Origin: Gemmatimonadaceae bacterium | GTDB lineage: Bacteria; Gemmatimonadota; Gemmatimonadetes; Gemmatimonadales; Gemmatimonadaceae | NCBI GenBank assembly: GCA_025450035.1 | Contig: JANWIF010000068.1 | Location: 1 to 43,692, forward strand | Reading direction: 5' to 3' | Length of the DNA stretch: 43,692 nucleotides | In this document: one piece after another, positions 1 through 43,692 of the stretch | Layout of the letters: each line of letters begins with the position of its first letter | Position numbering within the stretch: position 1 is the stretch's first letter | Made by a program: the position numbers and the translations under genes | Notes under the pieces: generated by a model | Database searches by the model: none | What the model was told of the DNA's origin: nothing | Seen by the model: only the letters and a program-made list of their open reading frames with translations

Positions 1-300
1 CCCCCCCGCCGCCCCCCCCCCCCGGCTCTCCATATCTGTTGGCGAAAGATAAAAGATAGTAGATGGCAGGCGAGCAGGTTTGGCGGTCCCTACCCCGCCG
101 GGGTGGGGGGCGCGCTATATTTCTCCACGCTGGGAGTGGACCTGCGTCAGTGCAGGGCCAAGGCGTTTCCCAACCGGCCCCCCAGCGGAGTCTAACTCGT
201 CACCAATGGGAGACCCGCATGATGCCCTCCGCCGAGACGCTACGCTCGATCCTTTCGGGAACGTAGCACGGGCGGGACGTGGAGTCCCGCGCGACGCGTC
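1..300. other. Leader region upstream of the nad operon
   Basis: I see no convincing gene here. The first 23 bases are almost pure C, and an A-rich patch follows at about 46-62. Short open frames run across the region, but they have no recognisable family or ribosome binding site and continue as shadows into nadB. The promoter of the nad operon probably lies here, but I cannot place -35 and -10 boxes with confidence. Confidence 0.4.
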
Positions 301-1854
301 ATGTTTTCACCGTCTTCGGATATCCAGACACTTCGGTGCCGCTACCTCGTCATCGGCAGCGGTGTCGCCGGCCTGCACACGGCGTGGCGCGCGTCGCAGT
401 CGGGCGACGTGGTGCTACTCACCAAGCGTTCGCTCTTCGACAGCGCGACGGCATACGCGCAGGGCGGCATCGCGGCGGCGATCGGCGCCGGCGACTCTCC
501 TGAATTACACCGTCGCGATACTCTTGCGGCTGGAGCGGCGATGTGCGACCGCGCAGCCGTGGATGTGCTGGTGACTGAAGGGCCGTCGCGGGTGCGGGAC
601 CTGCGCGCGGCAGGAGTGGATTTCGACCTCGAACTCGGCGGCGCTTTTGCGTTAGGCCGTGAAGCCGCGCACTCCGAGCGCCGCATCGTGCATGCCCACG
701 GCGATCAAACCGGCGCGGAGATCGTGCGCGCGCTGGTCGAGCGCGTTCGCGCAAGCGGGCGCGTGCGCGTACTGGAGCTCACACGGGCGCTCGAGCTCAT
801 CACCGATACCGACGCGTGCTGCGGTGCGCGCGCTAGCTGCGCCGGCGCAGCACTGGAGATCCACGCCGACGCCACGGTGCTGGCCACTGGAGGATGCGGA
901 CAGGTCTATCGGTACACGACCAATCCGGCGGTCGCCACCGGTGACGGCATCGCGCTCGCCTACCGCGCGGGAGCGGAGCTCGAGGACATGGAGTTCGTCC
1001 AGTTCCACCCGACCGCACTCGATACGCCGGAGACGCCGCTCGCACTGATTTCCGAAGCCGTGCGCGGCGAGGGCGCGATCCTCATCAACGCAGCGGGCGA
1101 GCGCTTCATGGCGGGCCGGCATCCGGAAGCGGAGCTGGCCCCCCGCGATGTCGTGGCGCGCGAAGTCTTCCGCGAGCAACAGCGCGGCGCCGTGTACCTC
1201 GACGCGACGGGGCTCGGCGATGCCTTCGCCCAACGTTTTCCAGGGATCTTCGCGCTGTGCACGGCGCGCGGCATCGATCCACGGTCGCAGCCGATCCCGG
1301 TGACACCCGCCGCGCATTACGCGATGGGCGGCATCGTGACCGATCTTGCCGGTCGTTCCACTGTGGAACGGCTGTACGCGTGCGGCGAGGTGGCTCGGAC
1401 GGGCGTGCATGGCGCCAACCGGCTGGCCTCCAACTCGCTGTTGGAAGGATTGGTGTTCGCCGAGCGCGTGGCGCGTGACCTGGAGGGCGTGGCGCCGCTC
1501 GCGCGGCTGCCCGCGCAGCGGGCGTGGACCGTGCCCGTGCTTGGCGACCGCGGCGCCGCACAGGTCGCGGCGAACCTGGTGCGCGACACCATGTGGCGCC
1601 ATGCCGGCATCGTCCGCTCGGCCGACGGCCTGCTCACGTGCCTAACCGACCTCGATGACATCGCCGGCCGCCTGCCCGAGGGCGCCACCGAAGAGGCAAA
1701 CCTGATCGACACCGCGCGGCTCATCGCGCGCGGCGCACTGCTGCGCGAGGAATCCCGCGGCGGCCATTACCGCACCGACTTTCCGCAGGCGCTGAGCAGC
1801 TGGGAACATCGCCACGTACGCTGGCGCGGCGCTGGTGCGCCCGTGACCTCGTGA
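301..1854 (+). CDS. nadB: L-aspartate oxidase NadB
   Basis: Flavoprotein of about 517 residues that oxidises L-aspartate to iminoaspartate, the first step of de novo NAD synthesis. The N-terminal FAD-binding Rossmann motif is visible (VIGSGVAGLHTAW, about residues 18-30). It is followed by the family stretch AYAQGGIAAAIG and the substrate-side motifs EFVQFHPTAL and GEGAILINAAGERF. The HYAMGGI and GVHGANRLASNSLLEGLVF blocks are typical of the succinate dehydrogenase/fumarate reductase/NadB flavoprotein family. The length is near the normal 520-540. The ATG start has only a weak GGAG about 16 bases upstream. It is the first gene of a nadB-nadA-nadC operon, with nadA starting 12 bases after its stop. 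That context separates it from succinate dehydrogenase subunit A. Confidence 0.96.
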   Translation: MFSPSSDIQTLRCRYLVIGSGVAGLHTAWRASQSGDVVLLTKRSLFDSATAYAQGGIAAAIGAGDSPELHRRDTLAAGAAMCDRAAVDVLVTEGPSRVRDLRAAGVDFDLELGGAFALGREAAHSERRIVHAHGDQTGAEIVRALVERVRASGRVRVLELTRALELITDTDACCGARASCAGAALEIHADATVLATGGCGQVYRYTTNPAVATGDGIALAYRAGAELEDMEFVQFHPTALDTPETPLALISEAVRGEGAILINAAGERFMAGRHPEAELAPRDVVAREVFREQQRGAVYLDATGLGDAFAQRFPGIFALCTARGIDPRSQPIPVTPAAHYAMGGIVTDLAGRSTVERLYACGEVARTGVHGANRLASNSLLEGLVFAERVARDLEGVAPLARLPAQRAWTVPVLGDRGAAQVAANLVRDTMWRHAGIVRSADGLLTCLTDLDDIAGRLPEGATEEANLIDTARLIARGALLREESRGGHYRTDFPQALSSWEHRHVRWRGAGAPVTS

Positions 1855-1866
1855 TCCGGAGGACGT

Positions 1867-2871
1867 ATGCCGTCCAGTAGCGATATCGGCACCGTACAGC
1901 AGACCATCCGGGCGCTGGCCCGAGAACGCAACGCCGTCATCCTCGCCCATAACTACGAGCGACCGGAAGTCCAGGACGTCGCCGACGTCGTCGGAGACTC
2001 CCTCGGTCTGTCCCGCGAGGCGGCGCGAACGGAGGCCGAGGTGATCGTCTTCTGCGGCGTCCATTTCATGGCCGAGACTGCGGCCATCCTCTCGCCTAAC
2101 AAGGTGGTGCTGCTGCCGGACCTCGCCGCGGGGTGCTCGCTGGCCGCGACGATCGACGCGGCCCAACTGAGGGCGTGGAAGGCGGAGCATCCGGGAGCGG
2201 TGGTGGTGAGTTACGTGAACACCAGCGCGGAAGTGAAAGCGGAGAGCGACTACTGTTGCACGTCGGGAAATGCCGTGGAGGTCGTCCAATCGGTGCCGCT
2301 CGACCGCGAGATTCTTTTTCTGCCGGATATGTTTCTGGGTGCGCACGTACGGCGCGTGACCGGTCGAGCGAACATGCACGTGTGGATGGGCGAGTGTCAC
2401 GTGCATGCCGGCATCACGCCGGCGCGCGTGGCCGAGCAGCGTGCCGCGCATCCCGACGCGGAATTTCTCGTGCACCCGGAGTGCGGCTGCTCGACCAGCC
2501 TCATCGAGGCGATGTCGGCCGGCGACATCGATCCAGCGGGTGTGCAGATCCTTTCCACGGAGGGAATGATCAGGCGTCCATCGCAATCGGACGCCGGGAT
2601 GTTCATTGTGGCGACGGAAGTCGGGATCCTTCATCGGTTGCGCCGTGCCTACCCTGAGCGAGAGTTCCTGGCCGCCGATGAGCGCGCGTCGTGCCAGTAC
2701 ATGAAGATGACGACGCTCCCCAAGGTCGCACGCGCGCTCGAACGACTCGAGCATCGCATCACGGTGCCGCCGGACATCGCCGAGCGCGCGCGCGGCGCGA
2801 TCGCCCGGATGGTATCCATCGGCGGCCCGGCGCCGGCCGCGTCGTTGCCCGCCGCGATGGTCGGCGAATGA
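1867..2871 (+). CDS. nadA: Quinolinate synthase NadA
   Basis: [4Fe-4S] enzyme that condenses iminoaspartate with dihydroxyacetone phosphate to quinolinate. It is 334 residues, the size of the longer NadA class. Family motifs are in order: [19 protein letters not shown] near the N-terminus, [60 protein letters not shown], and [11 protein letters not shown] near the C-terminus. Cysteines in [15 protein letters not shown] and ASCQYMK are the expected cluster ligands. A clear GGAGG at 1858-1862 sits five bases before the ATG. It lies between nadB and nadC, and its stop overlaps the nadC start (ATGA), which indicates translational coupling. Confidence 0.97.
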
Positions 2872-3731
2872 GCGCGGGTGCTCCTCCGTTCCCGCTCGAC
2901 GCGCGCGCGACGACGGCTCTCGTGCGCGCCGCGCTCGAGGAGGATCAGGCGTTCAACGATGTGACGACGCTGTCCACTGTTCCGGTCGAGGCGTGTGCGC
3001 GCGGCGCCATGGTGTCGCGGGTGGAGGGCGTCGTTGCCGGCCTTCCACTCGCGCTCGCCGCGTTTCAGGCGCTGAGCAGCGCGACCGTTGCCCAGGTGGT
3101 TGTGCCTGACGGGACGACGGTGCCTGCCGGCGGGGTGGTGGCCAAGCTGGAGGGGCCGGCGCGTGCGCTGTTATCCGCGGAGCGCGTGGCGCTGAACTTT
3201 GTGCAGCGGTTATCCGGGATCGCGACGCTCACTGCGCGGTACGTGCAGGCCGTGCATGGCACGCGGGCGCGCATCTACGACACGCGCAAGACCACGCCGT
3301 TGCTGCGTGCGCTCGAAAAGTACGCCGTCCGATGCGGGGGCGGCGTGAGCCATCGCGCCGATCTCGCCGAGGCGGTGTTGATCAAGGACAACCATCTTGC
3401 CGCGTTAGGCGGCGACATCGCGCTCGCCGTGCGCCGCGCGCGCGCCGCGGGCCGGCCGGGCATCTGCGTCGAGGTGGAATGCGACGACCTGGCGCAGGCG
3501 GAAGCCGCGCTGGCGGCCAGCGCGGATGTGATCCTTCTCGACAACATGTCGCTCGAGCAGATGCGCGCTTGCGTCGCGCGCGTTGCCGGCCGCGTGCCGC
3601 TCGAGGCATCCGGCGGCGTCACGCTCGACCGGGTGCGCGCGATCGCCGCGACGGGCGTGGACCGGATTTCGGTTGGCGCGTTGACGCACTCGGGTGCGTC
3701 GATCGATGTCGGATTGGATTTTTGGTGGTAG
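2868..3731 (+). CDS. nadC: Nicotinate-nucleotide pyrophosphorylase (carboxylating) NadC
   Basis: Quinolinate phosphoribosyltransferase, which converts quinolinate and PRPP to nicotinate mononucleotide, CO2 and PPi. It is 287 residues, the normal length. Characteristic blocks are [11 protein letters not shown] near the N-terminus, [13 protein letters not shown], the PRPP-site stretch [60 protein letters not shown] and the terminal [12 protein letters not shown] chose the ATG at 2868 because it overlaps the nadA stop and gives a family-length protein, although the frame stays open further upstream. It completes the three-step NadBAC pathway in one operon. Confidence 0.97.
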
Positions 3732-3785
3732 TGGTTGGGCGTGGACCGTGTGACGGACGCGCGCTCCCAGCTTCCAATCCGCCAC

Positions 3786-4389
3786 CTACTGTCGGCGAAA
3801 CACTGACCCGTACCGCACCGGCCAATCGCGTCGGTGGTGATCGAGCGGTTCTTTGCTCCAATACGAGAACGGCCACCTCAACCGTGCTTTCCAGTCGGCC
3901 TCGTACACGTCTTCGAGGCACTCGAGCACTGGTTGCAATCTCAGTCGCGTCACCACGCGCGTCTTCACATCGAGGTCGACGCCGTAGGTGAACAGGTAGC
4001 CGCCAGGCGCAACCAGGCCGCCGATGTTCATCATGCACGCCTCGGCCTCGGGGATGGTACAAGTGGCACAACATGTTGTTTACAAAGACGAAATCGCACG
4101 GGCCGACGCGATCTCGGAGTTCCGGCGATCGGGCATCGAGACAGATCCACCGGGCGTGGTACACGAACGACGGACGGACCACGAGGTCGCCGCCGTCGGC
4201 AACGAACAACCCCGCGTGAATGAGGCCATCGATCTCGCGCGCGGTGAGCCGCTCGAACTCGCGGTTGGCGCGCGGATAGCGGCCGGCCCGCGCGCAGGTC
4301 AGTGCGTTAGGCGAAATATCCACGCCGGTTGCGACGATCGGCGCGTCGGGGCGCACCTGATCGATCTGCCAAGAGCCAACACGGCATGC
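3786..4389 (-). pseudogene. Decayed CheR-like SAM-dependent methyltransferase (frameshifted, N-terminus lost)
   Basis: Two neighbouring minus-strand frames together read as the C-terminal part of a CheR-type methyltransferase. The first has APIVATGVDISPNALTCARA and the acceptor block CDFVFVNNMLCHLYHP. It then loses frame in a C4 run near 4045-4050. The second frame resumes with EAEACMMNIGGLVAPGGYLF, the typical Asn-rich motif followed by LxPGGYLF, and ends in YWSKEPL...YGSVFRRQ. Removing one C would join the frames. Upstream, the frame hits a stop at 4390-4392, so most of the N-terminal part is missing. A single-base assembly error could explain the shift but not the missing N-terminus. The partner pathway is unknown. 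Confidence 0.7.
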
Positions 4390-4434
4390 TCAACCGTACA
4401 CTGTAGGCGGGCTGGTGCGTGCGAGTGGCAGCCG

Positions 4435-5883
4435 CTACCGCGTCGCGAACTTTCCCACGCGACCGACCGCCAGCGTCACCGTCACGTTCACCGCCATCGC
4501 GACCAAGCCGACGTTGAGGTCGGTGATCGCTGGCGGCCACGACGGGAAGAGCGAGCTCATCGTGGCGCCAGTCAGCGTGAGGGCCATCACGGTGAGTTCG
4601 CCAGCCACGATCCCGGCCAGCGCGCCGTGGCGTGTGACTAACGGAGCGCGCGTGAGGCTCAGGATCAATGCCGGAAAGAGCTGGGTGACCACGTTGTAGC
4701 CCATGAGGAGCAGCACGACCAATGTTTCACCGCCGCGAAAGGTGAGCAGCACGCATACCAGCGCCAGCACAGGCACGAGGGCCTTGGCGATCCACGCGAC
4801 GCGCGCGTCCGACGTGCCCGGGACGAGTTTCGCGTACACGTTATTCGACAGGATGGTGCACGCCGACATGAGCAGCATCGAGCCCGGCACGAGCGCCGTG
4901 AGCAATCCCGCGGCGCCCACCGCGCCTAACACCCAGGGGCCGAAGGCGCGCTCGGTGGCGCGGAGCAACGAGAGATCGACAGCGGCCCCGCTCAGGCCGG
5001 GCACCTCGAGCAGCGCGGCGAAGCCGGTGAAGAACACGAACAGCAGCACTAGTTGATAGAGGGGCATCAGCACGGCGTTGCGCCGGAACACGCGCTCGTT
5101 GCGCGCGGTGTAGCACGAGCCGAACGTATGCGGCCACATGTAGAAGCCGAGTGCGGTGAGCACGACGGTCGAGATAAACCAGGCGGAACTCATGCCGCGG
5201 GCGGGAAGCGTGAGCAGCCCGGGATGCGCGGCATCGAGGCGCGAGAACATCGCCTGAAACCCGCCGTGCAGGTGCACGGGGAGATACGTGCCGAGAAACA
5301 CCGCGATGATGAGAATCAACGCGTCCTTCAACATCGCCGTCCAGGCCGAGCCGCGCACGCCGGAGGCGACCACGTAGATCACCAGCACCACGCTCCCCAT
5401 CCACACCGCCGCGGCCGCCGGGATCGCGCCGTTCGATGCCTCGGAGACGATGATGCCCAGGCCCTTGAGCTGGAGCACGAGGTACGGCACTATGGCCCCG
5501 ACGCTCACCACCGACACCACTATGCCTAACGCTTGGCTCTCATACTTGCACTCGAAGAAGTCGGCCTGCGACACGAGCGCGTGCGCGTTGGCATACCGCC
5601 ACACGGCGGGAAGCAGGAAATACGACATGCCGTAGGCCAGTGTGCCGTAGCACAGGATGTAGAACGCCGGCGCGCCCTTCCCGTACGCCCACCCGCTGCC
5701 GCCCAGGAACGTGAACGTGGTGTAGATCTCGCCCGCCATGAGCACGAACACGAACGCCGTGCCGAAGCCGCGCCCCCCCACGCTCCATTGCTCGAGTGTC
5801 ATCGCCCGCCCGCGGCGCGCACACAGGCCTAACGTAAGAGCGACGATGAACGACGCCCCGATGAGCAGGAGCGCCGGGCTCAC
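4435..5883 (-). CDS. Sodium:solute symporter family transporter
   Basis: Integral membrane protein of 482 residues with about 12-13 hydrophobic segments, matching the SSS (LeuT-fold) family. The N-terminal region has the family stretches WSVGGRGFGTAF and GEIYTTFTFLGGSGWAYGKG. The middle has GVRGSAWTAMLKDALILI and FYMWPHTFG, and the third part has GAVGAAGLLTALVPGSMLLMSACTILSNN. It starts with GTG, overlapping the stop of the DUF3311 gene by four bases. A small DUF3311 protein directly upstream is a common pairing for monocarboxylate/MctP-like members. The adjacent M20 hydrolase suggests uptake of a carboxylate or N-acyl compound; that substrate is inferred. Confidence 0.88.
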   Translation of the reverse strand: MSPALLLIGASFIVALTLGLCARRGRAMTLEQWSVGGRGFGTAFVFVLMAGEIYTTFTFLGGSGWAYGKGAPAFYILCYGTLAYGMSYFLLPAVWRYANAHALVSQADFFECKYESQALGIVVSVVSVGAIVPYLVLQLKGLGIIVSEASNGAIPAAAAVWMGSVVLVIYVVASGVRGSAWTAMLKDALILIIAVFLGTYLPVHLHGGFQAMFSRLDAAHPGLLTLPARGMSSAWFISTVVLTALGFYMWPHTFGSCYTARNERVFRRNAVLMPLYQLVLLFVFFTGFAALLEVPGLSGAAVDLSLLRATERAFGPWVLGAVGAAGLLTALVPGSMLLMSACTILSNNVYAKLVPGTSDARVAWIAKALVPVLALVCVLLTFRGGETLVVLLLMGYNVVTQLFPALILSLTRAPLVTRHGALAGIVAGELTVMALTLTGATMSSLFPSWPPAITDLNVGLVAMAVNVTVTLAVGRVGKFATR

Positions 5884-6089
5884 GGCGTGGGGGAACCGGC
5901 GGCGTGCTCACGCGCCTGGTCGAGCGCGTAGATGAGCCCCATGATCGCCGAGGTCAGTACCACCCACGCGGCGATCCAGAAGAGCAGGAACGGGAGGCCG
6001 AGCACGTAAGGCGTCACGCGATTGGCAAACGGAATGCCACCCAGCATGCCGATCGCGGGCAGCACCGCCAGCCAGCGGTACCACCTCAT
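5880..6089 (-). CDS. DUF3311 family small membrane protein
   Basis: Protein of 69 residues with two predicted transmembrane segments: WLAVLPAIGMLGGIPFANRV and LPFLLFWIAAWVVLTSAIM. The size, the short loop with the P-F-N-R-V motif and the position immediately before an SSS symporter fit DUF3311, a family usually encoded with such transporters and possibly an accessory subunit. Its start overlaps the stop of the M20 hydrolase gene by four bases and its stop overlaps the symporter start, so the three genes are translationally coupled. Function beyond accessory membrane protein is unknown. Confidence 0.8.
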   Translation of the reverse strand: MRWYRWLAVLPAIGMLGGIPFANRVTPYVLGLPFLLFWIAAWVVLTSAIMGLIYALDQAREHAAGSPTP

Positions 6090-7306
6090 GCCGCGTGCGT
6101 CCTCCCTCCATCGAGATACGCGAGCGCCGCCTCGATGAAGATCGCCACGCCGGATTCGAGCGCGCGTTCATCGAGATCGAAGCGTTCGTGATGATGCGGG
6201 TGCACGATGCCGCGCGCTTCGTTGCGCGCACCGATGAAGAAGAAACACCCCGGTGCGCGCTGGAGAAACGCCGAGAAGTCCTCGCCACCCATGCTCGGGC
6301 GCGCATCCGCCAGCGCGTCTGGACCTAACGCACGGGCAACCACGCGGCGCATGAATTCCACGGCGGCCGCGTCGTTCACCACGGGGCGGTAGCCGCGATC
6401 GAAGCGCAGCGTGTACGACGCGCCATGGGCCTCGCTCACACCGCGCACGATGCGCTCGAACAGTTGGGGAATCTCCTCGCGCAACGCCGCGTCGAAGGTG
6501 CGGATGGTGCCGGCCAGCTCCACACTTCCGGGCAATACATTGTACGCGGTGCCTCCCGCGATGCGCGTGACCGATACCACCGCGCGGTCGATCGGATCGA
6601 CGCCGCGCGACACGATGTGCTGAAGGTTCGTCACCACCTGGGCCGCAACGGCGATCACATCGACGGTTTCGTGCGGCGCCGCCGCGTGTCCTCCGCGCCC
6701 GTGAATGACGAGATCGAACACGTCGGGCGACGCCATCAGCCGTCCTGCGAGCACGCCGACCGTGCCGACCGGCATCGGCAGCCAGAGATGCGCGCCGATC
6801 ACCATGTCCACACCGTCCATCACTCCGGCCGCGACCATCTCCTCGGCGCCACCGGGGAAAAGCTCCTCGGCGTGCTGGAACAGGAACCGCACCTCGCCGT
6901 GTAGCTGCTCGCGCAATTGGGCGAGCGTCTTGGCCGCGCCCAACAGCATCGCCGTGTGTCCATCGTGTCCGCAGGCGTGCATCACGCCAGGCGTGCGCGA
7001 GGCGTAGTCCACCTCGTTCCGCTCGAGTATGGGCAGCGCGTCCATGTCCGCGCGCACCGCCAGCACCGGTCCCGGATGCACGCCGTGCAGTCGCGCGACC
7101 ACGCTGGTCTTGGTTGGGCGTTCCAGCTCGAGTCCGCCGAACGACGCCAGCGTGTCGTACACGAATTGCGCGGTACGCTCTTCGTGGAACGAGAGCTCGG
7201 GGTGCATGTGCAGATGCCTGCGCCAACCGATCACGGTGTCGCGCAGCGCGGCCGCGCGTTGGACGGGCGAGAGCTGAGTGGTACGGGCGGAGAGACTGGC
7301 GCTCAT
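6086..7306 (-). CDS. M20 family amidohydrolase (hippurate hydrolase-like)
   Basis: Zinc-dependent amidohydrolase of 406 residues that would cleave an N-acyl amino acid or similar amide in the cytoplasm. Family motifs are in order: RRHLHMHPELSFHEERTA near the N-terminus, AVRADMDALPI, the metal-binding HACGHDGHTAMLLGAA, LFQHAEELFPGGAEEM with the catalytic Glu pair, HGRGGHAAAPHETVD, and the C-terminal MGGEDFSAFLQ. I chose the ATG at 7306 because AGGAG lies about six bases upstream (...GAGGAGTCGCC-ATG) and gives the family length; the open frame continues upstream without homology. It is the first gene of the coupled set with DUF3311 and the symporter, suggesting uptake then hydrolysis of the substrate. 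Confidence 0.92.
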   Translation of the reverse strand: MSASLSARTTQLSPVQRAAALRDTVIGWRRHLHMHPELSFHEERTAQFVYDTLASFGGLELERPTKTSVVARLHGVHPGPVLAVRADMDALPILERNEVDYASRTPGVMHACGHDGHTAMLLGAAKTLAQLREQLHGEVRFLFQHAEELFPGGAEEMVAAGVMDGVDMVIGAHLWLPMPVGTVGVLAGRLMASPDVFDLVIHGRGGHAAAPHETVDVIAVAAQVVTNLQHIVSRGVDPIDRAVVSVTRIAGGTAYNVLPGSVELAGTIRTFDAALREEIPQLFERIVRGVSEAHGASYTLRFDRGYRPVVNDAAAVEFMRRVVARALGPDALADARPSMGGEDFSAFLQRAPGCFFFIGARNEARGIVHPHHHERFDLDERALESGVAIFIEAALAYLDGGRTHAA

Positions 7307-7389
7307 GGCGACTCCTCGATTCGTCGTGTACGCTGTTGCGCGAATGTGGGCGCGGCGCTTGGCGACCGCCAGCCCCGCCGTTCGCGTCG

Positions 7390-8568
7390 TTATGCCGCGG
7401 CCTGCATCGTTGCGGCGGCCGGGCGCGTCCAGAACACCGCTCCCAACGTCGCGGCGAAGAGCTGTGCCGCCACGACCAGCGCGACGCACCCAGCCCAGCC
7501 ACCGTGGTGCCACAGCAGGCCGGGGAGGACGCCGCCCAGACTCCCACCAACATAGTACACCGTCACGTACGCGCCCGACGCCAGGGCACGCAGTGGCGGG
7601 GGTGAGGCGACGCGCAGATGGCTCGTGGCCGTGGCCTGGCAGGTGAACACCGCCGAGGAGGCGATGGCGAGGCCGATGATGACCAGCGGCAGCGAGTGGC
7701 TCAGGGTGATGAGCGCCCCACCGATGCCGGCAGCGATCGCCCACAGCAAGACGGTGCGCGGCCCAACGCGATCGATCAGCAGTCCTCCGACCGGCGTCAC
7801 CACCGCGCCGACCAACTACACCAGAAACACCCCGCTGACGGCAGCGATGCCTAACGAAAAAGGCGGCGCGCTGAGGTAGAATGTGACGTAGGTGAACAGG
7901 GCGACCAGCGTGAACAACTGGCAGAAGCCCACGAAATAGGTCGCCAGGAGCCGCCGATCCCGCAACACGCCCAGCCGTTCGCGCGCCGGGAGCAGGCCGC
8001 CGCGCCGCGGCGTATGGTATCGCGAGGATGGGAGCCAGCGCCACACGACCGCCGCGCCGGCGAGATTGATGAGTCCCAACACGACGAACGCCTCGCGCCA
8101 TCCCGCGTGCGCGGCAATCAGCCCGGTGATCACTCGCCCACTCAGCCCGCCTAACACCGTGCCGGTGACGAACGCCGCCATCACCGCGCCGACGCGGCCG
8201 GGGCCGGCCTCCTCGGTGATGTACGCGAGCGCGATCACGTAGACACCGGGCGTCGCGGCGCCCTGCAGGAATCGCCAGATGGTAAGCGCGCCCAACCCTT
8301 GCGACGTAGCGGCGAGCAGCGTAGGAATGGCGAGCACGACGATGGCCAGCACGATGATGCTCTTGCGCCGCACGCGGTCGCCGTGCGCACCGACGAACGG
8401 CGCCACCAGCGCGACCGCGATCGTCGATGCACTGACGGTGAGTCCCGCCTGCGCCTTGCTGGCGTGAAACAGCGTTTCAAACAACGGCAGCAAGGGCTGC
8501 GTCGCGTACAGGTCGAGAAACGTGCAGAACCCGGCGAACGAGATGGCGAGCGTGCTCTTCGAGGCCAT
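7390..8568 (-). pseudogene. MFS exporter with an in-frame amber stop
   Basis: A major facilitator superfamily transporter of about 392 codons, interrupted once. The N-terminal two thirds includes FLDLYATQPLLPLFETLF, the loop motif GAHGDRVRRKSII and many hydrophobic helices. It reads ...GVFLV, then TAG at 7816-7818, and then continues in the same frame as LVGAVVTPVGGLLIDRVGPR through four more helices to 7390. A Tyr codon is expected at this place (FLVYLxGAVVTP), so TAC/TAT to TAG is the simplest change. The ATG at 8568 starts the family sequence MASKSTLAISFAGF. It may be a recent nonsense mutation, a read-through case or a sequence error. It lies 83 bases upstream of the M20 hydrolase on the same strand. 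Confidence 0.82.
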
Positions 8569-8569
8569 G

Positions 8570-8670
8570 TTGGTCGTTGGCGGTTGGTCGTTGGTGGTTG
8601 GTGAACAACTAACTACGGGCGTGGTCGCAGTACCAGTTAGCAACCACCACCCACCAACCACCAACCACCA
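8570..8670. repeat. GGTTGG/CCAACC hairpin repeat, copy A
   Basis: Intergenic low-complexity inverted repeat between the MFS start and the AAA ATPase stop. The left arm (8570-8602) is built of GGTTGG/GGTCGTTGG units and the right arm (8641-8670) of CCAACCACCA units, so they can pair as a long imperfect stem. The core at 8603-8640 matches the core of copy B at about 25 of 35 positions in the same orientation. The G-rich arm has several GG runs spaced by TT/TGG. Confidence 0.75.
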
Positions 8671-8671
8671 T

Positions 8672-9490
8672 TCATCTCAAGTGCCGCAAGAACCGTTCGG
8701 GGTCGCCCAGGAAATCCCGCGTCAATGCCACGTGCTCCAAGTCTTGGTACGCCACACTCGTGACGGGGGTGGTGTCGAAGCTGTATATCCGGGCGGACGG
8801 GAAGGCGAGCACGATCGGCGAGTGGGTGGTGACGATGAATTGCGCGCGTTGACTCACCATGTCGAGCATCATCGTGAGCAGGGCGAGCTGGCTCGTTGGT
8901 GAGAGCGCCGCTTCGGGCTCATCGAGCAGGTAGAGTCCCGCGGGCACGAAGCGCGCCTGGAACACTTTGAGGAAGCTCTGGCCGTGCGAATTCGCATCCA
9001 GGTCGGTGCCGTAGCGCTGCTCCATGTCCGCGAGTGACGCGCGCAGCGGGCCGGCGGCGAGGCCCTTGGCATACGCCGAGCGGCCGGCGTATTCCACTTC
9101 AATCTCCTCGAGGTGCTGGATCAGCTCCGCGCGGTCGCGGGCCAGTCGTTTGGTATATCCAAAGAAATCCTCAGCGCGTAGGAAGAAGCCGCGTGTCGTG
9201 TGTTGCGCCCATGAGAGCCGAAGCGCACGCGCGAGCCGGCGCTGTGCGGCGAGTGTCGCATCGCGCGCCACGTCCTCGCTGCCGATCGAAGCTAACCCGG
9301 CCGCCGCGGCAATGCCCTCGAGGAGCGTCGACTTCCCCGAGCCGTTCTCGCCGACGAAGAACGTGACCGGGGCCGAGAGATCGAGCACCGGCAGCGTGCG
9401 GATCGCCGGCACGGTGAATGGAAAGCTCTCCGGTACCGGCAGTCGGTTAGGCGGCGGCGGGCGGCGGGTGAGGGTGAGGAGGTGGGGCAT
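8672..9490 (-). CDS. AAA family ATPase (predicted ABC-type ATPase, COG3910-like)
   Basis: Soluble ATPase of 272 residues. Walker A is GENGSGKST (about residues 47-55). The ABC-like region is followed by Walker B LYLLDEPEAALSP and the switch histidine in IVTTHSPIVLAFP near the C-terminus. The QSFLKVFQARFVPAGLYLLDEPE block is typical of the small COG3910 class of predicted ATPases. No membrane segment or partner domain is visible, and no known transporter or nuclease is next to it. Its promoter would have to lie within repeat copy B and its 3' end abuts repeat copy A. The biological role is unknown. Confidence 0.85.
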   Translation of the reverse strand: MPHLLTLTRRPPPPNRLPVPESFPFTVPAIRTLPVLDLSAPVTFFVGENGSGKSTLLEGIAAAAGLASIGSEDVARDATLAAQRRLARALRLSWAQHTTRGFFLRAEDFFGYTKRLARDRAELIQHLEEIEVEYAGRSAYAKGLAAGPLRASLADMEQRYGTDLDANSHGQSFLKVFQARFVPAGLYLLDEPEAALSPTSQLALLTMMLDMVSQRAQFIVTTHSPIVLAFPSARIYSFDTTPVTSVAYQDLEHVALTRDFLGDPERFLRHLR

Positions 9491-9492
9491 GA

Positions 9493-9613
9493 TGGTTGGT
9501 TATTGGTTGTCGGTGGTTGGCGGTTTGGGGTTGGTGAAACGCTCACTACGGACGTAGTTGCGGTGACAATCACCAACCACCAATCACCAACCACCAACCA
9601 CCAACCACCACCT
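9493..9613. repeat. GGTTGG/CCAACC hairpin repeat, copy B
   Basis: Second copy of the intergenic hairpin, upstream of the AAA ATPase. The left arm (9493-9537) has GGTTGG-type units, the right arm (9571-9613) has CCAACCACCA units, and the core is at 9538-9570. Within the core, ACTACG-GA-CGTAGT (9545-9558) is a perfect small hairpin. In copy A the same place reads ACTACG-GG-CGTGGT, which keeps the stem if one G-U pair is allowed. Confidence 0.75.
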
Positions 9614-9623
9614 TAGCGCCTCG

Positions 9624-9962
9624 TCACCGCCTCTGTGGCTTCGGCAATGCGGCCAAGTAGGAGGGCACGCTTTCGTGACCATGCCGCTTGGGCAGCACGA
9701 AGATGGGATCATCGGGCTCGCGCGCGTTGCCGGAATCCACGAACAGGTCGCCGCCGTGCGCCTCCACCTCGCGCTCGAACCGTTCGGCGGCCTCCACGAG
9801 CTCGGCGACATCTTCGTCGGACTCGGCGCCGGTGATGTGCACACCGCGTGCCTGCAACTGGCCGATCAATTCCGTCCGCACTCGCTGGCGCTCCTCGCGA
9901 CGGTGCGGGTCGAGCCTCTCCTCCAGCTCCTCGTAGCGATCCGGTTCCGGTCTCTCGCTCAT
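9624..9962 (-). CDS. Hypothetical small acidic protein
   Basis: Protein of 112 residues of no family I recognise. The N-terminal half is rich in Glu and Arg and probably helical (MSERPEPDRYEELEERLDPH...). The middle has a short predicted helix rich in acidic residues (ESDEDVAELVEAAERFEREV). The C-terminal part ends in PDDPIFVLPKRHGHESVPSY. The start at 9962 is supported by GGGAGG about five bases upstream. There is no signal peptide or membrane segment. It lies between the AAA ATPase and the DsbA-like gene on the same strand but is separated from the former by a repeat. Function unknown. Confidence 0.65.
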   Translation of the reverse strand: MSERPEPDRYEELEERLDPHRREERQRVRTELIGQLQARGVHITGAESDEDVAELVEAAERFEREVEAHGGDLFVDSGNAREPDDPIFVLPKRHGHESVPSYLAALPKPQRR

Positions 9963-10001
9963 CGTGCCTCCCTGTGGCGGTGTGCCGTTGTTAGGCAACC
10001 C

Positions 10002-10565
10002 TCATCGCGGCAGCGCGCGCGGCGCGGCGTTGGCCGCCGCGCGCAGCGCGTCGCGGAGTCCTTCGAGGTCCCACGCCGCATGATGGCGGACTCCATTCAC
10101 GAAGAACGCCGGCGTACCGCGCACGGCGCTCGCTCGGCCGCTATCTATATCGCGCCGCACGCGCGCCTCAACGGCCGAGTCGGCTATGTCGAGCGCGTAT
10201 TGCGCCAGGTCCAACCCGATCGTCCGCGCATGCGCGCGTAGCGCATCGGCGTACAAGCGGTCCTGCTGCTCGAACAGCCGCGCGTGCATGTCCCAGAATT
10301 TCCCCTGACGCGCTGCTGCTTCGGCTGCCAGCGCCGCGTCGTGCGCGTGCGGATGCTCCCAGCCTAACGGGAAATGTCGGAACACGAAGCGCAGCGTGCC
10401 CGCCATCGCCTCGCGGATCTCGGACAGTGCCGGGTAGGCGCGGCCGCAGTGCAGGCACTCGAAATCCGCGTACTCCACCAGGGTGAGCGGCGCGTCCGGC
10501 GGTCCCGCGATGTGGTCGTCCACCTGAATCCCCTCGGACAGTATCTCCGTCAGCTCACCGCTCAT
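10002..10565 (-). CDS. DsbA family thioredoxin-like protein
   Basis: Protein of 187 residues with a thioredoxin fold and a DsbA-type helical insertion. The redox motif CLHC is at about residues 38-41 (YADFECLHCGRAYP). The cis-proline loop is in RGTPAFFVNG near the C-terminus. There is no signal peptide, so it is probably cytoplasmic, like the DsbA-like domains found with NhaA antiporters or FrnE-type proteins. It may reduce or isomerise thiols, or act in stress protection. Its ATG overlaps the end of the UBP zinc-finger gene by 11 bases, so the two are co-translated. The pairing of a Zn-Cys domain protein with a thiol oxidoreductase hints at a shared redox or metal role, which is inference. 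Confidence 0.88.
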   Translation of the reverse strand: MSGELTEILSEGIQVDDHIAGPPDAPLTLVEYADFECLHCGRAYPALSEIREAMAGTLRFVFRHFPLGWEHPHAHDAALAAEAAARQGKFWDMHARLFEQQDRLYADALRAHARTIGLDLAQYALDIADSAVEARVRRDIDSGRASAVRGTPAFFVNGVRHHAAWDLEGLRDALRAAANAAPRALPR

Positions 10566-10836
10566 ATTCCTCCGGCGTCAGCTCCAGCTCATCAACGTAG
10601 CACCATCCCCAATCCTCACCGGGCTCGAAGCTCTTCATGATCGCGTGATGAGAACTGTGAAAGTGCTTCGTGGCGTGCTTGTTCGGCGATTGGTCGCAAC
10701 ACCCAACGTGCCCGCACTCGAGACAGAGCCGGAGATGCACCCACCACCCGTTGCTGGCCAAGCACTCTTCACATCCCTCGGGTGTCCGCGGCTCGACCGT
10801 CCGAATCTGCCCCAGGTGGGTACAGTGCGCCGTCAT
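10555..10836 (-). CDS. UBP-type zinc finger domain protein
   Basis: Protein of 93 residues consisting almost entirely of a UBP-type zinc finger (zf-UBP). Ordered ligands are visible: Cys in GCEECLASN, then LRLCLECGHVGCCDQS, then HATKHFHSSHHAIM. The closing EDWGWCYVDE motif is typical of bacterial stand-alone zf-UBP proteins. In eukaryotes this domain binds the free C-terminus of ubiquitin; in bacteria its ligand is unknown. The gene overlaps the DsbA-like gene by 11 bases. A divergent or upstream promoter must lie in the 125 bases between it and dps. Confidence 0.9.
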   Translation of the reverse strand: MTAHCTHLGQIRTVEPRTPEGCEECLASNGWWVHLRLCLECGHVGCCDQSPNKHATKHFHSSHHAIMKSFEPGEDWGWCYVDELELTPEEYER

Positions 10837-10961
10837 GGTCCGATTCCTCCAGGTGAGGTCACGGGACGCTGCTCATACGAAACTAACCTCGCCACAGCAG
10901 GTTCGCTCGACCGCGATCTCGAGTCGAGCTCGCCGACCGGCCGCCGAGAACATCTCCTCGC

Positions 10962-11567
10962 CTAACGCCGCGATTCCCGATGTCGGCTGTTGTTTCGATG
11001 CGGCGTTGGGCTGCCGTTCGACGGCGACCGGGCGTGATCCTCGGCATCATCGGGCGTCGTTTGCCGGTGCGCCTCGACGAACCACAACCACTTGTCGATG
11101 CCGCGCGACACTTCGGTGAGGATGTCGGCAGAGTCCGCATCATCCAGATCGTCCATCTCCGTGATGCCGATCCGAGCGGTTCGGCCGAACGCGGCCAGCG
11201 CCGACGACAGCGCGTCGACGTGGTCCATGCCATCGGACAGCAGCACCGGATAGACGTCGAGCGAGGAGCGCGACGCGACGATGCGCACTGTTCCCTCCGC
11301 GATGCCGCCCAACTGGACCACACGCTCGGCGATGAGGTCCAAATATTCCTCGACGGCCTCGTTGACTTCGTCGAACAGTTTGTGGAGCGCGATGAAGCTC
11401 TTTCCCTTCACGTTCCAGTGCGCCTGCTTGCACTGCGTTTGGAGGTCGATGCAGTCGGACAGCCGCTGGTTGAGCAAGGTGATCGCCTGCGCGCGAGTCG
11501 ACTCGGGCAAGTCGTTCTTTGTGGCGTAGAGTTGAACCGCATCCGCGGTTCGCGTTGTGGTCGACAT
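10962..11567 (-). CDS. dps: Dps family DNA-binding ferritin-like protein
   Basis: Protein of 201 residues with a Dps four-helix bundle, which sequesters iron with peroxide and binds DNA in the cytoplasm. The inter-subunit ferroxidase signature is visible as KQAHWNVKGKSFIALHKLFDE, with the His and downstream Asp/Glu ligands, followed by EEYLDLIAERVVQLGG. Its C-terminal tail (about 35 residues) is polar and rich in Arg, Ser and His and probably contacts DNA; this is longer than in E. coli Dps. GAGGTG six bases before the ATG supports the start at 11567. The stop codon sits inside a GTTAGGC heptamer. It is divergent from the sigma-factor gene across about 310 bases. Confidence 0.92.
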   Translation of the reverse strand: MSTTTRTADAVQLYATKNDLPESTRAQAITLLNQRLSDCIDLQTQCKQAHWNVKGKSFIALHKLFDEVNEAVEEYLDLIAERVVQLGGIAEGTVRIVASRSSLDVYPVLLSDGMDHVDALSSALAAFGRTARIGITEMDDLDDADSADILTEVSRGIDKWLWFVEAHRQTTPDDAEDHARSPSNGSPTPHRNNSRHRESRR

Positions 11568-11877
11568 GGAACACCTCGGTGGCGGGTGAATCTCCCACAA
11601 GATCGCAAGGATCGGGCGCCGGGCGCCAGGCGTCCATCGAACCGTGCAGTTGCGGCCGCAATGGGCCGCGAGCGCGGTCAGGAACGCCGCCGGACGGACC
11701 GAAGACGGCCCATCTATGAGTAGTGAAGCGCGGTGCGGCGCTCGTCTGTTCCCGTCTTGCGCCACGTCATACGTTGTCATACACTGTCTGCCGCTTTCAG
11801 CAGCGGCGGAGTGAGTTCGCCGCTCGCATCTCGAGTGGCGGCCGACGCGGTGGCGCCGGTGCGCGGGGAGATTCGTG
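11568..11877. promoter_or_regulatory. Divergent control region between dps and the ECF sigma gene
   Basis: About 310 bases without a supported gene, lying between two divergent genes, so it should hold both promoters. The visible feature is a tandem GTCATAC...GTCATAC at 11766-11772 and 11776-11782, spaced ten bases start to start, about one helical turn. This is the layout expected of a dimeric operator or activator site upstream of the sigma gene. I cannot assign -35 and -10 elements reliably. Confidence 0.4.
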
Positions 11878-12483
11878 ATGACGCAATCCCTCGGGCCGAT
11901 CGGCGGCGACCGTTGTGCCGGCGACGACGACCGTGCGCTCGTCGACGCCGTTCGCGCGGGCAGCGAGGCGGCGTTCTTCACGCTCTTCCACGCGAACTAC
12001 GAGATGTTATGCCGGTACGTGTACCGGTACGTGCGCTCGCGTGCCATCGCCGAGGAGCTGGTGAGCGATGTGTTTCTGCGGGTGTGGGCGCAGCGCGAGC
12101 GGTGGGAGGTACGCGGGCGCGTGCGCGCGTACCTGTATGGCGCCGCGCGCAATCTGGCCATCGATCATCTCCGTCGCGAGCGTGTGGAGCAGCGTTCGTT
12201 GGACGCGACGGTCAGGGAACATCGGGTAACTGGCGGCGAGAGGCGGCGGTGCGAGGTGGAAGAGCGGCTCGCGTCCGAGGAGCTGGCGGCAGCCATGCAG
12301 CGGGCTGTGGACGAACTTCCGCCGCGTCCTCGGCAGGTTTTTCTCTTGCGGTGGCAGCGGCATCTGACCAACGCCGAGATTGCCGCGTCGTTGGGCATCG
12401 CGGTCAAGACCGTGGAGATGCACATGACGCGGGCATTGGACGTGTTGCGTGGGGCGTTGCCGGAGGAGTTGCGCGGCGGGTGA
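11878..12483 (+). CDS. ECF-type RNA polymerase sigma factor (FecI-like)
   Basis: Sigma-70 family extracytoplasmic-function factor of 201 residues. Region 2 is at about residues 35-90 (FHANYEMLCRYVYRYVRS, EELVSDVFLRVWAQRERW, RAYLYGAARNLAIDHLRR). Region 4 is at about 145-190 (LPPRPRQVFLLRWQRHLTNA, EIAASLGIAVKTVEMHMTRA). GGGGAG about eight bases before the ATG at 11878 supports this start; a GTG three bases earlier is also possible. It is followed by FecR, a TonB receptor with an STN domain and an S9 isopeptidase. By analogy with FecI-FecR-FecA, it should be activated when the receptor binds its ligand and should transcribe the receptor operon. Confidence 0.92.
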   Translation: MTQSLGPIGGDRCAGDDDRALVDAVRAGSEAAFFTLFHANYEMLCRYVYRYVRSRAIAEELVSDVFLRVWAQRERWEVRGRVRAYLYGAARNLAIDHLRRERVEQRSLDATVREHRVTGGERRRCEVEERLASEELAAAMQRAVDELPPRPRQVFLLRWQRHLTNAEIAASLGIAVKTVEMHMTRALDVLRGALPEELRGG

Positions 12484-12654
12484 GGTGTGAAGCGGGAGAG
12501 CCGGGGCATTCGGGCCGTTATCGATTTGGCCTGTGGGGTCCCGGCCGTTGTCGTTTGCCATACAGGGTTGAGCGCTTCGGTATTCGTCATGAGGGACATG
12601 ACCGCATGTTGCGATGAGTTTCTTCTCACTGTTTTCCCTGGACTGACCGGCGAT

Positions 12655-13713
12655 ATGGATCTGGAGCTGTTGCGCCGGTGGGTGTTGGGCGAGTGTGACG
12701 CGGGCGAGCGCGAGGAGGTGGCGCGCTGGCTGGCGGAGGATCGATCGCACGAGCGGCTTGTGGAGGTTGTGCGGCGGATGTCGGCGGAGCCTGGGGCGTG
12801 GACGCAGTCGTTCGACGCTGGCGCCGCGTGGTCGCGGGTGTCGCGTGTCGTATCGTCGCCTGAGGGTGAGCGTGTCGTGCGCGTGCGCACGCCGGGACGT
12901 GTTCTCAGCATCGGGCAACGGGGGGGAGGCGCCGGATTCAGCGGATGGCGCGTGGCGGCGTGGGGTCTGGTGGCCGCGGCTGCCATTGCGTTAGGCAGTA
13001 AGATGGCGTGGGGGCCGTTATCGCGGGCGTTATCGGTGCCGCCGGCCAGCGTGCCGATGCGCGAGGTGATCGCCGCGCGGGGGCAGCGGGCGCAGGTGCG
13101 GCTGGTGGATGGCACGCGGGTGGAGCTCGCCGCCGGGAGCCGGCTCACGTATCCCGCCGCGTTCACCGACAGTGTGCGGGCCGTGTCGCTCGAGGGGGAG
13201 GCGTATTTCGAGGTGGAGCATGACGCGCGGCGGCCGTTCTTGGTGCGCACGCGGGGCGGCGTGACAGAGGATGTGGGAACGTCGTTCGTGGTGCGGCAGT
13301 ACGCGAGCGATGCGCGATTGGAGGTTGTGGTAGCATCGGGAACGGTGGCCGTGCGGGCGCCTGGGCGCAACGCGACTACGGCGCGGGAGGTCGGAGCCGG
13401 TCAGTTGGTGCGGCTCGACAGCAGTGGCGGCGCCGAGGTGCGCGCCGTGGATTTGGAGCAGTACCTCGCCTGGATGCATGGGCGGTTGGTCTTTCGGGAC
13501 ACGCCCTTCCGGGAGGTGTTGGCGCAGCTGGCGCGCTGGTACGACGCCGACTTCGAGCTTGCGGACAGCACGCTTGCGAGCCGGCGATTCACCGGTGCGT
13601 TTCAGGGCGAGTCGCTCGATCAGATCGTGAGCGAGCTCGCGCCGCCCATGCACGTTCGATACGAGCGGCGTGGGCGAACGATCGTCTTTTCGCGAATGCC
13701 GGGCGATCGTTAG
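12655..13713 (+). CDS. FecR-type anti-sigma factor / sigma regulator
   Basis: Membrane protein of about 352 residues. The short cytoplasmic anti-sigma head begins LELLRRWVLGECDAGEREEV. One membrane segment follows (VAAWGLVAAAAIALGSKMAW). The periplasmic FecR domain includes LVDGTRVELAAGSRLTYPAA, LEGEAYFEVEHDARRPFLV and DVGTSFVVRQY. The C-terminal DUF4974-like/STN-like domain has FRDTPFREVLAQLARWYDAD. I chose 12655 because the FecR family normally begins with this M-D-x-E-L-L pattern. In-frame starts at 12589 and a GTG at 12487 would add up to 56 residues without homology. The gene ends inside a GTTAGGC heptamer. It should pass the signal from the TonB receptor to the sigma factor. Confidence 0.9.
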   Translation: MDLELLRRWVLGECDAGEREEVARWLAEDRSHERLVEVVRRMSAEPGAWTQSFDAGAAWSRVSRVVSSPEGERVVRVRTPGRVLSIGQRGGGAGFSGWRVAAWGLVAAAAIALGSKMAWGPLSRALSVPPASVPMREVIAARGQRAQVRLVDGTRVELAAGSRLTYPAAFTDSVRAVSLEGEAYFEVEHDARRPFLVRTRGGVTEDVGTSFVVRQYASDARLEVVVASGTVAVRAPGRNATTAREVGAGQLVRLDSSGGAEVRAVDLEQYLAWMHGRLVFRDTPFREVLAQLARWYDADFELADSTLASRRFTGAFQGESLDQIVSELAPPMHVRYERRGRTIVFSRMPGDR

Positions 13714-13793
13714 GCCGCGACGGCGGTCCGAATTCCAGACAACTCAATCACGTCATTCTAACGGGCTCAGAACCCTGGGCCGGAGGCACATCT

Positions 13794-16469
13794 ATGTGTA
13801 TCTCCGTAGTGCGGGGCATCGTGATAGGGGCCGGCTGTATCGTCCAGGCGGCAACGGTCGCTGCAGGGCAGGCTGTTGCGCCGGTCCGCATTGCCGCGGC
13901 ATCGATTCGCATTTCACCGCCGCCGCGGATGCAGGGCGTGACGTCCGTGCAGCGCGGGCGCGTGACGCTGGACATGAACAATGTGCCGCTCGGCAAAGTG
14001 CTCGCCGAGATCGAGCGGCAGGGTGACGTCACGTTGCTCTACAGTACTGACGTCGTGAACGTGAACCGGCGGGTCTCGATCAGCATCCGACAGGCCACGG
14101 TATCTGATGCGCTCTCGGCCGCCTTACGCGGTACGGGAGTCATCGCGCGCGTTGACGGGCCGGGTCGTGTGACGCTCGAGGGTCGCGGCGCACCAGATAC
14201 TACGCAGACGGGCACCATTCGAGGGCGCGTTGTCGATGCGAAGAGTGGTGAAGGCGTACCGCAAGCGACGATCGCGCTGCAAGGCTCGCGATACGCAACG
14301 CTGGCGAATGAAGATGGCCGCTATCTCATCGCCAAGATCGAGCCGGGCACGTACACGTTGGTGGCGCGCCGCATCGGCTACGAGCCGGCGAACGAGTCCA
14401 TCGTGATAGCCGCCGGGCAGGACACTGACGTGACGATCCGCCTTCGACAGTCGGCGAACATCCTCGACAAGGTGATCGTGACGGGGACGATCGTTCCCAC
14501 CGAAGTGCGGGCGGTACCGACTCCGGTGACAGTCATCAGCGCCGAGCAGATCGAGCAGCAGGACTTCAGGCGACTTGACCAAGCGGTGCGGATGTTCGTA
14601 CCGAGTGCGCTGTCGTGGGACACGGGACCGAACGCAGAGCAGGACGCCATCAGCGTTCGCGGTGCAAGCTCCCTGGCATTGGGATCGCCGATAAAGGTAT
14701 ACGTCGACGGCATCGAGGTCGCGTCGTCGAATTTCACGATGATGGACCCGAGCAGCGTTGAACGAGTCGAAGTGATTCGTGGCCCGCAGGCAGCCACGAT
14801 GTATGGCTCCGACGCGATGGGCGGGGTCATGCAGGTGTTCACCAAGAAAGGGAATGCCGCGCTCGACCGTCCGGAACTCGATCTCAAGGTGTCTCTCGGC
14901 ACCATTCAGAGCCCGTACAAGAGCGGCGGGACTCTGCGCCAGGATTATTCGGCCGTCGTACGCGGCGGTACGTCATCGGCGAGCTACAGCATCGGAGGGT
15001 CATTCTCGCACACCGGAGACTGGCTTCCTTACTACTACCTGTCGACACCGAGCGCGTTCGGCGGAGTGCACATCGCGCAGGGAAAGCTGTCACTCGATCT
15101 CTCCGGCCGATACATGAACACCAAGGAACCGTCTGTCCCGAATCCGTTCTTTGTGGGTGCCGGTATCTCCAGTCCGCTGCCGCCGTACGAGGACATGGAG
15201 TACCGCCAGTCGACACTCGGCGCGCATCTCACGTTCGACGCCACATCACACTGGCGACACTCGCTGACTCTCGGCGTCGACGGCCTGTCGTGGGATGATC
15301 ACAACACCAGGCCGCGGTTTACCACGCCGGCAGACAGTCTGATGTTCGTCTACGTCGGAGAGCTGCGAAAGATGTCGGCGGCCTACAACACATCGTTCAC
15401 CGTGCCGATGTCGGCGTCCTTGTCGACCGTCCTCACGGCCGGCATCGACCACTACAGCTACACGGCCAATCAGTTCTACTCGTTCTCGGCGCACAACAAT
15501 ACGGGTCCGATCATCTCCGACCCCGACGACCCAACTCAGGGCAGCCGCACGGTTGCGTCAAACACCGGCGTGTTTGGGCAGGCCCTGGTGAGCATTCACG
15601 ACGCGTTGTTTCTCACCGCTGGGCTCCGAGCCGAATACAACACCAATATGGGAAGCGACCTCGGCACGCCGATCTCACCGCGCGTGGGCGTCTCGTGGAC
15701 GCGGAATGTGGGCGAAGCGACAGTGAAAGTTCGCGCATCGTATGGTCAAGCGATTCGCGCGCCGATCCCGGCGATGAAGGACTACTCCAAGCAAGCGTAC
15801 GGCGAAATCCTCGCGAATCCGACGCTGGGCCCGGAGCGGCAACGCGGGTTCGACGGCGGTCTGGACGTCGCGTTTGGTGGGCGCGGCTCGTTCAGCGTGA
15901 GCTACTACGATCAGACCGCAATTGACCTGATTCAGGCTGTGTTGATTGATGGCAACGCGGTGCCGCCCATTCGGCAGTACCAGAATGTGGGGCGCGTCGC
16001 GAACCGCGGCTTGGAACTCGAAGGTGCCATGCAGTTAGGCATCGCACACCTGACCGCCCAACTGTCCAGGTCGACGAGCCGCGTGCTGGACCTCGGACCT
16101 ACCTATGCCGGTGACTTGCGTCCCGGCGATCAGATCCTCGGCATTCCTCGCACGACTGCCGGAGCGACTGTCGCGCTCTCGGCGCTTGCCCACACGAGCC
16201 TATCGCTCGGCGTCGTCTACGTAGGCGCGCTGACGAACTACGACTATCGCGCGATGTACACGGGTCCGTCGAGGAATTCGTTGCGGGACTATTGGACCGC
16301 GTATCCCTCATTCGCCAAGATGAACCTCGGCGTGTCGCAGACACTGTCCAGCTCAGCGACCGCGTTCGCGGCGATCGAGAACGTGGCCAACTCCAATCCT
16401 TTCGAACAAGACAACCTCGGACCGATCCAAGGCCGGACGTCGATGATCGGCTTGCGCCTTCACTTCTGA
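13794..16469 (+). CDS. TonB-dependent receptor with STN signalling domain
   Basis: Outer-membrane receptor of 891 residues with a signal peptide at about 1-25. An STN domain is at about 56-128 (VTLDMNNVPLGKVLAEIERQ, VSDALSAALRGTG). A carboxypeptidase-regulatory-like domain is at about 141-218 (IRGRVVDAKSGEGVPQATIA, GTYTLVARRIGYEP). The plug is at about 235-345 (IEQQDFRRLDQAVR, VERVEVIRGPQAATMYGSDA). The beta barrel ends with the usual C-terminal aromatic (LRLHF). GGAGG seven bases before the ATG fixes the start. The STN domain and the upstream sigma/FecR pair mark it as a signalling transducer. Position one base before the isopeptidase gene and convergent with the lasso operon suggests that it imports the lasso peptide; that ligand is inferred. 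Confidence 0.93.
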   Translation: MCISVVRGIVIGAGCIVQAATVAAGQAVAPVRIAAASIRISPPPRMQGVTSVQRGRVTLDMNNVPLGKVLAEIERQGDVTLLYSTDVVNVNRRVSISIRQATVSDALSAALRGTGVIARVDGPGRVTLEGRGAPDTTQTGTIRGRVVDAKSGEGVPQATIALQGSRYATLANEDGRYLIAKIEPGTYTLVARRIGYEPANESIVIAAGQDTDVTIRLRQSANILDKVIVTGTIVPTEVRAVPTPVTVISAEQIEQQDFRRLDQAVRMFVPSALSWDTGPNAEQDAISVRGASSLALGSPIKVYVDGIEVASSNFTMMDPSSVERVEVIRGPQAATMYGSDAMGGVMQVFTKKGNAALDRPELDLKVSLGTIQSPYKSGGTLRQDYSAVVRGGTSSASYSIGGSFSHTGDWLPYYYLSTPSAFGGVHIAQGKLSLDLSGRYMNTKEPSVPNPFFVGAGISSPLPPYEDMEYRQSTLGAHLTFDATSHWRHSLTLGVDGLSWDDHNTRPRFTTPADSLMFVYVGELRKMSAAYNTSFTVPMSASLSTVLTAGIDHYSYTANQFYSFSAHNNTGPIISDPDDPTQGSRTVASNTGVFGQALVSIHDALFLTAGLRAEYNTNMGSDLGTPISPRVGVSWTRNVGEATVKVRASYGQAIRAPIPAMKDYSKQAYGEILANPTLGPERQRGFDGGLDVAFGGRGSFSVSYYDQTAIDLIQAVLIDGNAVPPIRQYQNVGRVANRGLELEGAMQLGIAHLTAQLSRSTSRVLDLGPTYAGDLRPGDQILGIPRTTAGATVALSALAHTSLSLGVVYVGALTNYDYRAMYTGPSRNSLRDYWTAYPSFAKMNLGVSQTLSSSATAFAAIENVANSNPFEQDNLGPIQGRTSMIGLRLHF

Positions 16470-16470
16470 G

Positions 16471-18876
16471 ATGATCGACATGCCAATCATGACACAACCG
16501 TCCAATGCAGGCGGTTCGCATCGCGCGGGGCTCGGTGCGGCCTGCCTGCGCAATGTCGCGCTCCTACTATCCGCGATGATTGCGCCCCGGCTGGCGGCGC
16601 AGGCGGCGTCGACCAAGCCACTCAGCGTTGCCGATGCGATGGCCACTCGCACCATAGCGTACTTCGCGCCGATTTCCCTGTCGCCGGATGGTCAGTGGGT
16701 TGCGTACACCGTTACGAATCCGAAAAAGATCCGCACGCATACTGATGCCGCGATCCAGTTCCTGCCCACCGGCACGCCCATCCCCTCCGAAGGATCCGAG
16801 TTATGGATCACCAACACCCACACTGGCGAGTCGCGCGATCTCACGGGGCCGAGCGGCGCGAGTTGGGATGGCGTATGGTCGCCCGACGGGCGGCAGTTGG
16901 CGTTCTACTCGGATCGTGGCGGTCGAGCGCAAGTGTGGATCTGGGATCGCGAGACCGGGAAGAGTCGCCGGGTTTCGCCGCTCATCGCGCATCCGTTCTT
17001 CCCGTTCGAAGCGATGCAGTGGACGCCGGACGGGCGTCAGCTCCTCGTCAAGCTCCTACCCGAGGGCGTTCCACTCGAGACGACGCCGGATACCGTGGCG
17101 CGGGCAGCTTCCACCGCGCCTAACGACAGCGTCGTGACCGTAGTCGTGTACAGCGCCAACACGGGGAAGAACGACTCGTCGAGCGCTCCCGCGTTCGTTA
17201 GTCAGCGAATAACCGCCGATCTCGCGCTGATGTCCGTGGCCGACGGGCGGGTGCGTCGACTCGTGCGCCGCAGTCCCGTCATGCGTGCCTGGATCTCGCC
17301 GACGGGAAGAGACATTGCATTCACCATTTCCCTCAGGATGGTGACGACCCCTGAGATCACGAATCTGTACGACGTGGGAGTGGTCGATGTGGCGACCGGA
17401 CGCACGCGCATTGTCGCGAAGAGCGTACTCCACTATTGGGGACCTCCGGTGAGTTGGTCGCCGGACGGGACGCGTCTTGCATTCACCACCAAGCGCCACT
17501 ATTTCCAGCTGTTCGACAACCCCGGTCGACCGCTGCCGGCTGGCGATTGCTTCGTCGTGGATCTGGCAACGGACTCGGTGCGCAACGTGTCGCCGGGTAC
17601 ACACGCGGACTTGAGTAGTGAGTTTCACCCGCCCGTCTGGGACTCCGCCGGCACGACGCTGTACACAGTAGGCGGTGACACCCTGTGGCGGCTCGATGCA
17701 CGCCGTGGTGGGCTCACCGCGGTAGCTTCGATAGCGGGCCGGAAGCTGATAGCCGTGCTCTCGCCAACTCCAGAGGCGCGACCGTGGCTTCCCGAAGATG
17801 GTGATCACGTACTTGTCCGCACACTCGATGCGACCAGTCTCCGCGCGGGTGTTGCGCGCATCGACCTCCGCACCGGTGCAGACACCCTGTTGTTCGAGGA
17901 CGACGAGGCGTTGCCCGGAGAAGGTCGCGTGACGTTCGGCGTGGACGCCGCGCAAAAGGTCCTGGTGTATCAGCGCCAAGACGCGTCTCACCCTCAAGAT
18001 CTGTGGGTGGCAGGTCCCGACTTTAGTGACCGCCACCGGCTCACCCACATCAATCCGCAGCTCGACGCCTATACGTTTGGCCGCAGTCAGCTGGTTCGTT
18101 GGCGCAGCGACGACGGAGACTCGCTACGCGGGGCCCTGCTGCTTCCGGCGAACTATCGTCCCGGAACGCGGTATCCGTTGATCGTATGGGTTTACGGCGG
18201 CGAGCAGTGGTCGATGTTCGCGAACAACTTCGGTGTGATTCCGATCGACCTCGACTACATGCAGCTGCTCGCCACGCGTGGATTCGCCGTGCTCGTGCCC
18301 GACGCTCCGCAGCACATTGGGACGCCCATGCTCGATCTAGCAAAGACGGTACTTCCAGGCGTGAACAAGGTGATCGATCTCGGAATCGCGGATCCGGAAC
18401 GCCTTGGTATCATGGGGCAGAGCTACGGCTGCGCGTCCACTCTCATGATCATCGTGCAGACCACTCGCTTCAAGGCCGCCGTGTGCGCATCGGGGACGTC
18501 GAGCGTCATCAGCATGGCCGGGTTGCTAGGAGGTGAAGGCAGCACCTGGGCCAACATCGGTCAAGGAAAAATGGGCGGCACGGTGTGGCAGCACCGGGAG
18601 AGATACATCGAGAACTCTCCGTACTTCTACCTCGACCGGGTCACGACGCCTGTACTCATCGTCCAGGGCACGTCCGATCGAGCGTCGCCGCCATTTCAAT
18701 CCGACGCCACATTCGAAGCGCTTCGACAGCTCGGGAAACGCGTAGTGTACTTACGATACGATGGCGAAGGTCACGGACCGATGCTCTACTCCGCGGCGAA
18801 CCGGGCTCACTACCTCAACCGAGTGGTTCGATGGTTCGACGAATATCTTAGCGAGAAGAAGGTTTTGGCGCCCTGA
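16471..18876 (+). CDS. S9 family peptidase, probable AtxE2-like lasso peptide isopeptidase
   Basis: Protein of 801 residues with a probable signal peptide (hydrophobic stretch about 24-44, VALLLSAMIAPRLAAQA). An N-terminal beta-propeller follows (repeated SPDGxxxA/F motifs such as SPDGQWVAYTV, SPDGRQLAFYSD, SPDGTRLAFTT), then a C-terminal alpha/beta hydrolase. The triad is clear: Ser651 in GIMGQSYGCAS, Asp736 in VQGTSDRASPP and His768 in YDGEGHGPM. This is the prolyl oligopeptidase-like fold of AtxE2 lasso isopeptidases, which open the macrolactam ring. The start lies one base after the receptor stop, so the two are co-translated. The lasso assignment rests on this operon and the convergent lasso cluster; by sequence alone it could be a general S9 dipeptidyl peptidase. 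Confidence 0.85.
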   Translation: MIDMPIMTQPSNAGGSHRAGLGAACLRNVALLLSAMIAPRLAAQAASTKPLSVADAMATRTIAYFAPISLSPDGQWVAYTVTNPKKIRTHTDAAIQFLPTGTPIPSEGSELWITNTHTGESRDLTGPSGASWDGVWSPDGRQLAFYSDRGGRAQVWIWDRETGKSRRVSPLIAHPFFPFEAMQWTPDGRQLLVKLLPEGVPLETTPDTVARAASTAPNDSVVTVVVYSANTGKNDSSSAPAFVSQRITADLALMSVADGRVRRLVRRSPVMRAWISPTGRDIAFTISLRMVTTPEITNLYDVGVVDVATGRTRIVAKSVLHYWGPPVSWSPDGTRLAFTTKRHYFQLFDNPGRPLPAGDCFVVDLATDSVRNVSPGTHADLSSEFHPPVWDSAGTTLYTVGGDTLWRLDARRGGLTAVASIAGRKLIAVLSPTPEARPWLPEDGDHVLVRTLDATSLRAGVARIDLRTGADTLLFEDDEALPGEGRVTFGVDAAQKVLVYQRQDASHPQDLWVAGPDFSDRHRLTHINPQLDAYTFGRSQLVRWRSDDGDSLRGALLLPANYRPGTRYPLIVWVYGGEQWSMFANNFGVIPIDLDYMQLLATRGFAVLVPDAPQHIGTPMLDLAKTVLPGVNKVIDLGIADPERLGIMGQSYGCASTLMIIVQTTRFKAAVCASGTSSVISMAGLLGGEGSTWANIGQGKMGGTVWQHRERYIENSPYFYLDRVTTPVLIVQGTSDRASPPFQSDATFEALRQLGKRVVYLRYDGEGHGPMLYSAANRAHYLNRVVRWFDEYLSEKKVLAP

Positions 18877-18948
18877 TTGAATCACTGGTGAATAGATCCT
18901 ATGAGAAGCCTTCAGTTGAGAAGGCCTTCAGTCTGATCTCCACCGACA

Positions 18949-18978
18949 AGTGCCGACCGGGTTTCCGCGGTCGGCACT
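18949..18978. terminator. Hairpin terminator between isopeptidase and lasso precursor operon
   Basis: Perfect 11-bp stem AGTGCCGACCG (18949-18959) / CGGTCGGCACT (18968-18978) with an 8-base loop, located between convergent operons. No clear T-run follows on either strand, so it may act with Rho or as a bidirectional stem protecting transcript ends. Confidence 0.65.
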
Positions 18979-19057
18979 CATCAATCAGTTCACTCGCAGG
19001 TGCAGTGGCCCACGACCGACGTCATTCTGAGTCGCGGGCGTCACGGCGGCGTCTCGG

Positions 19058-19207
19058 CTATAGACCGAATCCGAGATCGCCGGGCCCGTTCTGCAGCCCC
19101 ATCCCTGACGGCTCGAACGGAATCACCGTCTTCAGTCGCGTTGCCGTCACGACATCGCCGCGCTCGGATAATACCGGCGCCTCGTAGTTCCTTCTGTCCG
19201 CGTTCAT
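19058..19207 (-). CDS. Lasso peptide precursor A1
   Basis: 49-residue precursor. The leader (residues 1-24) carries the recognition motif bound by B1: Tyr8, Pro11, Leu13, Gly17 and Thr23 (Y-EA-P-V-L-SER-G-...-T). Thr23 at the -2 position predicts cleavage after Arg24, giving a 25-residue core. Core residues 1-9 are LKTVIPFEP, with Glu8 positioned for an 8-residue macrolactam from Leu1. The tail ends GDLGFGL. An excellent AAGGAGG five bases before the ATG decides the start; an in-frame ATG at 19246 would add 13 residues running through this site. It is the last gene of the lasso operon, about 100 bases after A2. Start, length and motif spacing exactly match A2. Confidence 0.9.
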   Translation of the reverse strand: MNADRRNYEAPVLSERGDVVTATRLKTVIPFEPSGMGLQNGPGDLGFGL

Positions 19208-19306
19208 CTTATCCTCCTTGGTGAGTGCGAAAACGAAAACCTTCATTCTTCGAGCGGTGCACCGTCTGGCCGACGGACAATCAGGACTTGCCTTGGTCTT
19301 CGCGCC

Positions 19307-19456
19307 CTACAGGCCGAATCCTACCTCGCCCGCGGAATCCCGCGGCAGAATTGTTGCCGGCTCGAACTGGCCGGTGTCCTTCGCACGCGTCGCTGCCACC
19401 GCATCTCCCTTGGCTTCCAGCGACGGCGACTCATAGGCCTTCCGAATTGAGCGCAT
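19307..19456 (-). CDS. Lasso peptide precursor A2
   Basis: 49-residue precursor in the same register as A1: Tyr8, Pro11, Leu13, Gly17 and Thr23 (Y-ES-P-S-L-EAK-G-...-T), with predicted cleavage after Arg24. The 25-residue core begins AKDTGQFEP, so Glu8 would close an 8-residue ring with Ala1, and ends GEVGFGL. Only Lys2, Phe7-Glu8-Pro9 and the terminal Gly-Phe-Gly-Leu region are clearly shared with the A1 core; the rest has diverged. AGGAG six bases upstream supports the ATG. The first 26 bases overlap the 3' end of the cyclase gene in another frame, so A2 is translationally linked to C. Confidence 0.9.
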   Translation of the reverse strand: MRSIRKAYESPSLEAKGDAVAATRAKDTGQFEPATILPRDSAGEVGFGL

Positions 19457-21353
19457 TGGTTGCTCCTGTGGATTGGGATTGAGAGTTGACTGCCTGACTC
19501 CGGGCGGCCGAGTGCTCGACCGCCGATCCCTGATTCGTCCACCGGCCAGACCGTACTCGAAGCCAATACTCGAGCGCGAGAGCGTTCAGTACCGCCCCAC
19601 GCTCGAACTGCCCATCCAACTGCGTCGCGCTGCGCAGGGCCACTCGCAGCTGCGAGATATCAATGCAGCCCATGTCCGCCAGCATGGAGCGCGTCAACAA
19701 CGGTTCAAAACGCGCGCTCTCGTGCAGCAGCGACCAGGCGATACGGCCGTCAAATGCTCCCTTCCAACGTCTGGTTCGGACAATCTCCGGCAAACAGCCG
19801 CGCATGGCTTCGCGCAACACCCATTTGCGGGCGTTTGGGCGACGGCACATGTCCGGCGGAAGTCGCAGCGCAAACTCGACGAGTGGCCGATGACAAAAGG
19901 GGTAACGCATCTCGACTGCGTCGGCGACCAGTCCATGGTCGATCGCCAGCGCGATGGCGCCCGTGGAAAACGCCACCTCGTGAGCATACTGTCGGCCGCG
20001 TTGCCCGCCGTAGCTCTGGGCAACCGCCGACCGAGCGCTCAATGCCAGCCGCTCGTGGTGCCCCGCTGCAATCCACGATGGCACGCGCGCACCGCGCGCT
20101 AGCCTCGTACGCGCCGGCGCGGGAACCAACGGAAGCAGCGCATTGAGATACGCGAGCTCCCAGAACGAAACCCGGCCCAATGCCGCCCAACGCAGCATCT
20201 CGCTCACCGCGCGGCGGGATTCTCCTTTCGCAATCCAATCGGCGAAGAAGAACATGTTGCCCACCAGGTAGTGATCGGATCCGATGCCGGAGAGCAGCAC
20301 GCGAGCGTTGGACTCGCGGAGGATTCTCAACGTGGCGATGTCACGCGCCGCGAGAAGGGAGCGTACGGAGGGAGTGTCGGTGGTGGACGCAGATGGGCTC
20401 GTAGCCTGCAACAGCAGATAGTCAATGAGGACTTCGTTGCGAACATCGAACGTCTTCACGACGCTGTCCGAATACACCCGCTCGTCCGAGCCCGCACCCA
20501 CCGAATCCGCGTACGTGATCGTCCCCGCTATTCCCGCCGCGACCTTCCCCTCCCGCTTGAGCGTCTCCGCGATACACACGATCGAGGACGAATCGAGCCC
20601 CCCCGACAACTCCGACCACGTACGGCCGTCATCGGTTAGGCACACGCGAACCGCCTGCGTCAGCAGCCCACGGAACTCCTCGATCGCGGCCTGCTCGTCA
20701 TTCACCGGCCCGCTCTCGAATTCTGTGGGACGCCAGTACGTGCGGAACTCGATGGCGCCAGCGTGTGTGAGCGCCATCGATGCCGGCGGGACCGCAGTTA
20801 CGCCCGCGTACGGGGTGCGATGGGGATCGGGCACCACGCCGGCCGCAAACTCGACCAGATAGTCCTCGTCATAGCGATCGTGATCGGCCAGCGCCTCGGC
20901 TCGCGATGAAAACACCACGACATCGCCCCACCGCCTGACGTAGAGCGTTCGCACACCGAACGCATCCCGCGCGGCCAGCACCGTACCCGACTGCGTGTCG
21001 GCGATGACGAACGAGAAGTCGCCGATGAGATCGCGAATGGCCCGAGCGCCGAGACGCCGGTAGTGCCGAAGCACGAGATCGAGATCGCCAAGAGTTTCGC
21101 CTGTGCGCCGATACCGCCGCGCGAGCTCGTCGCGATTCTCCAGACGCACCAAACCAACCGCGATCAGCGATCCGCAGCTCGCCACCTCGGGCCAATCCGA
21201 ACCATCGTTACGGACGCGAAGGATCGACACACCACCCGACTCACTCCACGTCGATTCCATCCCCCGTCGCACGCAGTAGCGCTCGAGCCCCACGCTCGAT
21301 TGGGGGCTCACGCGCTCACCGCGAGCATGGATAAGGCAGGCGTAGAAGTTCAC
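19431..21353 (-). CDS. Lasso peptide macrocyclase C (asparagine synthetase-like)
   Basis: Protein of 640 residues that adenylates the Glu8 side chain of the core and forms the isopeptide bond to the core N-terminus. The N-terminal glutaminase-like domain (about 1-200: YACLIHARGE, LIGDFSFVIADTQSGTVLAARD, FGVRTLYVRR) lacks the catalytic Cys at position 2, as is normal for lasso cyclases. The synthetase domain holds the PP-loop ELSGGLDSSSIVCIAE (SGGLDSS about 250-256) and the later GIGSDHYLVG motif, and ends in the family RRWKGAFDG / YWLRVRSGRW region. I chose GTG at 21353 because it overlaps the B2 stop as GTGA and starts at the NFYAC strand. The 3' end overlaps precursor A2. Confidence 0.93.
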   Translation of the reverse strand: MNFYACLIHARGERVSPQSSVGLERYCVRRGMESTWSESGGVSILRVRNDGSDWPEVASCGSLIAVGLVRLENRDELARRYRRTGETLGDLDLVLRHYRRLGARAIRDLIGDFSFVIADTQSGTVLAARDAFGVRTLYVRRWGDVVVFSSRAEALADHDRYDEDYLVEFAAGVVPDPHRTPYAGVTAVPPASMALTHAGAIEFRTYWRPTEFESGPVNDEQAAIEEFRGLLTQAVRVCLTDDGRTWSELSGGLDSSSIVCIAETLKREGKVAAGIAGTITYADSVGAGSDERVYSDSVVKTFDVRNEVLIDYLLLQATSPSASTTDTPSVRSLLAARDIATLRILRESNARVLLSGIGSDHYLVGNMFFFADWIAKGESRRAVSEMLRWAALGRVSFWELAYLNALLPLVPAPARTRLARGARVPSWIAAGHHERLALSARSAVAQSYGGQRGRQYAHEVAFSTGAIALAIDHGLVADAVEMRYPFCHRPLVEFALRLPPDMCRRPNARKWVLREAMRGCLPEIVRTRRWKGAFDGRIAWSLLHESARFEPLLTRSMLADMGCIDISQLRVALRSATQLDGQFERGAVLNALALEYWLRVRSGRWTNQGSAVEHSAARSQAVNSQSQSTGATNALNSEGL

Positions 21354-21790
21354 GGGAGCACGTCCGGTAGCGGTGCAAAGAACGCCACGTGCTCCTCTAT
21401 GTCGTTCAGCGGACGGCCGAGATATTCGACCCACGCGTGCGCCCCGAACGGGTACGCCTGCACGCCGAGGCGCAATCGCACCGTGGCTCCCGCCAACCGC
21501 AGCAGCACGTAGAGTGTGAGCGACTGCTCGAGACAGAGCGCGCGCCCGGGGAACAGCGCGGCAGCCATGGCGACCGAACGCTCGATGGCTTCGACGGTGC
21601 TCGGCCCCACGCCGCGATCCGTTCGAGCACACCGCTCGACCCAGCGTACGAGCCTAACCGTGCGTCCGAACTTGAGCGCGATCAAGGATGCGCGAACGGC
21701 CACGAGGACTGCAAGGCACCGCCAAACACCGGGCACGCGTACCGGCGCGCGCGCGGGCGCATTCTCAGTCACAGCACGCTCAACGCCCAT
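21350..21790 (-). CDS. Lasso peptide B2 leader peptidase (transglutaminase-like)
   Basis: Protein of 146 residues in the Transglut_core3/lasso B2 family, which removes the leader from the precursor. The Cys-His-Asp triad is visible as Cys86 in GRALCLEQSLTLYVLLRLAG, His118 in PFGAHAWVEYLGRPLND and Asp130 at the end of that block. The preceding WVERC and VEAIERSVAMAAALFPGR stretches are typical. I chose the ATG at 21790 (GGGGGC about six bases upstream). It overlaps the transporter end by 11 bases and gives the normal length; an in-frame ATG at 21838 would lie inside the transporter gene. It works with the separate RRE protein B1. Confidence 0.92.
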   Translation of the reverse strand: MGVERAVTENAPARAPVRVPGVWRCLAVLVAVRASLIALKFGRTVRLVRWVERCARTDRGVGPSTVEAIERSVAMAAALFPGRALCLEQSLTLYVLLRLAGATVRLRLGVQAYPFGAHAWVEYLGRPLNDIEEHVAFFAPLPDVLP

Positions 21791-23615
21791 TTTCGCCCCC
21801 TGCTGCGCCGAAGGCAGCGCGCAACACCGGCGCCTCACTCCGCCCGCGACTTCGCGACCGCTCCCCCCGCCACTGCCGCTCGTACAACCGCCGATACACC
21901 CCCCGCCGCGCCATCAATGCCTCGTGCGACCCACGCTCCACGATCCGCCCACCCTCGAGCACCACGATCTGATCCGCGCTCCGAATCGTCGACAACCGAT
22001 GCGCGATCACGAACGTGGTCCGACCCCGCCGCAACAGCTCGAGTCCTTCCTGCACGGCGGCCTCGCTCTCAGCATCCAGACTCGATGTCGCCTCGTCCAA
22101 CACCAGGATCCGCGGCGACGCCAGCAACGCCCGCGCGATGGCCACCCGCTGCCGCTGACCGCCGGACAACCGCACGCCCCGCTCGCCAATCACGGTATCG
22201 TATCCGTTAGGCAGGCGCTCTATGAATTCATCGCACTGGGCGAGCGCGGCCACGGCCCGCACGTCGGCAGTCGTCGCGTCGCCCCGCGCATAACGGATGG
22301 CTTCGGCTATGGTGCCGTCGAACAACACGGCATCCTGCAGCACCACGCCCACGTGCGCGCGATACTCGGTTCGCTTGAGACCGGCGAGATCTCGCCCGTC
22401 GATCAACACCCGCCCGCGCGTGGGACGGTCGAAAGCGAGCAGCAGCCGGCACAACGTGCTCTTCCCGGCCCCGCTCGCCCCCACCAGCGCGACGGTCGAT
22501 GCGGGCACGGCGTACAGATCGATGCCGCGCAGCACGAACCGGCCAGCCGCGTAGGCGTAGCTCACGTCCTCGAGCTCCACGGCGCCCACCACACGCGGCA
22601 CGGACGCGAGCTCGCGATCCTCGTCATCCTCGGTGGGTACCACGCGCAGCTCGCGAATCCGCGCCATTCCGGCCGCGGCCTTCCCCAGCTCGCCGCTCAT
22701 CGCAGCGGCCTGCACGAGCGGTGCGGCCAACAGCCCCACGAGATACGCGAACATCGCGAGATCGCCCAACGTCATCGCGCCGGCGGCAATGGCCTGCGCG
22801 CCGGCCACGAGCAGCAGCACGCCGGCGAAGCCGGTTGCCATGGTGGTGCCGGCGGTGAGCCGCGCTACCCGCCGCACGCCCGCCGCCGCGGCGTCGAACA
22901 ACGCCCGCGACCGGCGCGCGAACTCGGCCGTCTCCCATCGCTCGGCGCCGCACCCCTTCACCACGCGAATGCCGGCCAGCGATTCGGCCAACCGCGCGCT
23001 CATCCCCGCGTGCCGCCGGCTCACGTCCCGGAACGCCGCCGAGAGGCCGCCATACGACCGCGCCAGTCCGATGCCTAACGCAGAAGAGGCGAGGATGATG
23101 GCCACGGTGAGCGGCCAGCTCACCCACGCCATCACGCCCAACGCCGCCGCGGCGGTCACCACGCCCCCGGCGAGCGGCACGATTCCCGACGCAATCACGA
23201 TCCGTACCTGCTCGGTATCGCTCATCACCCGCGACAGCAGCGCGCCGGACCGCTCGGCGTCGAAGAACGACACCGGCAGCCGCATCACGTGCGCGTGCAG
23301 CTCCTCGCGCAGCACGGTCACGATGCGCTGGGCCCCCACACCAGTCACCTGCGCCAACCTCGACGCGGCGAGCCCCTCGATCACAATCGCCGCAACCGCG
23401 CCCGCAGCCAGCGGTACCAGCCTCGCGCGTCGATGGGCGCCGATCACATCGTCGATCACCAACTTGGCGGCCACGGGCAACGCCAGCGCGGCCACGCGGT
23501 TCGCGAGCATGAGCGCCATGCCCATGCCTAACAACCGGCGCTCCTTCCACACCGCCGCGCGCGCCTCGCGCCACGCTTCGCGCCGCGCCACCGACACCGC
23601 GATCACGGCTCGCAT
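21780..23615 (-). CDS. Lasso peptide ABC exporter D (membrane + ATPase half-transporter)
   Basis: Half-transporter of 611 residues. The N-terminal ABC_membrane domain (about 30-320) has six hydrophobic segments and the motifs LPVSFFDAERSGALLSRVMS and RWETAEFARRSRALFD. The C-terminal ATPase has Walker A LVGASGAGKSTLCRLLLAF, Q-loop VVLQDAVLFDGT, signature VRLSGGQRQRVAIARALLAS, Walker B ILVLDEATSSLD and the switch AHRLSTIRSADQ. It would export the mature lasso peptide and give self-immunity, as McjD does. It overlaps B1 by 13 bases and B2 by 11. There is no C39 peptidase domain, which fits leader removal by the separate B2. Confidence 0.93.
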   Translation of the reverse strand: MRAVIAVSVARREAWREARAAVWKERRLLGMGMALMLANRVAALALPVAAKLVIDDVIGAHRRARLVPLAAGAVAAIVIEGLAASRLAQVTGVGAQRIVTVLREELHAHVMRLPVSFFDAERSGALLSRVMSDTEQVRIVIASGIVPLAGGVVTAAAALGVMAWVSWPLTVAIILASSALGIGLARSYGGLSAAFRDVSRRHAGMSARLAESLAGIRVVKGCGAERWETAEFARRSRALFDAAAAGVRRVARLTAGTTMATGFAGVLLLVAGAQAIAAGAMTLGDLAMFAYLVGLLAAPLVQAAAMSGELGKAAAGMARIRELRVVPTEDDEDRELASVPRVVGAVELEDVSYAYAAGRFVLRGIDLYAVPASTVALVGASGAGKSTLCRLLLAFDRPTRGRVLIDGRDLAGLKRTEYRAHVGVVLQDAVLFDGTIAEAIRYARGDATTADVRAVAALAQCDEFIERLPNGYDTVIGERGVRLSGGQRQRVAIARALLASPRILVLDEATSSLDAESEAAVQEGLELLRRGRTTFVIAHRLSTIRSADQIVVLEGGRIVERGSHEALMARRGVYRRLYERQWRGERSRSRGRSEAPVLRAAFGAAGGENGR

Positions 23616-23923
23616 TGCACCAGGGACTCCGACAGCAGCCGCCGTATCAGCGCCGCGGCGTCCTCCGCGGCCCGCTCGGGTGACACGTCGTACTCGGCGC
23701 GCAGGCGCTCCACGATGCCGGCGAACGGCACGCCCTCACACACCAGACTCCAGATGCGGCTCCCCACCTCGTTGAGCGCGTAGTACCGCCCGCGCTCCAC
23801 GTCCAGCAGCACGGTCTCCTCCCCCTGCGTGGCCGCCAGCACGTGGCACGGCGGCACCAACCGGGCGCTCGTTCCGGACGCAACGTTTCCGCCACCCCGC
23901 TGTTGGTCTGGCTGCTGGTGCAT
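23603..23923 (-). CDS. Lasso peptide B1 protein (RiPP recognition element, PqqD-like)
   Basis: Protein of about 106 residues with a PqqD/RRE winged-helix fold that binds the leader motif and delivers precursors to B2. Diagnostic motifs are ETVLLDVERGRYYALNEVGS and RIWSLVCEG, followed by the helical ERLRAEYDVSPERAAEDAAA and LIRRLLSESLVQ. I chose the ATG at 23923; an extra in-frame ATG at 23983 is possible and would add 20 residues without homology. It overlaps the transporter by 13 bases. The RRE is a separate gene from the peptidase (split B), unlike the fused McjB of most proteobacterial clusters. Confidence 0.9.
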   Translation of the reverse strand: MHQQPDQQRGGGNVASGTSARLVPPCHVLAATQGEETVLLDVERGRYYALNEVGSRIWSLVCEGVPFAGIVERLRAEYDVSPERAAEDAAALIRRLLSESLVQCEP

Positions 23924-24020
23924 GGCGCCCCCCCGCGTCGTTACGGCGACAGGGTGCACCGAACACGCGACGGCGAACAGCATCCCCACGCGCCGACTGC
24001 TTACTCGGCGCGCCGCTTTG

Positions 24021-24818
24021 TTACTCCACGCGCCGATTGGCGTGGGAGTGCAGCAGGTAGTCGACGAACTGCTCGCGCACCGCCAGAAACCCGCCGTGGT
24101 TACGAAGCGCACTGGGCGAACACCCGCAATAGCGCGACAGCAGGTTCGCCAACGCAGCGCTCGACGCGAATCCGAGCGCGGCCGCCACCTGCTTCGGGCT
24201 TTGCTCGAGCACGTCCAGCCGCCACGCGGCGCGCAACGCGGCGCACCAGAAGATCACGCGGGACGCGGGCGGGAAACCGGCGCGCTCCAACCGGCTCTCG
24301 ATGGTCCGCGATCCGACGCCCAGCAGCGACGCGGCGCGCGTCACCGCGAGTCGGGGTCCGCCGTGTTCGGCGCACAGCACCATGAACGCGCCTAACGGGC
24401 GGGGGACCGCCGGCGCGACGGCCTCGAGGATCGGCAGCGCCGCGCCCGGTTCGCTCCGCCCATCGAGCGCCGCCCGCGCCATCGCCGCCAGATCGTCCAC
24501 GCCGCGCAGCACCACCTGCACGGGCGCTCCCGAACCGGCCAGCGCCAGCACGTCGCGAGCGCCAGAGTCTGTGAGCGGCGCCCACGCCAACACCGGAGGG
24601 GCCGACGCGCGCCCCGCGAGCTCGGCGAGCACGGACGCCACGCTGGCACCCACCCGGTCGCGCAGCTCGCTCACCACCACCCGCACGCCGCCGGCCGCGA
24701 CCAGCGCGCGCAACGACTCGGCGCGGTCGCACACGCGCACCGTTGCCACCGCGGCCAGTACAGGCTCGATGGTCAGGCGATCGTGCCCGGTCGCGATCAG
24801 GGCGACGATCGGCGCCAC
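24021..24818 (-). CDS. HTH (AraC-type) transcriptional regulator with a receiver-like N-terminus
   Basis: Protein of 265 residues starting with GTG. The first 110 residues look like a degenerate response-regulator fold: alternating hydrophobic strands such as PIVALIATG, VRVVVSELRD and PPVLAWAPL, but no clear phospho-acceptor pattern. The C-terminal third is an AraC-type double helix-turn-helix: RLAVTRAASLLGVGSRTIES, then SPKQVAAALGFASSAALANL and SRYCGCSPSALRNHGG. It is the first gene of the minus-strand lasso operon, 97 bases before B1, and is divergent from a solute-binding lipoprotein gene, so it probably controls the lasso genes. A second protein of the same architecture lies at 28340-29179. 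Confidence 0.8.
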   Translation of the reverse strand: MAPIVALIATGHDRLTIEPVLAAVATVRVCDRAESLRALVAAGGVRVVVSELRDRVGASVASVLAELAGRASAPPVLAWAPLTDSGARDVLALAGSGAPVQVVLRGVDDLAAMARAALDGRSEPGAALPILEAVAPAVPRPLGAFMVLCAEHGGPRLAVTRAASLLGVGSRTIESRLERAGFPPASRVIFWCAALRAAWRLDVLEQSPKQVAAALGFASSAALANLLSRYCGCSPSALRNHGGFLAVREQFVDYLLHSHANRRVE

Positions 24819-24931
24819 ACGCCCGCCGGCACTACGACGTCATACAACGAAAGACAGACACGGTGGTCCGGCCGTGCTACGTTCCCGCCCAACGCAAGCG
24901 GACTCATCGCTATCGGACGCGGGAGCGGCCC
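24819..24931. promoter_or_regulatory. Divergent promoter region of the lasso operon and solute-binding protein gene
   Basis: 113 bases between two divergent starts; both promoters must lie in or near it. It contains ACGTCATAC (24837-24845), also present in the tandem repeat upstream of the sigma gene. The right end carries GGGAG (24921-24925), the ribosome binding site of the lipoprotein gene. I cannot name -35 and -10 boxes. Confidence 0.45.
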
Positions 24932-26623
24932 ATGTATCCATCGTTCGCCCAACTCGCCACCCCACATCGCTCGCGCCGCAACGTCGCGGCGACCGGCGCC
25001 GTGCTCGTTGCGATCGCCGCCGGGTGCGGCACAGCGCACGATCCGGCCCGCGATCATACGCTGGTGATCGCCCTCGCCGCCGAGCCCACGCTGCTCCTCC
25101 CACCACTCATCGATGAAACGCCGGGTTTCGTGGTGGCCGATCAGATTCTCGAACGGCTGGCCGATCCGGATTCCACGCTCGACATCATGCACGACACCGC
25201 CTTCCACCCGCGCCTCGCCGCAGCGTGGACGTGGGCCGCGGACTCGATGGCCATCGCGTTCCGCCTTGCGCCTAACGCAAGATGGCACGACGGCCGGCGG
25301 GTGACGGCGCATGATGTCCGCTTCACGTTCGATGTGTACGCCGACACCACCATCGCATCCGCTGCCGCGCCGCTCCTCGACAACATCGATTCCGTCCAGG
25401 TCCGCGACGACTCCACAGCGGTGTTCTGGTTCCACCGTCGCGCGCGCCTGCAATTCTTCGACGCCACCTACCACATGCGCATCCTGCCGCGGCACCTGCT
25501 CGACTCGCTGCCACGCCGCGCGCTCCGCGGCAGCCCGTTCGCACGCGCGCCCACCGGAACCGGCCCCTTTCGCTTCAGCCGGTGGCGCGCCGGTCAATCC
25601 GTGGAACTGGCCGCCAACGAGCGTTATCACGGCCGCCGCGCGCAATTCGATCGCCTGGTGTTCGCCATCGCATCCGATCCCTCCGCCACGCTCGCCCGCG
25701 CCCTCGCCGGCGAAGTGGACGTCGCGCCGCACATTCGCGCTTCGGATGTCGCGCGCGTTTCGCAGTCCCGGCGACTGCGCGTGCGGTCGTGGCCATCGCT
25801 GTCCAACGGCCTCGTGATGCTCGCCCTGCACGACGCCGCGACACCTGGCGACGCGCATCCGTTGTTCGGCGATTCCCGTGTCCGGCGCGCGCTCACCCTC
25901 GCACTCGATCGCGCGCGCATCACGCGCGGCGCGTTGGGCGAAACCGCGTCTCCCGCGCGCGGCCCGCTCCCTGCCCCGCTGCTGCACGGCGCTTTCCCGC
26001 CGCTCGTGCTCCTCGCGTTCGATCCGCGGCACGCCGCGGCGCTGCTCGACAGTGCCGGATGGTACATCACCGGCCCCGAACGCATTCGCCATCGCGGGCC
26101 GCGCGAACTGCGCTTCACACTGCTCATCCCCACTGCTGCCGTCGCCGCTCGCCGCGCCGCGATTCTCGCGCAGGAACAGCTGCGCAGCGTTGGCATCGCC
26201 ATGGACATCGATCTTGCCGACCCGGGCACGCTGGCCGCTCGGTTGGGCGAGCACCGCTTCGACGCGGTGCTCCTCGCCCTCGATTGGGATCCGAACCCGC
26301 TCAGCGCCCGCCAGCTGTGGGGAAGCAGCGCCGTAGCGCATGGCGCGAATTTCAGCGGCTATCAGAGCGCCGTGTTCGACTTCGCGATCGAAGCGTCCGC
26401 GCAGGCTCGCGATGCCGGCGCCACGCGCACGTTCGCCGCACAGGCGTGGGCGCAGCTCGTGGCCGACGCACCAGCGATCTGGCTCTACGACCTCCGCCAG
26501 ATCGCCGCCGTCCGCGCCAGCGTCCACTCCACTCCGGGCCGCCCCGATGCGTGGTGGAGCAGCCTCGCCGATTGGTCCGCCAAGACCGATGCCGACTCGC
26601 TCCGACCGACGGGGGTGCCTTGA
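24932..26623 (+). CDS. ABC transporter substrate-binding lipoprotein, family 5 (peptide/nickel type)
   Basis: Protein of 563 residues. A signal peptide ends in a lipobox (GAVLVAIAAGC, Cys about 31), so it should be a periplasmic lipoprotein. SBP_bac_5 motifs follow: PRLAAAWTWAADSMAIAFRL, ARWHDGRRVTAHDVRFTFDV, the cluster APTGTGPFRFSRWRAGQSVE and the late VRRALTLALDRARI. This family binds oligopeptides, dipeptides, nickel or heme. No permease or ATPase genes are adjacent, so it is an orphan in this window. GGGAG six bases upstream supports the ATG. It is divergent from the lasso operon and could capture peptide fragments released by the isopeptidase; that link is only positional. Confidence 0.85.
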   Translation: MYPSFAQLATPHRSRRNVAATGAVLVAIAAGCGTAHDPARDHTLVIALAAEPTLLLPPLIDETPGFVVADQILERLADPDSTLDIMHDTAFHPRLAAAWTWAADSMAIAFRLAPNARWHDGRRVTAHDVRFTFDVYADTTIASAAAPLLDNIDSVQVRDDSTAVFWFHRRARLQFFDATYHMRILPRHLLDSLPRRALRGSPFARAPTGTGPFRFSRWRAGQSVELAANERYHGRRAQFDRLVFAIASDPSATLARALAGEVDVAPHIRASDVARVSQSRRLRVRSWPSLSNGLVMLALHDAATPGDAHPLFGDSRVRRALTLALDRARITRGALGETASPARGPLPAPLLHGAFPPLVLLAFDPRHAAALLDSAGWYITGPERIRHRGPRELRFTLLIPTAAVAARRAAILAQEQLRSVGIAMDIDLADPGTLAARLGEHRFDAVLLALDWDPNPLSARQLWGSSAVAHGANFSGYQSAVFDFAIEASAQARDAGATRTFAAQAWAQLVADAPAIWLYDLRQIAAVRASVHSTPGRPDAWWSSLADWSAKTDADSLRPTGVP

Positions 26624-26635
26624 CGAACCGGGCTC

Positions 26636-27982
26636 ATGCGGTGTGATTGGAACAAGGGCCCGCGGATGAGCGGCGGGTGCGGCACGAACACCTGCGGCGG
26701 GAGTGCTGTCGTGCGGTCTTCCGGTTTCTCGAGCGCCCATCTGCCGTTTGTCGATGCGCTCTGCTCGCTCTCGTCCGATGTGGATCCCGATTGGACGATG
26801 ATTTCCGCGGGGCTGCTGTCGCTGCGCGTGGCCGATGCGTGGGCCCAACCGGGCGAGATTACCGACGACGAACTCGCCCTTCGCATCACGGCGGTGGCGC
26901 CGGTGGTCGATGCGATTCGCGATGATGACGAGCTGCGCGATGCGTTGCGCGCCCTGGTCGCCGAACTCGGCCCGCGTCACCAACATCACGAGGTGGAGCG
27001 CGCGCTCCTCGCCTACGGACGCGCGCTCGAGCAGCGGGCCCGATGGGCGCTGGCGCTCGACGTGTACGCGTCGCTGATCGAGCAGCACGCGCTCCGCGCG
27101 TCGCCCGCGACCCCGATCCACAACGAGATCGAAGCGCTGGTACGCATCGCCGAATGTCATCGGCACCGTGCGGAGTGGACGCGCGCCGAGGAGACCTTCG
27201 CGCACGCTGCCCAACGGGCCGCACTTGCGGGCGACAGCGCGGCGGCGCTCCGCGCGCGCTGCTACGGCGCCTCGGTCACCGCCGAACGGGGCGATTGGGA
27301 CGCCGCCGATGCACAGCTGACCGCCGTCGAAGCGGAAGCGGAACGCGCGAACTGCGGCGATCTGTCTGCGCTCGCGCGGCACGGACTGGCGCACGTAGCA
27401 TTCCTGCGCGGGGACGTGGAACGCGCCGCGCGGCTCGCGTTCGATGCGCTGGACGACCTGCGCGATCCACGTGAACGCGACCGAGCGCTGATCGACGTCG
27501 CCGCCGCGTTCGCCGAGCTCGGCGTGCGCAGCGCCGCGCGCGACGCACAACTCATCATCTCGGCCACCACGCAGGACGCGTACGTGCGTTGGACGTCGCT
27601 GATCAACCTCATGGAAATCGCCGCCGCAGACCGCGAGCAACCGGCGTTCGAGCAGTATCGCCGCATGCTCGCCGCTCCCGCCCAACGACTGCCTCCCAGG
27701 CTCGGCGGCTATTTCCACTTCTATTCCGCAGGAGGCGCACGCGCGTTCGGCGACACTGAAACCGCGCGCGACGAGTATCGCCGCGCGCTCGGCATCGCGA
27801 CGCGCGCGCGATTGGATCCGCTGGCCCACGATAGTGCTGCCGCACTGCGCGCGCTCGACGCGGCTCCTCCACTCCCACCTCCCGATGCCCCGCCGGCACG
27901 GGCACCTACGCCCGCGACGGCGAGTATCGCCGGAGCACTCGCCCGCATGCGCGAGGCGGTGTTGCCCGATGCTCCGCGCTGA
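26636..27982 (+). CDS. TPR-like helical repeat protein
   Basis: Protein of up to 448 residues, almost all helical, with repeated TPR-like units rich in Ala, Arg and Glu (ALLAYGRALEQRARWALALD, AECHRHRAEWTRAEETFAHA, ALARHGLAHVAFLRGDVERA). The extreme N-terminus has a small Cys motif, SGGCGTNTCGGS, and the C-terminus ends with a Pro-rich linker and a short helix. There is no signal peptide or enzyme domain. The start is uncertain: ATG 26636 or ATG 26666, neither with a good ribosome binding site. It follows the lipoprotein gene by 12 bases and is probably co-transcribed. Such proteins usually scaffold other proteins; the partner is unknown. Confidence 0.7.
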   Translation: MRCDWNKGPRMSGGCGTNTCGGSAVVRSSGFSSAHLPFVDALCSLSSDVDPDWTMISAGLLSLRVADAWAQPGEITDDELALRITAVAPVVDAIRDDDELRDALRALVAELGPRHQHHEVERALLAYGRALEQRARWALALDVYASLIEQHALRASPATPIHNEIEALVRIAECHRHRAEWTRAEETFAHAAQRAALAGDSAAALRARCYGASVTAERGDWDAADAQLTAVEAEAERANCGDLSALARHGLAHVAFLRGDVERAARLAFDALDDLRDPRERDRALIDVAAAFAELGVRSAARDAQLIISATTQDAYVRWTSLINLMEIAAADREQPAFEQYRRMLAAPAQRLPPRLGGYFHFYSAGGARAFGDTETARDEYRRALGIATRARLDPLAHDSAAALRALDAAPPLPPPDAPPARAPTPATASIAGALARMREAVLPDAPR

Positions 27983-28013
27983 GCAGGGACACGCGAGATC
28001 CTCAGCCCAGCAC

Positions 28014-28154
28014 TCAACGCCCTCCCTGAACGACGTTCGGATGAGGACCGATGGTGATCTGCTGATCCTGCGGTGCAGGCGCAGTGGGCGAGGTGCACGC
28101 CGCGACCAGCGCGGCGGTCACGAGAACCAGAACGAGCGTGCGATGACGGCGCAT
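28014..28154 (-). CDS. Small lipoprotein of 46 residues
   Basis: Very short gene with a strong GGGGAGG five bases before the ATG. The product begins MRRHRTLVLVLVTAALVAAC, a textbook lipoprotein signal with a lipobox ending at Cys20. The mature part is only 26 residues, Pro- and Gln-rich (SPTAPAPQDQQITIGPHPNV). It resembles small entericidin-like or anchor-type lipoproteins only in layout; I do not recognise the family. It is divergent from the second HTH regulator gene, which may control it. The frame continues upstream, but the ribosome binding site and signal sequence decide this start. Confidence 0.75.
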   Translation of the reverse strand: MRRHRTLVLVLVTAALVAACTSPTAPAPQDQQITIGPHPNVVQGGR

Positions 28155-28339
28155 GGAACCTCCCCTTGCCGGTGTGTGCGACGTCGCTCCGCCGGCCGGT
28201 CTCCAATCGCGGCGCAGAGTCGTGAAGCGACGGGCGACACGTTCGCCCGAACGCCTGTGCTCGTTCCCGCACAAACGCGACCTAACAGCGCATGGATGGG
28301 ACATTGCCGCGTCGATGCATCGTGCGGAGCACGCGTACC

Positions 28340-29179
28340 GTGAACGTCGTCGCGTTTCTCCCCGACCCGTTACTCGGCCGGCTGCGATCCGCGTTGGGCA
28401 GCGATCACACCGTGATCGTCGTGACCGAAATTGTCGGCGATCGCGGCCTTGCCGCGCAACTCGACCGCGGCGCCGCGGACCTCGTGGTGATCGACCCGGG
28501 CGATCGTCGCCTCGAGCGCCGCACGCACACGCTCGTCGTGCTGTTCGCGCAGCACAGCATCGTTCCAGTGCTGATCTATACGACGCTCGGTCCCGCTAGC
28601 ATCCCTGCCGCGGCTCAGCTGTTGCGCGAGGGCACTCGCGAGCTCTTGCTTGTCGGCCTGGAAGACCAACCGGGCGCCATGCGCGCGATGGTGGTACGCA
28701 TTACCATGCACGCGCTCGCCGAGCGTTTTCTCACCGCTACCGCGCGGCAATTGGCGCAGTTGCCACCGTCCGTGGCCCGTGCGCTGCAGGCGCTCTTCGC
28801 CACGCCGCGCCGATATCGATCGGTGGAAGACATCGCTCTCGCTGCCGCGGTCACGCGTCGCCACCTCGCGCGCGTCACCCGTCGCGCCGGCTTCGCATCG
28901 TGCCGCGACCTGCTCGCCGTAGCGCGCGTGTTGTCCACCTACCGGTTGGTGCAGCACGAGCATTGCTCGCTCGGCCGCGCCGCCGCGCAACTCGCAACCG
29001 ATCCGCGCGCGCTCGCGCGCCAGGTACGCGTGACTGCCAGCGTCGCGTCCCTGGCCCATCTTGCCGCGCTCGATCCCGACGAACTGCTCGGCCGATGCGT
29101 GCGCATGGTGTGTCGCCCCAGCGGCGTCGCGTCGCGTCCTTTACGGGTCCGGCGTCCACGCTCCCTACCCCTCGTCTGA
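28340..29179 (+). CDS. HTH (AraC-like) transcriptional regulator with receiver-like N-terminus
   Basis: About 279 residues from a GTG with GGAG about ten bases upstream; an ATG at 28292 would add 16 residues. The N-terminal half alternates hydrophobic strands and helices like a response-regulator receiver (VNVVAFLPDPLLGRLRSALG, ADLVVIDPGD, VPVLIYTTLG), although true phosphorylation residues are not certain. The C-terminal half is AraC-like helix-turn-helix (SVEDIALAAAVTRRHLARVT and a second, weaker unit CSLGRAAAQLATDPRALARQ). The architecture is like that of the lasso-operon regulator, so the two are probably distant paralogues. It may regulate the divergent small lipoprotein. Confidence 0.7.
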   Translation: MNVVAFLPDPLLGRLRSALGSDHTVIVVTEIVGDRGLAAQLDRGAADLVVIDPGDRRLERRTHTLVVLFAQHSIVPVLIYTTLGPASIPAAAQLLREGTRELLLVGLEDQPGAMRAMVVRITMHALAERFLTATARQLAQLPPSVARALQALFATPRRYRSVEDIALAAAVTRRHLARVTRRAGFASCRDLLAVARVLSTYRLVQHEHCSLGRAAAQLATDPRALARQVRVTASVASLAHLAALDPDELLGRCVRMVCRPSGVASRPLRVRRPRSLPLV

Positions 29180-29313
29180 CATAGCGACAGCATAGTCCGT
29201 CAGCGAACATGTGTATGACGAACGATGACAACGTAGGACTGCATAGTTCCCACGCGTTCCGTATGTTCGCCCGCGACTTCCACCACCGGTCTATGGGCGA
29301 GCGCACGAGACGT

Positions 29314-29511
29314 ATGGCGAAGACACGAAATCCCAAGAAGAAGGTCGTACAGGTGCGTGTGACTCCAGCGGAAAAGGCCCGGATCGAACGCGCGGCCCTC
29401 GCCGAGAATCGCACGGTGAGCAATTGGATCTACGGGTTGATCATGCGGGAGCTCCCCAGCCGCGATGAGCCCCAGCTCAGGGTCGCCGAACCGAAACAGC
29501 CGCGAAGCTGA
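29314..29511 (+). CDS. Small ribbon-helix-helix-like DNA-binding protein
   Basis: About 65 residues. The Lys/Arg-rich N-terminus (MAKTRNPKKKVVQVRVTPAE) followed by KARIERAALAENRTVSNWIY and LIMRELP matches a ribbon-helix-helix pattern: one beta strand VVQVRVTP, then helices with the conserved hydrophobic spacing. Such proteins are often antitoxins or plasmid/mobilisation regulators, but no toxin gene is adjacent. The start is uncertain because no clear ribosome binding site is visible; ATGs at 29293, 29263 and 29209 are in frame. A strong terminator hairpin follows 22 bases after the stop. Confidence 0.6.
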   Translation: MAKTRNPKKKVVQVRVTPAEKARIERAALAENRTVSNWIYGLIMRELPSRDEPQLRVAEPKQPRS

Positions 29512-29532
29512 GCAGCCGCACAAAAAGCAACA

Positions 29533-29571
29533 GCGGCCGGTACGGGCACCTCACACTGCCGTACCGGCCGC
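29533..29571. terminator. Strong bidirectional intrinsic terminator
   Basis: Perfect 13-bp stem GCGGCCGGTACGG (29533-29545) / CCGTACCGGCCGC (29559-29571) with a 13-base loop, between two convergent small genes. On the minus strand the stem is followed by TGTTGCTTTTTG, a U-rich tract, so it should efficiently end transcription of the 29592-29828 gene. Confidence 0.88.
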
Positions 29572-29591
29572 CTCGCGCTTTCGGGTGTCGG

Positions 29592-29828
29592 TTATGCCGC
29601 TTTCTTGCTCGCCTGCTGCCAACACACCCGATCGTCCAGTCCATCCAGATACGCCGCGAAATGTGCCGGCGGGAAGCCGGTCACACCGATCTCCAACCGG
29701 TCGCCGCGCCCAACGCGCGCCTGCTCGACGATGGCCTCCATCGCCTTGGCGAACGTTGGGCTCGTCACTGCGCCGGCGAGGCGCAGCGATTCGTCCGGAC
29801 CGCTGAGCGAGAACTCGAACCGAGTCAT
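29592..29828 (-). CDS. Hypothetical small protein of 78 residues
   Basis: Short protein beginning MTRFEFSLSGPDESLRLAGA with an alternating beta-strand-like start, a helix TFAKAMEAIVEQARVGRGDR, then DRLEIGVTGFPPAHFAAYLD and a Lys/Ala end. AGGAGG five bases before the ATG is a very good ribosome binding site, and a strong terminator lies directly downstream, so the gene looks real and monocistronic. There is no signal peptide, membrane segment or recognisable family. Function unknown. Confidence 0.7.
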   Translation of the reverse strand: MTRFEFSLSGPDESLRLAGAVTSPTFAKAMEAIVEQARVGRGDRLEIGVTGFPPAHFAAYLDGLDDRVCWQQASKKAA

Positions 29829-29998
29829 GCGCCCTCCTGGAAGTGGAGCGAAGCCAGAACCCCGTACCGCGACCCTGTTCGCGGAGCACGCAGTTGCGAC
29901 CCCCTACCCGTTGTTCGTACACCGACATCAGGGAAACGATCGGCGCACCGAAAAAGTTCCGAAGCGCCGATTCAGCGCCTCTCGCCTGCCGCTCGGCA

Positions 29999-31387
29999 TC
30001 ACTCCCCCAACGCCTCGAGAAAGTTCGCCGCCCACCGCTGCACATCGTTTTTCATGACGCATTCGCGCAGCGCGCGCATCCGGCGCGTCCGCTCCTCGGG
30101 CGCCATCACGAGCGCCTGATGCATGGCCTCCGCAGTCTGGTCCACATCGTACGGGTTCACGATGAGTGAGTCGACCAGTTCCTCCGCGGCTCCGGCGAAT
30201 TCGCTCAACACGAGCACGCCATCATTGTCCGTGCGCGAGGCCACAAATTCTTTGGCTACCAGATTCATGCCGTCGCGCACTGGTGTGACGACCATCACGT
30301 CGGCCGCGCGATAGAGCGCAATGAGCACGGATCGCGACACACTGCGATGCACGTAGTGAATGGGCGCCCACGCCGGCACGGAGTAGGTACCGTTGATGCG
30401 CCCCACCAGCGATTCCACTTCCTCGCGCACGTGCTGGTATGCCCGCACTCCCTCGCGCGACGGCACGGCGATCTGCACGAAGCGCACGCGCTCGCGCCAC
30501 TCGGGATGACGGCGCAGCAGCTGCTCCACGGCGATCAGGCGGCGCGGAATTCCCTTGCTATAGTCGAGCCGGTCGATCCCCAAGAGCAATGGGCCGGTAT
30601 CGTTCCTGCGCAGGCGCGTGACTTCGCTCCGAACGGCCGGCGATTCCGCCCGTCGCTCGAAGTCGCGCGCATCGATGCCCATCGGGAACACGCCCGCACG
30701 CACGCGGCGGCCGCCGTATTCGAACTCGTTGGCGTGCGCGTTGATTCCCAGCAGGCGGTGCACCGCCGCCGCAAAGTGGCCCCGATGGCGCTTTGTGTGA
30801 AACCCAACGACATCCGCGCCGAGCATCCCTTCCACCAACTCTCTACGCCACGCGAGCGTGAAAAAGATCTCGGGCGTGGGGAAGGGAATATGGAGGAAAA
30901 ATCCAATGCGTGCGCGCGGTATCCGCTCGCGCACCAGCGCGGGGACGCGGAGCAAGTGATAGTCGTGCACCCACACCTGATCGCCTTCGCGCCACTCGCG
31001 CGCGACCGCATCCGCGAAGCGCGCATTCACACGCTCGTAGACATCCCACCCGTTGACGCGCAGCGGCAGTTGGTCCAACCGGTCGTGGCAGACCGGCCAT
31101 AGCACACTATTGGCGATGCGCTCGTAGTACACCCGGATTTCCTCTGCCGACAGCTCCACACTCACCAACCGCCGCTTCTGCAGTTGGCGTTGCAGCTCGC
31201 ACCGTCCGTCTTCGCCTAACTCGACGAGCTCACCCGTCCAGCCGATCCACGTCCCGTGCGAGCGCTCGTGCGGGGTGCGCAATCCGGTTGCGAGGCCGCC
31301 CACGCTCGCGCGCACCACGGGTCGGCCATCCGAACCGGACACCGTTACCGGCAGCCGGTTCGACACGATCAACAGCCGGCCGCTCAC
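29999..31387 (-). CDS. otsA: Trehalose-6-phosphate synthase OtsA
   Basis: GT20 glycosyltransferase of 462 residues that makes trehalose 6-phosphate from glucose 6-phosphate and a nucleotide-glucose. Motifs are in order: [12 protein letters not shown] at the N-terminus, [108 protein letters not shown] and the nucleotide-sugar site [20 protein letters not shown] chose GTG at 31387 because it starts at the conserved N-terminal strand and overlaps the MscS-like stop as GTGA. No otsB phosphatase is in this window. Coupling to a mechanosensitive channel points to osmotic stress. Confidence 0.95.
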
Positions 31388-33066
31388 GAGGGCGGCGGCA
31401 TGGGCGCGGCATCCACGGCCGGCGTGGAGACGGGAGCCGGCGGCAGAGAGGCGATGTGCACGGTCTGCGTCGGAAATGCGAACCGCGTGCCCGCGCGCTC
31501 CACCGCGTCCATGATGCGGAGCAGGACGTCCTGGCGGATGCGTTGGAACTCGCTCCCGTTGGTGGTCTGAAACGCCGCGATCACCTGCACGTCGAGCGAC
31601 GACGGGCTGAGCTGCAGGAAAAACACGCCGATCGTGTCGGGCGCGACCTTGGGTTCGGATCGCAGCACCTGCTCGGTGCCGGCGATCACGGCGCGCATCT
31701 GCGCGGCGGTGGTGTCGTACACCAATTGCAACACGCCGGTGAATCGGATCCGATCGCGCGGCGCGAACGCCTCGATCTTGGCGTCGGCGACCTTCCCGTT
31801 CGGCATCGACACGATGGTCCGCTCGGGGGTGCGGATGCGCGTGGAGCGCAGCCCGATGGCCTCCACGATGCCGTTCACGCCCTCGATGGTCACCGTGTCT
31901 CCTTCGCGGAACAACCGGTCGGCCCCGATGGATACGGCGCCGAACAGATTCTCCAACGTTTTCTGCGCCGCGAGCGCGAACGCCAATCCGCCTAACCCGA
32001 GGCCGCCGAGCAGCGCCGCAACCGGATAGCCGAGCGTCGCCAGCACGGCCACGATGCCGATCACCGCCACCGCCGCCTTGGCCGCGCGCGACATCAGCGA
32101 CAGCAGGCCGCGCGACGTGGTGCTCGTCTGCGCCCACCCCTCCTCGACCGTGACCTGCCGCCACCCGTCCACCATCCGCCACAATGCCCAGAACAGCGCG
32201 ATCACGAGCACCGCGTTGATGATCGTGCCGATCTTCTGGTTGGCGCGAGCATCGAGCGAGAGCCAGGGCAGCAGCCCGAGCGCCACCACCATCATCGCCC
32301 CCAGCGCGAACGGGCCGTGCAGCTCGCGCAGCAATCGCTCGCTCCACTTACTCTTCGCCCGGCGGCCCACCAGTCCAACCAGCGCCCGTGCCAGCCGGCC
32401 GATCACCGTCCCCAGCCCCCACGATACCAGAACGAGCAGCGGCATCGCCAGCCACTGCCACCACCTGATGCCTAACGGGCCGGCGTTCAACAGCCGCGAC
32501 GGCAGATGCTCGAGCGTCCACCGGTCCGGCAGTTGATCGTACCACCCGGCAATCCGGTCCACCGTGCTCCGCGAGAACACCCAGCGCCCCACCCCGGCGC
32601 GCGTCACCCGCGTCAGCCGAACGGGATCGCGCCGGTTGTGCGAGCCGGGTACCGTGCCGATCTGTTGGGCACCGTCCGGCAGCCGGGCCGTGGTGTCGCC
32701 ATGCGATGCACCGGACACCGCGTCGAGATCGATGTCGATGTACCGGTCGAGCACCACCGACAATTCGCGCGCAAGGTGCGCACCGCTCTCGCGTTCGGAA
32801 GCGGAGAAGTCGAGGTACTGCGCGGCATCGCTGAAGTCACCCGCATTGGTCAGTTCCAGGAACGCGGACAGGGCGGCGCGCGGCGAGTCGGGTGCGGTAT
32901 TCCCCGCCCGCTTCGACGTGTCGGTGACCGCGGGCTTCTTGCCCAAAGCGAGGGGAAAGACCTGCGCCGACCCGGCACCGGATGCCAACAGTGCTAACCC
33001 GGCCGCAAACAGGCCGACCCGTATCCACGCCGGTACCCAGCGCTGCCGGCGAACGCATTGACCCAT
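31384..33066 (-). CDS. MscS family mechanosensitive ion channel
   Basis: Protein of 560 residues. A signal-like N-terminus is followed by a periplasmic domain (about 40-180) and then several membrane helices (WWQWLAMPLLVLVSWGLGTV, GAMMVVALGLLPWLSL, TIINAVLVIALFWALWRMVD). The MscS pore helix is GYPVAALLGGLGLGGLAFAL, rich in Gly/Ala, followed by AAQKTLENLFGAVSIGADRL and the beta domain FREGDTVTIEGVNGIVEAIG. The C-terminal cytoplasmic domain has TRIRTPERTIVSMPNGKVAD. It opens on membrane tension to release solutes during hypo-osmotic shock. It is translationally coupled to otsA, so solute release and trehalose synthesis share one transcript. The ATG at 33066 has only a weak ribosome binding site. 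Confidence 0.9.
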   Translation of the reverse strand: MGQCVRRQRWVPAWIRVGLFAAGLALLASGAGSAQVFPLALGKKPAVTDTSKRAGNTAPDSPRAALSAFLELTNAGDFSDAAQYLDFSASERESGAHLARELSVVLDRYIDIDLDAVSGASHGDTTARLPDGAQQIGTVPGSHNRRDPVRLTRVTRAGVGRWVFSRSTVDRIAGWYDQLPDRWTLEHLPSRLLNAGPLGIRWWQWLAMPLLVLVSWGLGTVIGRLARALVGLVGRRAKSKWSERLLRELHGPFALGAMMVVALGLLPWLSLDARANQKIGTIINAVLVIALFWALWRMVDGWRQVTVEEGWAQTSTTSRGLLSLMSRAAKAAVAVIGIVAVLATLGYPVAALLGGLGLGGLAFALAAQKTLENLFGAVSIGADRLFREGDTVTIEGVNGIVEAIGLRSTRIRTPERTIVSMPNGKVADAKIEAFAPRDRIRFTGVLQLVYDTTAAQMRAVIAGTEQVLRSEPKVAPDTIGVFFLQLSPSSLDVQVIAAFQTTNGSEFQRIRQDVLLRIMDAVERAGTRFAFPTQTVHIASLPPAPVSTPAVDAAPMPPPS

Positions 33067-33156
33067 TGTGTCGACTTACCGCGGTAAGGAGGGAACCTTC
33101 GCCCATCATACGAGAGAGCTTGCGCACTTTCCAGCGGCATCGTAGGTAAGATCATC

Positions 33157-34716
33157 GTGCCATCATCACCTTCGCCAGAACTCCGGCCACTCCTCATCGA
33201 CCGTGCCACCCGCTGGGTACCTGTTCGGGGCGATGCTGCCGCGCTCTCCGCCGCACCCGGAACGATCGTCGCCGTAGAGGCACTCGTCGTTCACCGCGAG
33301 GTGCTACGTGAGGTCGAGTTGCACCTGCGTGGGGCGCGCGCGCGCGCACTCGGCGTGTTGCGTGGCGCCATCTATCGATGCCCGCGCATGCGGCTCGACT
33401 ACCTACTCGTCGAGGGAGTGCTGCGCGCCGAGCCGCTGGTTGACACCGAAGATGTTGCTGCCCGACGCTCGGCGCTGGCAGCCCTCATCGCTCGGATCGA
33501 ACACGACATTGGGGAGGAACGAGAGAATGGGCGCGCCGTAGGATGGTACCGGGGGGGGGGCGGCGCGTCGGTTCTTCAGCGCATCGAGCCGGGCGATGTC
33601 GTGACGCACGCGACCCTCTTCACGCAGCCCTGGGCCGTGACGTTACTGCGCGACGGAGCCGGCGCGCGCGGGGAGGGGGGGGGAGCATTCGTGCGACTTT
33701 CTCACGAGACGCGACGGCCGTACATGACGCCGTTCTATGAGCTCCTCCCCGCCGAGCCGCGCCAGGCCGGCGAACCGCTCGGCACGGCGGTGCTCTGGAC
33801 CAACTATCAGTCCGACACTCCGGTAGAACCGCTCCCGGATCTCGTTCGCAGCAGCCAGGCAGCAGTGCCATTTTCCGGTCCAACGGCTTCCGACGATCAG
33901 CGCTCCGTTAATAAAAACGCACGAACATGGCGCACCTCGAGTCGCGTCGGTCCGTTCGTGCCGGGGTCAGCTACACCCGTTGGCTCGCCAACGGTCGTAG
34001 CGCCGGCGCACACGCACGCCGGCCCGCCAACGGATCGGCCTCCCCCCCTCCCGCCTGACACCGAGGCGTCATCATTCTCTTCGCCGCCCGTGTCCGAGGC
34101 GCCGCTTCGTACCCACGAGCCAAGTGCGGTCGATCGCATCTTCGATGATCCGCCACCGCCCTATCTCGCGGCCGACACAGGCCGCACCCGACGGCCGACG
34201 CGTCGCTGGCGCGATGGTGTTTCTCCGACTAACTGGCGTACGCGCCGCAGCGCCGTGGTCGTCGGCCTCATTGTGGTCGCGCTCGCCGGAACGTGGTTTG
34301 CGGCGCGTGTCATAGGTGGAGCGTCCGGCCTGGGCCGCGATGCCGCGTTGGGCGACGCGCGCACCGGGTCAGTCGGGCCGACACCATCCGACTCTGCGCC
34401 CGCGAGCGCGAACGACAGCACCGCCATCATGGCCACCTTCGCGACGCAGCGCCTTCGCGAGTCGATGACCAACATGGACCACGAGCTGCGGCTCATCGCA
34501 TCCGCGCTCGATACAACGGGGTATGGTTCCATCGCACCTGGAGCATGCGCACTAGCCGACAGCGCTCACATCCGGTCGCTCCTCGATCTCGATGCCATCA
34601 CGCTCGCCGAGCACTACCTCAAGGCGCCGCTCGGGGACACCAGCAAGCAACGCGTTGCCACCCTGACTCGCCGTGCCGACGCGGCCGGCGTGAAGATCAA
34701 ACGAGCCTGTCCCTAA
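33157..34716 (+). CDS. MPN/Mov34-like domain protein with one membrane segment
   Basis: Protein of 519 residues, GTG start. The N-terminal 180 residues resemble an MPN (JAB/Mov34) fold: VEALVVHREVLREVELHLRG, the central AVGWYRGGGGASVLQRIEPG followed by DVVTHATLFTQPWAVTLL. The usual zinc-binding His-x-His after VGWY is absent, so this looks like a non-catalytic MPN. A long Pro/Ser-rich linker follows, then one membrane helix (SAVVVGLIVVALAGTWFAAR, about 367-386) and a C-terminal helical domain (TQRLRESMTNMDHELRLIAS). Two poly-G tracts (G10 at 33551-33560 and G9 at 33675-33683) lie within the coding region. Divergent from mscS. Function unknown. Confidence 0.7.
   Translation: MPSSPSPELRPLLIDRATRWVPVRGDAAALSAAPGTIVAVEALVVHREVLREVELHLRGARARALGVLRGAIYRCPRMRLDYLLVEGVLRAEPLVDTEDVAARRSALAALIARIEHDIGEERENGRAVGWYRGGGGASVLQRIEPGDVVTHATLFTQPWAVTLLRDGAGARGEGGGAFVRLSHETRRPYMTPFYELLPAEPRQAGEPLGTAVLWTNYQSDTPVEPLPDLVRSSQAAVPFSGPTASDDQRSVNKNARTWRTSSRVGPFVPGSATPVGSPTVVAPAHTHAGPPTDRPPPLPPDTEASSFSSPPVSEAPLRTHEPSAVDRIFDDPPPPYLAADTGRTRRPTRRWRDGVSPTNWRTRRSAVVVGLIVVALAGTWFAARVIGGASGLGRDAALGDARTGSVGPTPSDSAPASANDSTAIMATFATQRLRESMTNMDHELRLIASALDTTGYGSIAPGACALADSAHIRSLLDLDAITLAEHYLKAPLGDTSKQRVATLTRRADAAGVKIKRACP
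33551..33683. repeat. Two poly-G tracts (G10 and G9) in the MPN-like gene
   Basis: G10 at 33551-33560 and G9 at 33675-33683, both inside the reading frame of the MPN-like gene. Similar homopolymers lie nearby in non-coding DNA: C12 at 34735-34746 and G10 at 36534-36543. Such runs are prone to slipped-strand length change, and also to sequencing error. Confidence 0.85.
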
Positions 34717-34839
34717 CCGCCCTCGTGCCGGTTGCCCCCCCCCCCCGCCGGCGGCCGTCAGCCCCTAGCTCAGCGTTCGAGCGAAGCCCCGCGTACTGCG
34801 GATGATCTGCATCTCGTCCGCCCTTCCGGAGCTGCCACA

Positions 34840-36516
34840 ATGAACGGTACGCTGGATTCGGCTCCCGCCCCTCGCCGGCTTCACTCCGCACGCCGCAGCA
34901 CCGATTTCACCTTCACCACCATCGTTGGCGCGTTTTGCGCCGCCGCGATCGCCTCAGCCGCGCCGGCCCAACAAGCGCGCGCCCGCGCCCAACGGTTAGC
35001 CGACAGCGTGCGCACCATGCGCCAGCCCGCGCACCCCGACCATGACACGACACGCACAGCCAACGCCGATTCGATTCGCATCTCCGAGATCGCGACCCGG
35101 CCGCCCGTCGTCACGCACCATACGATGCAGATCAAGGGTGCGCCGCTCGCCTACACGGCGACGACCGGCATGCTCCCCATCCGCAACGACACCACCGGCG
35201 TGGCCGAGGGTTACATCTTTTACGTCGCATATACAAAGGATGGTACCGACGACCCGGCGAAGCGTCCGCTCACGTTTGTATTCAATGGTGGGCCCGGGTC
35301 GGCCACGGTGTGGCTGCACATGGGCGCATTCGGTCCCAAGCGCGTGAAGCTGCTGCCCGATGGATCAGTGCTCCCACCTCCGCCGACGGTCGAAGACAAC
35401 CCCAACACCCTGCTCGACCAGTCCGATCTGGTATTTCTCGATCCTGTGGGGACGGGCTTCAGCCGCCCGGCCAGACCCGCGCTCGGGCCTAACTTCTGGG
35501 GTGTGGACGAGGACCTGCGCTCGGTTGCCGAGTTCATTCGGCTCTACCTCACGCGGTACGAGCGGTGGAGCTCGCCCAAGTTTCTCGCTGGAGAAAGCTA
35601 CGGTACCACGCGCGCCGCCGGTCTCGCTGGCGTGCTCGCGGACCACGGCATCGCGCTCAATGGCATCGTGCTCATTTCCACGGTGCTCAACTTCGAGACC
35701 CTGTCGGACAACAAGGGGAACGACCTCGGCTACGTGGGGTTTCTCCCCTCGTACGCAGCTATTGCGTGGTACCACAAGAAGCTGCCCCCCGATCTGCAGC
35801 AGCAGAGCGTCGAACAGGTCACCGCGCAGGCCGAGCGGTTTGCCGGCGGCGGCTACACGCTCGCGCTGATGGGCGGTCATGGCCTAACGCCCGCGCGACG
35901 GCAAGCGGTGATCGACACGTTGTCGCGGTTCACCGGGCTGTCCGCCGCTTTTATCGACCACAACGACCTCCGCATCCCGCTCTCGCGCTTCGACCAGGAG
36001 TTGATGCGCGACCAACACCTCACCGTCGGGCGCCTGGACGGCCGGTTCACCGCCTACGCCACCGATGCCGGCGCCGAGCGCGGGGCCTTCGACCCCAGCG
36101 ACGCCGCCCTCGAGAATGTGTTCACACCGGTGTTGAACGATTACGTTAGGCGCGAGCTCGGCTTCCACGACGAGCAGATGTACTGGGTTCTGGGCGGCGG
36201 CATCGGCCGGTGGAAATATCCGCAGCGCCAGGGATTCCTGAACGTGACGCCCTATCTCGAGAGCGCCTTCGCCAAGAACCCGTCCATGAAGTTGTTCGTC
36301 GCCATGGGCTACTATGATACCGCCACTCCGTACTACGCTGTGGAGTACACGCTCGACCATCTGTCTATCAGCGACAACGCCCGCTCCGACATCACTACCG
36401 CGTTCTTCCCCGCCGGACACATGGTGTACATCGATACGCCATCGCTGACCACGCTGCGGAGCGATCTCGCGACGTGGATGGATGGGGCGATGTCACACAC
36501 ATCAGGTAAGAGGTAG
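34840..36516 (+). CDS. S10 family serine carboxypeptidase-like protein
   Basis: Secreted protein of 558 residues with an N-terminal hydrophobic segment (TIVGAFCAAAIASAAPAQQA, about 26-45). S10 features are in order: the oxyanion-hole motif TFVFNGGPGSATVWLHMGAF, DQSDLVFLDPVGTGFS, the nucleophile Ser253 in KFLAGESYGTTRAAGLA, Asp493 in FVAMGYYDTATPYYAVE and His527 in FFPAGHMVYID. All three catalytic residues are present. I chose the ATG at 34840 (GGAG eight bases upstream); the open frame extends upstream through a Pro-rich stretch beyond a C12 run. It likely trims C-terminal residues from extracytoplasmic peptides. The next gene, a large BNR protein, is separated by a CT-rich hairpin region. 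Confidence 0.9.
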   Translation: MNGTLDSAPAPRRLHSARRSTDFTFTTIVGAFCAAAIASAAPAQQARARAQRLADSVRTMRQPAHPDHDTTRTANADSIRISEIATRPPVVTHHTMQIKGAPLAYTATTGMLPIRNDTTGVAEGYIFYVAYTKDGTDDPAKRPLTFVFNGGPGSATVWLHMGAFGPKRVKLLPDGSVLPPPPTVEDNPNTLLDQSDLVFLDPVGTGFSRPARPALGPNFWGVDEDLRSVAEFIRLYLTRYERWSSPKFLAGESYGTTRAAGLAGVLADHGIALNGIVLISTVLNFETLSDNKGNDLGYVGFLPSYAAIAWYHKKLPPDLQQQSVEQVTAQAERFAGGGYTLALMGGHGLTPARRQAVIDTLSRFTGLSAAFIDHNDLRIPLSRFDQELMRDQHLTVGRLDGRFTAYATDAGAERGAFDPSDAALENVFTPVLNDYVRRELGFHDEQMYWVLGGGIGRWKYPQRQGFLNVTPYLESAFAKNPSMKLFVAMGYYDTATPYYAVEYTLDHLSISDNARSDITTAFFPAGHMVYIDTPSLTTLRSDLATWMDGAMSHTSGKR

Positions 36517-36636
36517 CAGGCGAGAGGTAAGAAGGGGGGGGGGAAGAACATCAGTTCCTGGCTCAACGTCAAAGCTCTCCACTCCCCACTTTCCACTATC
36601 TCCTCTGACCTCTCGCCTCTTACCTCTCTCCCTTCG
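36505..36636. repeat. CT/AG-rich intergenic inverted repeat
   Basis: Between the S10 and BNR genes. The left arm (about 36505-36533, AGGTAAGAGG...AGGCGAGAGGTAAG) is the imperfect reverse complement of the right arm (about 36603-36632, CTCTGACCTCTCGCCTCTTACC). G10 directly follows the left arm. The middle holds CTCTCCACTCCCCACTTTCCACT, similar to CTCTCCACTCTCCACT at 40211-40226. The layout (low-complexity arms around a roughly 60-base core) resembles the two GGTTGG repeats. Confidence 0.6.
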
Positions 36637-36666
36637 TCTTTCCCCCTTTCCCCATCCTCTCGCCCC

Positions 36667-39600
36667 GTGCGCCTCTTCGCCCTCGCTCTCCTCGCCGCGC
36701 TCGTCGCCCAACCGGGCCTAGCGCAATCGCCCGGCCTCGACTCCGCCACGCTCGCCGGATTCCGCTGGCGCTCGATCGGGCCCGCCAACATGGGTGGACG
36801 CGTTGCCGACATCGCCGGCATCCCGAGTCCATCCAAGACGTTCTTCGTGGCGGCCGCGGGTGGTGGGATCTGGAAGACCACCAATGCGGGCACCACGTTC
36901 CGTCCGGTGTTCGAGCACGAGCGCGTCGTCTCCATGGGCGCGCTCGCCATCGCGCCGTCCGACACCAACATCGTGTGGGCCGGTACCGGCGAGCAGAACA
37001 CGCGCAATTCCATCTCGCCCGGCGGCGGCATTTTCAAGAGCACCGATGGCGGGATCACGTGGGCCTTGATGGGGCTGCAGAATACCCAGCAGATCGGCCG
37101 CATCGTGGTGCACCCCACCAATCCCGACATCGTGTACGTCGCCGCGCTCGGCCACGCGTGGGGGCCTAACAAAGAACGCGGGTTGTACAAGACGACCGAC
37201 GGTGGACGCACGTGGCAGATCATCAAATTCATCAGCGACAAGGCCGGGTTCGTGGATGTCGCGATGGATCCCAACGATCCGAACACGTTGTACGCGTCAA
37301 GCTACGAGCGCGTGCGCGGCCCATGGTTCCTGCAGAGCGGCGGTCCCGGCAGCGCGCTGTGGAAGACCACCGACGCCGGCGTCACGTGGAAAAAGATCGA
37401 AGGCAATGGATTCCCCGCCACCACGCTCGGCCGCATCAGCATCGCCATCGCGCGGAGCAACCCCAAGATCGTGTACGCGCTCGTCGAGGCGGACTCCGTG
37501 CGCGGTGGCAAGCCGCCGTTCGCCGTGCCGGCCAGTGACACCAACGCCGGTGCGCCGAAACACAACCGCTTGCTCAGCGGATTGTATCGCTCCGAAGACG
37601 GCGGGCAATCCTGGCACTGGATGAACGATAAGGACGTGCGCCCCTTCTATTATTCACAGGTGCGCGTCGATCCACGCGACCCCGATCGTGTCTATTGGTC
37701 GTCGACCCCCGTCAACTTTTCCGACGACGGCGGCCGCACTGTGCGCAACGCGACCGTCGGCATTCACGTCGATCATCACGCAATGTGGATCGATCCTAAC
37801 GATCCCGAGCATTTTATCGTCGGCGACGATGGCGGTGTGTCGCAAACGTGGGATCGCGGCGGCAACTACGTTTTCCTCAACACGTTCCCCATCGGCCAGT
37901 TCTACGAGGTGAGCTACGACATGGCCGTACCGTATCGCGTGTGCGGCGGCCTGCAGGACAACGGCAGCTGGTGCGGCCCGAGCGCCAAGAAGGGTGGCTC
38001 GATCACGAATGCCGACTGGTTTACCGTGGGCGGCGGTGATGGTTTCTACACCGCGCAGGATCCCACCGACCCGAACATCATTTACGCCGAGTCGCAGGGC
38101 GGCTCCATTGGCCGCGTCAACTACGCCACCGGCGAGCGCACGTCGCTCGATAAGCCCACGTGGCGCCCCAAGCACCTGGAGTGGGAGGACTCGATTCTCG
38201 TCGCCCGCGGCGATTCCACCCAGCCGGAAACGTCGGCGATGAAGAAGCACATTGCCGCGTTGCGCGCTCAGGAAAAGGCCGACTCGATCGCCCTCGATCT
38301 CCGTTACAACTGGGACACGCCCTACTTCATCTCGCCGCACTCGGCCGGCACGCTCTACATCGGCGGCAACCGGGTGCTCAAGTCCACCGATCGCGGCGAT
38401 CACATCTATCCCCTCTCGCCCGACCTGTCGACCAGGGACTCGGTCAAGATCCGCATCAGCGTCAAGACCACCGGCGGCATCACCAACGACGCCACCGGCG
38501 CCGAGACCTACGGCACCATTACCACGCTGGCGGAGTCGTACGTGAGGCCTGGGCTGCTATACGCCGGCACCGACGACGGCAACGTATGGCTTTCGCCTAA
38601 CGATGGCGGGCCGTGGGAGAATCTCACGAGCCGTTTCCCGGGTGTGCCCAAGGGCACGTACGTGGCGCGCATCGAGCCATCGCACGCCGACACGCTCACC
38701 TTCTACGTGGCGTTCGACAACCACCGGGTCAACGATTTCGCGCCGTACCTCTACGTGACCACCGACGGCGGAAAGAGCTTCCGTTCGATCGTGGGCAATC
38801 TGCCCACCGGCGGCCCCGATTTCGTGCACGTCATTCGCGAGGACCCGGAAAACCGGAACCTGTTGTTCGCCGGGACCGACGTGGGCGCCTACGTGTCGCT
38901 CGATCGCGGCGCGCACTGGCAGGCATTCATGACCGGGCTGCCCACCGTGCCGGTCAACGACCTCAAGATCCAGCCGCGCGATCACGATCTCATCGCCGCA
39001 ACGCATGGGCGCAGCATCTGGATCGTGAACATCGGCCCGCTCGAGCAGATGACCGACACTGTGCTCGCGCAAGCGCAGTACTTCTTCAAGCCCGGCACCG
39101 CGTATCAGTATGGCGAGCCGCCCGGCGCCGACCTCGATCCGGGTCAACAGGTGTTCGAGGGCCGCAGCGCGCCCTACGGCGCCGAGTTGACTTACCGCCT
39201 AACGAGCGGCAAGCGCGGGGACACCGCCCACGTCGTGATCACCGGCGTCAAGGGCGATACCGTGGCCTCGTTGCGGGGATCGGGCGCCGAGGGGTTGCAA
39301 CACGTGACCTGGGACATGCGCGGGAAAGCGCCGGCCGCCAAGCCGTTGTCACCCGCCGCGCTTCGCGACAGCATCTTGGCCGCGCGAAAGATCGATCACG
39401 TGTTCGATTCACTCGCTACTGCGAAGACCGCTCCACAGGCCGATCTGGATCGCATCCACAAGGCGCTCACCAGCGGCGGCGGATTGGGCGCGCTGTTCCG
39501 GCGCAACGCCGGCGGCGGCGGAGCGCCTGGTGTGTTCGTCGAGCGACCCGGCGAGAGTACGCTGCCGCGCGCTCGGGGCCGCGGGGCGCGTGCCCAACGC

Positions 39601-39900
39601 GACACCAGTGGCGCCGCGCGAGAGGCGCGTGCGGGTGGTCCCGGCGCCGGTGCCGCGTCCGGTGAGGCGCCGATCGATCAAGGCGTGCTGAGTGAAGTAT
39701 TCCAGGCGCTCCGCTCCAGCGGCGCCATCCAGGGCGGATTCGGCCGGCGCAACCAGGCTCCGTTAGTCGCAACGGGCGACTACCTGGTGACCATCACGGT
39801 GAATGGCCAATCGATGCGGCAGGTGTTGCGGGTCGATCGAGTCAGTGGCGGGAATGGAGAGGCGGTGGATGGATCGTTCGAAGACCCGTTCGATCCGTAG
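36667..39900 (+). CDS. Large secreted BNR/Asp-box repeat protein (sortilin/VPS10-like propeller)
   Basis: Protein of 1077 residues with a GTG start and a signal peptide (RLFALALLAALVAQPGLAQS). The body (about 30-800) is built of beta-propeller blades carrying Asp-box motifs of the S-x-D-x-G-x-T-W type: KSTDGGITW, KTTDGGRTW, KTTDAGVTW, RSEDGGQSW and VTTDGGKSF. The segment GRIVVHPTNPDIVYVAALGH and similar NPDxVYV repeats are typical of the glycosyl-hydrolase-like/VPS10 class. The C-terminal quarter has an Ig-like strand region and a low-complexity Gly/Arg stretch before the final QMRQV-type strand. Function uncertain; such proteins in this phylum are often neighbours of peptidases. The weak start context follows the CT-rich repeat. 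Confidence 0.88.
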   Translation: MRLFALALLAALVAQPGLAQSPGLDSATLAGFRWRSIGPANMGGRVADIAGIPSPSKTFFVAAAGGGIWKTTNAGTTFRPVFEHERVVSMGALAIAPSDTNIVWAGTGEQNTRNSISPGGGIFKSTDGGITWALMGLQNTQQIGRIVVHPTNPDIVYVAALGHAWGPNKERGLYKTTDGGRTWQIIKFISDKAGFVDVAMDPNDPNTLYASSYERVRGPWFLQSGGPGSALWKTTDAGVTWKKIEGNGFPATTLGRISIAIARSNPKIVYALVEADSVRGGKPPFAVPASDTNAGAPKHNRLLSGLYRSEDGGQSWHWMNDKDVRPFYYSQVRVDPRDPDRVYWSSTPVNFSDDGGRTVRNATVGIHVDHHAMWIDPNDPEHFIVGDDGGVSQTWDRGGNYVFLNTFPIGQFYEVSYDMAVPYRVCGGLQDNGSWCGPSAKKGGSITNADWFTVGGGDGFYTAQDPTDPNIIYAESQGGSIGRVNYATGERTSLDKPTWRPKHLEWEDSILVARGDSTQPETSAMKKHIAALRAQEKADSIALDLRYNWDTPYFISPHSAGTLYIGGNRVLKSTDRGDHIYPLSPDLSTRDSVKIRISVKTTGGITNDATGAETYGTITTLAESYVRPGLLYAGTDDGNVWLSPNDGGPWENLTSRFPGVPKGTYVARIEPSHADTLTFYVAFDNHRVNDFAPYLYVTTDGGKSFRSIVGNLPTGGPDFVHVIREDPENRNLLFAGTDVGAYVSLDRGAHWQAFMTGLPTVPVNDLKIQPRDHDLIAATHGRSIWIVNIGPLEQMTDTVLAQAQYFFKPGTAYQYGEPPGADLDPGQQVFEGRSAPYGAELTYRLTSGKRGDTAHVVITGVKGDTVASLRGSGAEGLQHVTWDMRGKAPAAKPLSPAALRDSILAARKIDHVFDSLATAKTAPQADLDRIHKALTSGGGLGALFRRNAGGGGAPGVFVERPGESTLPRARGRGARAQRDTSGAAREARAGGPGAGAASGEAPIDQGVLSEVFQALRSSGAIQGGFGRRNQAPLVATGDYLVTITVNGQSMRQVLRVDRVSGGNGEAVDGSFEDPFDP

Positions 39901-40022
39901 CGCAATGGCATTCGGAACTCCGGAGTTTCCACGACGCCCAGTCCAGCCGACCATCTCGCGCAGCAGATTGGACCTCTTCGGAGATACGCAGTATCTTGCA
40001 TGGTCCGCAACCCGCGTGATTG

Positions 40023-40224
40023 ATGACTGCCACGGATGCATTGAAGCGACACCGGAGTGAAGTGCTTCGCCTCGCCGCCCACTACGGAGCGACGGATGTC
40101 CGCGTCTTTGGGTCCGTCGCCCGCGGCGAAGCGGATGACGCGAGCGACATCGACCTGATCGTGCGAATGGGTCCGGGACGGAGTGTGTTCGACCCGGACG
40201 CGGGGGACACTCTCCACTCTCCAC
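40023..40224 (+). pseudogene. Truncated MNT-type nucleotidyltransferase (MntA-like)
   Basis: Begins MTATDALKRHRSEVLRLAAH and reads the nucleotidyltransferase core VRVFGSVARGEADDASDIDL, with the GS...DxD active-site pattern intact. Normal MNT proteins are about 95-110 residues, but here family sequence ends after about 60 residues (GPGRSVFDPDAG) in a CT-rich stretch, and the frame stops inside the left end of the IS element. MNT proteins usually pair with a HEPN toxin as an antitoxin that adds AMP to the partner; no HEPN gene is visible on either side of the IS. It is probably a broken toxin-antitoxin remnant. Confidence 0.8.
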
Positions 40225-40297
40225 TGGTCTTCTCCCCGTGAGCGGAGTCAGGGATTAGGTTGGGAGTCCTGATCCGCCGCGAGGCGGGGAGGACTTC

Positions 40298-40567
40298 ATG
40301 AAGACGTCGCGATTTAGCGCGGAGCAGATCGTCGGCATTCTGAACGAGGCCACGAAGCGGGAGATGAAGCTGGGCGAGATCTGCCGCAAGCACGGCATCA
40401 CGGAGCAGACGTACTACCGCTGGCGGCGCGCCTACGGTGGCCTCCAGGTCGATGAGGCGAAGCGGTTGCGCACGCTCGAGGATGAGAATCGGCGATTGAA
40501 GCGACTCGTTGCCGACCAAGCGCTCGACATCGCGATGCTGAAAGACGTGGCGGGACGAAAGTGGTGA
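40298..40567 (+). CDS. IS3-family transposase OrfA (element 1)
   Basis: 89-residue helix-turn-helix protein (HTH_Tnp_1) with a C-terminal leucine-zipper-like coiled coil. It begins MKTSRFSAEQIVGILNEATK, has EICRKHGITEQTYYRWRRAY as recognition helix, and ends LRTLEDENRRLKRLVADQAL...GRKW. It binds the element ends and, through -1 frameshifting near its stop, normally makes an OrfAB fusion. The orfB frame begins in the GTGGTGACGACC just at its end. Confidence 0.9.
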   Translation: MKTSRFSAEQIVGILNEATKREMKLGEICRKHGITEQTYYRWRRAYGGLQVDEAKRLRTLEDENRRLKRLVADQALDIAMLKDVAGRKW

Positions 40568-41497
40568 CGACCGAACAGCGGCGGCACGTCGTCACCCATC
40601 TCGCCGCCGCCTTCCCCGTCAGTGCCCGACGGCGATGCGCGTGATCGGCCTCTCGCGCTCGCGGTGGCACTACGCGCCCATCCGGCCGCTCCGCGATGCG
40701 CCGGTGCGCGAGCGGTTGAAGGCGCTCGCGCAGGAGCGTCCGCGCTTTGGCTACAAACGCCTGCACGTGCTGCTGCGCCGCGAAGGCGTGGTGGTGAACC
40801 GCAAGCGCGTCTATCGGCTCTATCGCGAGGAGCGCTTGCTCGTGCGTCGGCACCGCAGCCGGAAGCGGACTGCGGAGCCGCGCGGGCCCGTGGCCAAGCC
40901 GACGCAGCCGAACGAGCGCTGGGGCATGGATTTCATTCACGACAGCTGCGTTGAGGGTCGACGGTTTCGGTGCCTGACGATGGTCGACGAGTTCACGCGC
41001 GAATGCCCGCGGATCGAGGTGGACACGTCACTCCCCGCCAGCCGCGTGATTGCCGCGCTCGACGAGCTCGCACTCGCGCGCGGGCTACCGAAGAGTCTCG
41101 TGGTCGACCACGGCCCCGAGTTCATGTCGCAGGCCTTGGATCTCTGGGCCTACCGGCACGGCGTGGCGCTCGAATTTATTCGGCCCGGCAAGCCTGTGGA
41201 AAATGCGTACATTGAGAGCTTCCACAGCCGCTTCCGCGACGAGTGCCTCGCGGCGCACTGGTTCCTCACCCTCGCCGACGCCCGGTTCCAGATCGAGCAG
41301 TTCCGCCGGGACTACAACGACGCCCGTCCCCATTCGAGCCTCGGGAATCGTAGCCCCAGGGAGTTTACTAAGACGTACATGACTAACAGCCAACCCCCAA
41401 CCACCCGAGGCGCCATTCCCCAAAAGTGGAGCCGCAGCGGCTCATGTTTTGACTTTCGCGATCAGCGGGGCCAAGCTCCCGGAAGGGAGGAGGCCCG

Positions 41498-41764
41498 ATG
41501 CGGACGAGTCGCTTTTCAAATGAGCAGATCGTGCAGGCGCTGCGCCAGGCGGACGCCGGCACGCCGGTCGTGGAGATCTGCCGCGAGCTGAACATCACCG
41601 AGACGACGTTTTATCGTTGGAAGAAGCGCTTCACCGGATTGGACGTGAGCGAAGTCCGCGAGCTCAAGTCGCTGCGCGATGAGAATCGCAAGCTCAAGCA
41701 GGTGGTCGCGGAGCTCACGTTGGACAAACAGATCCTTCGAGAGGCGCTCGGAAAAAAATGGTGA
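41498..41764 (+). CDS. IS3-family transposase OrfA (element 2)
   Basis: 88-residue HTH_Tnp_1 protein: MRTSRFSNEQIVQALRQADA, recognition part EICRELNITETTFYRWKKRF, then the coiled-coil KSLRDENRKLKQVVAELTLD. GGGAGGAGG precedes the ATG closely. The gene ends GGAAAAAAATGGTGA, with an A7 slippery run just before the stop, the typical site for programmed -1 frameshifting into orfB, whose ATG lies in the same place. Confidence 0.92.
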   Translation: MRTSRFSNEQIVQALRQADAGTPVVEICRELNITETTFYRWKKRFTGLDVSEVRELKSLRDENRKLKQVVAELTLDKQILREALGKKW

Positions 41765-42624
41765 GCCCACCGCATCGACGCGCGGCCGTGCGGTGGGCGC
41801 AGGACGCCTTCGGCGTGAGCGAGCGCCGCGCATGCCGGGGGCTCCGCGTCTCCCGGCGGCTCGTCTGGTACCGCTCGGTGCGGCCGGATGACGCGCCACT
41901 GCGGCGGCGGTTACGTGAGCTGGCCACGACGCGCGTGGCGTACGGCTCGCGGCGGCTGCACGTCTTGCTCCGGCGCGACGGGCTGCACGTGAATTACAAG
42001 AAAGTGCACCGCCTCTACGTCGAGGAAGGCTTGCAGCTCAAGCCGCGCCGGCGGCGCCGGCGGCGGGCGGCCACGCAGCGGGTGCATCGTGCGCTGGTGA
42101 CCGGGCCGAATCAACGGTGGGCCATGGACTTCATGCACGATGTCTTGGCAACCGGAACGAAGGTGCGCGTGTTCACGCTGATCGACGTGTGGCGCCGCGA
42201 ATGTCTGGCGCTCCGCGTGGGGCAGAAGTTTACGGGGAGCGATGTGGTCGCGATCCTCGGCACCGTGGAGCGCGAGCGCGGCGCGTTGCCGCCGGTGATC
42301 CAGTGCGACAACGGGACAGAATTCGTGTCGACGGCGCTCGCCCACTGGGCGTACTGGAACCACGTGCAACTCGACTTCAGCCGGCCGGGGAAACCCGTGG
42401 ACAATTCGCTCTGCGAGGCCTTCAACGGGTCCGTGCGACGTGAGTGCCTCTCGCAACATTGGTTTGCCTCGCTCGAGGCGGCCCAGCTCATCTTGACCAC
42501 CGGGCAACAGGAGTACAACACCCACCGGCCCCACCGCAGCTTGGGGCTCGAACCCCCAGCGCCTAACGGTGGAGCTGGGGCCTACTACCCCCGCGGTTGC
42601 GAAGGTCGAAGCTACACCCGCTAG
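41758..42624 (+). CDS. IS3-family transposase OrfB (element 2)
   Basis: 288-residue DDE transposase with an HTH_21 region near the N-terminus (AYGSRRLHVLLRRDGLHVNY, KKVHRLYVEEGLQLKPRRRR). The integrase core (rve) has catalytic Asp in RWAMDFMHDVL, Asp in VIQCDNGTEFVSTALAHW and Glu in SLCEAFNGSVRRECLSQHWF. It ends with YNTHRPHRSLGLEPPAPN, the normal C-terminal block. It overlaps orfA by seven bases after the A7 run, so production as an OrfAB fusion by frameshift is likely. All catalytic residues are present, in contrast with the broken orfB of element 1. Confidence 0.92.
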   Translation: MVSPPHRRAAVRWAQDAFGVSERRACRGLRVSRRLVWYRSVRPDDAPLRRRLRELATTRVAYGSRRLHVLLRRDGLHVNYKKVHRLYVEEGLQLKPRRRRRRRAATQRVHRALVTGPNQRWAMDFMHDVLATGTKVRVFTLIDVWRRECLALRVGQKFTGSDVVAILGTVERERGALPPVIQCDNGTEFVSTALAHWAYWNHVQLDFSRPGKPVDNSLCEAFNGSVRRECLSQHWFASLEAAQLILTTGQQEYNTHRPHRSLGLEPPAPNGGAGAYYPRGCEGRSYTR

Positions 42625-42760
42625 TGGCTCCGCATCGGGGAGAGGCGCCCCGACTCTCAGCCTAACACTCTGACTGACTCCGCTTTGGGGAGAAGACCAC
42701 CGCGCCTAGCCGACCAATGATCGGACGTGCCCATCATTTGCCAGACGGAACTGCGCAAAA

Positions 42761-43234
42761 TCAACCTGTGTCGCGGCTTTCCGGTGGCGGGCCATCGACA
42801 CTGACCACGTCGATCTCGAGCGCAGCTCCTACTTGCCCAAGGATAGCTAACTGTTCGCTCTCGATGCGGAGCAAGGGTAAGGCGTCTTCAGGGATGACAG
42901 TACAACGCAGAGTGACCTGTGTATTCTTGGGCAAGCGTATAAAGGCGTGACGTGATTCCCCAACTTGTTCGAGAATGTCAGCTACATGCCGTCCGAGCGG
43001 TTCTTCTGCGCCTAAACGTGAATGGAGAGCCCAGTAGGTCGTGCGGACCGCTTTGTTCGTCGTGCGGCCCGTAGGACTGGCAAGAGGGTCGCCTGCGCGG
43101 CCAGAACGCGCAGGAGTGCGATTAAGGATGGTTGTAACGATCCCGGGATCGTCGCCGAAGCCGCGTAGTACGAGACTCGCTCGAACTGCAGGTGAGTCGA
43201 TGATCCGCGTCCGCCAGGACTCCTCGTTTGTCAT
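42761..43234 (-). CDS. DUF4279 domain-containing protein
   Basis: 157 residues. The pattern ASLVLRGFGDDPGIVTTILN near the N-terminus, then GDPLASPTGRTTNKAVRTTY and the later LRIESEQLAILGQVGAALEI fits DUF4279. GGAGAT eight bases before the ATG supports the start. Lower GC and different codon use from the main chromosome genes suggest acquired DNA. It lies 67 bases downstream of a truncated gene on the same strand and is flanked by IS elements. DUF4279 proteins are often small accessory genes in variable regions; a role as an immunity protein for the upstream gene is a guess from the layout. Confidence 0.7.
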   Translation of the reverse strand: MTNEESWRTRIIDSPAVRASLVLRGFGDDPGIVTTILNRTPARSGRAGDPLASPTGRTTNKAVRTTYWALHSRLGAEEPLGRHVADILEQVGESRHAFIRLPKNTQVTLRCTVIPEDALPLLRIESEQLAILGQVGAALEIDVVSVDGPPPESRDTG

Positions 43235-43300
43235 CGAAAGATCTCCTATGCCATTTACGGTCTCAAGCAGTGAATGGACGCGGCAATCGCCGAGGAACGA

Positions 43301-43591
43301 TCAATGACCAGAGCCAAATAAGTTCTCCGCGATGTCAACGAGTTCCTTCCATGTGAAGTCGCCCTTGTCGTTCTTCGTGCCGCCGTCCCCGGACTCTTTG
43401 CATTCATGGATATACTGGGACATACAATCGTACTGCGGTTTTGTAGCCGGCGCCCCAGTTACCGTGCTAATCGCCGCGCGGATCTGCGTCCCCTCTTTAT
43501 GGCTGTACACCACCGTAGCATCCGCAGCAGCAGCCGCGCCAGTGATGGCGCGCGTCATACGTACGCCGGTAAGCTCCCCTAGCAGCTGCAC
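43301..43591 (-). CDS. Partial protein, probable C-terminal fragment truncated by an IS end
   Basis: 96 codons from GTG 43591 with no ribosome binding site. The frame is closed by a TGA directly upstream, close to where a third IS element begins. The sequence has an Ala-rich part (TRAITGAAAAADATVVYSHK) and a polar C-terminus with Cys residues (QYDCMSQYIHECKESGDGGT, TWKELVDIAENLFGSGH). No family is recognised. The abrupt 5' boundary suggests that the N-terminal part was removed by the insertion. The placement just before a DUF4279 gene resembles a toxin C-terminus followed by its immunity gene, but nothing in the sequence proves a toxin. Confidence 0.5.
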   Translation of the reverse strand: MQLLGELTGVRMTRAITGAAAAADATVVYSHKEGTQIRAAISTVTGAPATKPQYDCMSQYIHECKESGDGGTKNDKGDFTWKELVDIAENLFGSGH

Positions 43592-43636
43592 AGTTCAGAA
43601 ATAGACTTTCGGGGGTGCCTGACGAGGAGGCATCCG

Positions 43637-43692
43637 ATGCGGAAGTCCCGATTCACGGAGTCGCAGATCGTGGCGATTCTCAAGGAAGGCGG
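43637..43692 (+). CDS. IS3-type transposase OrfA, start only (cut by window end)
   Basis: Reads MRKSRFTESQIVAILKEGG, the start of an HTH_Tnp_1 OrfA like the two in the nested elements. GAGGAGG at 43624-43630 is its ribosome binding site. The left end of this third element probably lies between 43590 and 43615 (AGACTTTCGGGGG region). The rest lies outside the window. Confidence 0.8.
   Translation, partial: MRKSRFTESQIVAILKEG

Follow-up and report, generated by a model that had tools for sequence, protein, structure and literature searches.

A FecI/FecR-type signalling operon convergent on a lasso peptide operon in Gemmatimonadaceae: a probable unit for sensing and salvage of the cell's own peptides

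Isopeptidase-type lasso peptide clusters contain a TonB-dependent transporter together with a sigma/anti-sigma pair (PMC9266682). In the rubrinodin cluster, an ABC exporter is joined with an isopeptidase, a TonB-dependent receptor and FecI/FecR (PMC9266682). The biological function of these peptides has been termed enigmatic (PMC9266682), and insertion into a lasso B2 gene abolished phenanthrene use (PMC11006600). In cell-surface signalling, the signalling domain of the receptor touches the periplasmic domain of the anti-sigma factor, and the ligand causes anti-sigma proteolysis and sigma-dependent transcription, including that of the receptor gene (PMC11637429, PMC7186176).

Here we analysed a stretch of 43,692 nucleotides from a soil bacterium of the Gemmatimonadaceae (the window), in which a sigma-FecR-receptor-S9 peptidase operon on the + strand converges on a two-precursor lasso operon on the - strand. 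We consider it probable that the former operon is devoted to the lasso peptides that the cell itself makes, which it would serve to sense at the surface and to salvage. The general idea of self-sensing has been published before (PMC9266682).

The signalling genes and the peptidase behind them

Domains in the window were called with Pfam/NCBIfam profiles against their curated cut-offs. The operon contains the following genes:

11878-12483, + strand: ECF sigma factor, FecI-like (TIGR02985, 144.8 bits, above cut-off)
12655-13713, + strand: FecR-type anti-sigma factor (weak DUF4880-like N-terminus, one membrane segment, periplasmic FecR and FecR_C domains)
13794-16469, + strand: TonB-dependent receptor/transducer (signal-peptide-like start, STN, CarboxypepD_reg, linker, plug, barrel)
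16471-18876, + strand: secreted S9 peptidase, lasso-isopeptidase-like (NF033523 the best NCBIfam match; AtxE2 among the nearest solved sequences; alignment)

A preliminary description of this DNA had placed a sigma factor, FecR and an STN receptor at 11878-16469, and the profiles confirmed these three genes in consecutive order on one strand. The start of the anti-sigma gene is, from the sequence, probably at 12655 instead of 12487, and the N-terminus read from 12655 matched DUF4880 with 17.3 bits, which is below the cut-off. The protein has a single hydrophobic membrane segment at about residues 95-118, and both PF04773 and FecR_C were matched above their cut-offs. The nearest solved structures of its periplasmic part were the periplasmic anti-sigma domains 4m0n/4m0h, with chain R of 6ovk further off. 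The FecR layout of a membrane segment plus a periplasmic domain, which had been read from the sequence before, thus agreed with the profiles and with the solved domains.

The STN domain of the receptor lies at residues 80-128 (PF07660, 42.5 bits versus a cut-off of 28.4) and is the only STN domain above cut-off in the bacterium's own genome. The CarboxypepD_reg, Plug and barrel domains were all above cut-off, and the linker carries a TonB-box-like stretch, LDKVIVTGT. The receptor was modelled with AlphaFold from 11 sequences (mean pLDDT 76). In the model, residues 56-130 form an STN-like beta-alpha-beta-beta-alpha-beta-beta unit and residues 140-217 a beta-rich domain; a disordered linker (221-243) then leads to the plug and barrel. 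Model and profiles both bore out the earlier order of STN, carboxypeptidase-like domain and plug. Among the top structural matches were SusC/RagA-type receptors as well as full-length FpvA and FoxA. Taken together, domains, gene order and fold support a signalling unit of the ferric-citrate type, as the preliminary description had suggested.

The three genes are where they had been placed, but the operon runs on beyond 16469. The S9 peptidase gene starts one base after the receptor stop, and its product has a signal-peptide-like N-terminus. The top NCBIfam family for this protein was NF033523 (AtxE2 lasso isopeptidase), with 163.5 bits against a curated threshold of 400 bits, which was not reached. 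The same family was matched by all eight S9 orthologues examined. The enzyme consists of a beta-propeller and an alpha/beta-hydrolase domain with a Ser-Asp/Glu-His triad: in the alignment, the Ser of GQSYG and the His of GEGH were invariant in the eight orthologues, and the acidic residue lies in GTSD. Its nearest solved relative, by sequence and by fold, was 8wt1, an ordinary S9 peptidase; the second match by sequence was AtxE2, and the next by fold was SpI-IsoP. The fold thus matches SpI-IsoP, yet it matches other S9 peptidases too, with 8wt1 first. We named the protein "isopeptidase-like" because its score is under the curated cut-off and 8wt1 is closest by both sequence and fold. A second S9 enzyme of the same genome, on contig C69, gave isopeptidase-model matches not far under those of 16471-18876.

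The lasso operon and the regulatory sequences

The lasso operon is read from the opposite strand:

24830-24856, - strand: promoter element of the lasso operon, TTCGTTGTAtGACGTcGTAGTG (conserved in an alignment of 4 sister species)
24021-24818, - strand: AraC-like regulator, first gene of the operon (HTH_18, 33.9 bits, cut-off 33.6)
23603-23921, - strand: B1, PqqD-like leader-binding protein (ORF listed as 23603-24112, start inferred; NF033536, 58.9 bits, cut-off 80)
21780-23615, - strand: D, ABC exporter, MsbA-like (Pfam/NCBIfam)
21350-21838, - strand: B2, lasso leader peptidase (NF033537, 85.4 bits, above cut-off; only copy found in the genome)
19431-21632, - strand: lasso cyclase C (Pfam/NCBIfam; tree of cyclases)
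19307-19456, - strand: lasso precursor A1 (predicted core AKDTGQFEPATILPRDSAGEVGFGL, ring 1-8)
19058-19207, - strand: lasso precursor A2 (predicted core LKTVIPFEPSGMGLQNGPGDLGFGL, ring 1-8)

The first part of the cyclase ORF overlaps B2 and is probably untranslated there. In both A1 and A2 the leader ends in TR and the predicted core has Glu8. AraC-like homologues also adjoin the lasso genes in six other loci (L034, L043, L211, L037, L070 and L102). With A, B1/B2, C, an isopeptidase-like gene, a TonB-dependent receptor and a sigma/anti-sigma pair, the locus has the full gene set of an isopeptidase-type lasso cluster.

Repeated elements were found at the promoter of the sigma operon and near a small regulator gene:

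11757-11788, + strand: sigma-operon promoter region, TTGCGC-17 bp-TACACT, with two tandem GTCATAC at a 10-bp period (11766-11782)
29206-29239, no strand assigned: three tandem degenerate GTCATAC-like heptamers, the repeats themselves at 29213-29239, upstream of the ribbon-helix-helix (RHH) gene (repeat comparison)
29314-29511, + strand: RHH DNA-binding protein, NikA/CopG-like (PF21983, 28.9 bits, cut-off 27)

The arrangement TTGCG[C/G]-17 bp-TACACT with two GTCATAC between the hexamers was present in all four genus members having this flank (the window, G414, G363 and G200), and 11766-11782 is the only perfect GTCATAC pair in the window's own genome. When six genomes of the genus were searched for GTCATAC-N3-GTCATAC with at most one mismatch, only the four sigma promoters and one further site (G414:C11:917-943) were found; the reversed-pattern control gave 1 match. 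The further site is a triple repeat that immediately precedes a gene for a 64-residue RHH protein. A triple repeat precedes the RHH gene in four species, G200 and G363 resembling the window. The RHH protein was found in five of the six genus genomes and nowhere else among the genomes of the family, and G229 has neither the protein nor GTCATAC sites. In the simplest reading, the RHH protein is a candidate repressor acting at GTCATAC sites of both the sigma operon and its own gene. The tandem repeat thus probably points to a second regulator, which the preliminary description had not foreseen.

The lasso and sigma promoter elements resemble each other weakly, with similar decamer repeats (30 of 2000 shuffles were as similar), and the lasso element holds a single heptamer. 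Joint control of the two promoters is a suggestion at most, the lone GTCATAC in the lasso promoter being too weak to claim it. A palindrome upstream of sigma in genus g8, CACTATANATAGTG, was set aside as a different element, which lies near XRE-like genes in two loci. A sigma-70 promoter scan gave no site at the scan threshold.

These promoters bear on one alternative, that the lasso peptide is a siderophore-like carrier. The peptide would be imported with metal or hydrophobic cargo, the loaded complex would be signalled, and the isopeptidase would free the cargo. A carrier role has been proposed for isopeptidase-type lasso peptides (PMC9266682; PMC11006600), and the unit looks like ferric-siderophore signalling systems. 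However, no Fur box was detected upstream of sigma (best match 9/19, with 89 of 100 shuffles as good) and none was seen at the lasso promoter. Moreover, the neighbouring gene for Dps (iron storage) was not found at the loci of relatives, and no obvious cargo-binding residues were seen in the predicted cores. We judge this alternative unlikely. The metal complex of the lasso peptide, which had been offered earlier as a possible ligand, found no support for the same two reasons, the missing Fur box upstream of sigma and the missing Dps neighbour, whereas the peptide itself as ligand gained support from the isopeptidase-like gene and from the conserved linkage described below.

Linkage of the two operons in Gemmatimonadota

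The convergent position of the signalling genes and the lasso operon, pointed out in the preliminary description, is real and recurs in three genera. With two FecR units in a genome of 3.5 Mb, the chance that one of them lies no more than 10 kb from the only lasso B2 gene is about 0.011. This value, together with the arrangement being kept in three genera, indicates that the proximity is not a matter of chance.

A search of 395 genomes of the phylum turned up lasso B2 in 121. FecR occurred in four of 100 lasso B2 loci (1.63 Mb), all of one clade (L034, L050, L069 and L070), and these share the same gene order, convergent on the lasso genes; the sigma gene of L034 lies just beyond the stretch compared, and L206 holds the region upstream of it. 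Searching 179 genomes of the family for the receptor brought in L164 together with two pairs of split contigs. In a scan of named genomes, the peptidase query gave no match and the receptor alignment gave relatives, which are uncultured Gemmatimonadota from environmental metagenome bins. Altogether, sigma-fecR-receptor-S9 converges on lasso genes in L034, L164/L184, L050/L186, L069/L198 and L070/L187 and, across split contigs, in L166+L102 and L165+L043. L168/L190 has fecR-receptor-S9 with lasso genes, and L189, from the named-genome scan, has receptor-S9 and lasso genes. The linked units span three genera of one family. Two loci, L110 and L113, have two S9 genes and no receptor within the stretch compared. 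In L129, a receptor beside the lasso genes was discarded as part of an unrelated SusC/SusD-like pair. A paralogue in the window's own genome, on contig C107, matched a g8 genome at 77% DNA identity along 7.4 kb and is possibly bin contamination.

Receptor orthologues of at least 40% identity were beside lasso genes wherever the flank was sequenced (L167 ends at the contig end). At 35-39% identity, L168 was lasso-linked, L169 and L171 were cut, and L170 had no lasso genes on a short contig. Contigs are likewise cut next to the unit in L037, L040 and L166. At 32-36% identity (L170, L172-L179), sigma and FecR were present and lasso genes were absent, which suggests that lasso linkage marks this branch of receptors. 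Because orthologues of at least 40% identity are always lasso-linked and most distant relatives are not, the ligand of the receptor is most likely a lasso peptide, as far as sequences can tell. When 76 cyclases were placed in a tree, those of the linked loci, L189 excepted, fell in one clade (SH-aLRT 97); the only two other members of this clade are cut at a contig end. The linkage may reflect vertical inheritance of one ancestral association.

The peptides of these loci also resemble each other. In nine linked loci, the precursors have G/S-F-x-L/V at the C-terminus (VGFGL, LGFGL, SFGL, VGFQL, VGFAL, IGFSL, VGFGV), with Asp/Glu at core position 8 and a residue other than Gly at position 1. A Fisher value calculated for these data was given no weight, since it was based on an approximate count and took no account of relatedness. 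Most cores linked to the sigma-FecR-receptor-S9 unit thus have a GFxL C-terminus, an 8-residue ring and a non-Gly first residue. Outside the linked cyclase clade, no convincing precursor with this tail was found. The tail was ruled out as proof of recognition by the receptor, since it follows the cyclase phylogeny and since L038 and L189 are receptor-linked and have precursors without it. Following the cyclase phylogeny as it does, the tail may serve the cyclase, the exporter or the isopeptidase as well as the receptor.

A second alternative is that the unit senses foreign lasso peptides of neighbours, for competition sensing or theft, the cell's own products being incidental ligands. The named relatives do come from environmental bins, and variable cores with a common tail would let one receptor branch bind many related peptides. 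However, the unit is strictly linked to the cell's own lasso operon, and among orthologues with 40% identity or more and a sequenced flank, none was seen to stand clearly apart from lasso genes, so that we hold this reading to be very improbable. It is hardly probable, finally, that the receptor imports an unrelated substrate (a siderophore, glycan or peptide) and is adjacent to lasso genes for historical reasons: STN receptors with FecIR do occur away from lasso genes in the family (L172-L183), and both the CarboxypepD_reg domain and the top structural matches point to the SusC/RagA type, but the four-gene operon with its isopeptidase-like gene keeps its convergent place by the lasso genes in different genera, at 40% receptor identity.

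Proposed circuit and comparison with known systems

We therefore return to the preferred reading, a signalling and salvage operon for the cell's own peptides. The convergent operon (B1, B2, C and the ABC exporter) would produce A1 and A2 and carry them out of the cell. Outside the cell, the mature peptide would be recognised by the receptor and imported with TonB energy. Binding would be passed from the STN domain to the periplasmic domain of FecR, and the ECF sigma factor would be freed. By analogy with the Fec, Fox and Pup systems, the freed sigma factor may raise transcription, most simply of its own operon. The periplasmic S9 enzyme, if it acts like AtxE2, would cut the isopeptide bond and linearise the peptide, which would end the signal or free a cargo. 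In this genus, the RHH protein would probably repress the sigma operon at the GTCATAC sites that lie between the -35 and -10 hexamers, and likewise its own gene at the triple repeat. A further step, which we regard as doubtful, is that the GFxL tail is an address for this receptor branch and brings about auto-induction gated by the RHH repressor at GTCATAC, that is, a quorum-like peptide-sensing loop.

FecA/FecR/FecI, FoxA/FoxR/FoxI and PupB/PupR/PupI have the same STN transducer, FecR-type anti-sigma factor with a periplasmic C-terminal domain, and ECF sigma factor (PMC11637429, PMC7186176). Compared with them, the window has an extra CarboxypepD_reg domain between STN and plug, lacks a Fur box upstream, and is linked to lasso rather than siderophore genes. 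The astexin-2/3, benenodin-1 and sphingopyxin clusters, mainly from alphaproteobacteria, likewise have an isopeptidase, a TonB-dependent transporter and a sigma/anti-sigma pair by the lasso genes (PMC9266682). In contrast to these, the window is from Gemmatimonadota, with an ABC exporter and separate B1/B2. Its precursors come last in the operon and have a common GFxL tail and non-Gly1 cores, and the sigma-FecR-receptor-isopeptidase order lies on the convergent strand. Its regulators are AraC-like and RHH proteins, whereas a GntR-like regulator has been described for isopeptidase-type clusters.

The closest known cluster, by description, is that of rubrinodin, which has the same ABC exporter, isopeptidase, receptor and FecI/FecR; the isopeptidase-like enzyme of the window differs in being under the AtxE2 family cut-off. 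In the open-licence literature, we found no paper on such a cluster in Gemmatimonadota. In conclusion, the gene layout is already published for isopeptidase-type lasso clusters, and the window extends this known arrangement, described mainly from alphaproteobacteria, to Gemmatimonadota. New in this lineage are the common tail of the predicted peptides and a candidate extra repressor with putative sites. The conserved receptor, signalling pair, isopeptidase-like enzyme, tail and candidate operator form a compact and testable set for the question of what lasso peptides of this type are for.

Genes and repeats beside the lasso operon

The following features lie near the lasso operon (window coordinates):
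24932-29179, genes for an SBP_bac_5 peptide-binding lipoprotein, a TPR protein and an HTH-like protein, adjoining the operon
29206-29511, a gene for a ribbon-helix-helix protein with three GTCATAC-like repeats upstream, which match the promoter element of the sigma gene

The lipoprotein, TPR and HTH-like genes are kept beside the lasso operon in sister species, and distant homologues of the latter two proteins adjoin lasso genes in g8, another genus with the same unit. Within the family, the ribbon-helix-helix gene is confined to the genus of the window.

Palindromes in genus g8 and a second unit

In genus g8, palindromes CACTATANATAGTG were found 5' of the sigma gene:
L186:7548
L198:7445-7520
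L187:7138-7202

At two of these loci, L187 and L198, genes for XRE-like regulators are located close to the palindromes.

The window's own bin holds a second sigma-FecR-receptor unit (L167, G000:C107), whose contig ends before the next gene. This locus shares 77% DNA identity over 7.4 kb with a g8 genome, and its presence is possibly due to bin contamination.

Isopeptidase-like genes at other loci

Two lasso loci (L110 and L113) each carry two tandem isopeptidase-like genes, and no receptor or FecR was found within the stretch fetched. In one sister species (G414, L184:10570-18024), the receptor gene is followed by three tandem S9 isopeptidase-like genes, and the sigma gene appears split across two frames. 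In another (G363, L185:12510-14468), an additional 652-residue protein, probably secreted, is encoded between the receptor and the isopeptidase-like gene.

Follow-up and report, generated by a model that had tools for sequence, protein, structure and literature searches.

A lasso-linked S9 serine peptidase of the Gemmatimonadaceae from outside the AtxE2 isopeptidase family

It is an open question why bacteria should produce lasso peptides only to destroy them, and the role of those lassos whose clusters encode an isopeptidase is called enigmatic in the accessible text of the review PMC9266682. Lasso isopeptidases are placed mainly in the alphaproteobacteria (PMC13352647, accessible text). In a stretch of 43,692 nucleotides from a Gemmatimonadaceae soil bacterium (contig JANWIF010000068.1; the window), a serine peptidase gene at 16471..18876 of the plus strand faces a lasso operon. 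We regard its product as an exported serine peptidase of S9C-like type, whose probable role is to open the lassos of its own cluster after their TonB-dependent import. The new point is that this lasso-linked enzyme lies outside the AtxE2 family and comes from another branch of S9.

The gene is an uninterrupted reading frame for 801 amino acids, from an ATG at 16471 to a stop at 18876. As originally predicted, it begins one base past the stop of the TonB receptor gene, whose TGA ends at 16469; further in-frame ATGs at 16480 and 16489 are possible alternative starts. The protein is a member of the S9 (prolyl oligopeptidase) family, with a TolB-like propeller and an alpha/beta hydrolase: its Peptidase_S9 domain (PF00326) scores 90.8 bits against a Pfam gathering cut-off of 22.6 and its N-terminal PD40 propeller repeats 54.1 bits against 20.9, and the fold matches are to S9 proteins. 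This proposed lasso isopeptidase has an apparent signal peptide (residues 1 to about 43/45), a propeller (about 49-500) and a hydrolase domain (about 530-795). The catalytic triad, which had been predicted to be complete, consists of Ser651 (in GQSYG), Asp736 and His768. Ser651 and His768 are invariant and Asp736 is at least 90% conserved among 24 aligned relatives, and a separate second alignment gave identical positions. A pseudogene is ruled out by the intact triad and the lack of internal stops.

The probable signal peptide of the original prediction was checked with a score of our own design, which averages hydropathy over the best stretch of 10 residues that has an AxA-like site after it. 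The N terminus scores 2.66, and 4 of 300 shuffled versions of it score that high; scores of at least 2.13 were found in all nine window-type proteins tested versus 1 of 22 cytoplasmic controls, in line with the prediction. For several relatives the score is not significant when compared with shuffles of their own sequence (141/300 in L042). In the AlphaFold model, whose mean pLDDT is 82.3, residues 27-43 form a helix of low confidence, and the match to S9 folds begins at about residue 46-49. Ordinary S9 outgroups of Gemmatimonadota and most AtxE2-family proteins have similar signal-peptide-like N termini; three of ten AtxE2-family proteins score low at their annotated starts, two of them with a hydrophobic stretch in frame just upstream. 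Export of the window peptidase is thus likely, but as a trait that it has in common with other S9 proteins and nothing special. Action in the periplasm, as first proposed, is therefore plausible as a location, but the N terminus does not set the enzyme apart.

The peptidase gene ends a plus-strand cassette of ECF sigma factor, FecR, TonB receptor and peptidase. Convergent with it on the minus strand is the lasso operon, comprising two precursors, C, B2, an ABC exporter and B1, so that the facing genes run AraC, B1, exporter, B2, C, A2, A1. The first cassette gene encodes a FecI-like ECF sigma factor (11875..12483; TIGR02985 and Sigma70_r2/r4 matches) with homologs, 72-75% identical, in equivalent position in L039 and L103. 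A FecR-like anti-sigma factor follows (12487..13713; FecR and FecR_C Pfam matches), and then the TonB-dependent receptor (13794..16469), in which Pfam finds STN, CarboxypepD_reg, plug and barrel domains. The coupling of peptidase and receptor, noticed from the window alone, recurs elsewhere, the S9 gene being preceded by a receptor homolog in L039, L040, L042, L043, L090 and L103. The interval in which the peptidase gene and the lasso operon converge revealed no promoter or terminator pattern.

Both lasso precursors are 49 residues long and share a pattern with their homologs: a YxxPxL leader motif, Thr at -2 with a basic residue beside it at -1, an acidic eighth core residue (Glu8 in both), Pro9 and a GFGL end (GFQL in two). 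The same pattern is present in L039, L090, L103, L041 (two precursors), L042 and L043, while core residue 1 may be Leu, Ala, Val, Ile, Ser, Gln or His. The conserved acid at position 8, followed by Pro9, predicts an 8-residue ring. Precursor A1 (19058..19207, minus strand) has the predicted core LKTVIPFE-P... and ring Leu1-Glu8, with the ribosome site AAGGAGGA ahead of its ATG; A2 (19307..19456, minus strand) has the predicted core AKDTGQFE-P... and ring Ala1-Glu8, with AGGAG ahead of its ATG and a start that overlaps the end of C. The calculated monoisotopic masses of the two predicted lassos are 2525.30 Da (A1) and 2557.28 Da (A2).

The remaining operon genes, all on the minus strand, begin with the asparagine-synthetase-like cyclase C (19431..21353; NF033535 and Asn_synthase Pfam matches), whose GTG start overlaps the B2 stop (GTGA). 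The leader peptidase B2 (21350..21838) reaches 85.4 bits, above the NF033537 cut-off of 33. Next come the MsbA-type ABC exporter D (21780..23615; ABC_membrane and ABC_tran), the PqqD-like leader-binding protein B1 (23603..23923; PqqD Pfam, 65 bits; its ATG was picked by us) and an AraC-type regulator (24021..24818; HTH_18), which has a 49% identical homolog in equivalent position in L039. Precursor, B1, B2 and C thus occur together as in a lasso cluster, with C at 185 bits, below the NF033535 cut-off of 525.

Divergent from the operon is an SBP_bac_5 peptide-binding lipoprotein gene (24932..26623, plus strand; PF00496, 220 bits; lipobox-like AIAAGC), which had been suggested to take up the linear product. 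That proposal has weakened: a homolog in equivalent position is found only in L039, of the same genus (57% identity), none is present at L042 or L043, several other linked loci end earlier, and membership of the lasso system is doubtful. Downstream of the lasso region lie genes for a serine carboxypeptidase-like (S10) protein (34732-36513, plus strand) and then a 1077-residue sortilin/BNR-repeat protein (36667-39897, plus strand).

The placement of the peptidase beside lasso genes is conserved. When 298 Gemmatimonadota genomes were searched with the window peptidase, the nine best matches, itself included (382-1839 bits), stood clear of the next at 239.5 bits. Six of the nine (the window and L039-L043) face a lasso C/B2 set and three (L044-L046) do not, compared with none of 12 outgroup S9 loci (Fisher p 0.0015). 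A scan of named GTDB contigs adds the linked loci L090 and L103 in Gemmatimonadota, the latter ending at its lasso precursors, and L091, L092, L093 and L104 in Acidobacteriota. In total, 12 linked loci with 14 peptidases are known from the two phyla; the adjacency first seen in the window is upheld by this conserved convergent linkage, and a chance neighbour is ruled out.

The linkage is far from universal. No lasso gene was detected near 11 relatives (L044, L045, L046, L095, L096, L097, L099, L100, L101, L102 and L106), several of whose loci are short, so that failure to see a neighbour need not mean that it is absent; the assemblies of eight of the 11 gave no B2 match. Five further Acidobacteriota genomes have a strong peptidase match and none is linked: four are without B2 and one has B2 about 980 kb away. 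Thus the S9 lineage as a whole is not lasso-specific, and the fold alone does not indicate an isopeptidase. Since B2 is found in 93 of the 298 Gemmatimonadota genomes, only a minority of the phylum's lasso genomes were found with a window-type peptidase.

Some of these loci depart from the simple plan. A Gemmatimonadaceae MAG (L090:9677-17176) has three tandem S9 paralogs between TonB receptor and lasso operon, perhaps one enzyme per lasso product. In L039 (7734-9745) and L103 (8020-10001) a 655-residue BNR/Asp-box protein separates receptor from peptidase, and an extra S9A-type prolyl oligopeptidase lies among the lasso biosynthesis genes of the Acidobacteriota locus L092 (15264-17327, minus strand). 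L041 has a 454-residue reading frame that is SusD-like by eye and gave no Pfam match. In two genomes, members of another S9 group, 79-80% alike, are encoded a few kilobases away from lasso C/B2 genes (L197:9627-13309, minus strand; L195:553-2391, plus strand), which may be a further lasso association or chance.

Where in S9 the enzyme belongs bears directly on its name, for the original prediction implied kinship with AtxE2. NF033523, the AtxE2-family model, is the best NCBIfam match of the window peptidase and the gene order is that of known clusters, so it has to be considered that the enzyme is an AtxE2-family isopeptidase that diverged strongly and spread a single time together with its entire cluster. 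The score, however, is 163.5 bits where the cut-off is 400, and ordinary S9 proteins of Gemmatimonadota reach 164. No match above the cut-off was found in the 298 Gemmatimonadota genomes with four candidates per genome scored; the window's own genome was unmatched there, although hmmscan does match the window peptidase to the model, and this search is therefore weak evidence. Catalytic-domain alignment of 86 rows, leaving out the duplicate contigs L094, L098, L107, L116 and L117, gave an 84-row tree (without L162 and L002) and a careful tree of 38 rows, and in neither does the window peptidase group with AtxE2 and its relatives. In the 84-row tree a starred branch has all 14 AtxE2-family rows on one side, and the window type is nested among ordinary S9 proteins. 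Forcing the lasso-linked sets of window type and AtxE2 family into one clade costs 50.6 log-likelihood units (AU p 0.0477) in the 84-row tree and 34.5 (AU p 0.0136) in the careful one; a joint clade is rejected both times, at p-values that are moderate and with long AtxE2 branches. Profile ranks agree, as a window-type HMM places 51 of 60 other rows higher than the top-scoring of 12 AtxE2-family rows, and five ordinary S9 proteins outscore all 14 window-type rows with an AtxE2 HMM. The catalytic acid is Glu in 14/14 AtxE2-family rows and Asp in the window peptidase, in 12 of the 14 linked window-type rows (L041 and L042 have Glu) and in 11/11 unlinked relatives. The cyclases of the window's kind, moreover, are not nearest to AtxE2-type cyclases. 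Common descent with the AtxE2 family as one travelling cluster is therefore improbable; the window peptidase belongs, by these sequence comparisons, to a different S9 lineage. Structural comparison, proposed originally with AtxE2 in mind, led elsewhere too: the nearest solved fold to the AlphaFold model is the S9 carboxypeptidase 8wt1 (Z 32.3, rmsd 3.6, 592 aligned), and SpI-IsoP came 17th in Foldseek and outside the top 50 of a second structural comparison, the latter being no evidence of a different fold. A window-type profile run against PDB sequences finds 8wt1 first (4e-68) and AtxE2 second (E 9e-38), which leaves room for a distant common origin with AtxE2.

With the peptidase outside the AtxE2 family, the label 'isopeptidase' rests on context: the lasso-cluster setting that suggested it stands, the family membership does not, and the activity is probable from genomic neighbourhood. 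The main competing explanation is a general periplasmic S9C-like peptidase, similar to carboxypeptidases or dipeptidyl-peptidases, which would digest imported linear peptides or trim the lasso tail with no specificity for the isopeptide bond. A carboxypeptidase as nearest solved relative in sequence and fold, the many close relatives away from lasso genes and the occurrence of receptor-S9 cassettes without them (L102, L159 and L190, below) all favour it. Against this, linked members are concentrated in one part of the tree, making up 13 of the 15 rows of a weakly supported subclade in the 84-row tree (linked window-type rows do not form one clade in either tree), and the place facing lasso genes is kept across two phyla despite strongly differing cyclases. 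We therefore consider a general peptidase possible, though clearly the less probable choice. It is also conceivable, by analogy, that the lasso resembles a siderophore and that its opening in the periplasm frees a bound ligand. Such cargo release has been proposed for known isopeptidase clusters in the accessible portions of PMC9266682 and PMC11006600, and the FecI/FecR/TonB logic resembles siderophore uptake; the ligand is putative only, and the idea, which we think very unlikely, is compatible with lasso opening and offers no alternative chemistry.

The reading we prefer, that the enzyme opens the cluster's own lassos, gives each gene a part. The cell would export the lasso peptide, as the ABC gene suggests, and the TonB receptor would bring it back across the outer membrane, as the receptor gene suggests. 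Ligand binding would switch on the cassette through sigma/FecR, and the periplasmic peptidase would cut the isopeptide bond between residue 1 and Glu8, leaving a linear peptide from each lasso. Lasso import, peptidase export and isopeptide cleavage, with their order and purpose, are what we infer from the gene set.

Other genes of the cluster differ as well. Cyclases fall into separate AtxE2-type, Acidobacteriota and Gemmatimonadota groups, those of Gemmatimonadota being placed among cyclases of clusters in which a window-type peptidase was not found; this comparison carries a warning that long branches meet at L202. In L201, of the same family, the receptor, C, B2, B1 and AraC match those of the window, and the peptidase position (L201:1962-4283, plus strand) holds a very divergent S9 protein on a long branch that groups elsewhere and keeps Ser/Asp/His, as if the slot had been refilled. 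Sigma-FecR-TonB receptor-S9 cassettes of proteobacteria (L102, L159 and L190) exist in which lasso genes were not detected; this suggests that a module for peptide uptake and cleavage came first and was joined later by lasso genes, and it equally supports a general peptidase. It appears that lasso clusters acquired the window's S9 lineage and the AtxE2 family in independent events, and that the plan of sigma factor, FecR, TonB receptor and S9 gene facing lasso genes, known from alphaproteobacteria, came together on at least two occasions, with S9 enzymes that are not orthologous. Whether lasso linearisation with TonB re-uptake itself arose at least twice, in Gemmatimonadota and Acidobacteriota with a non-AtxE2 S9C-like periplasmic peptidase, cyclases of two further lineages, a convergent layout and in some cases a convergent catalytic Glu, we judge to be evenly balanced.

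Should another S9 lineage indeed have been drawn into this position in two further phyla, the cycle of making, exporting, reimporting and opening lassos would itself be under selection, and would not be a quirk of one enzyme family. If linearisation did arise twice, a widespread class of lasso peptides would have opening after re-import as its purpose. Annotation with NF033523 may also miss enzymes of the window type, as the search of four candidates per genome in 298 Gemmatimonadota genomes indicates. The accessible parts of PMC9266682, PMC12670498, PMC11006600, PMC13352647 and PMC11878206 do not mention this lineage, and no paper on it was listed in the literature searched on lasso peptides and isopeptidases.

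In both sequence and fold the best matches, which cover almost the full chain, are to 8wt1, Deinococcus 5yzn and acylaminoacyl peptidases, which we take to be the S9C subfamily. These share the Ser/Asp/His triad, whereas the lasso-cluster context belongs to the window peptidase. In layout the resemblance is to the alphaproteobacterial type: sigma, FecR, TonB receptor and isopeptidase face C-B2-A in Novosphingobium and other plasmids, and 11 annotated plasmid clusters (L089 and L179-L188) have receptor and isopeptidase facing C and precursor as in the window. L181 has no sigma or FecR adjoining the receptor, L180 has no annotated B2, L188 is cut before any sigma and L178 has the same layout with an unannotated isopeptidase frame; the CarboxypepD_reg domain of the window receptor is absent from that of L089. 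Known isopeptidase clusters are described as almost constant in architecture, to which the rubrinodin cluster adds an ABC transporter (PMC9266682, accessible text); by that description, rubrinodin-type clusters share exporter, isopeptidase, TonB receptor and FecI/FecR with the window. Compared with AtxE2-family clusters, that of the window has an ABC exporter and its precursors at the operon end. The window peptidase and the AtxE2 family (NF033523; AtxE2 5txc, SpI-IsoP 5jrk) have in common the S9 propeller-hydrolase fold, a Ser/acid/His triad, an apparent signal peptide (in most AtxE2-family members) and a gene that comes after that of a TonB receptor, within a sigma-FecR cassette opposite lasso genes. 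They differ in the acid, Asp736 in place of Glu610 of AtxE2, and in descent, the window peptidase scoring below the family cut-off and coming from a different S9 lineage.
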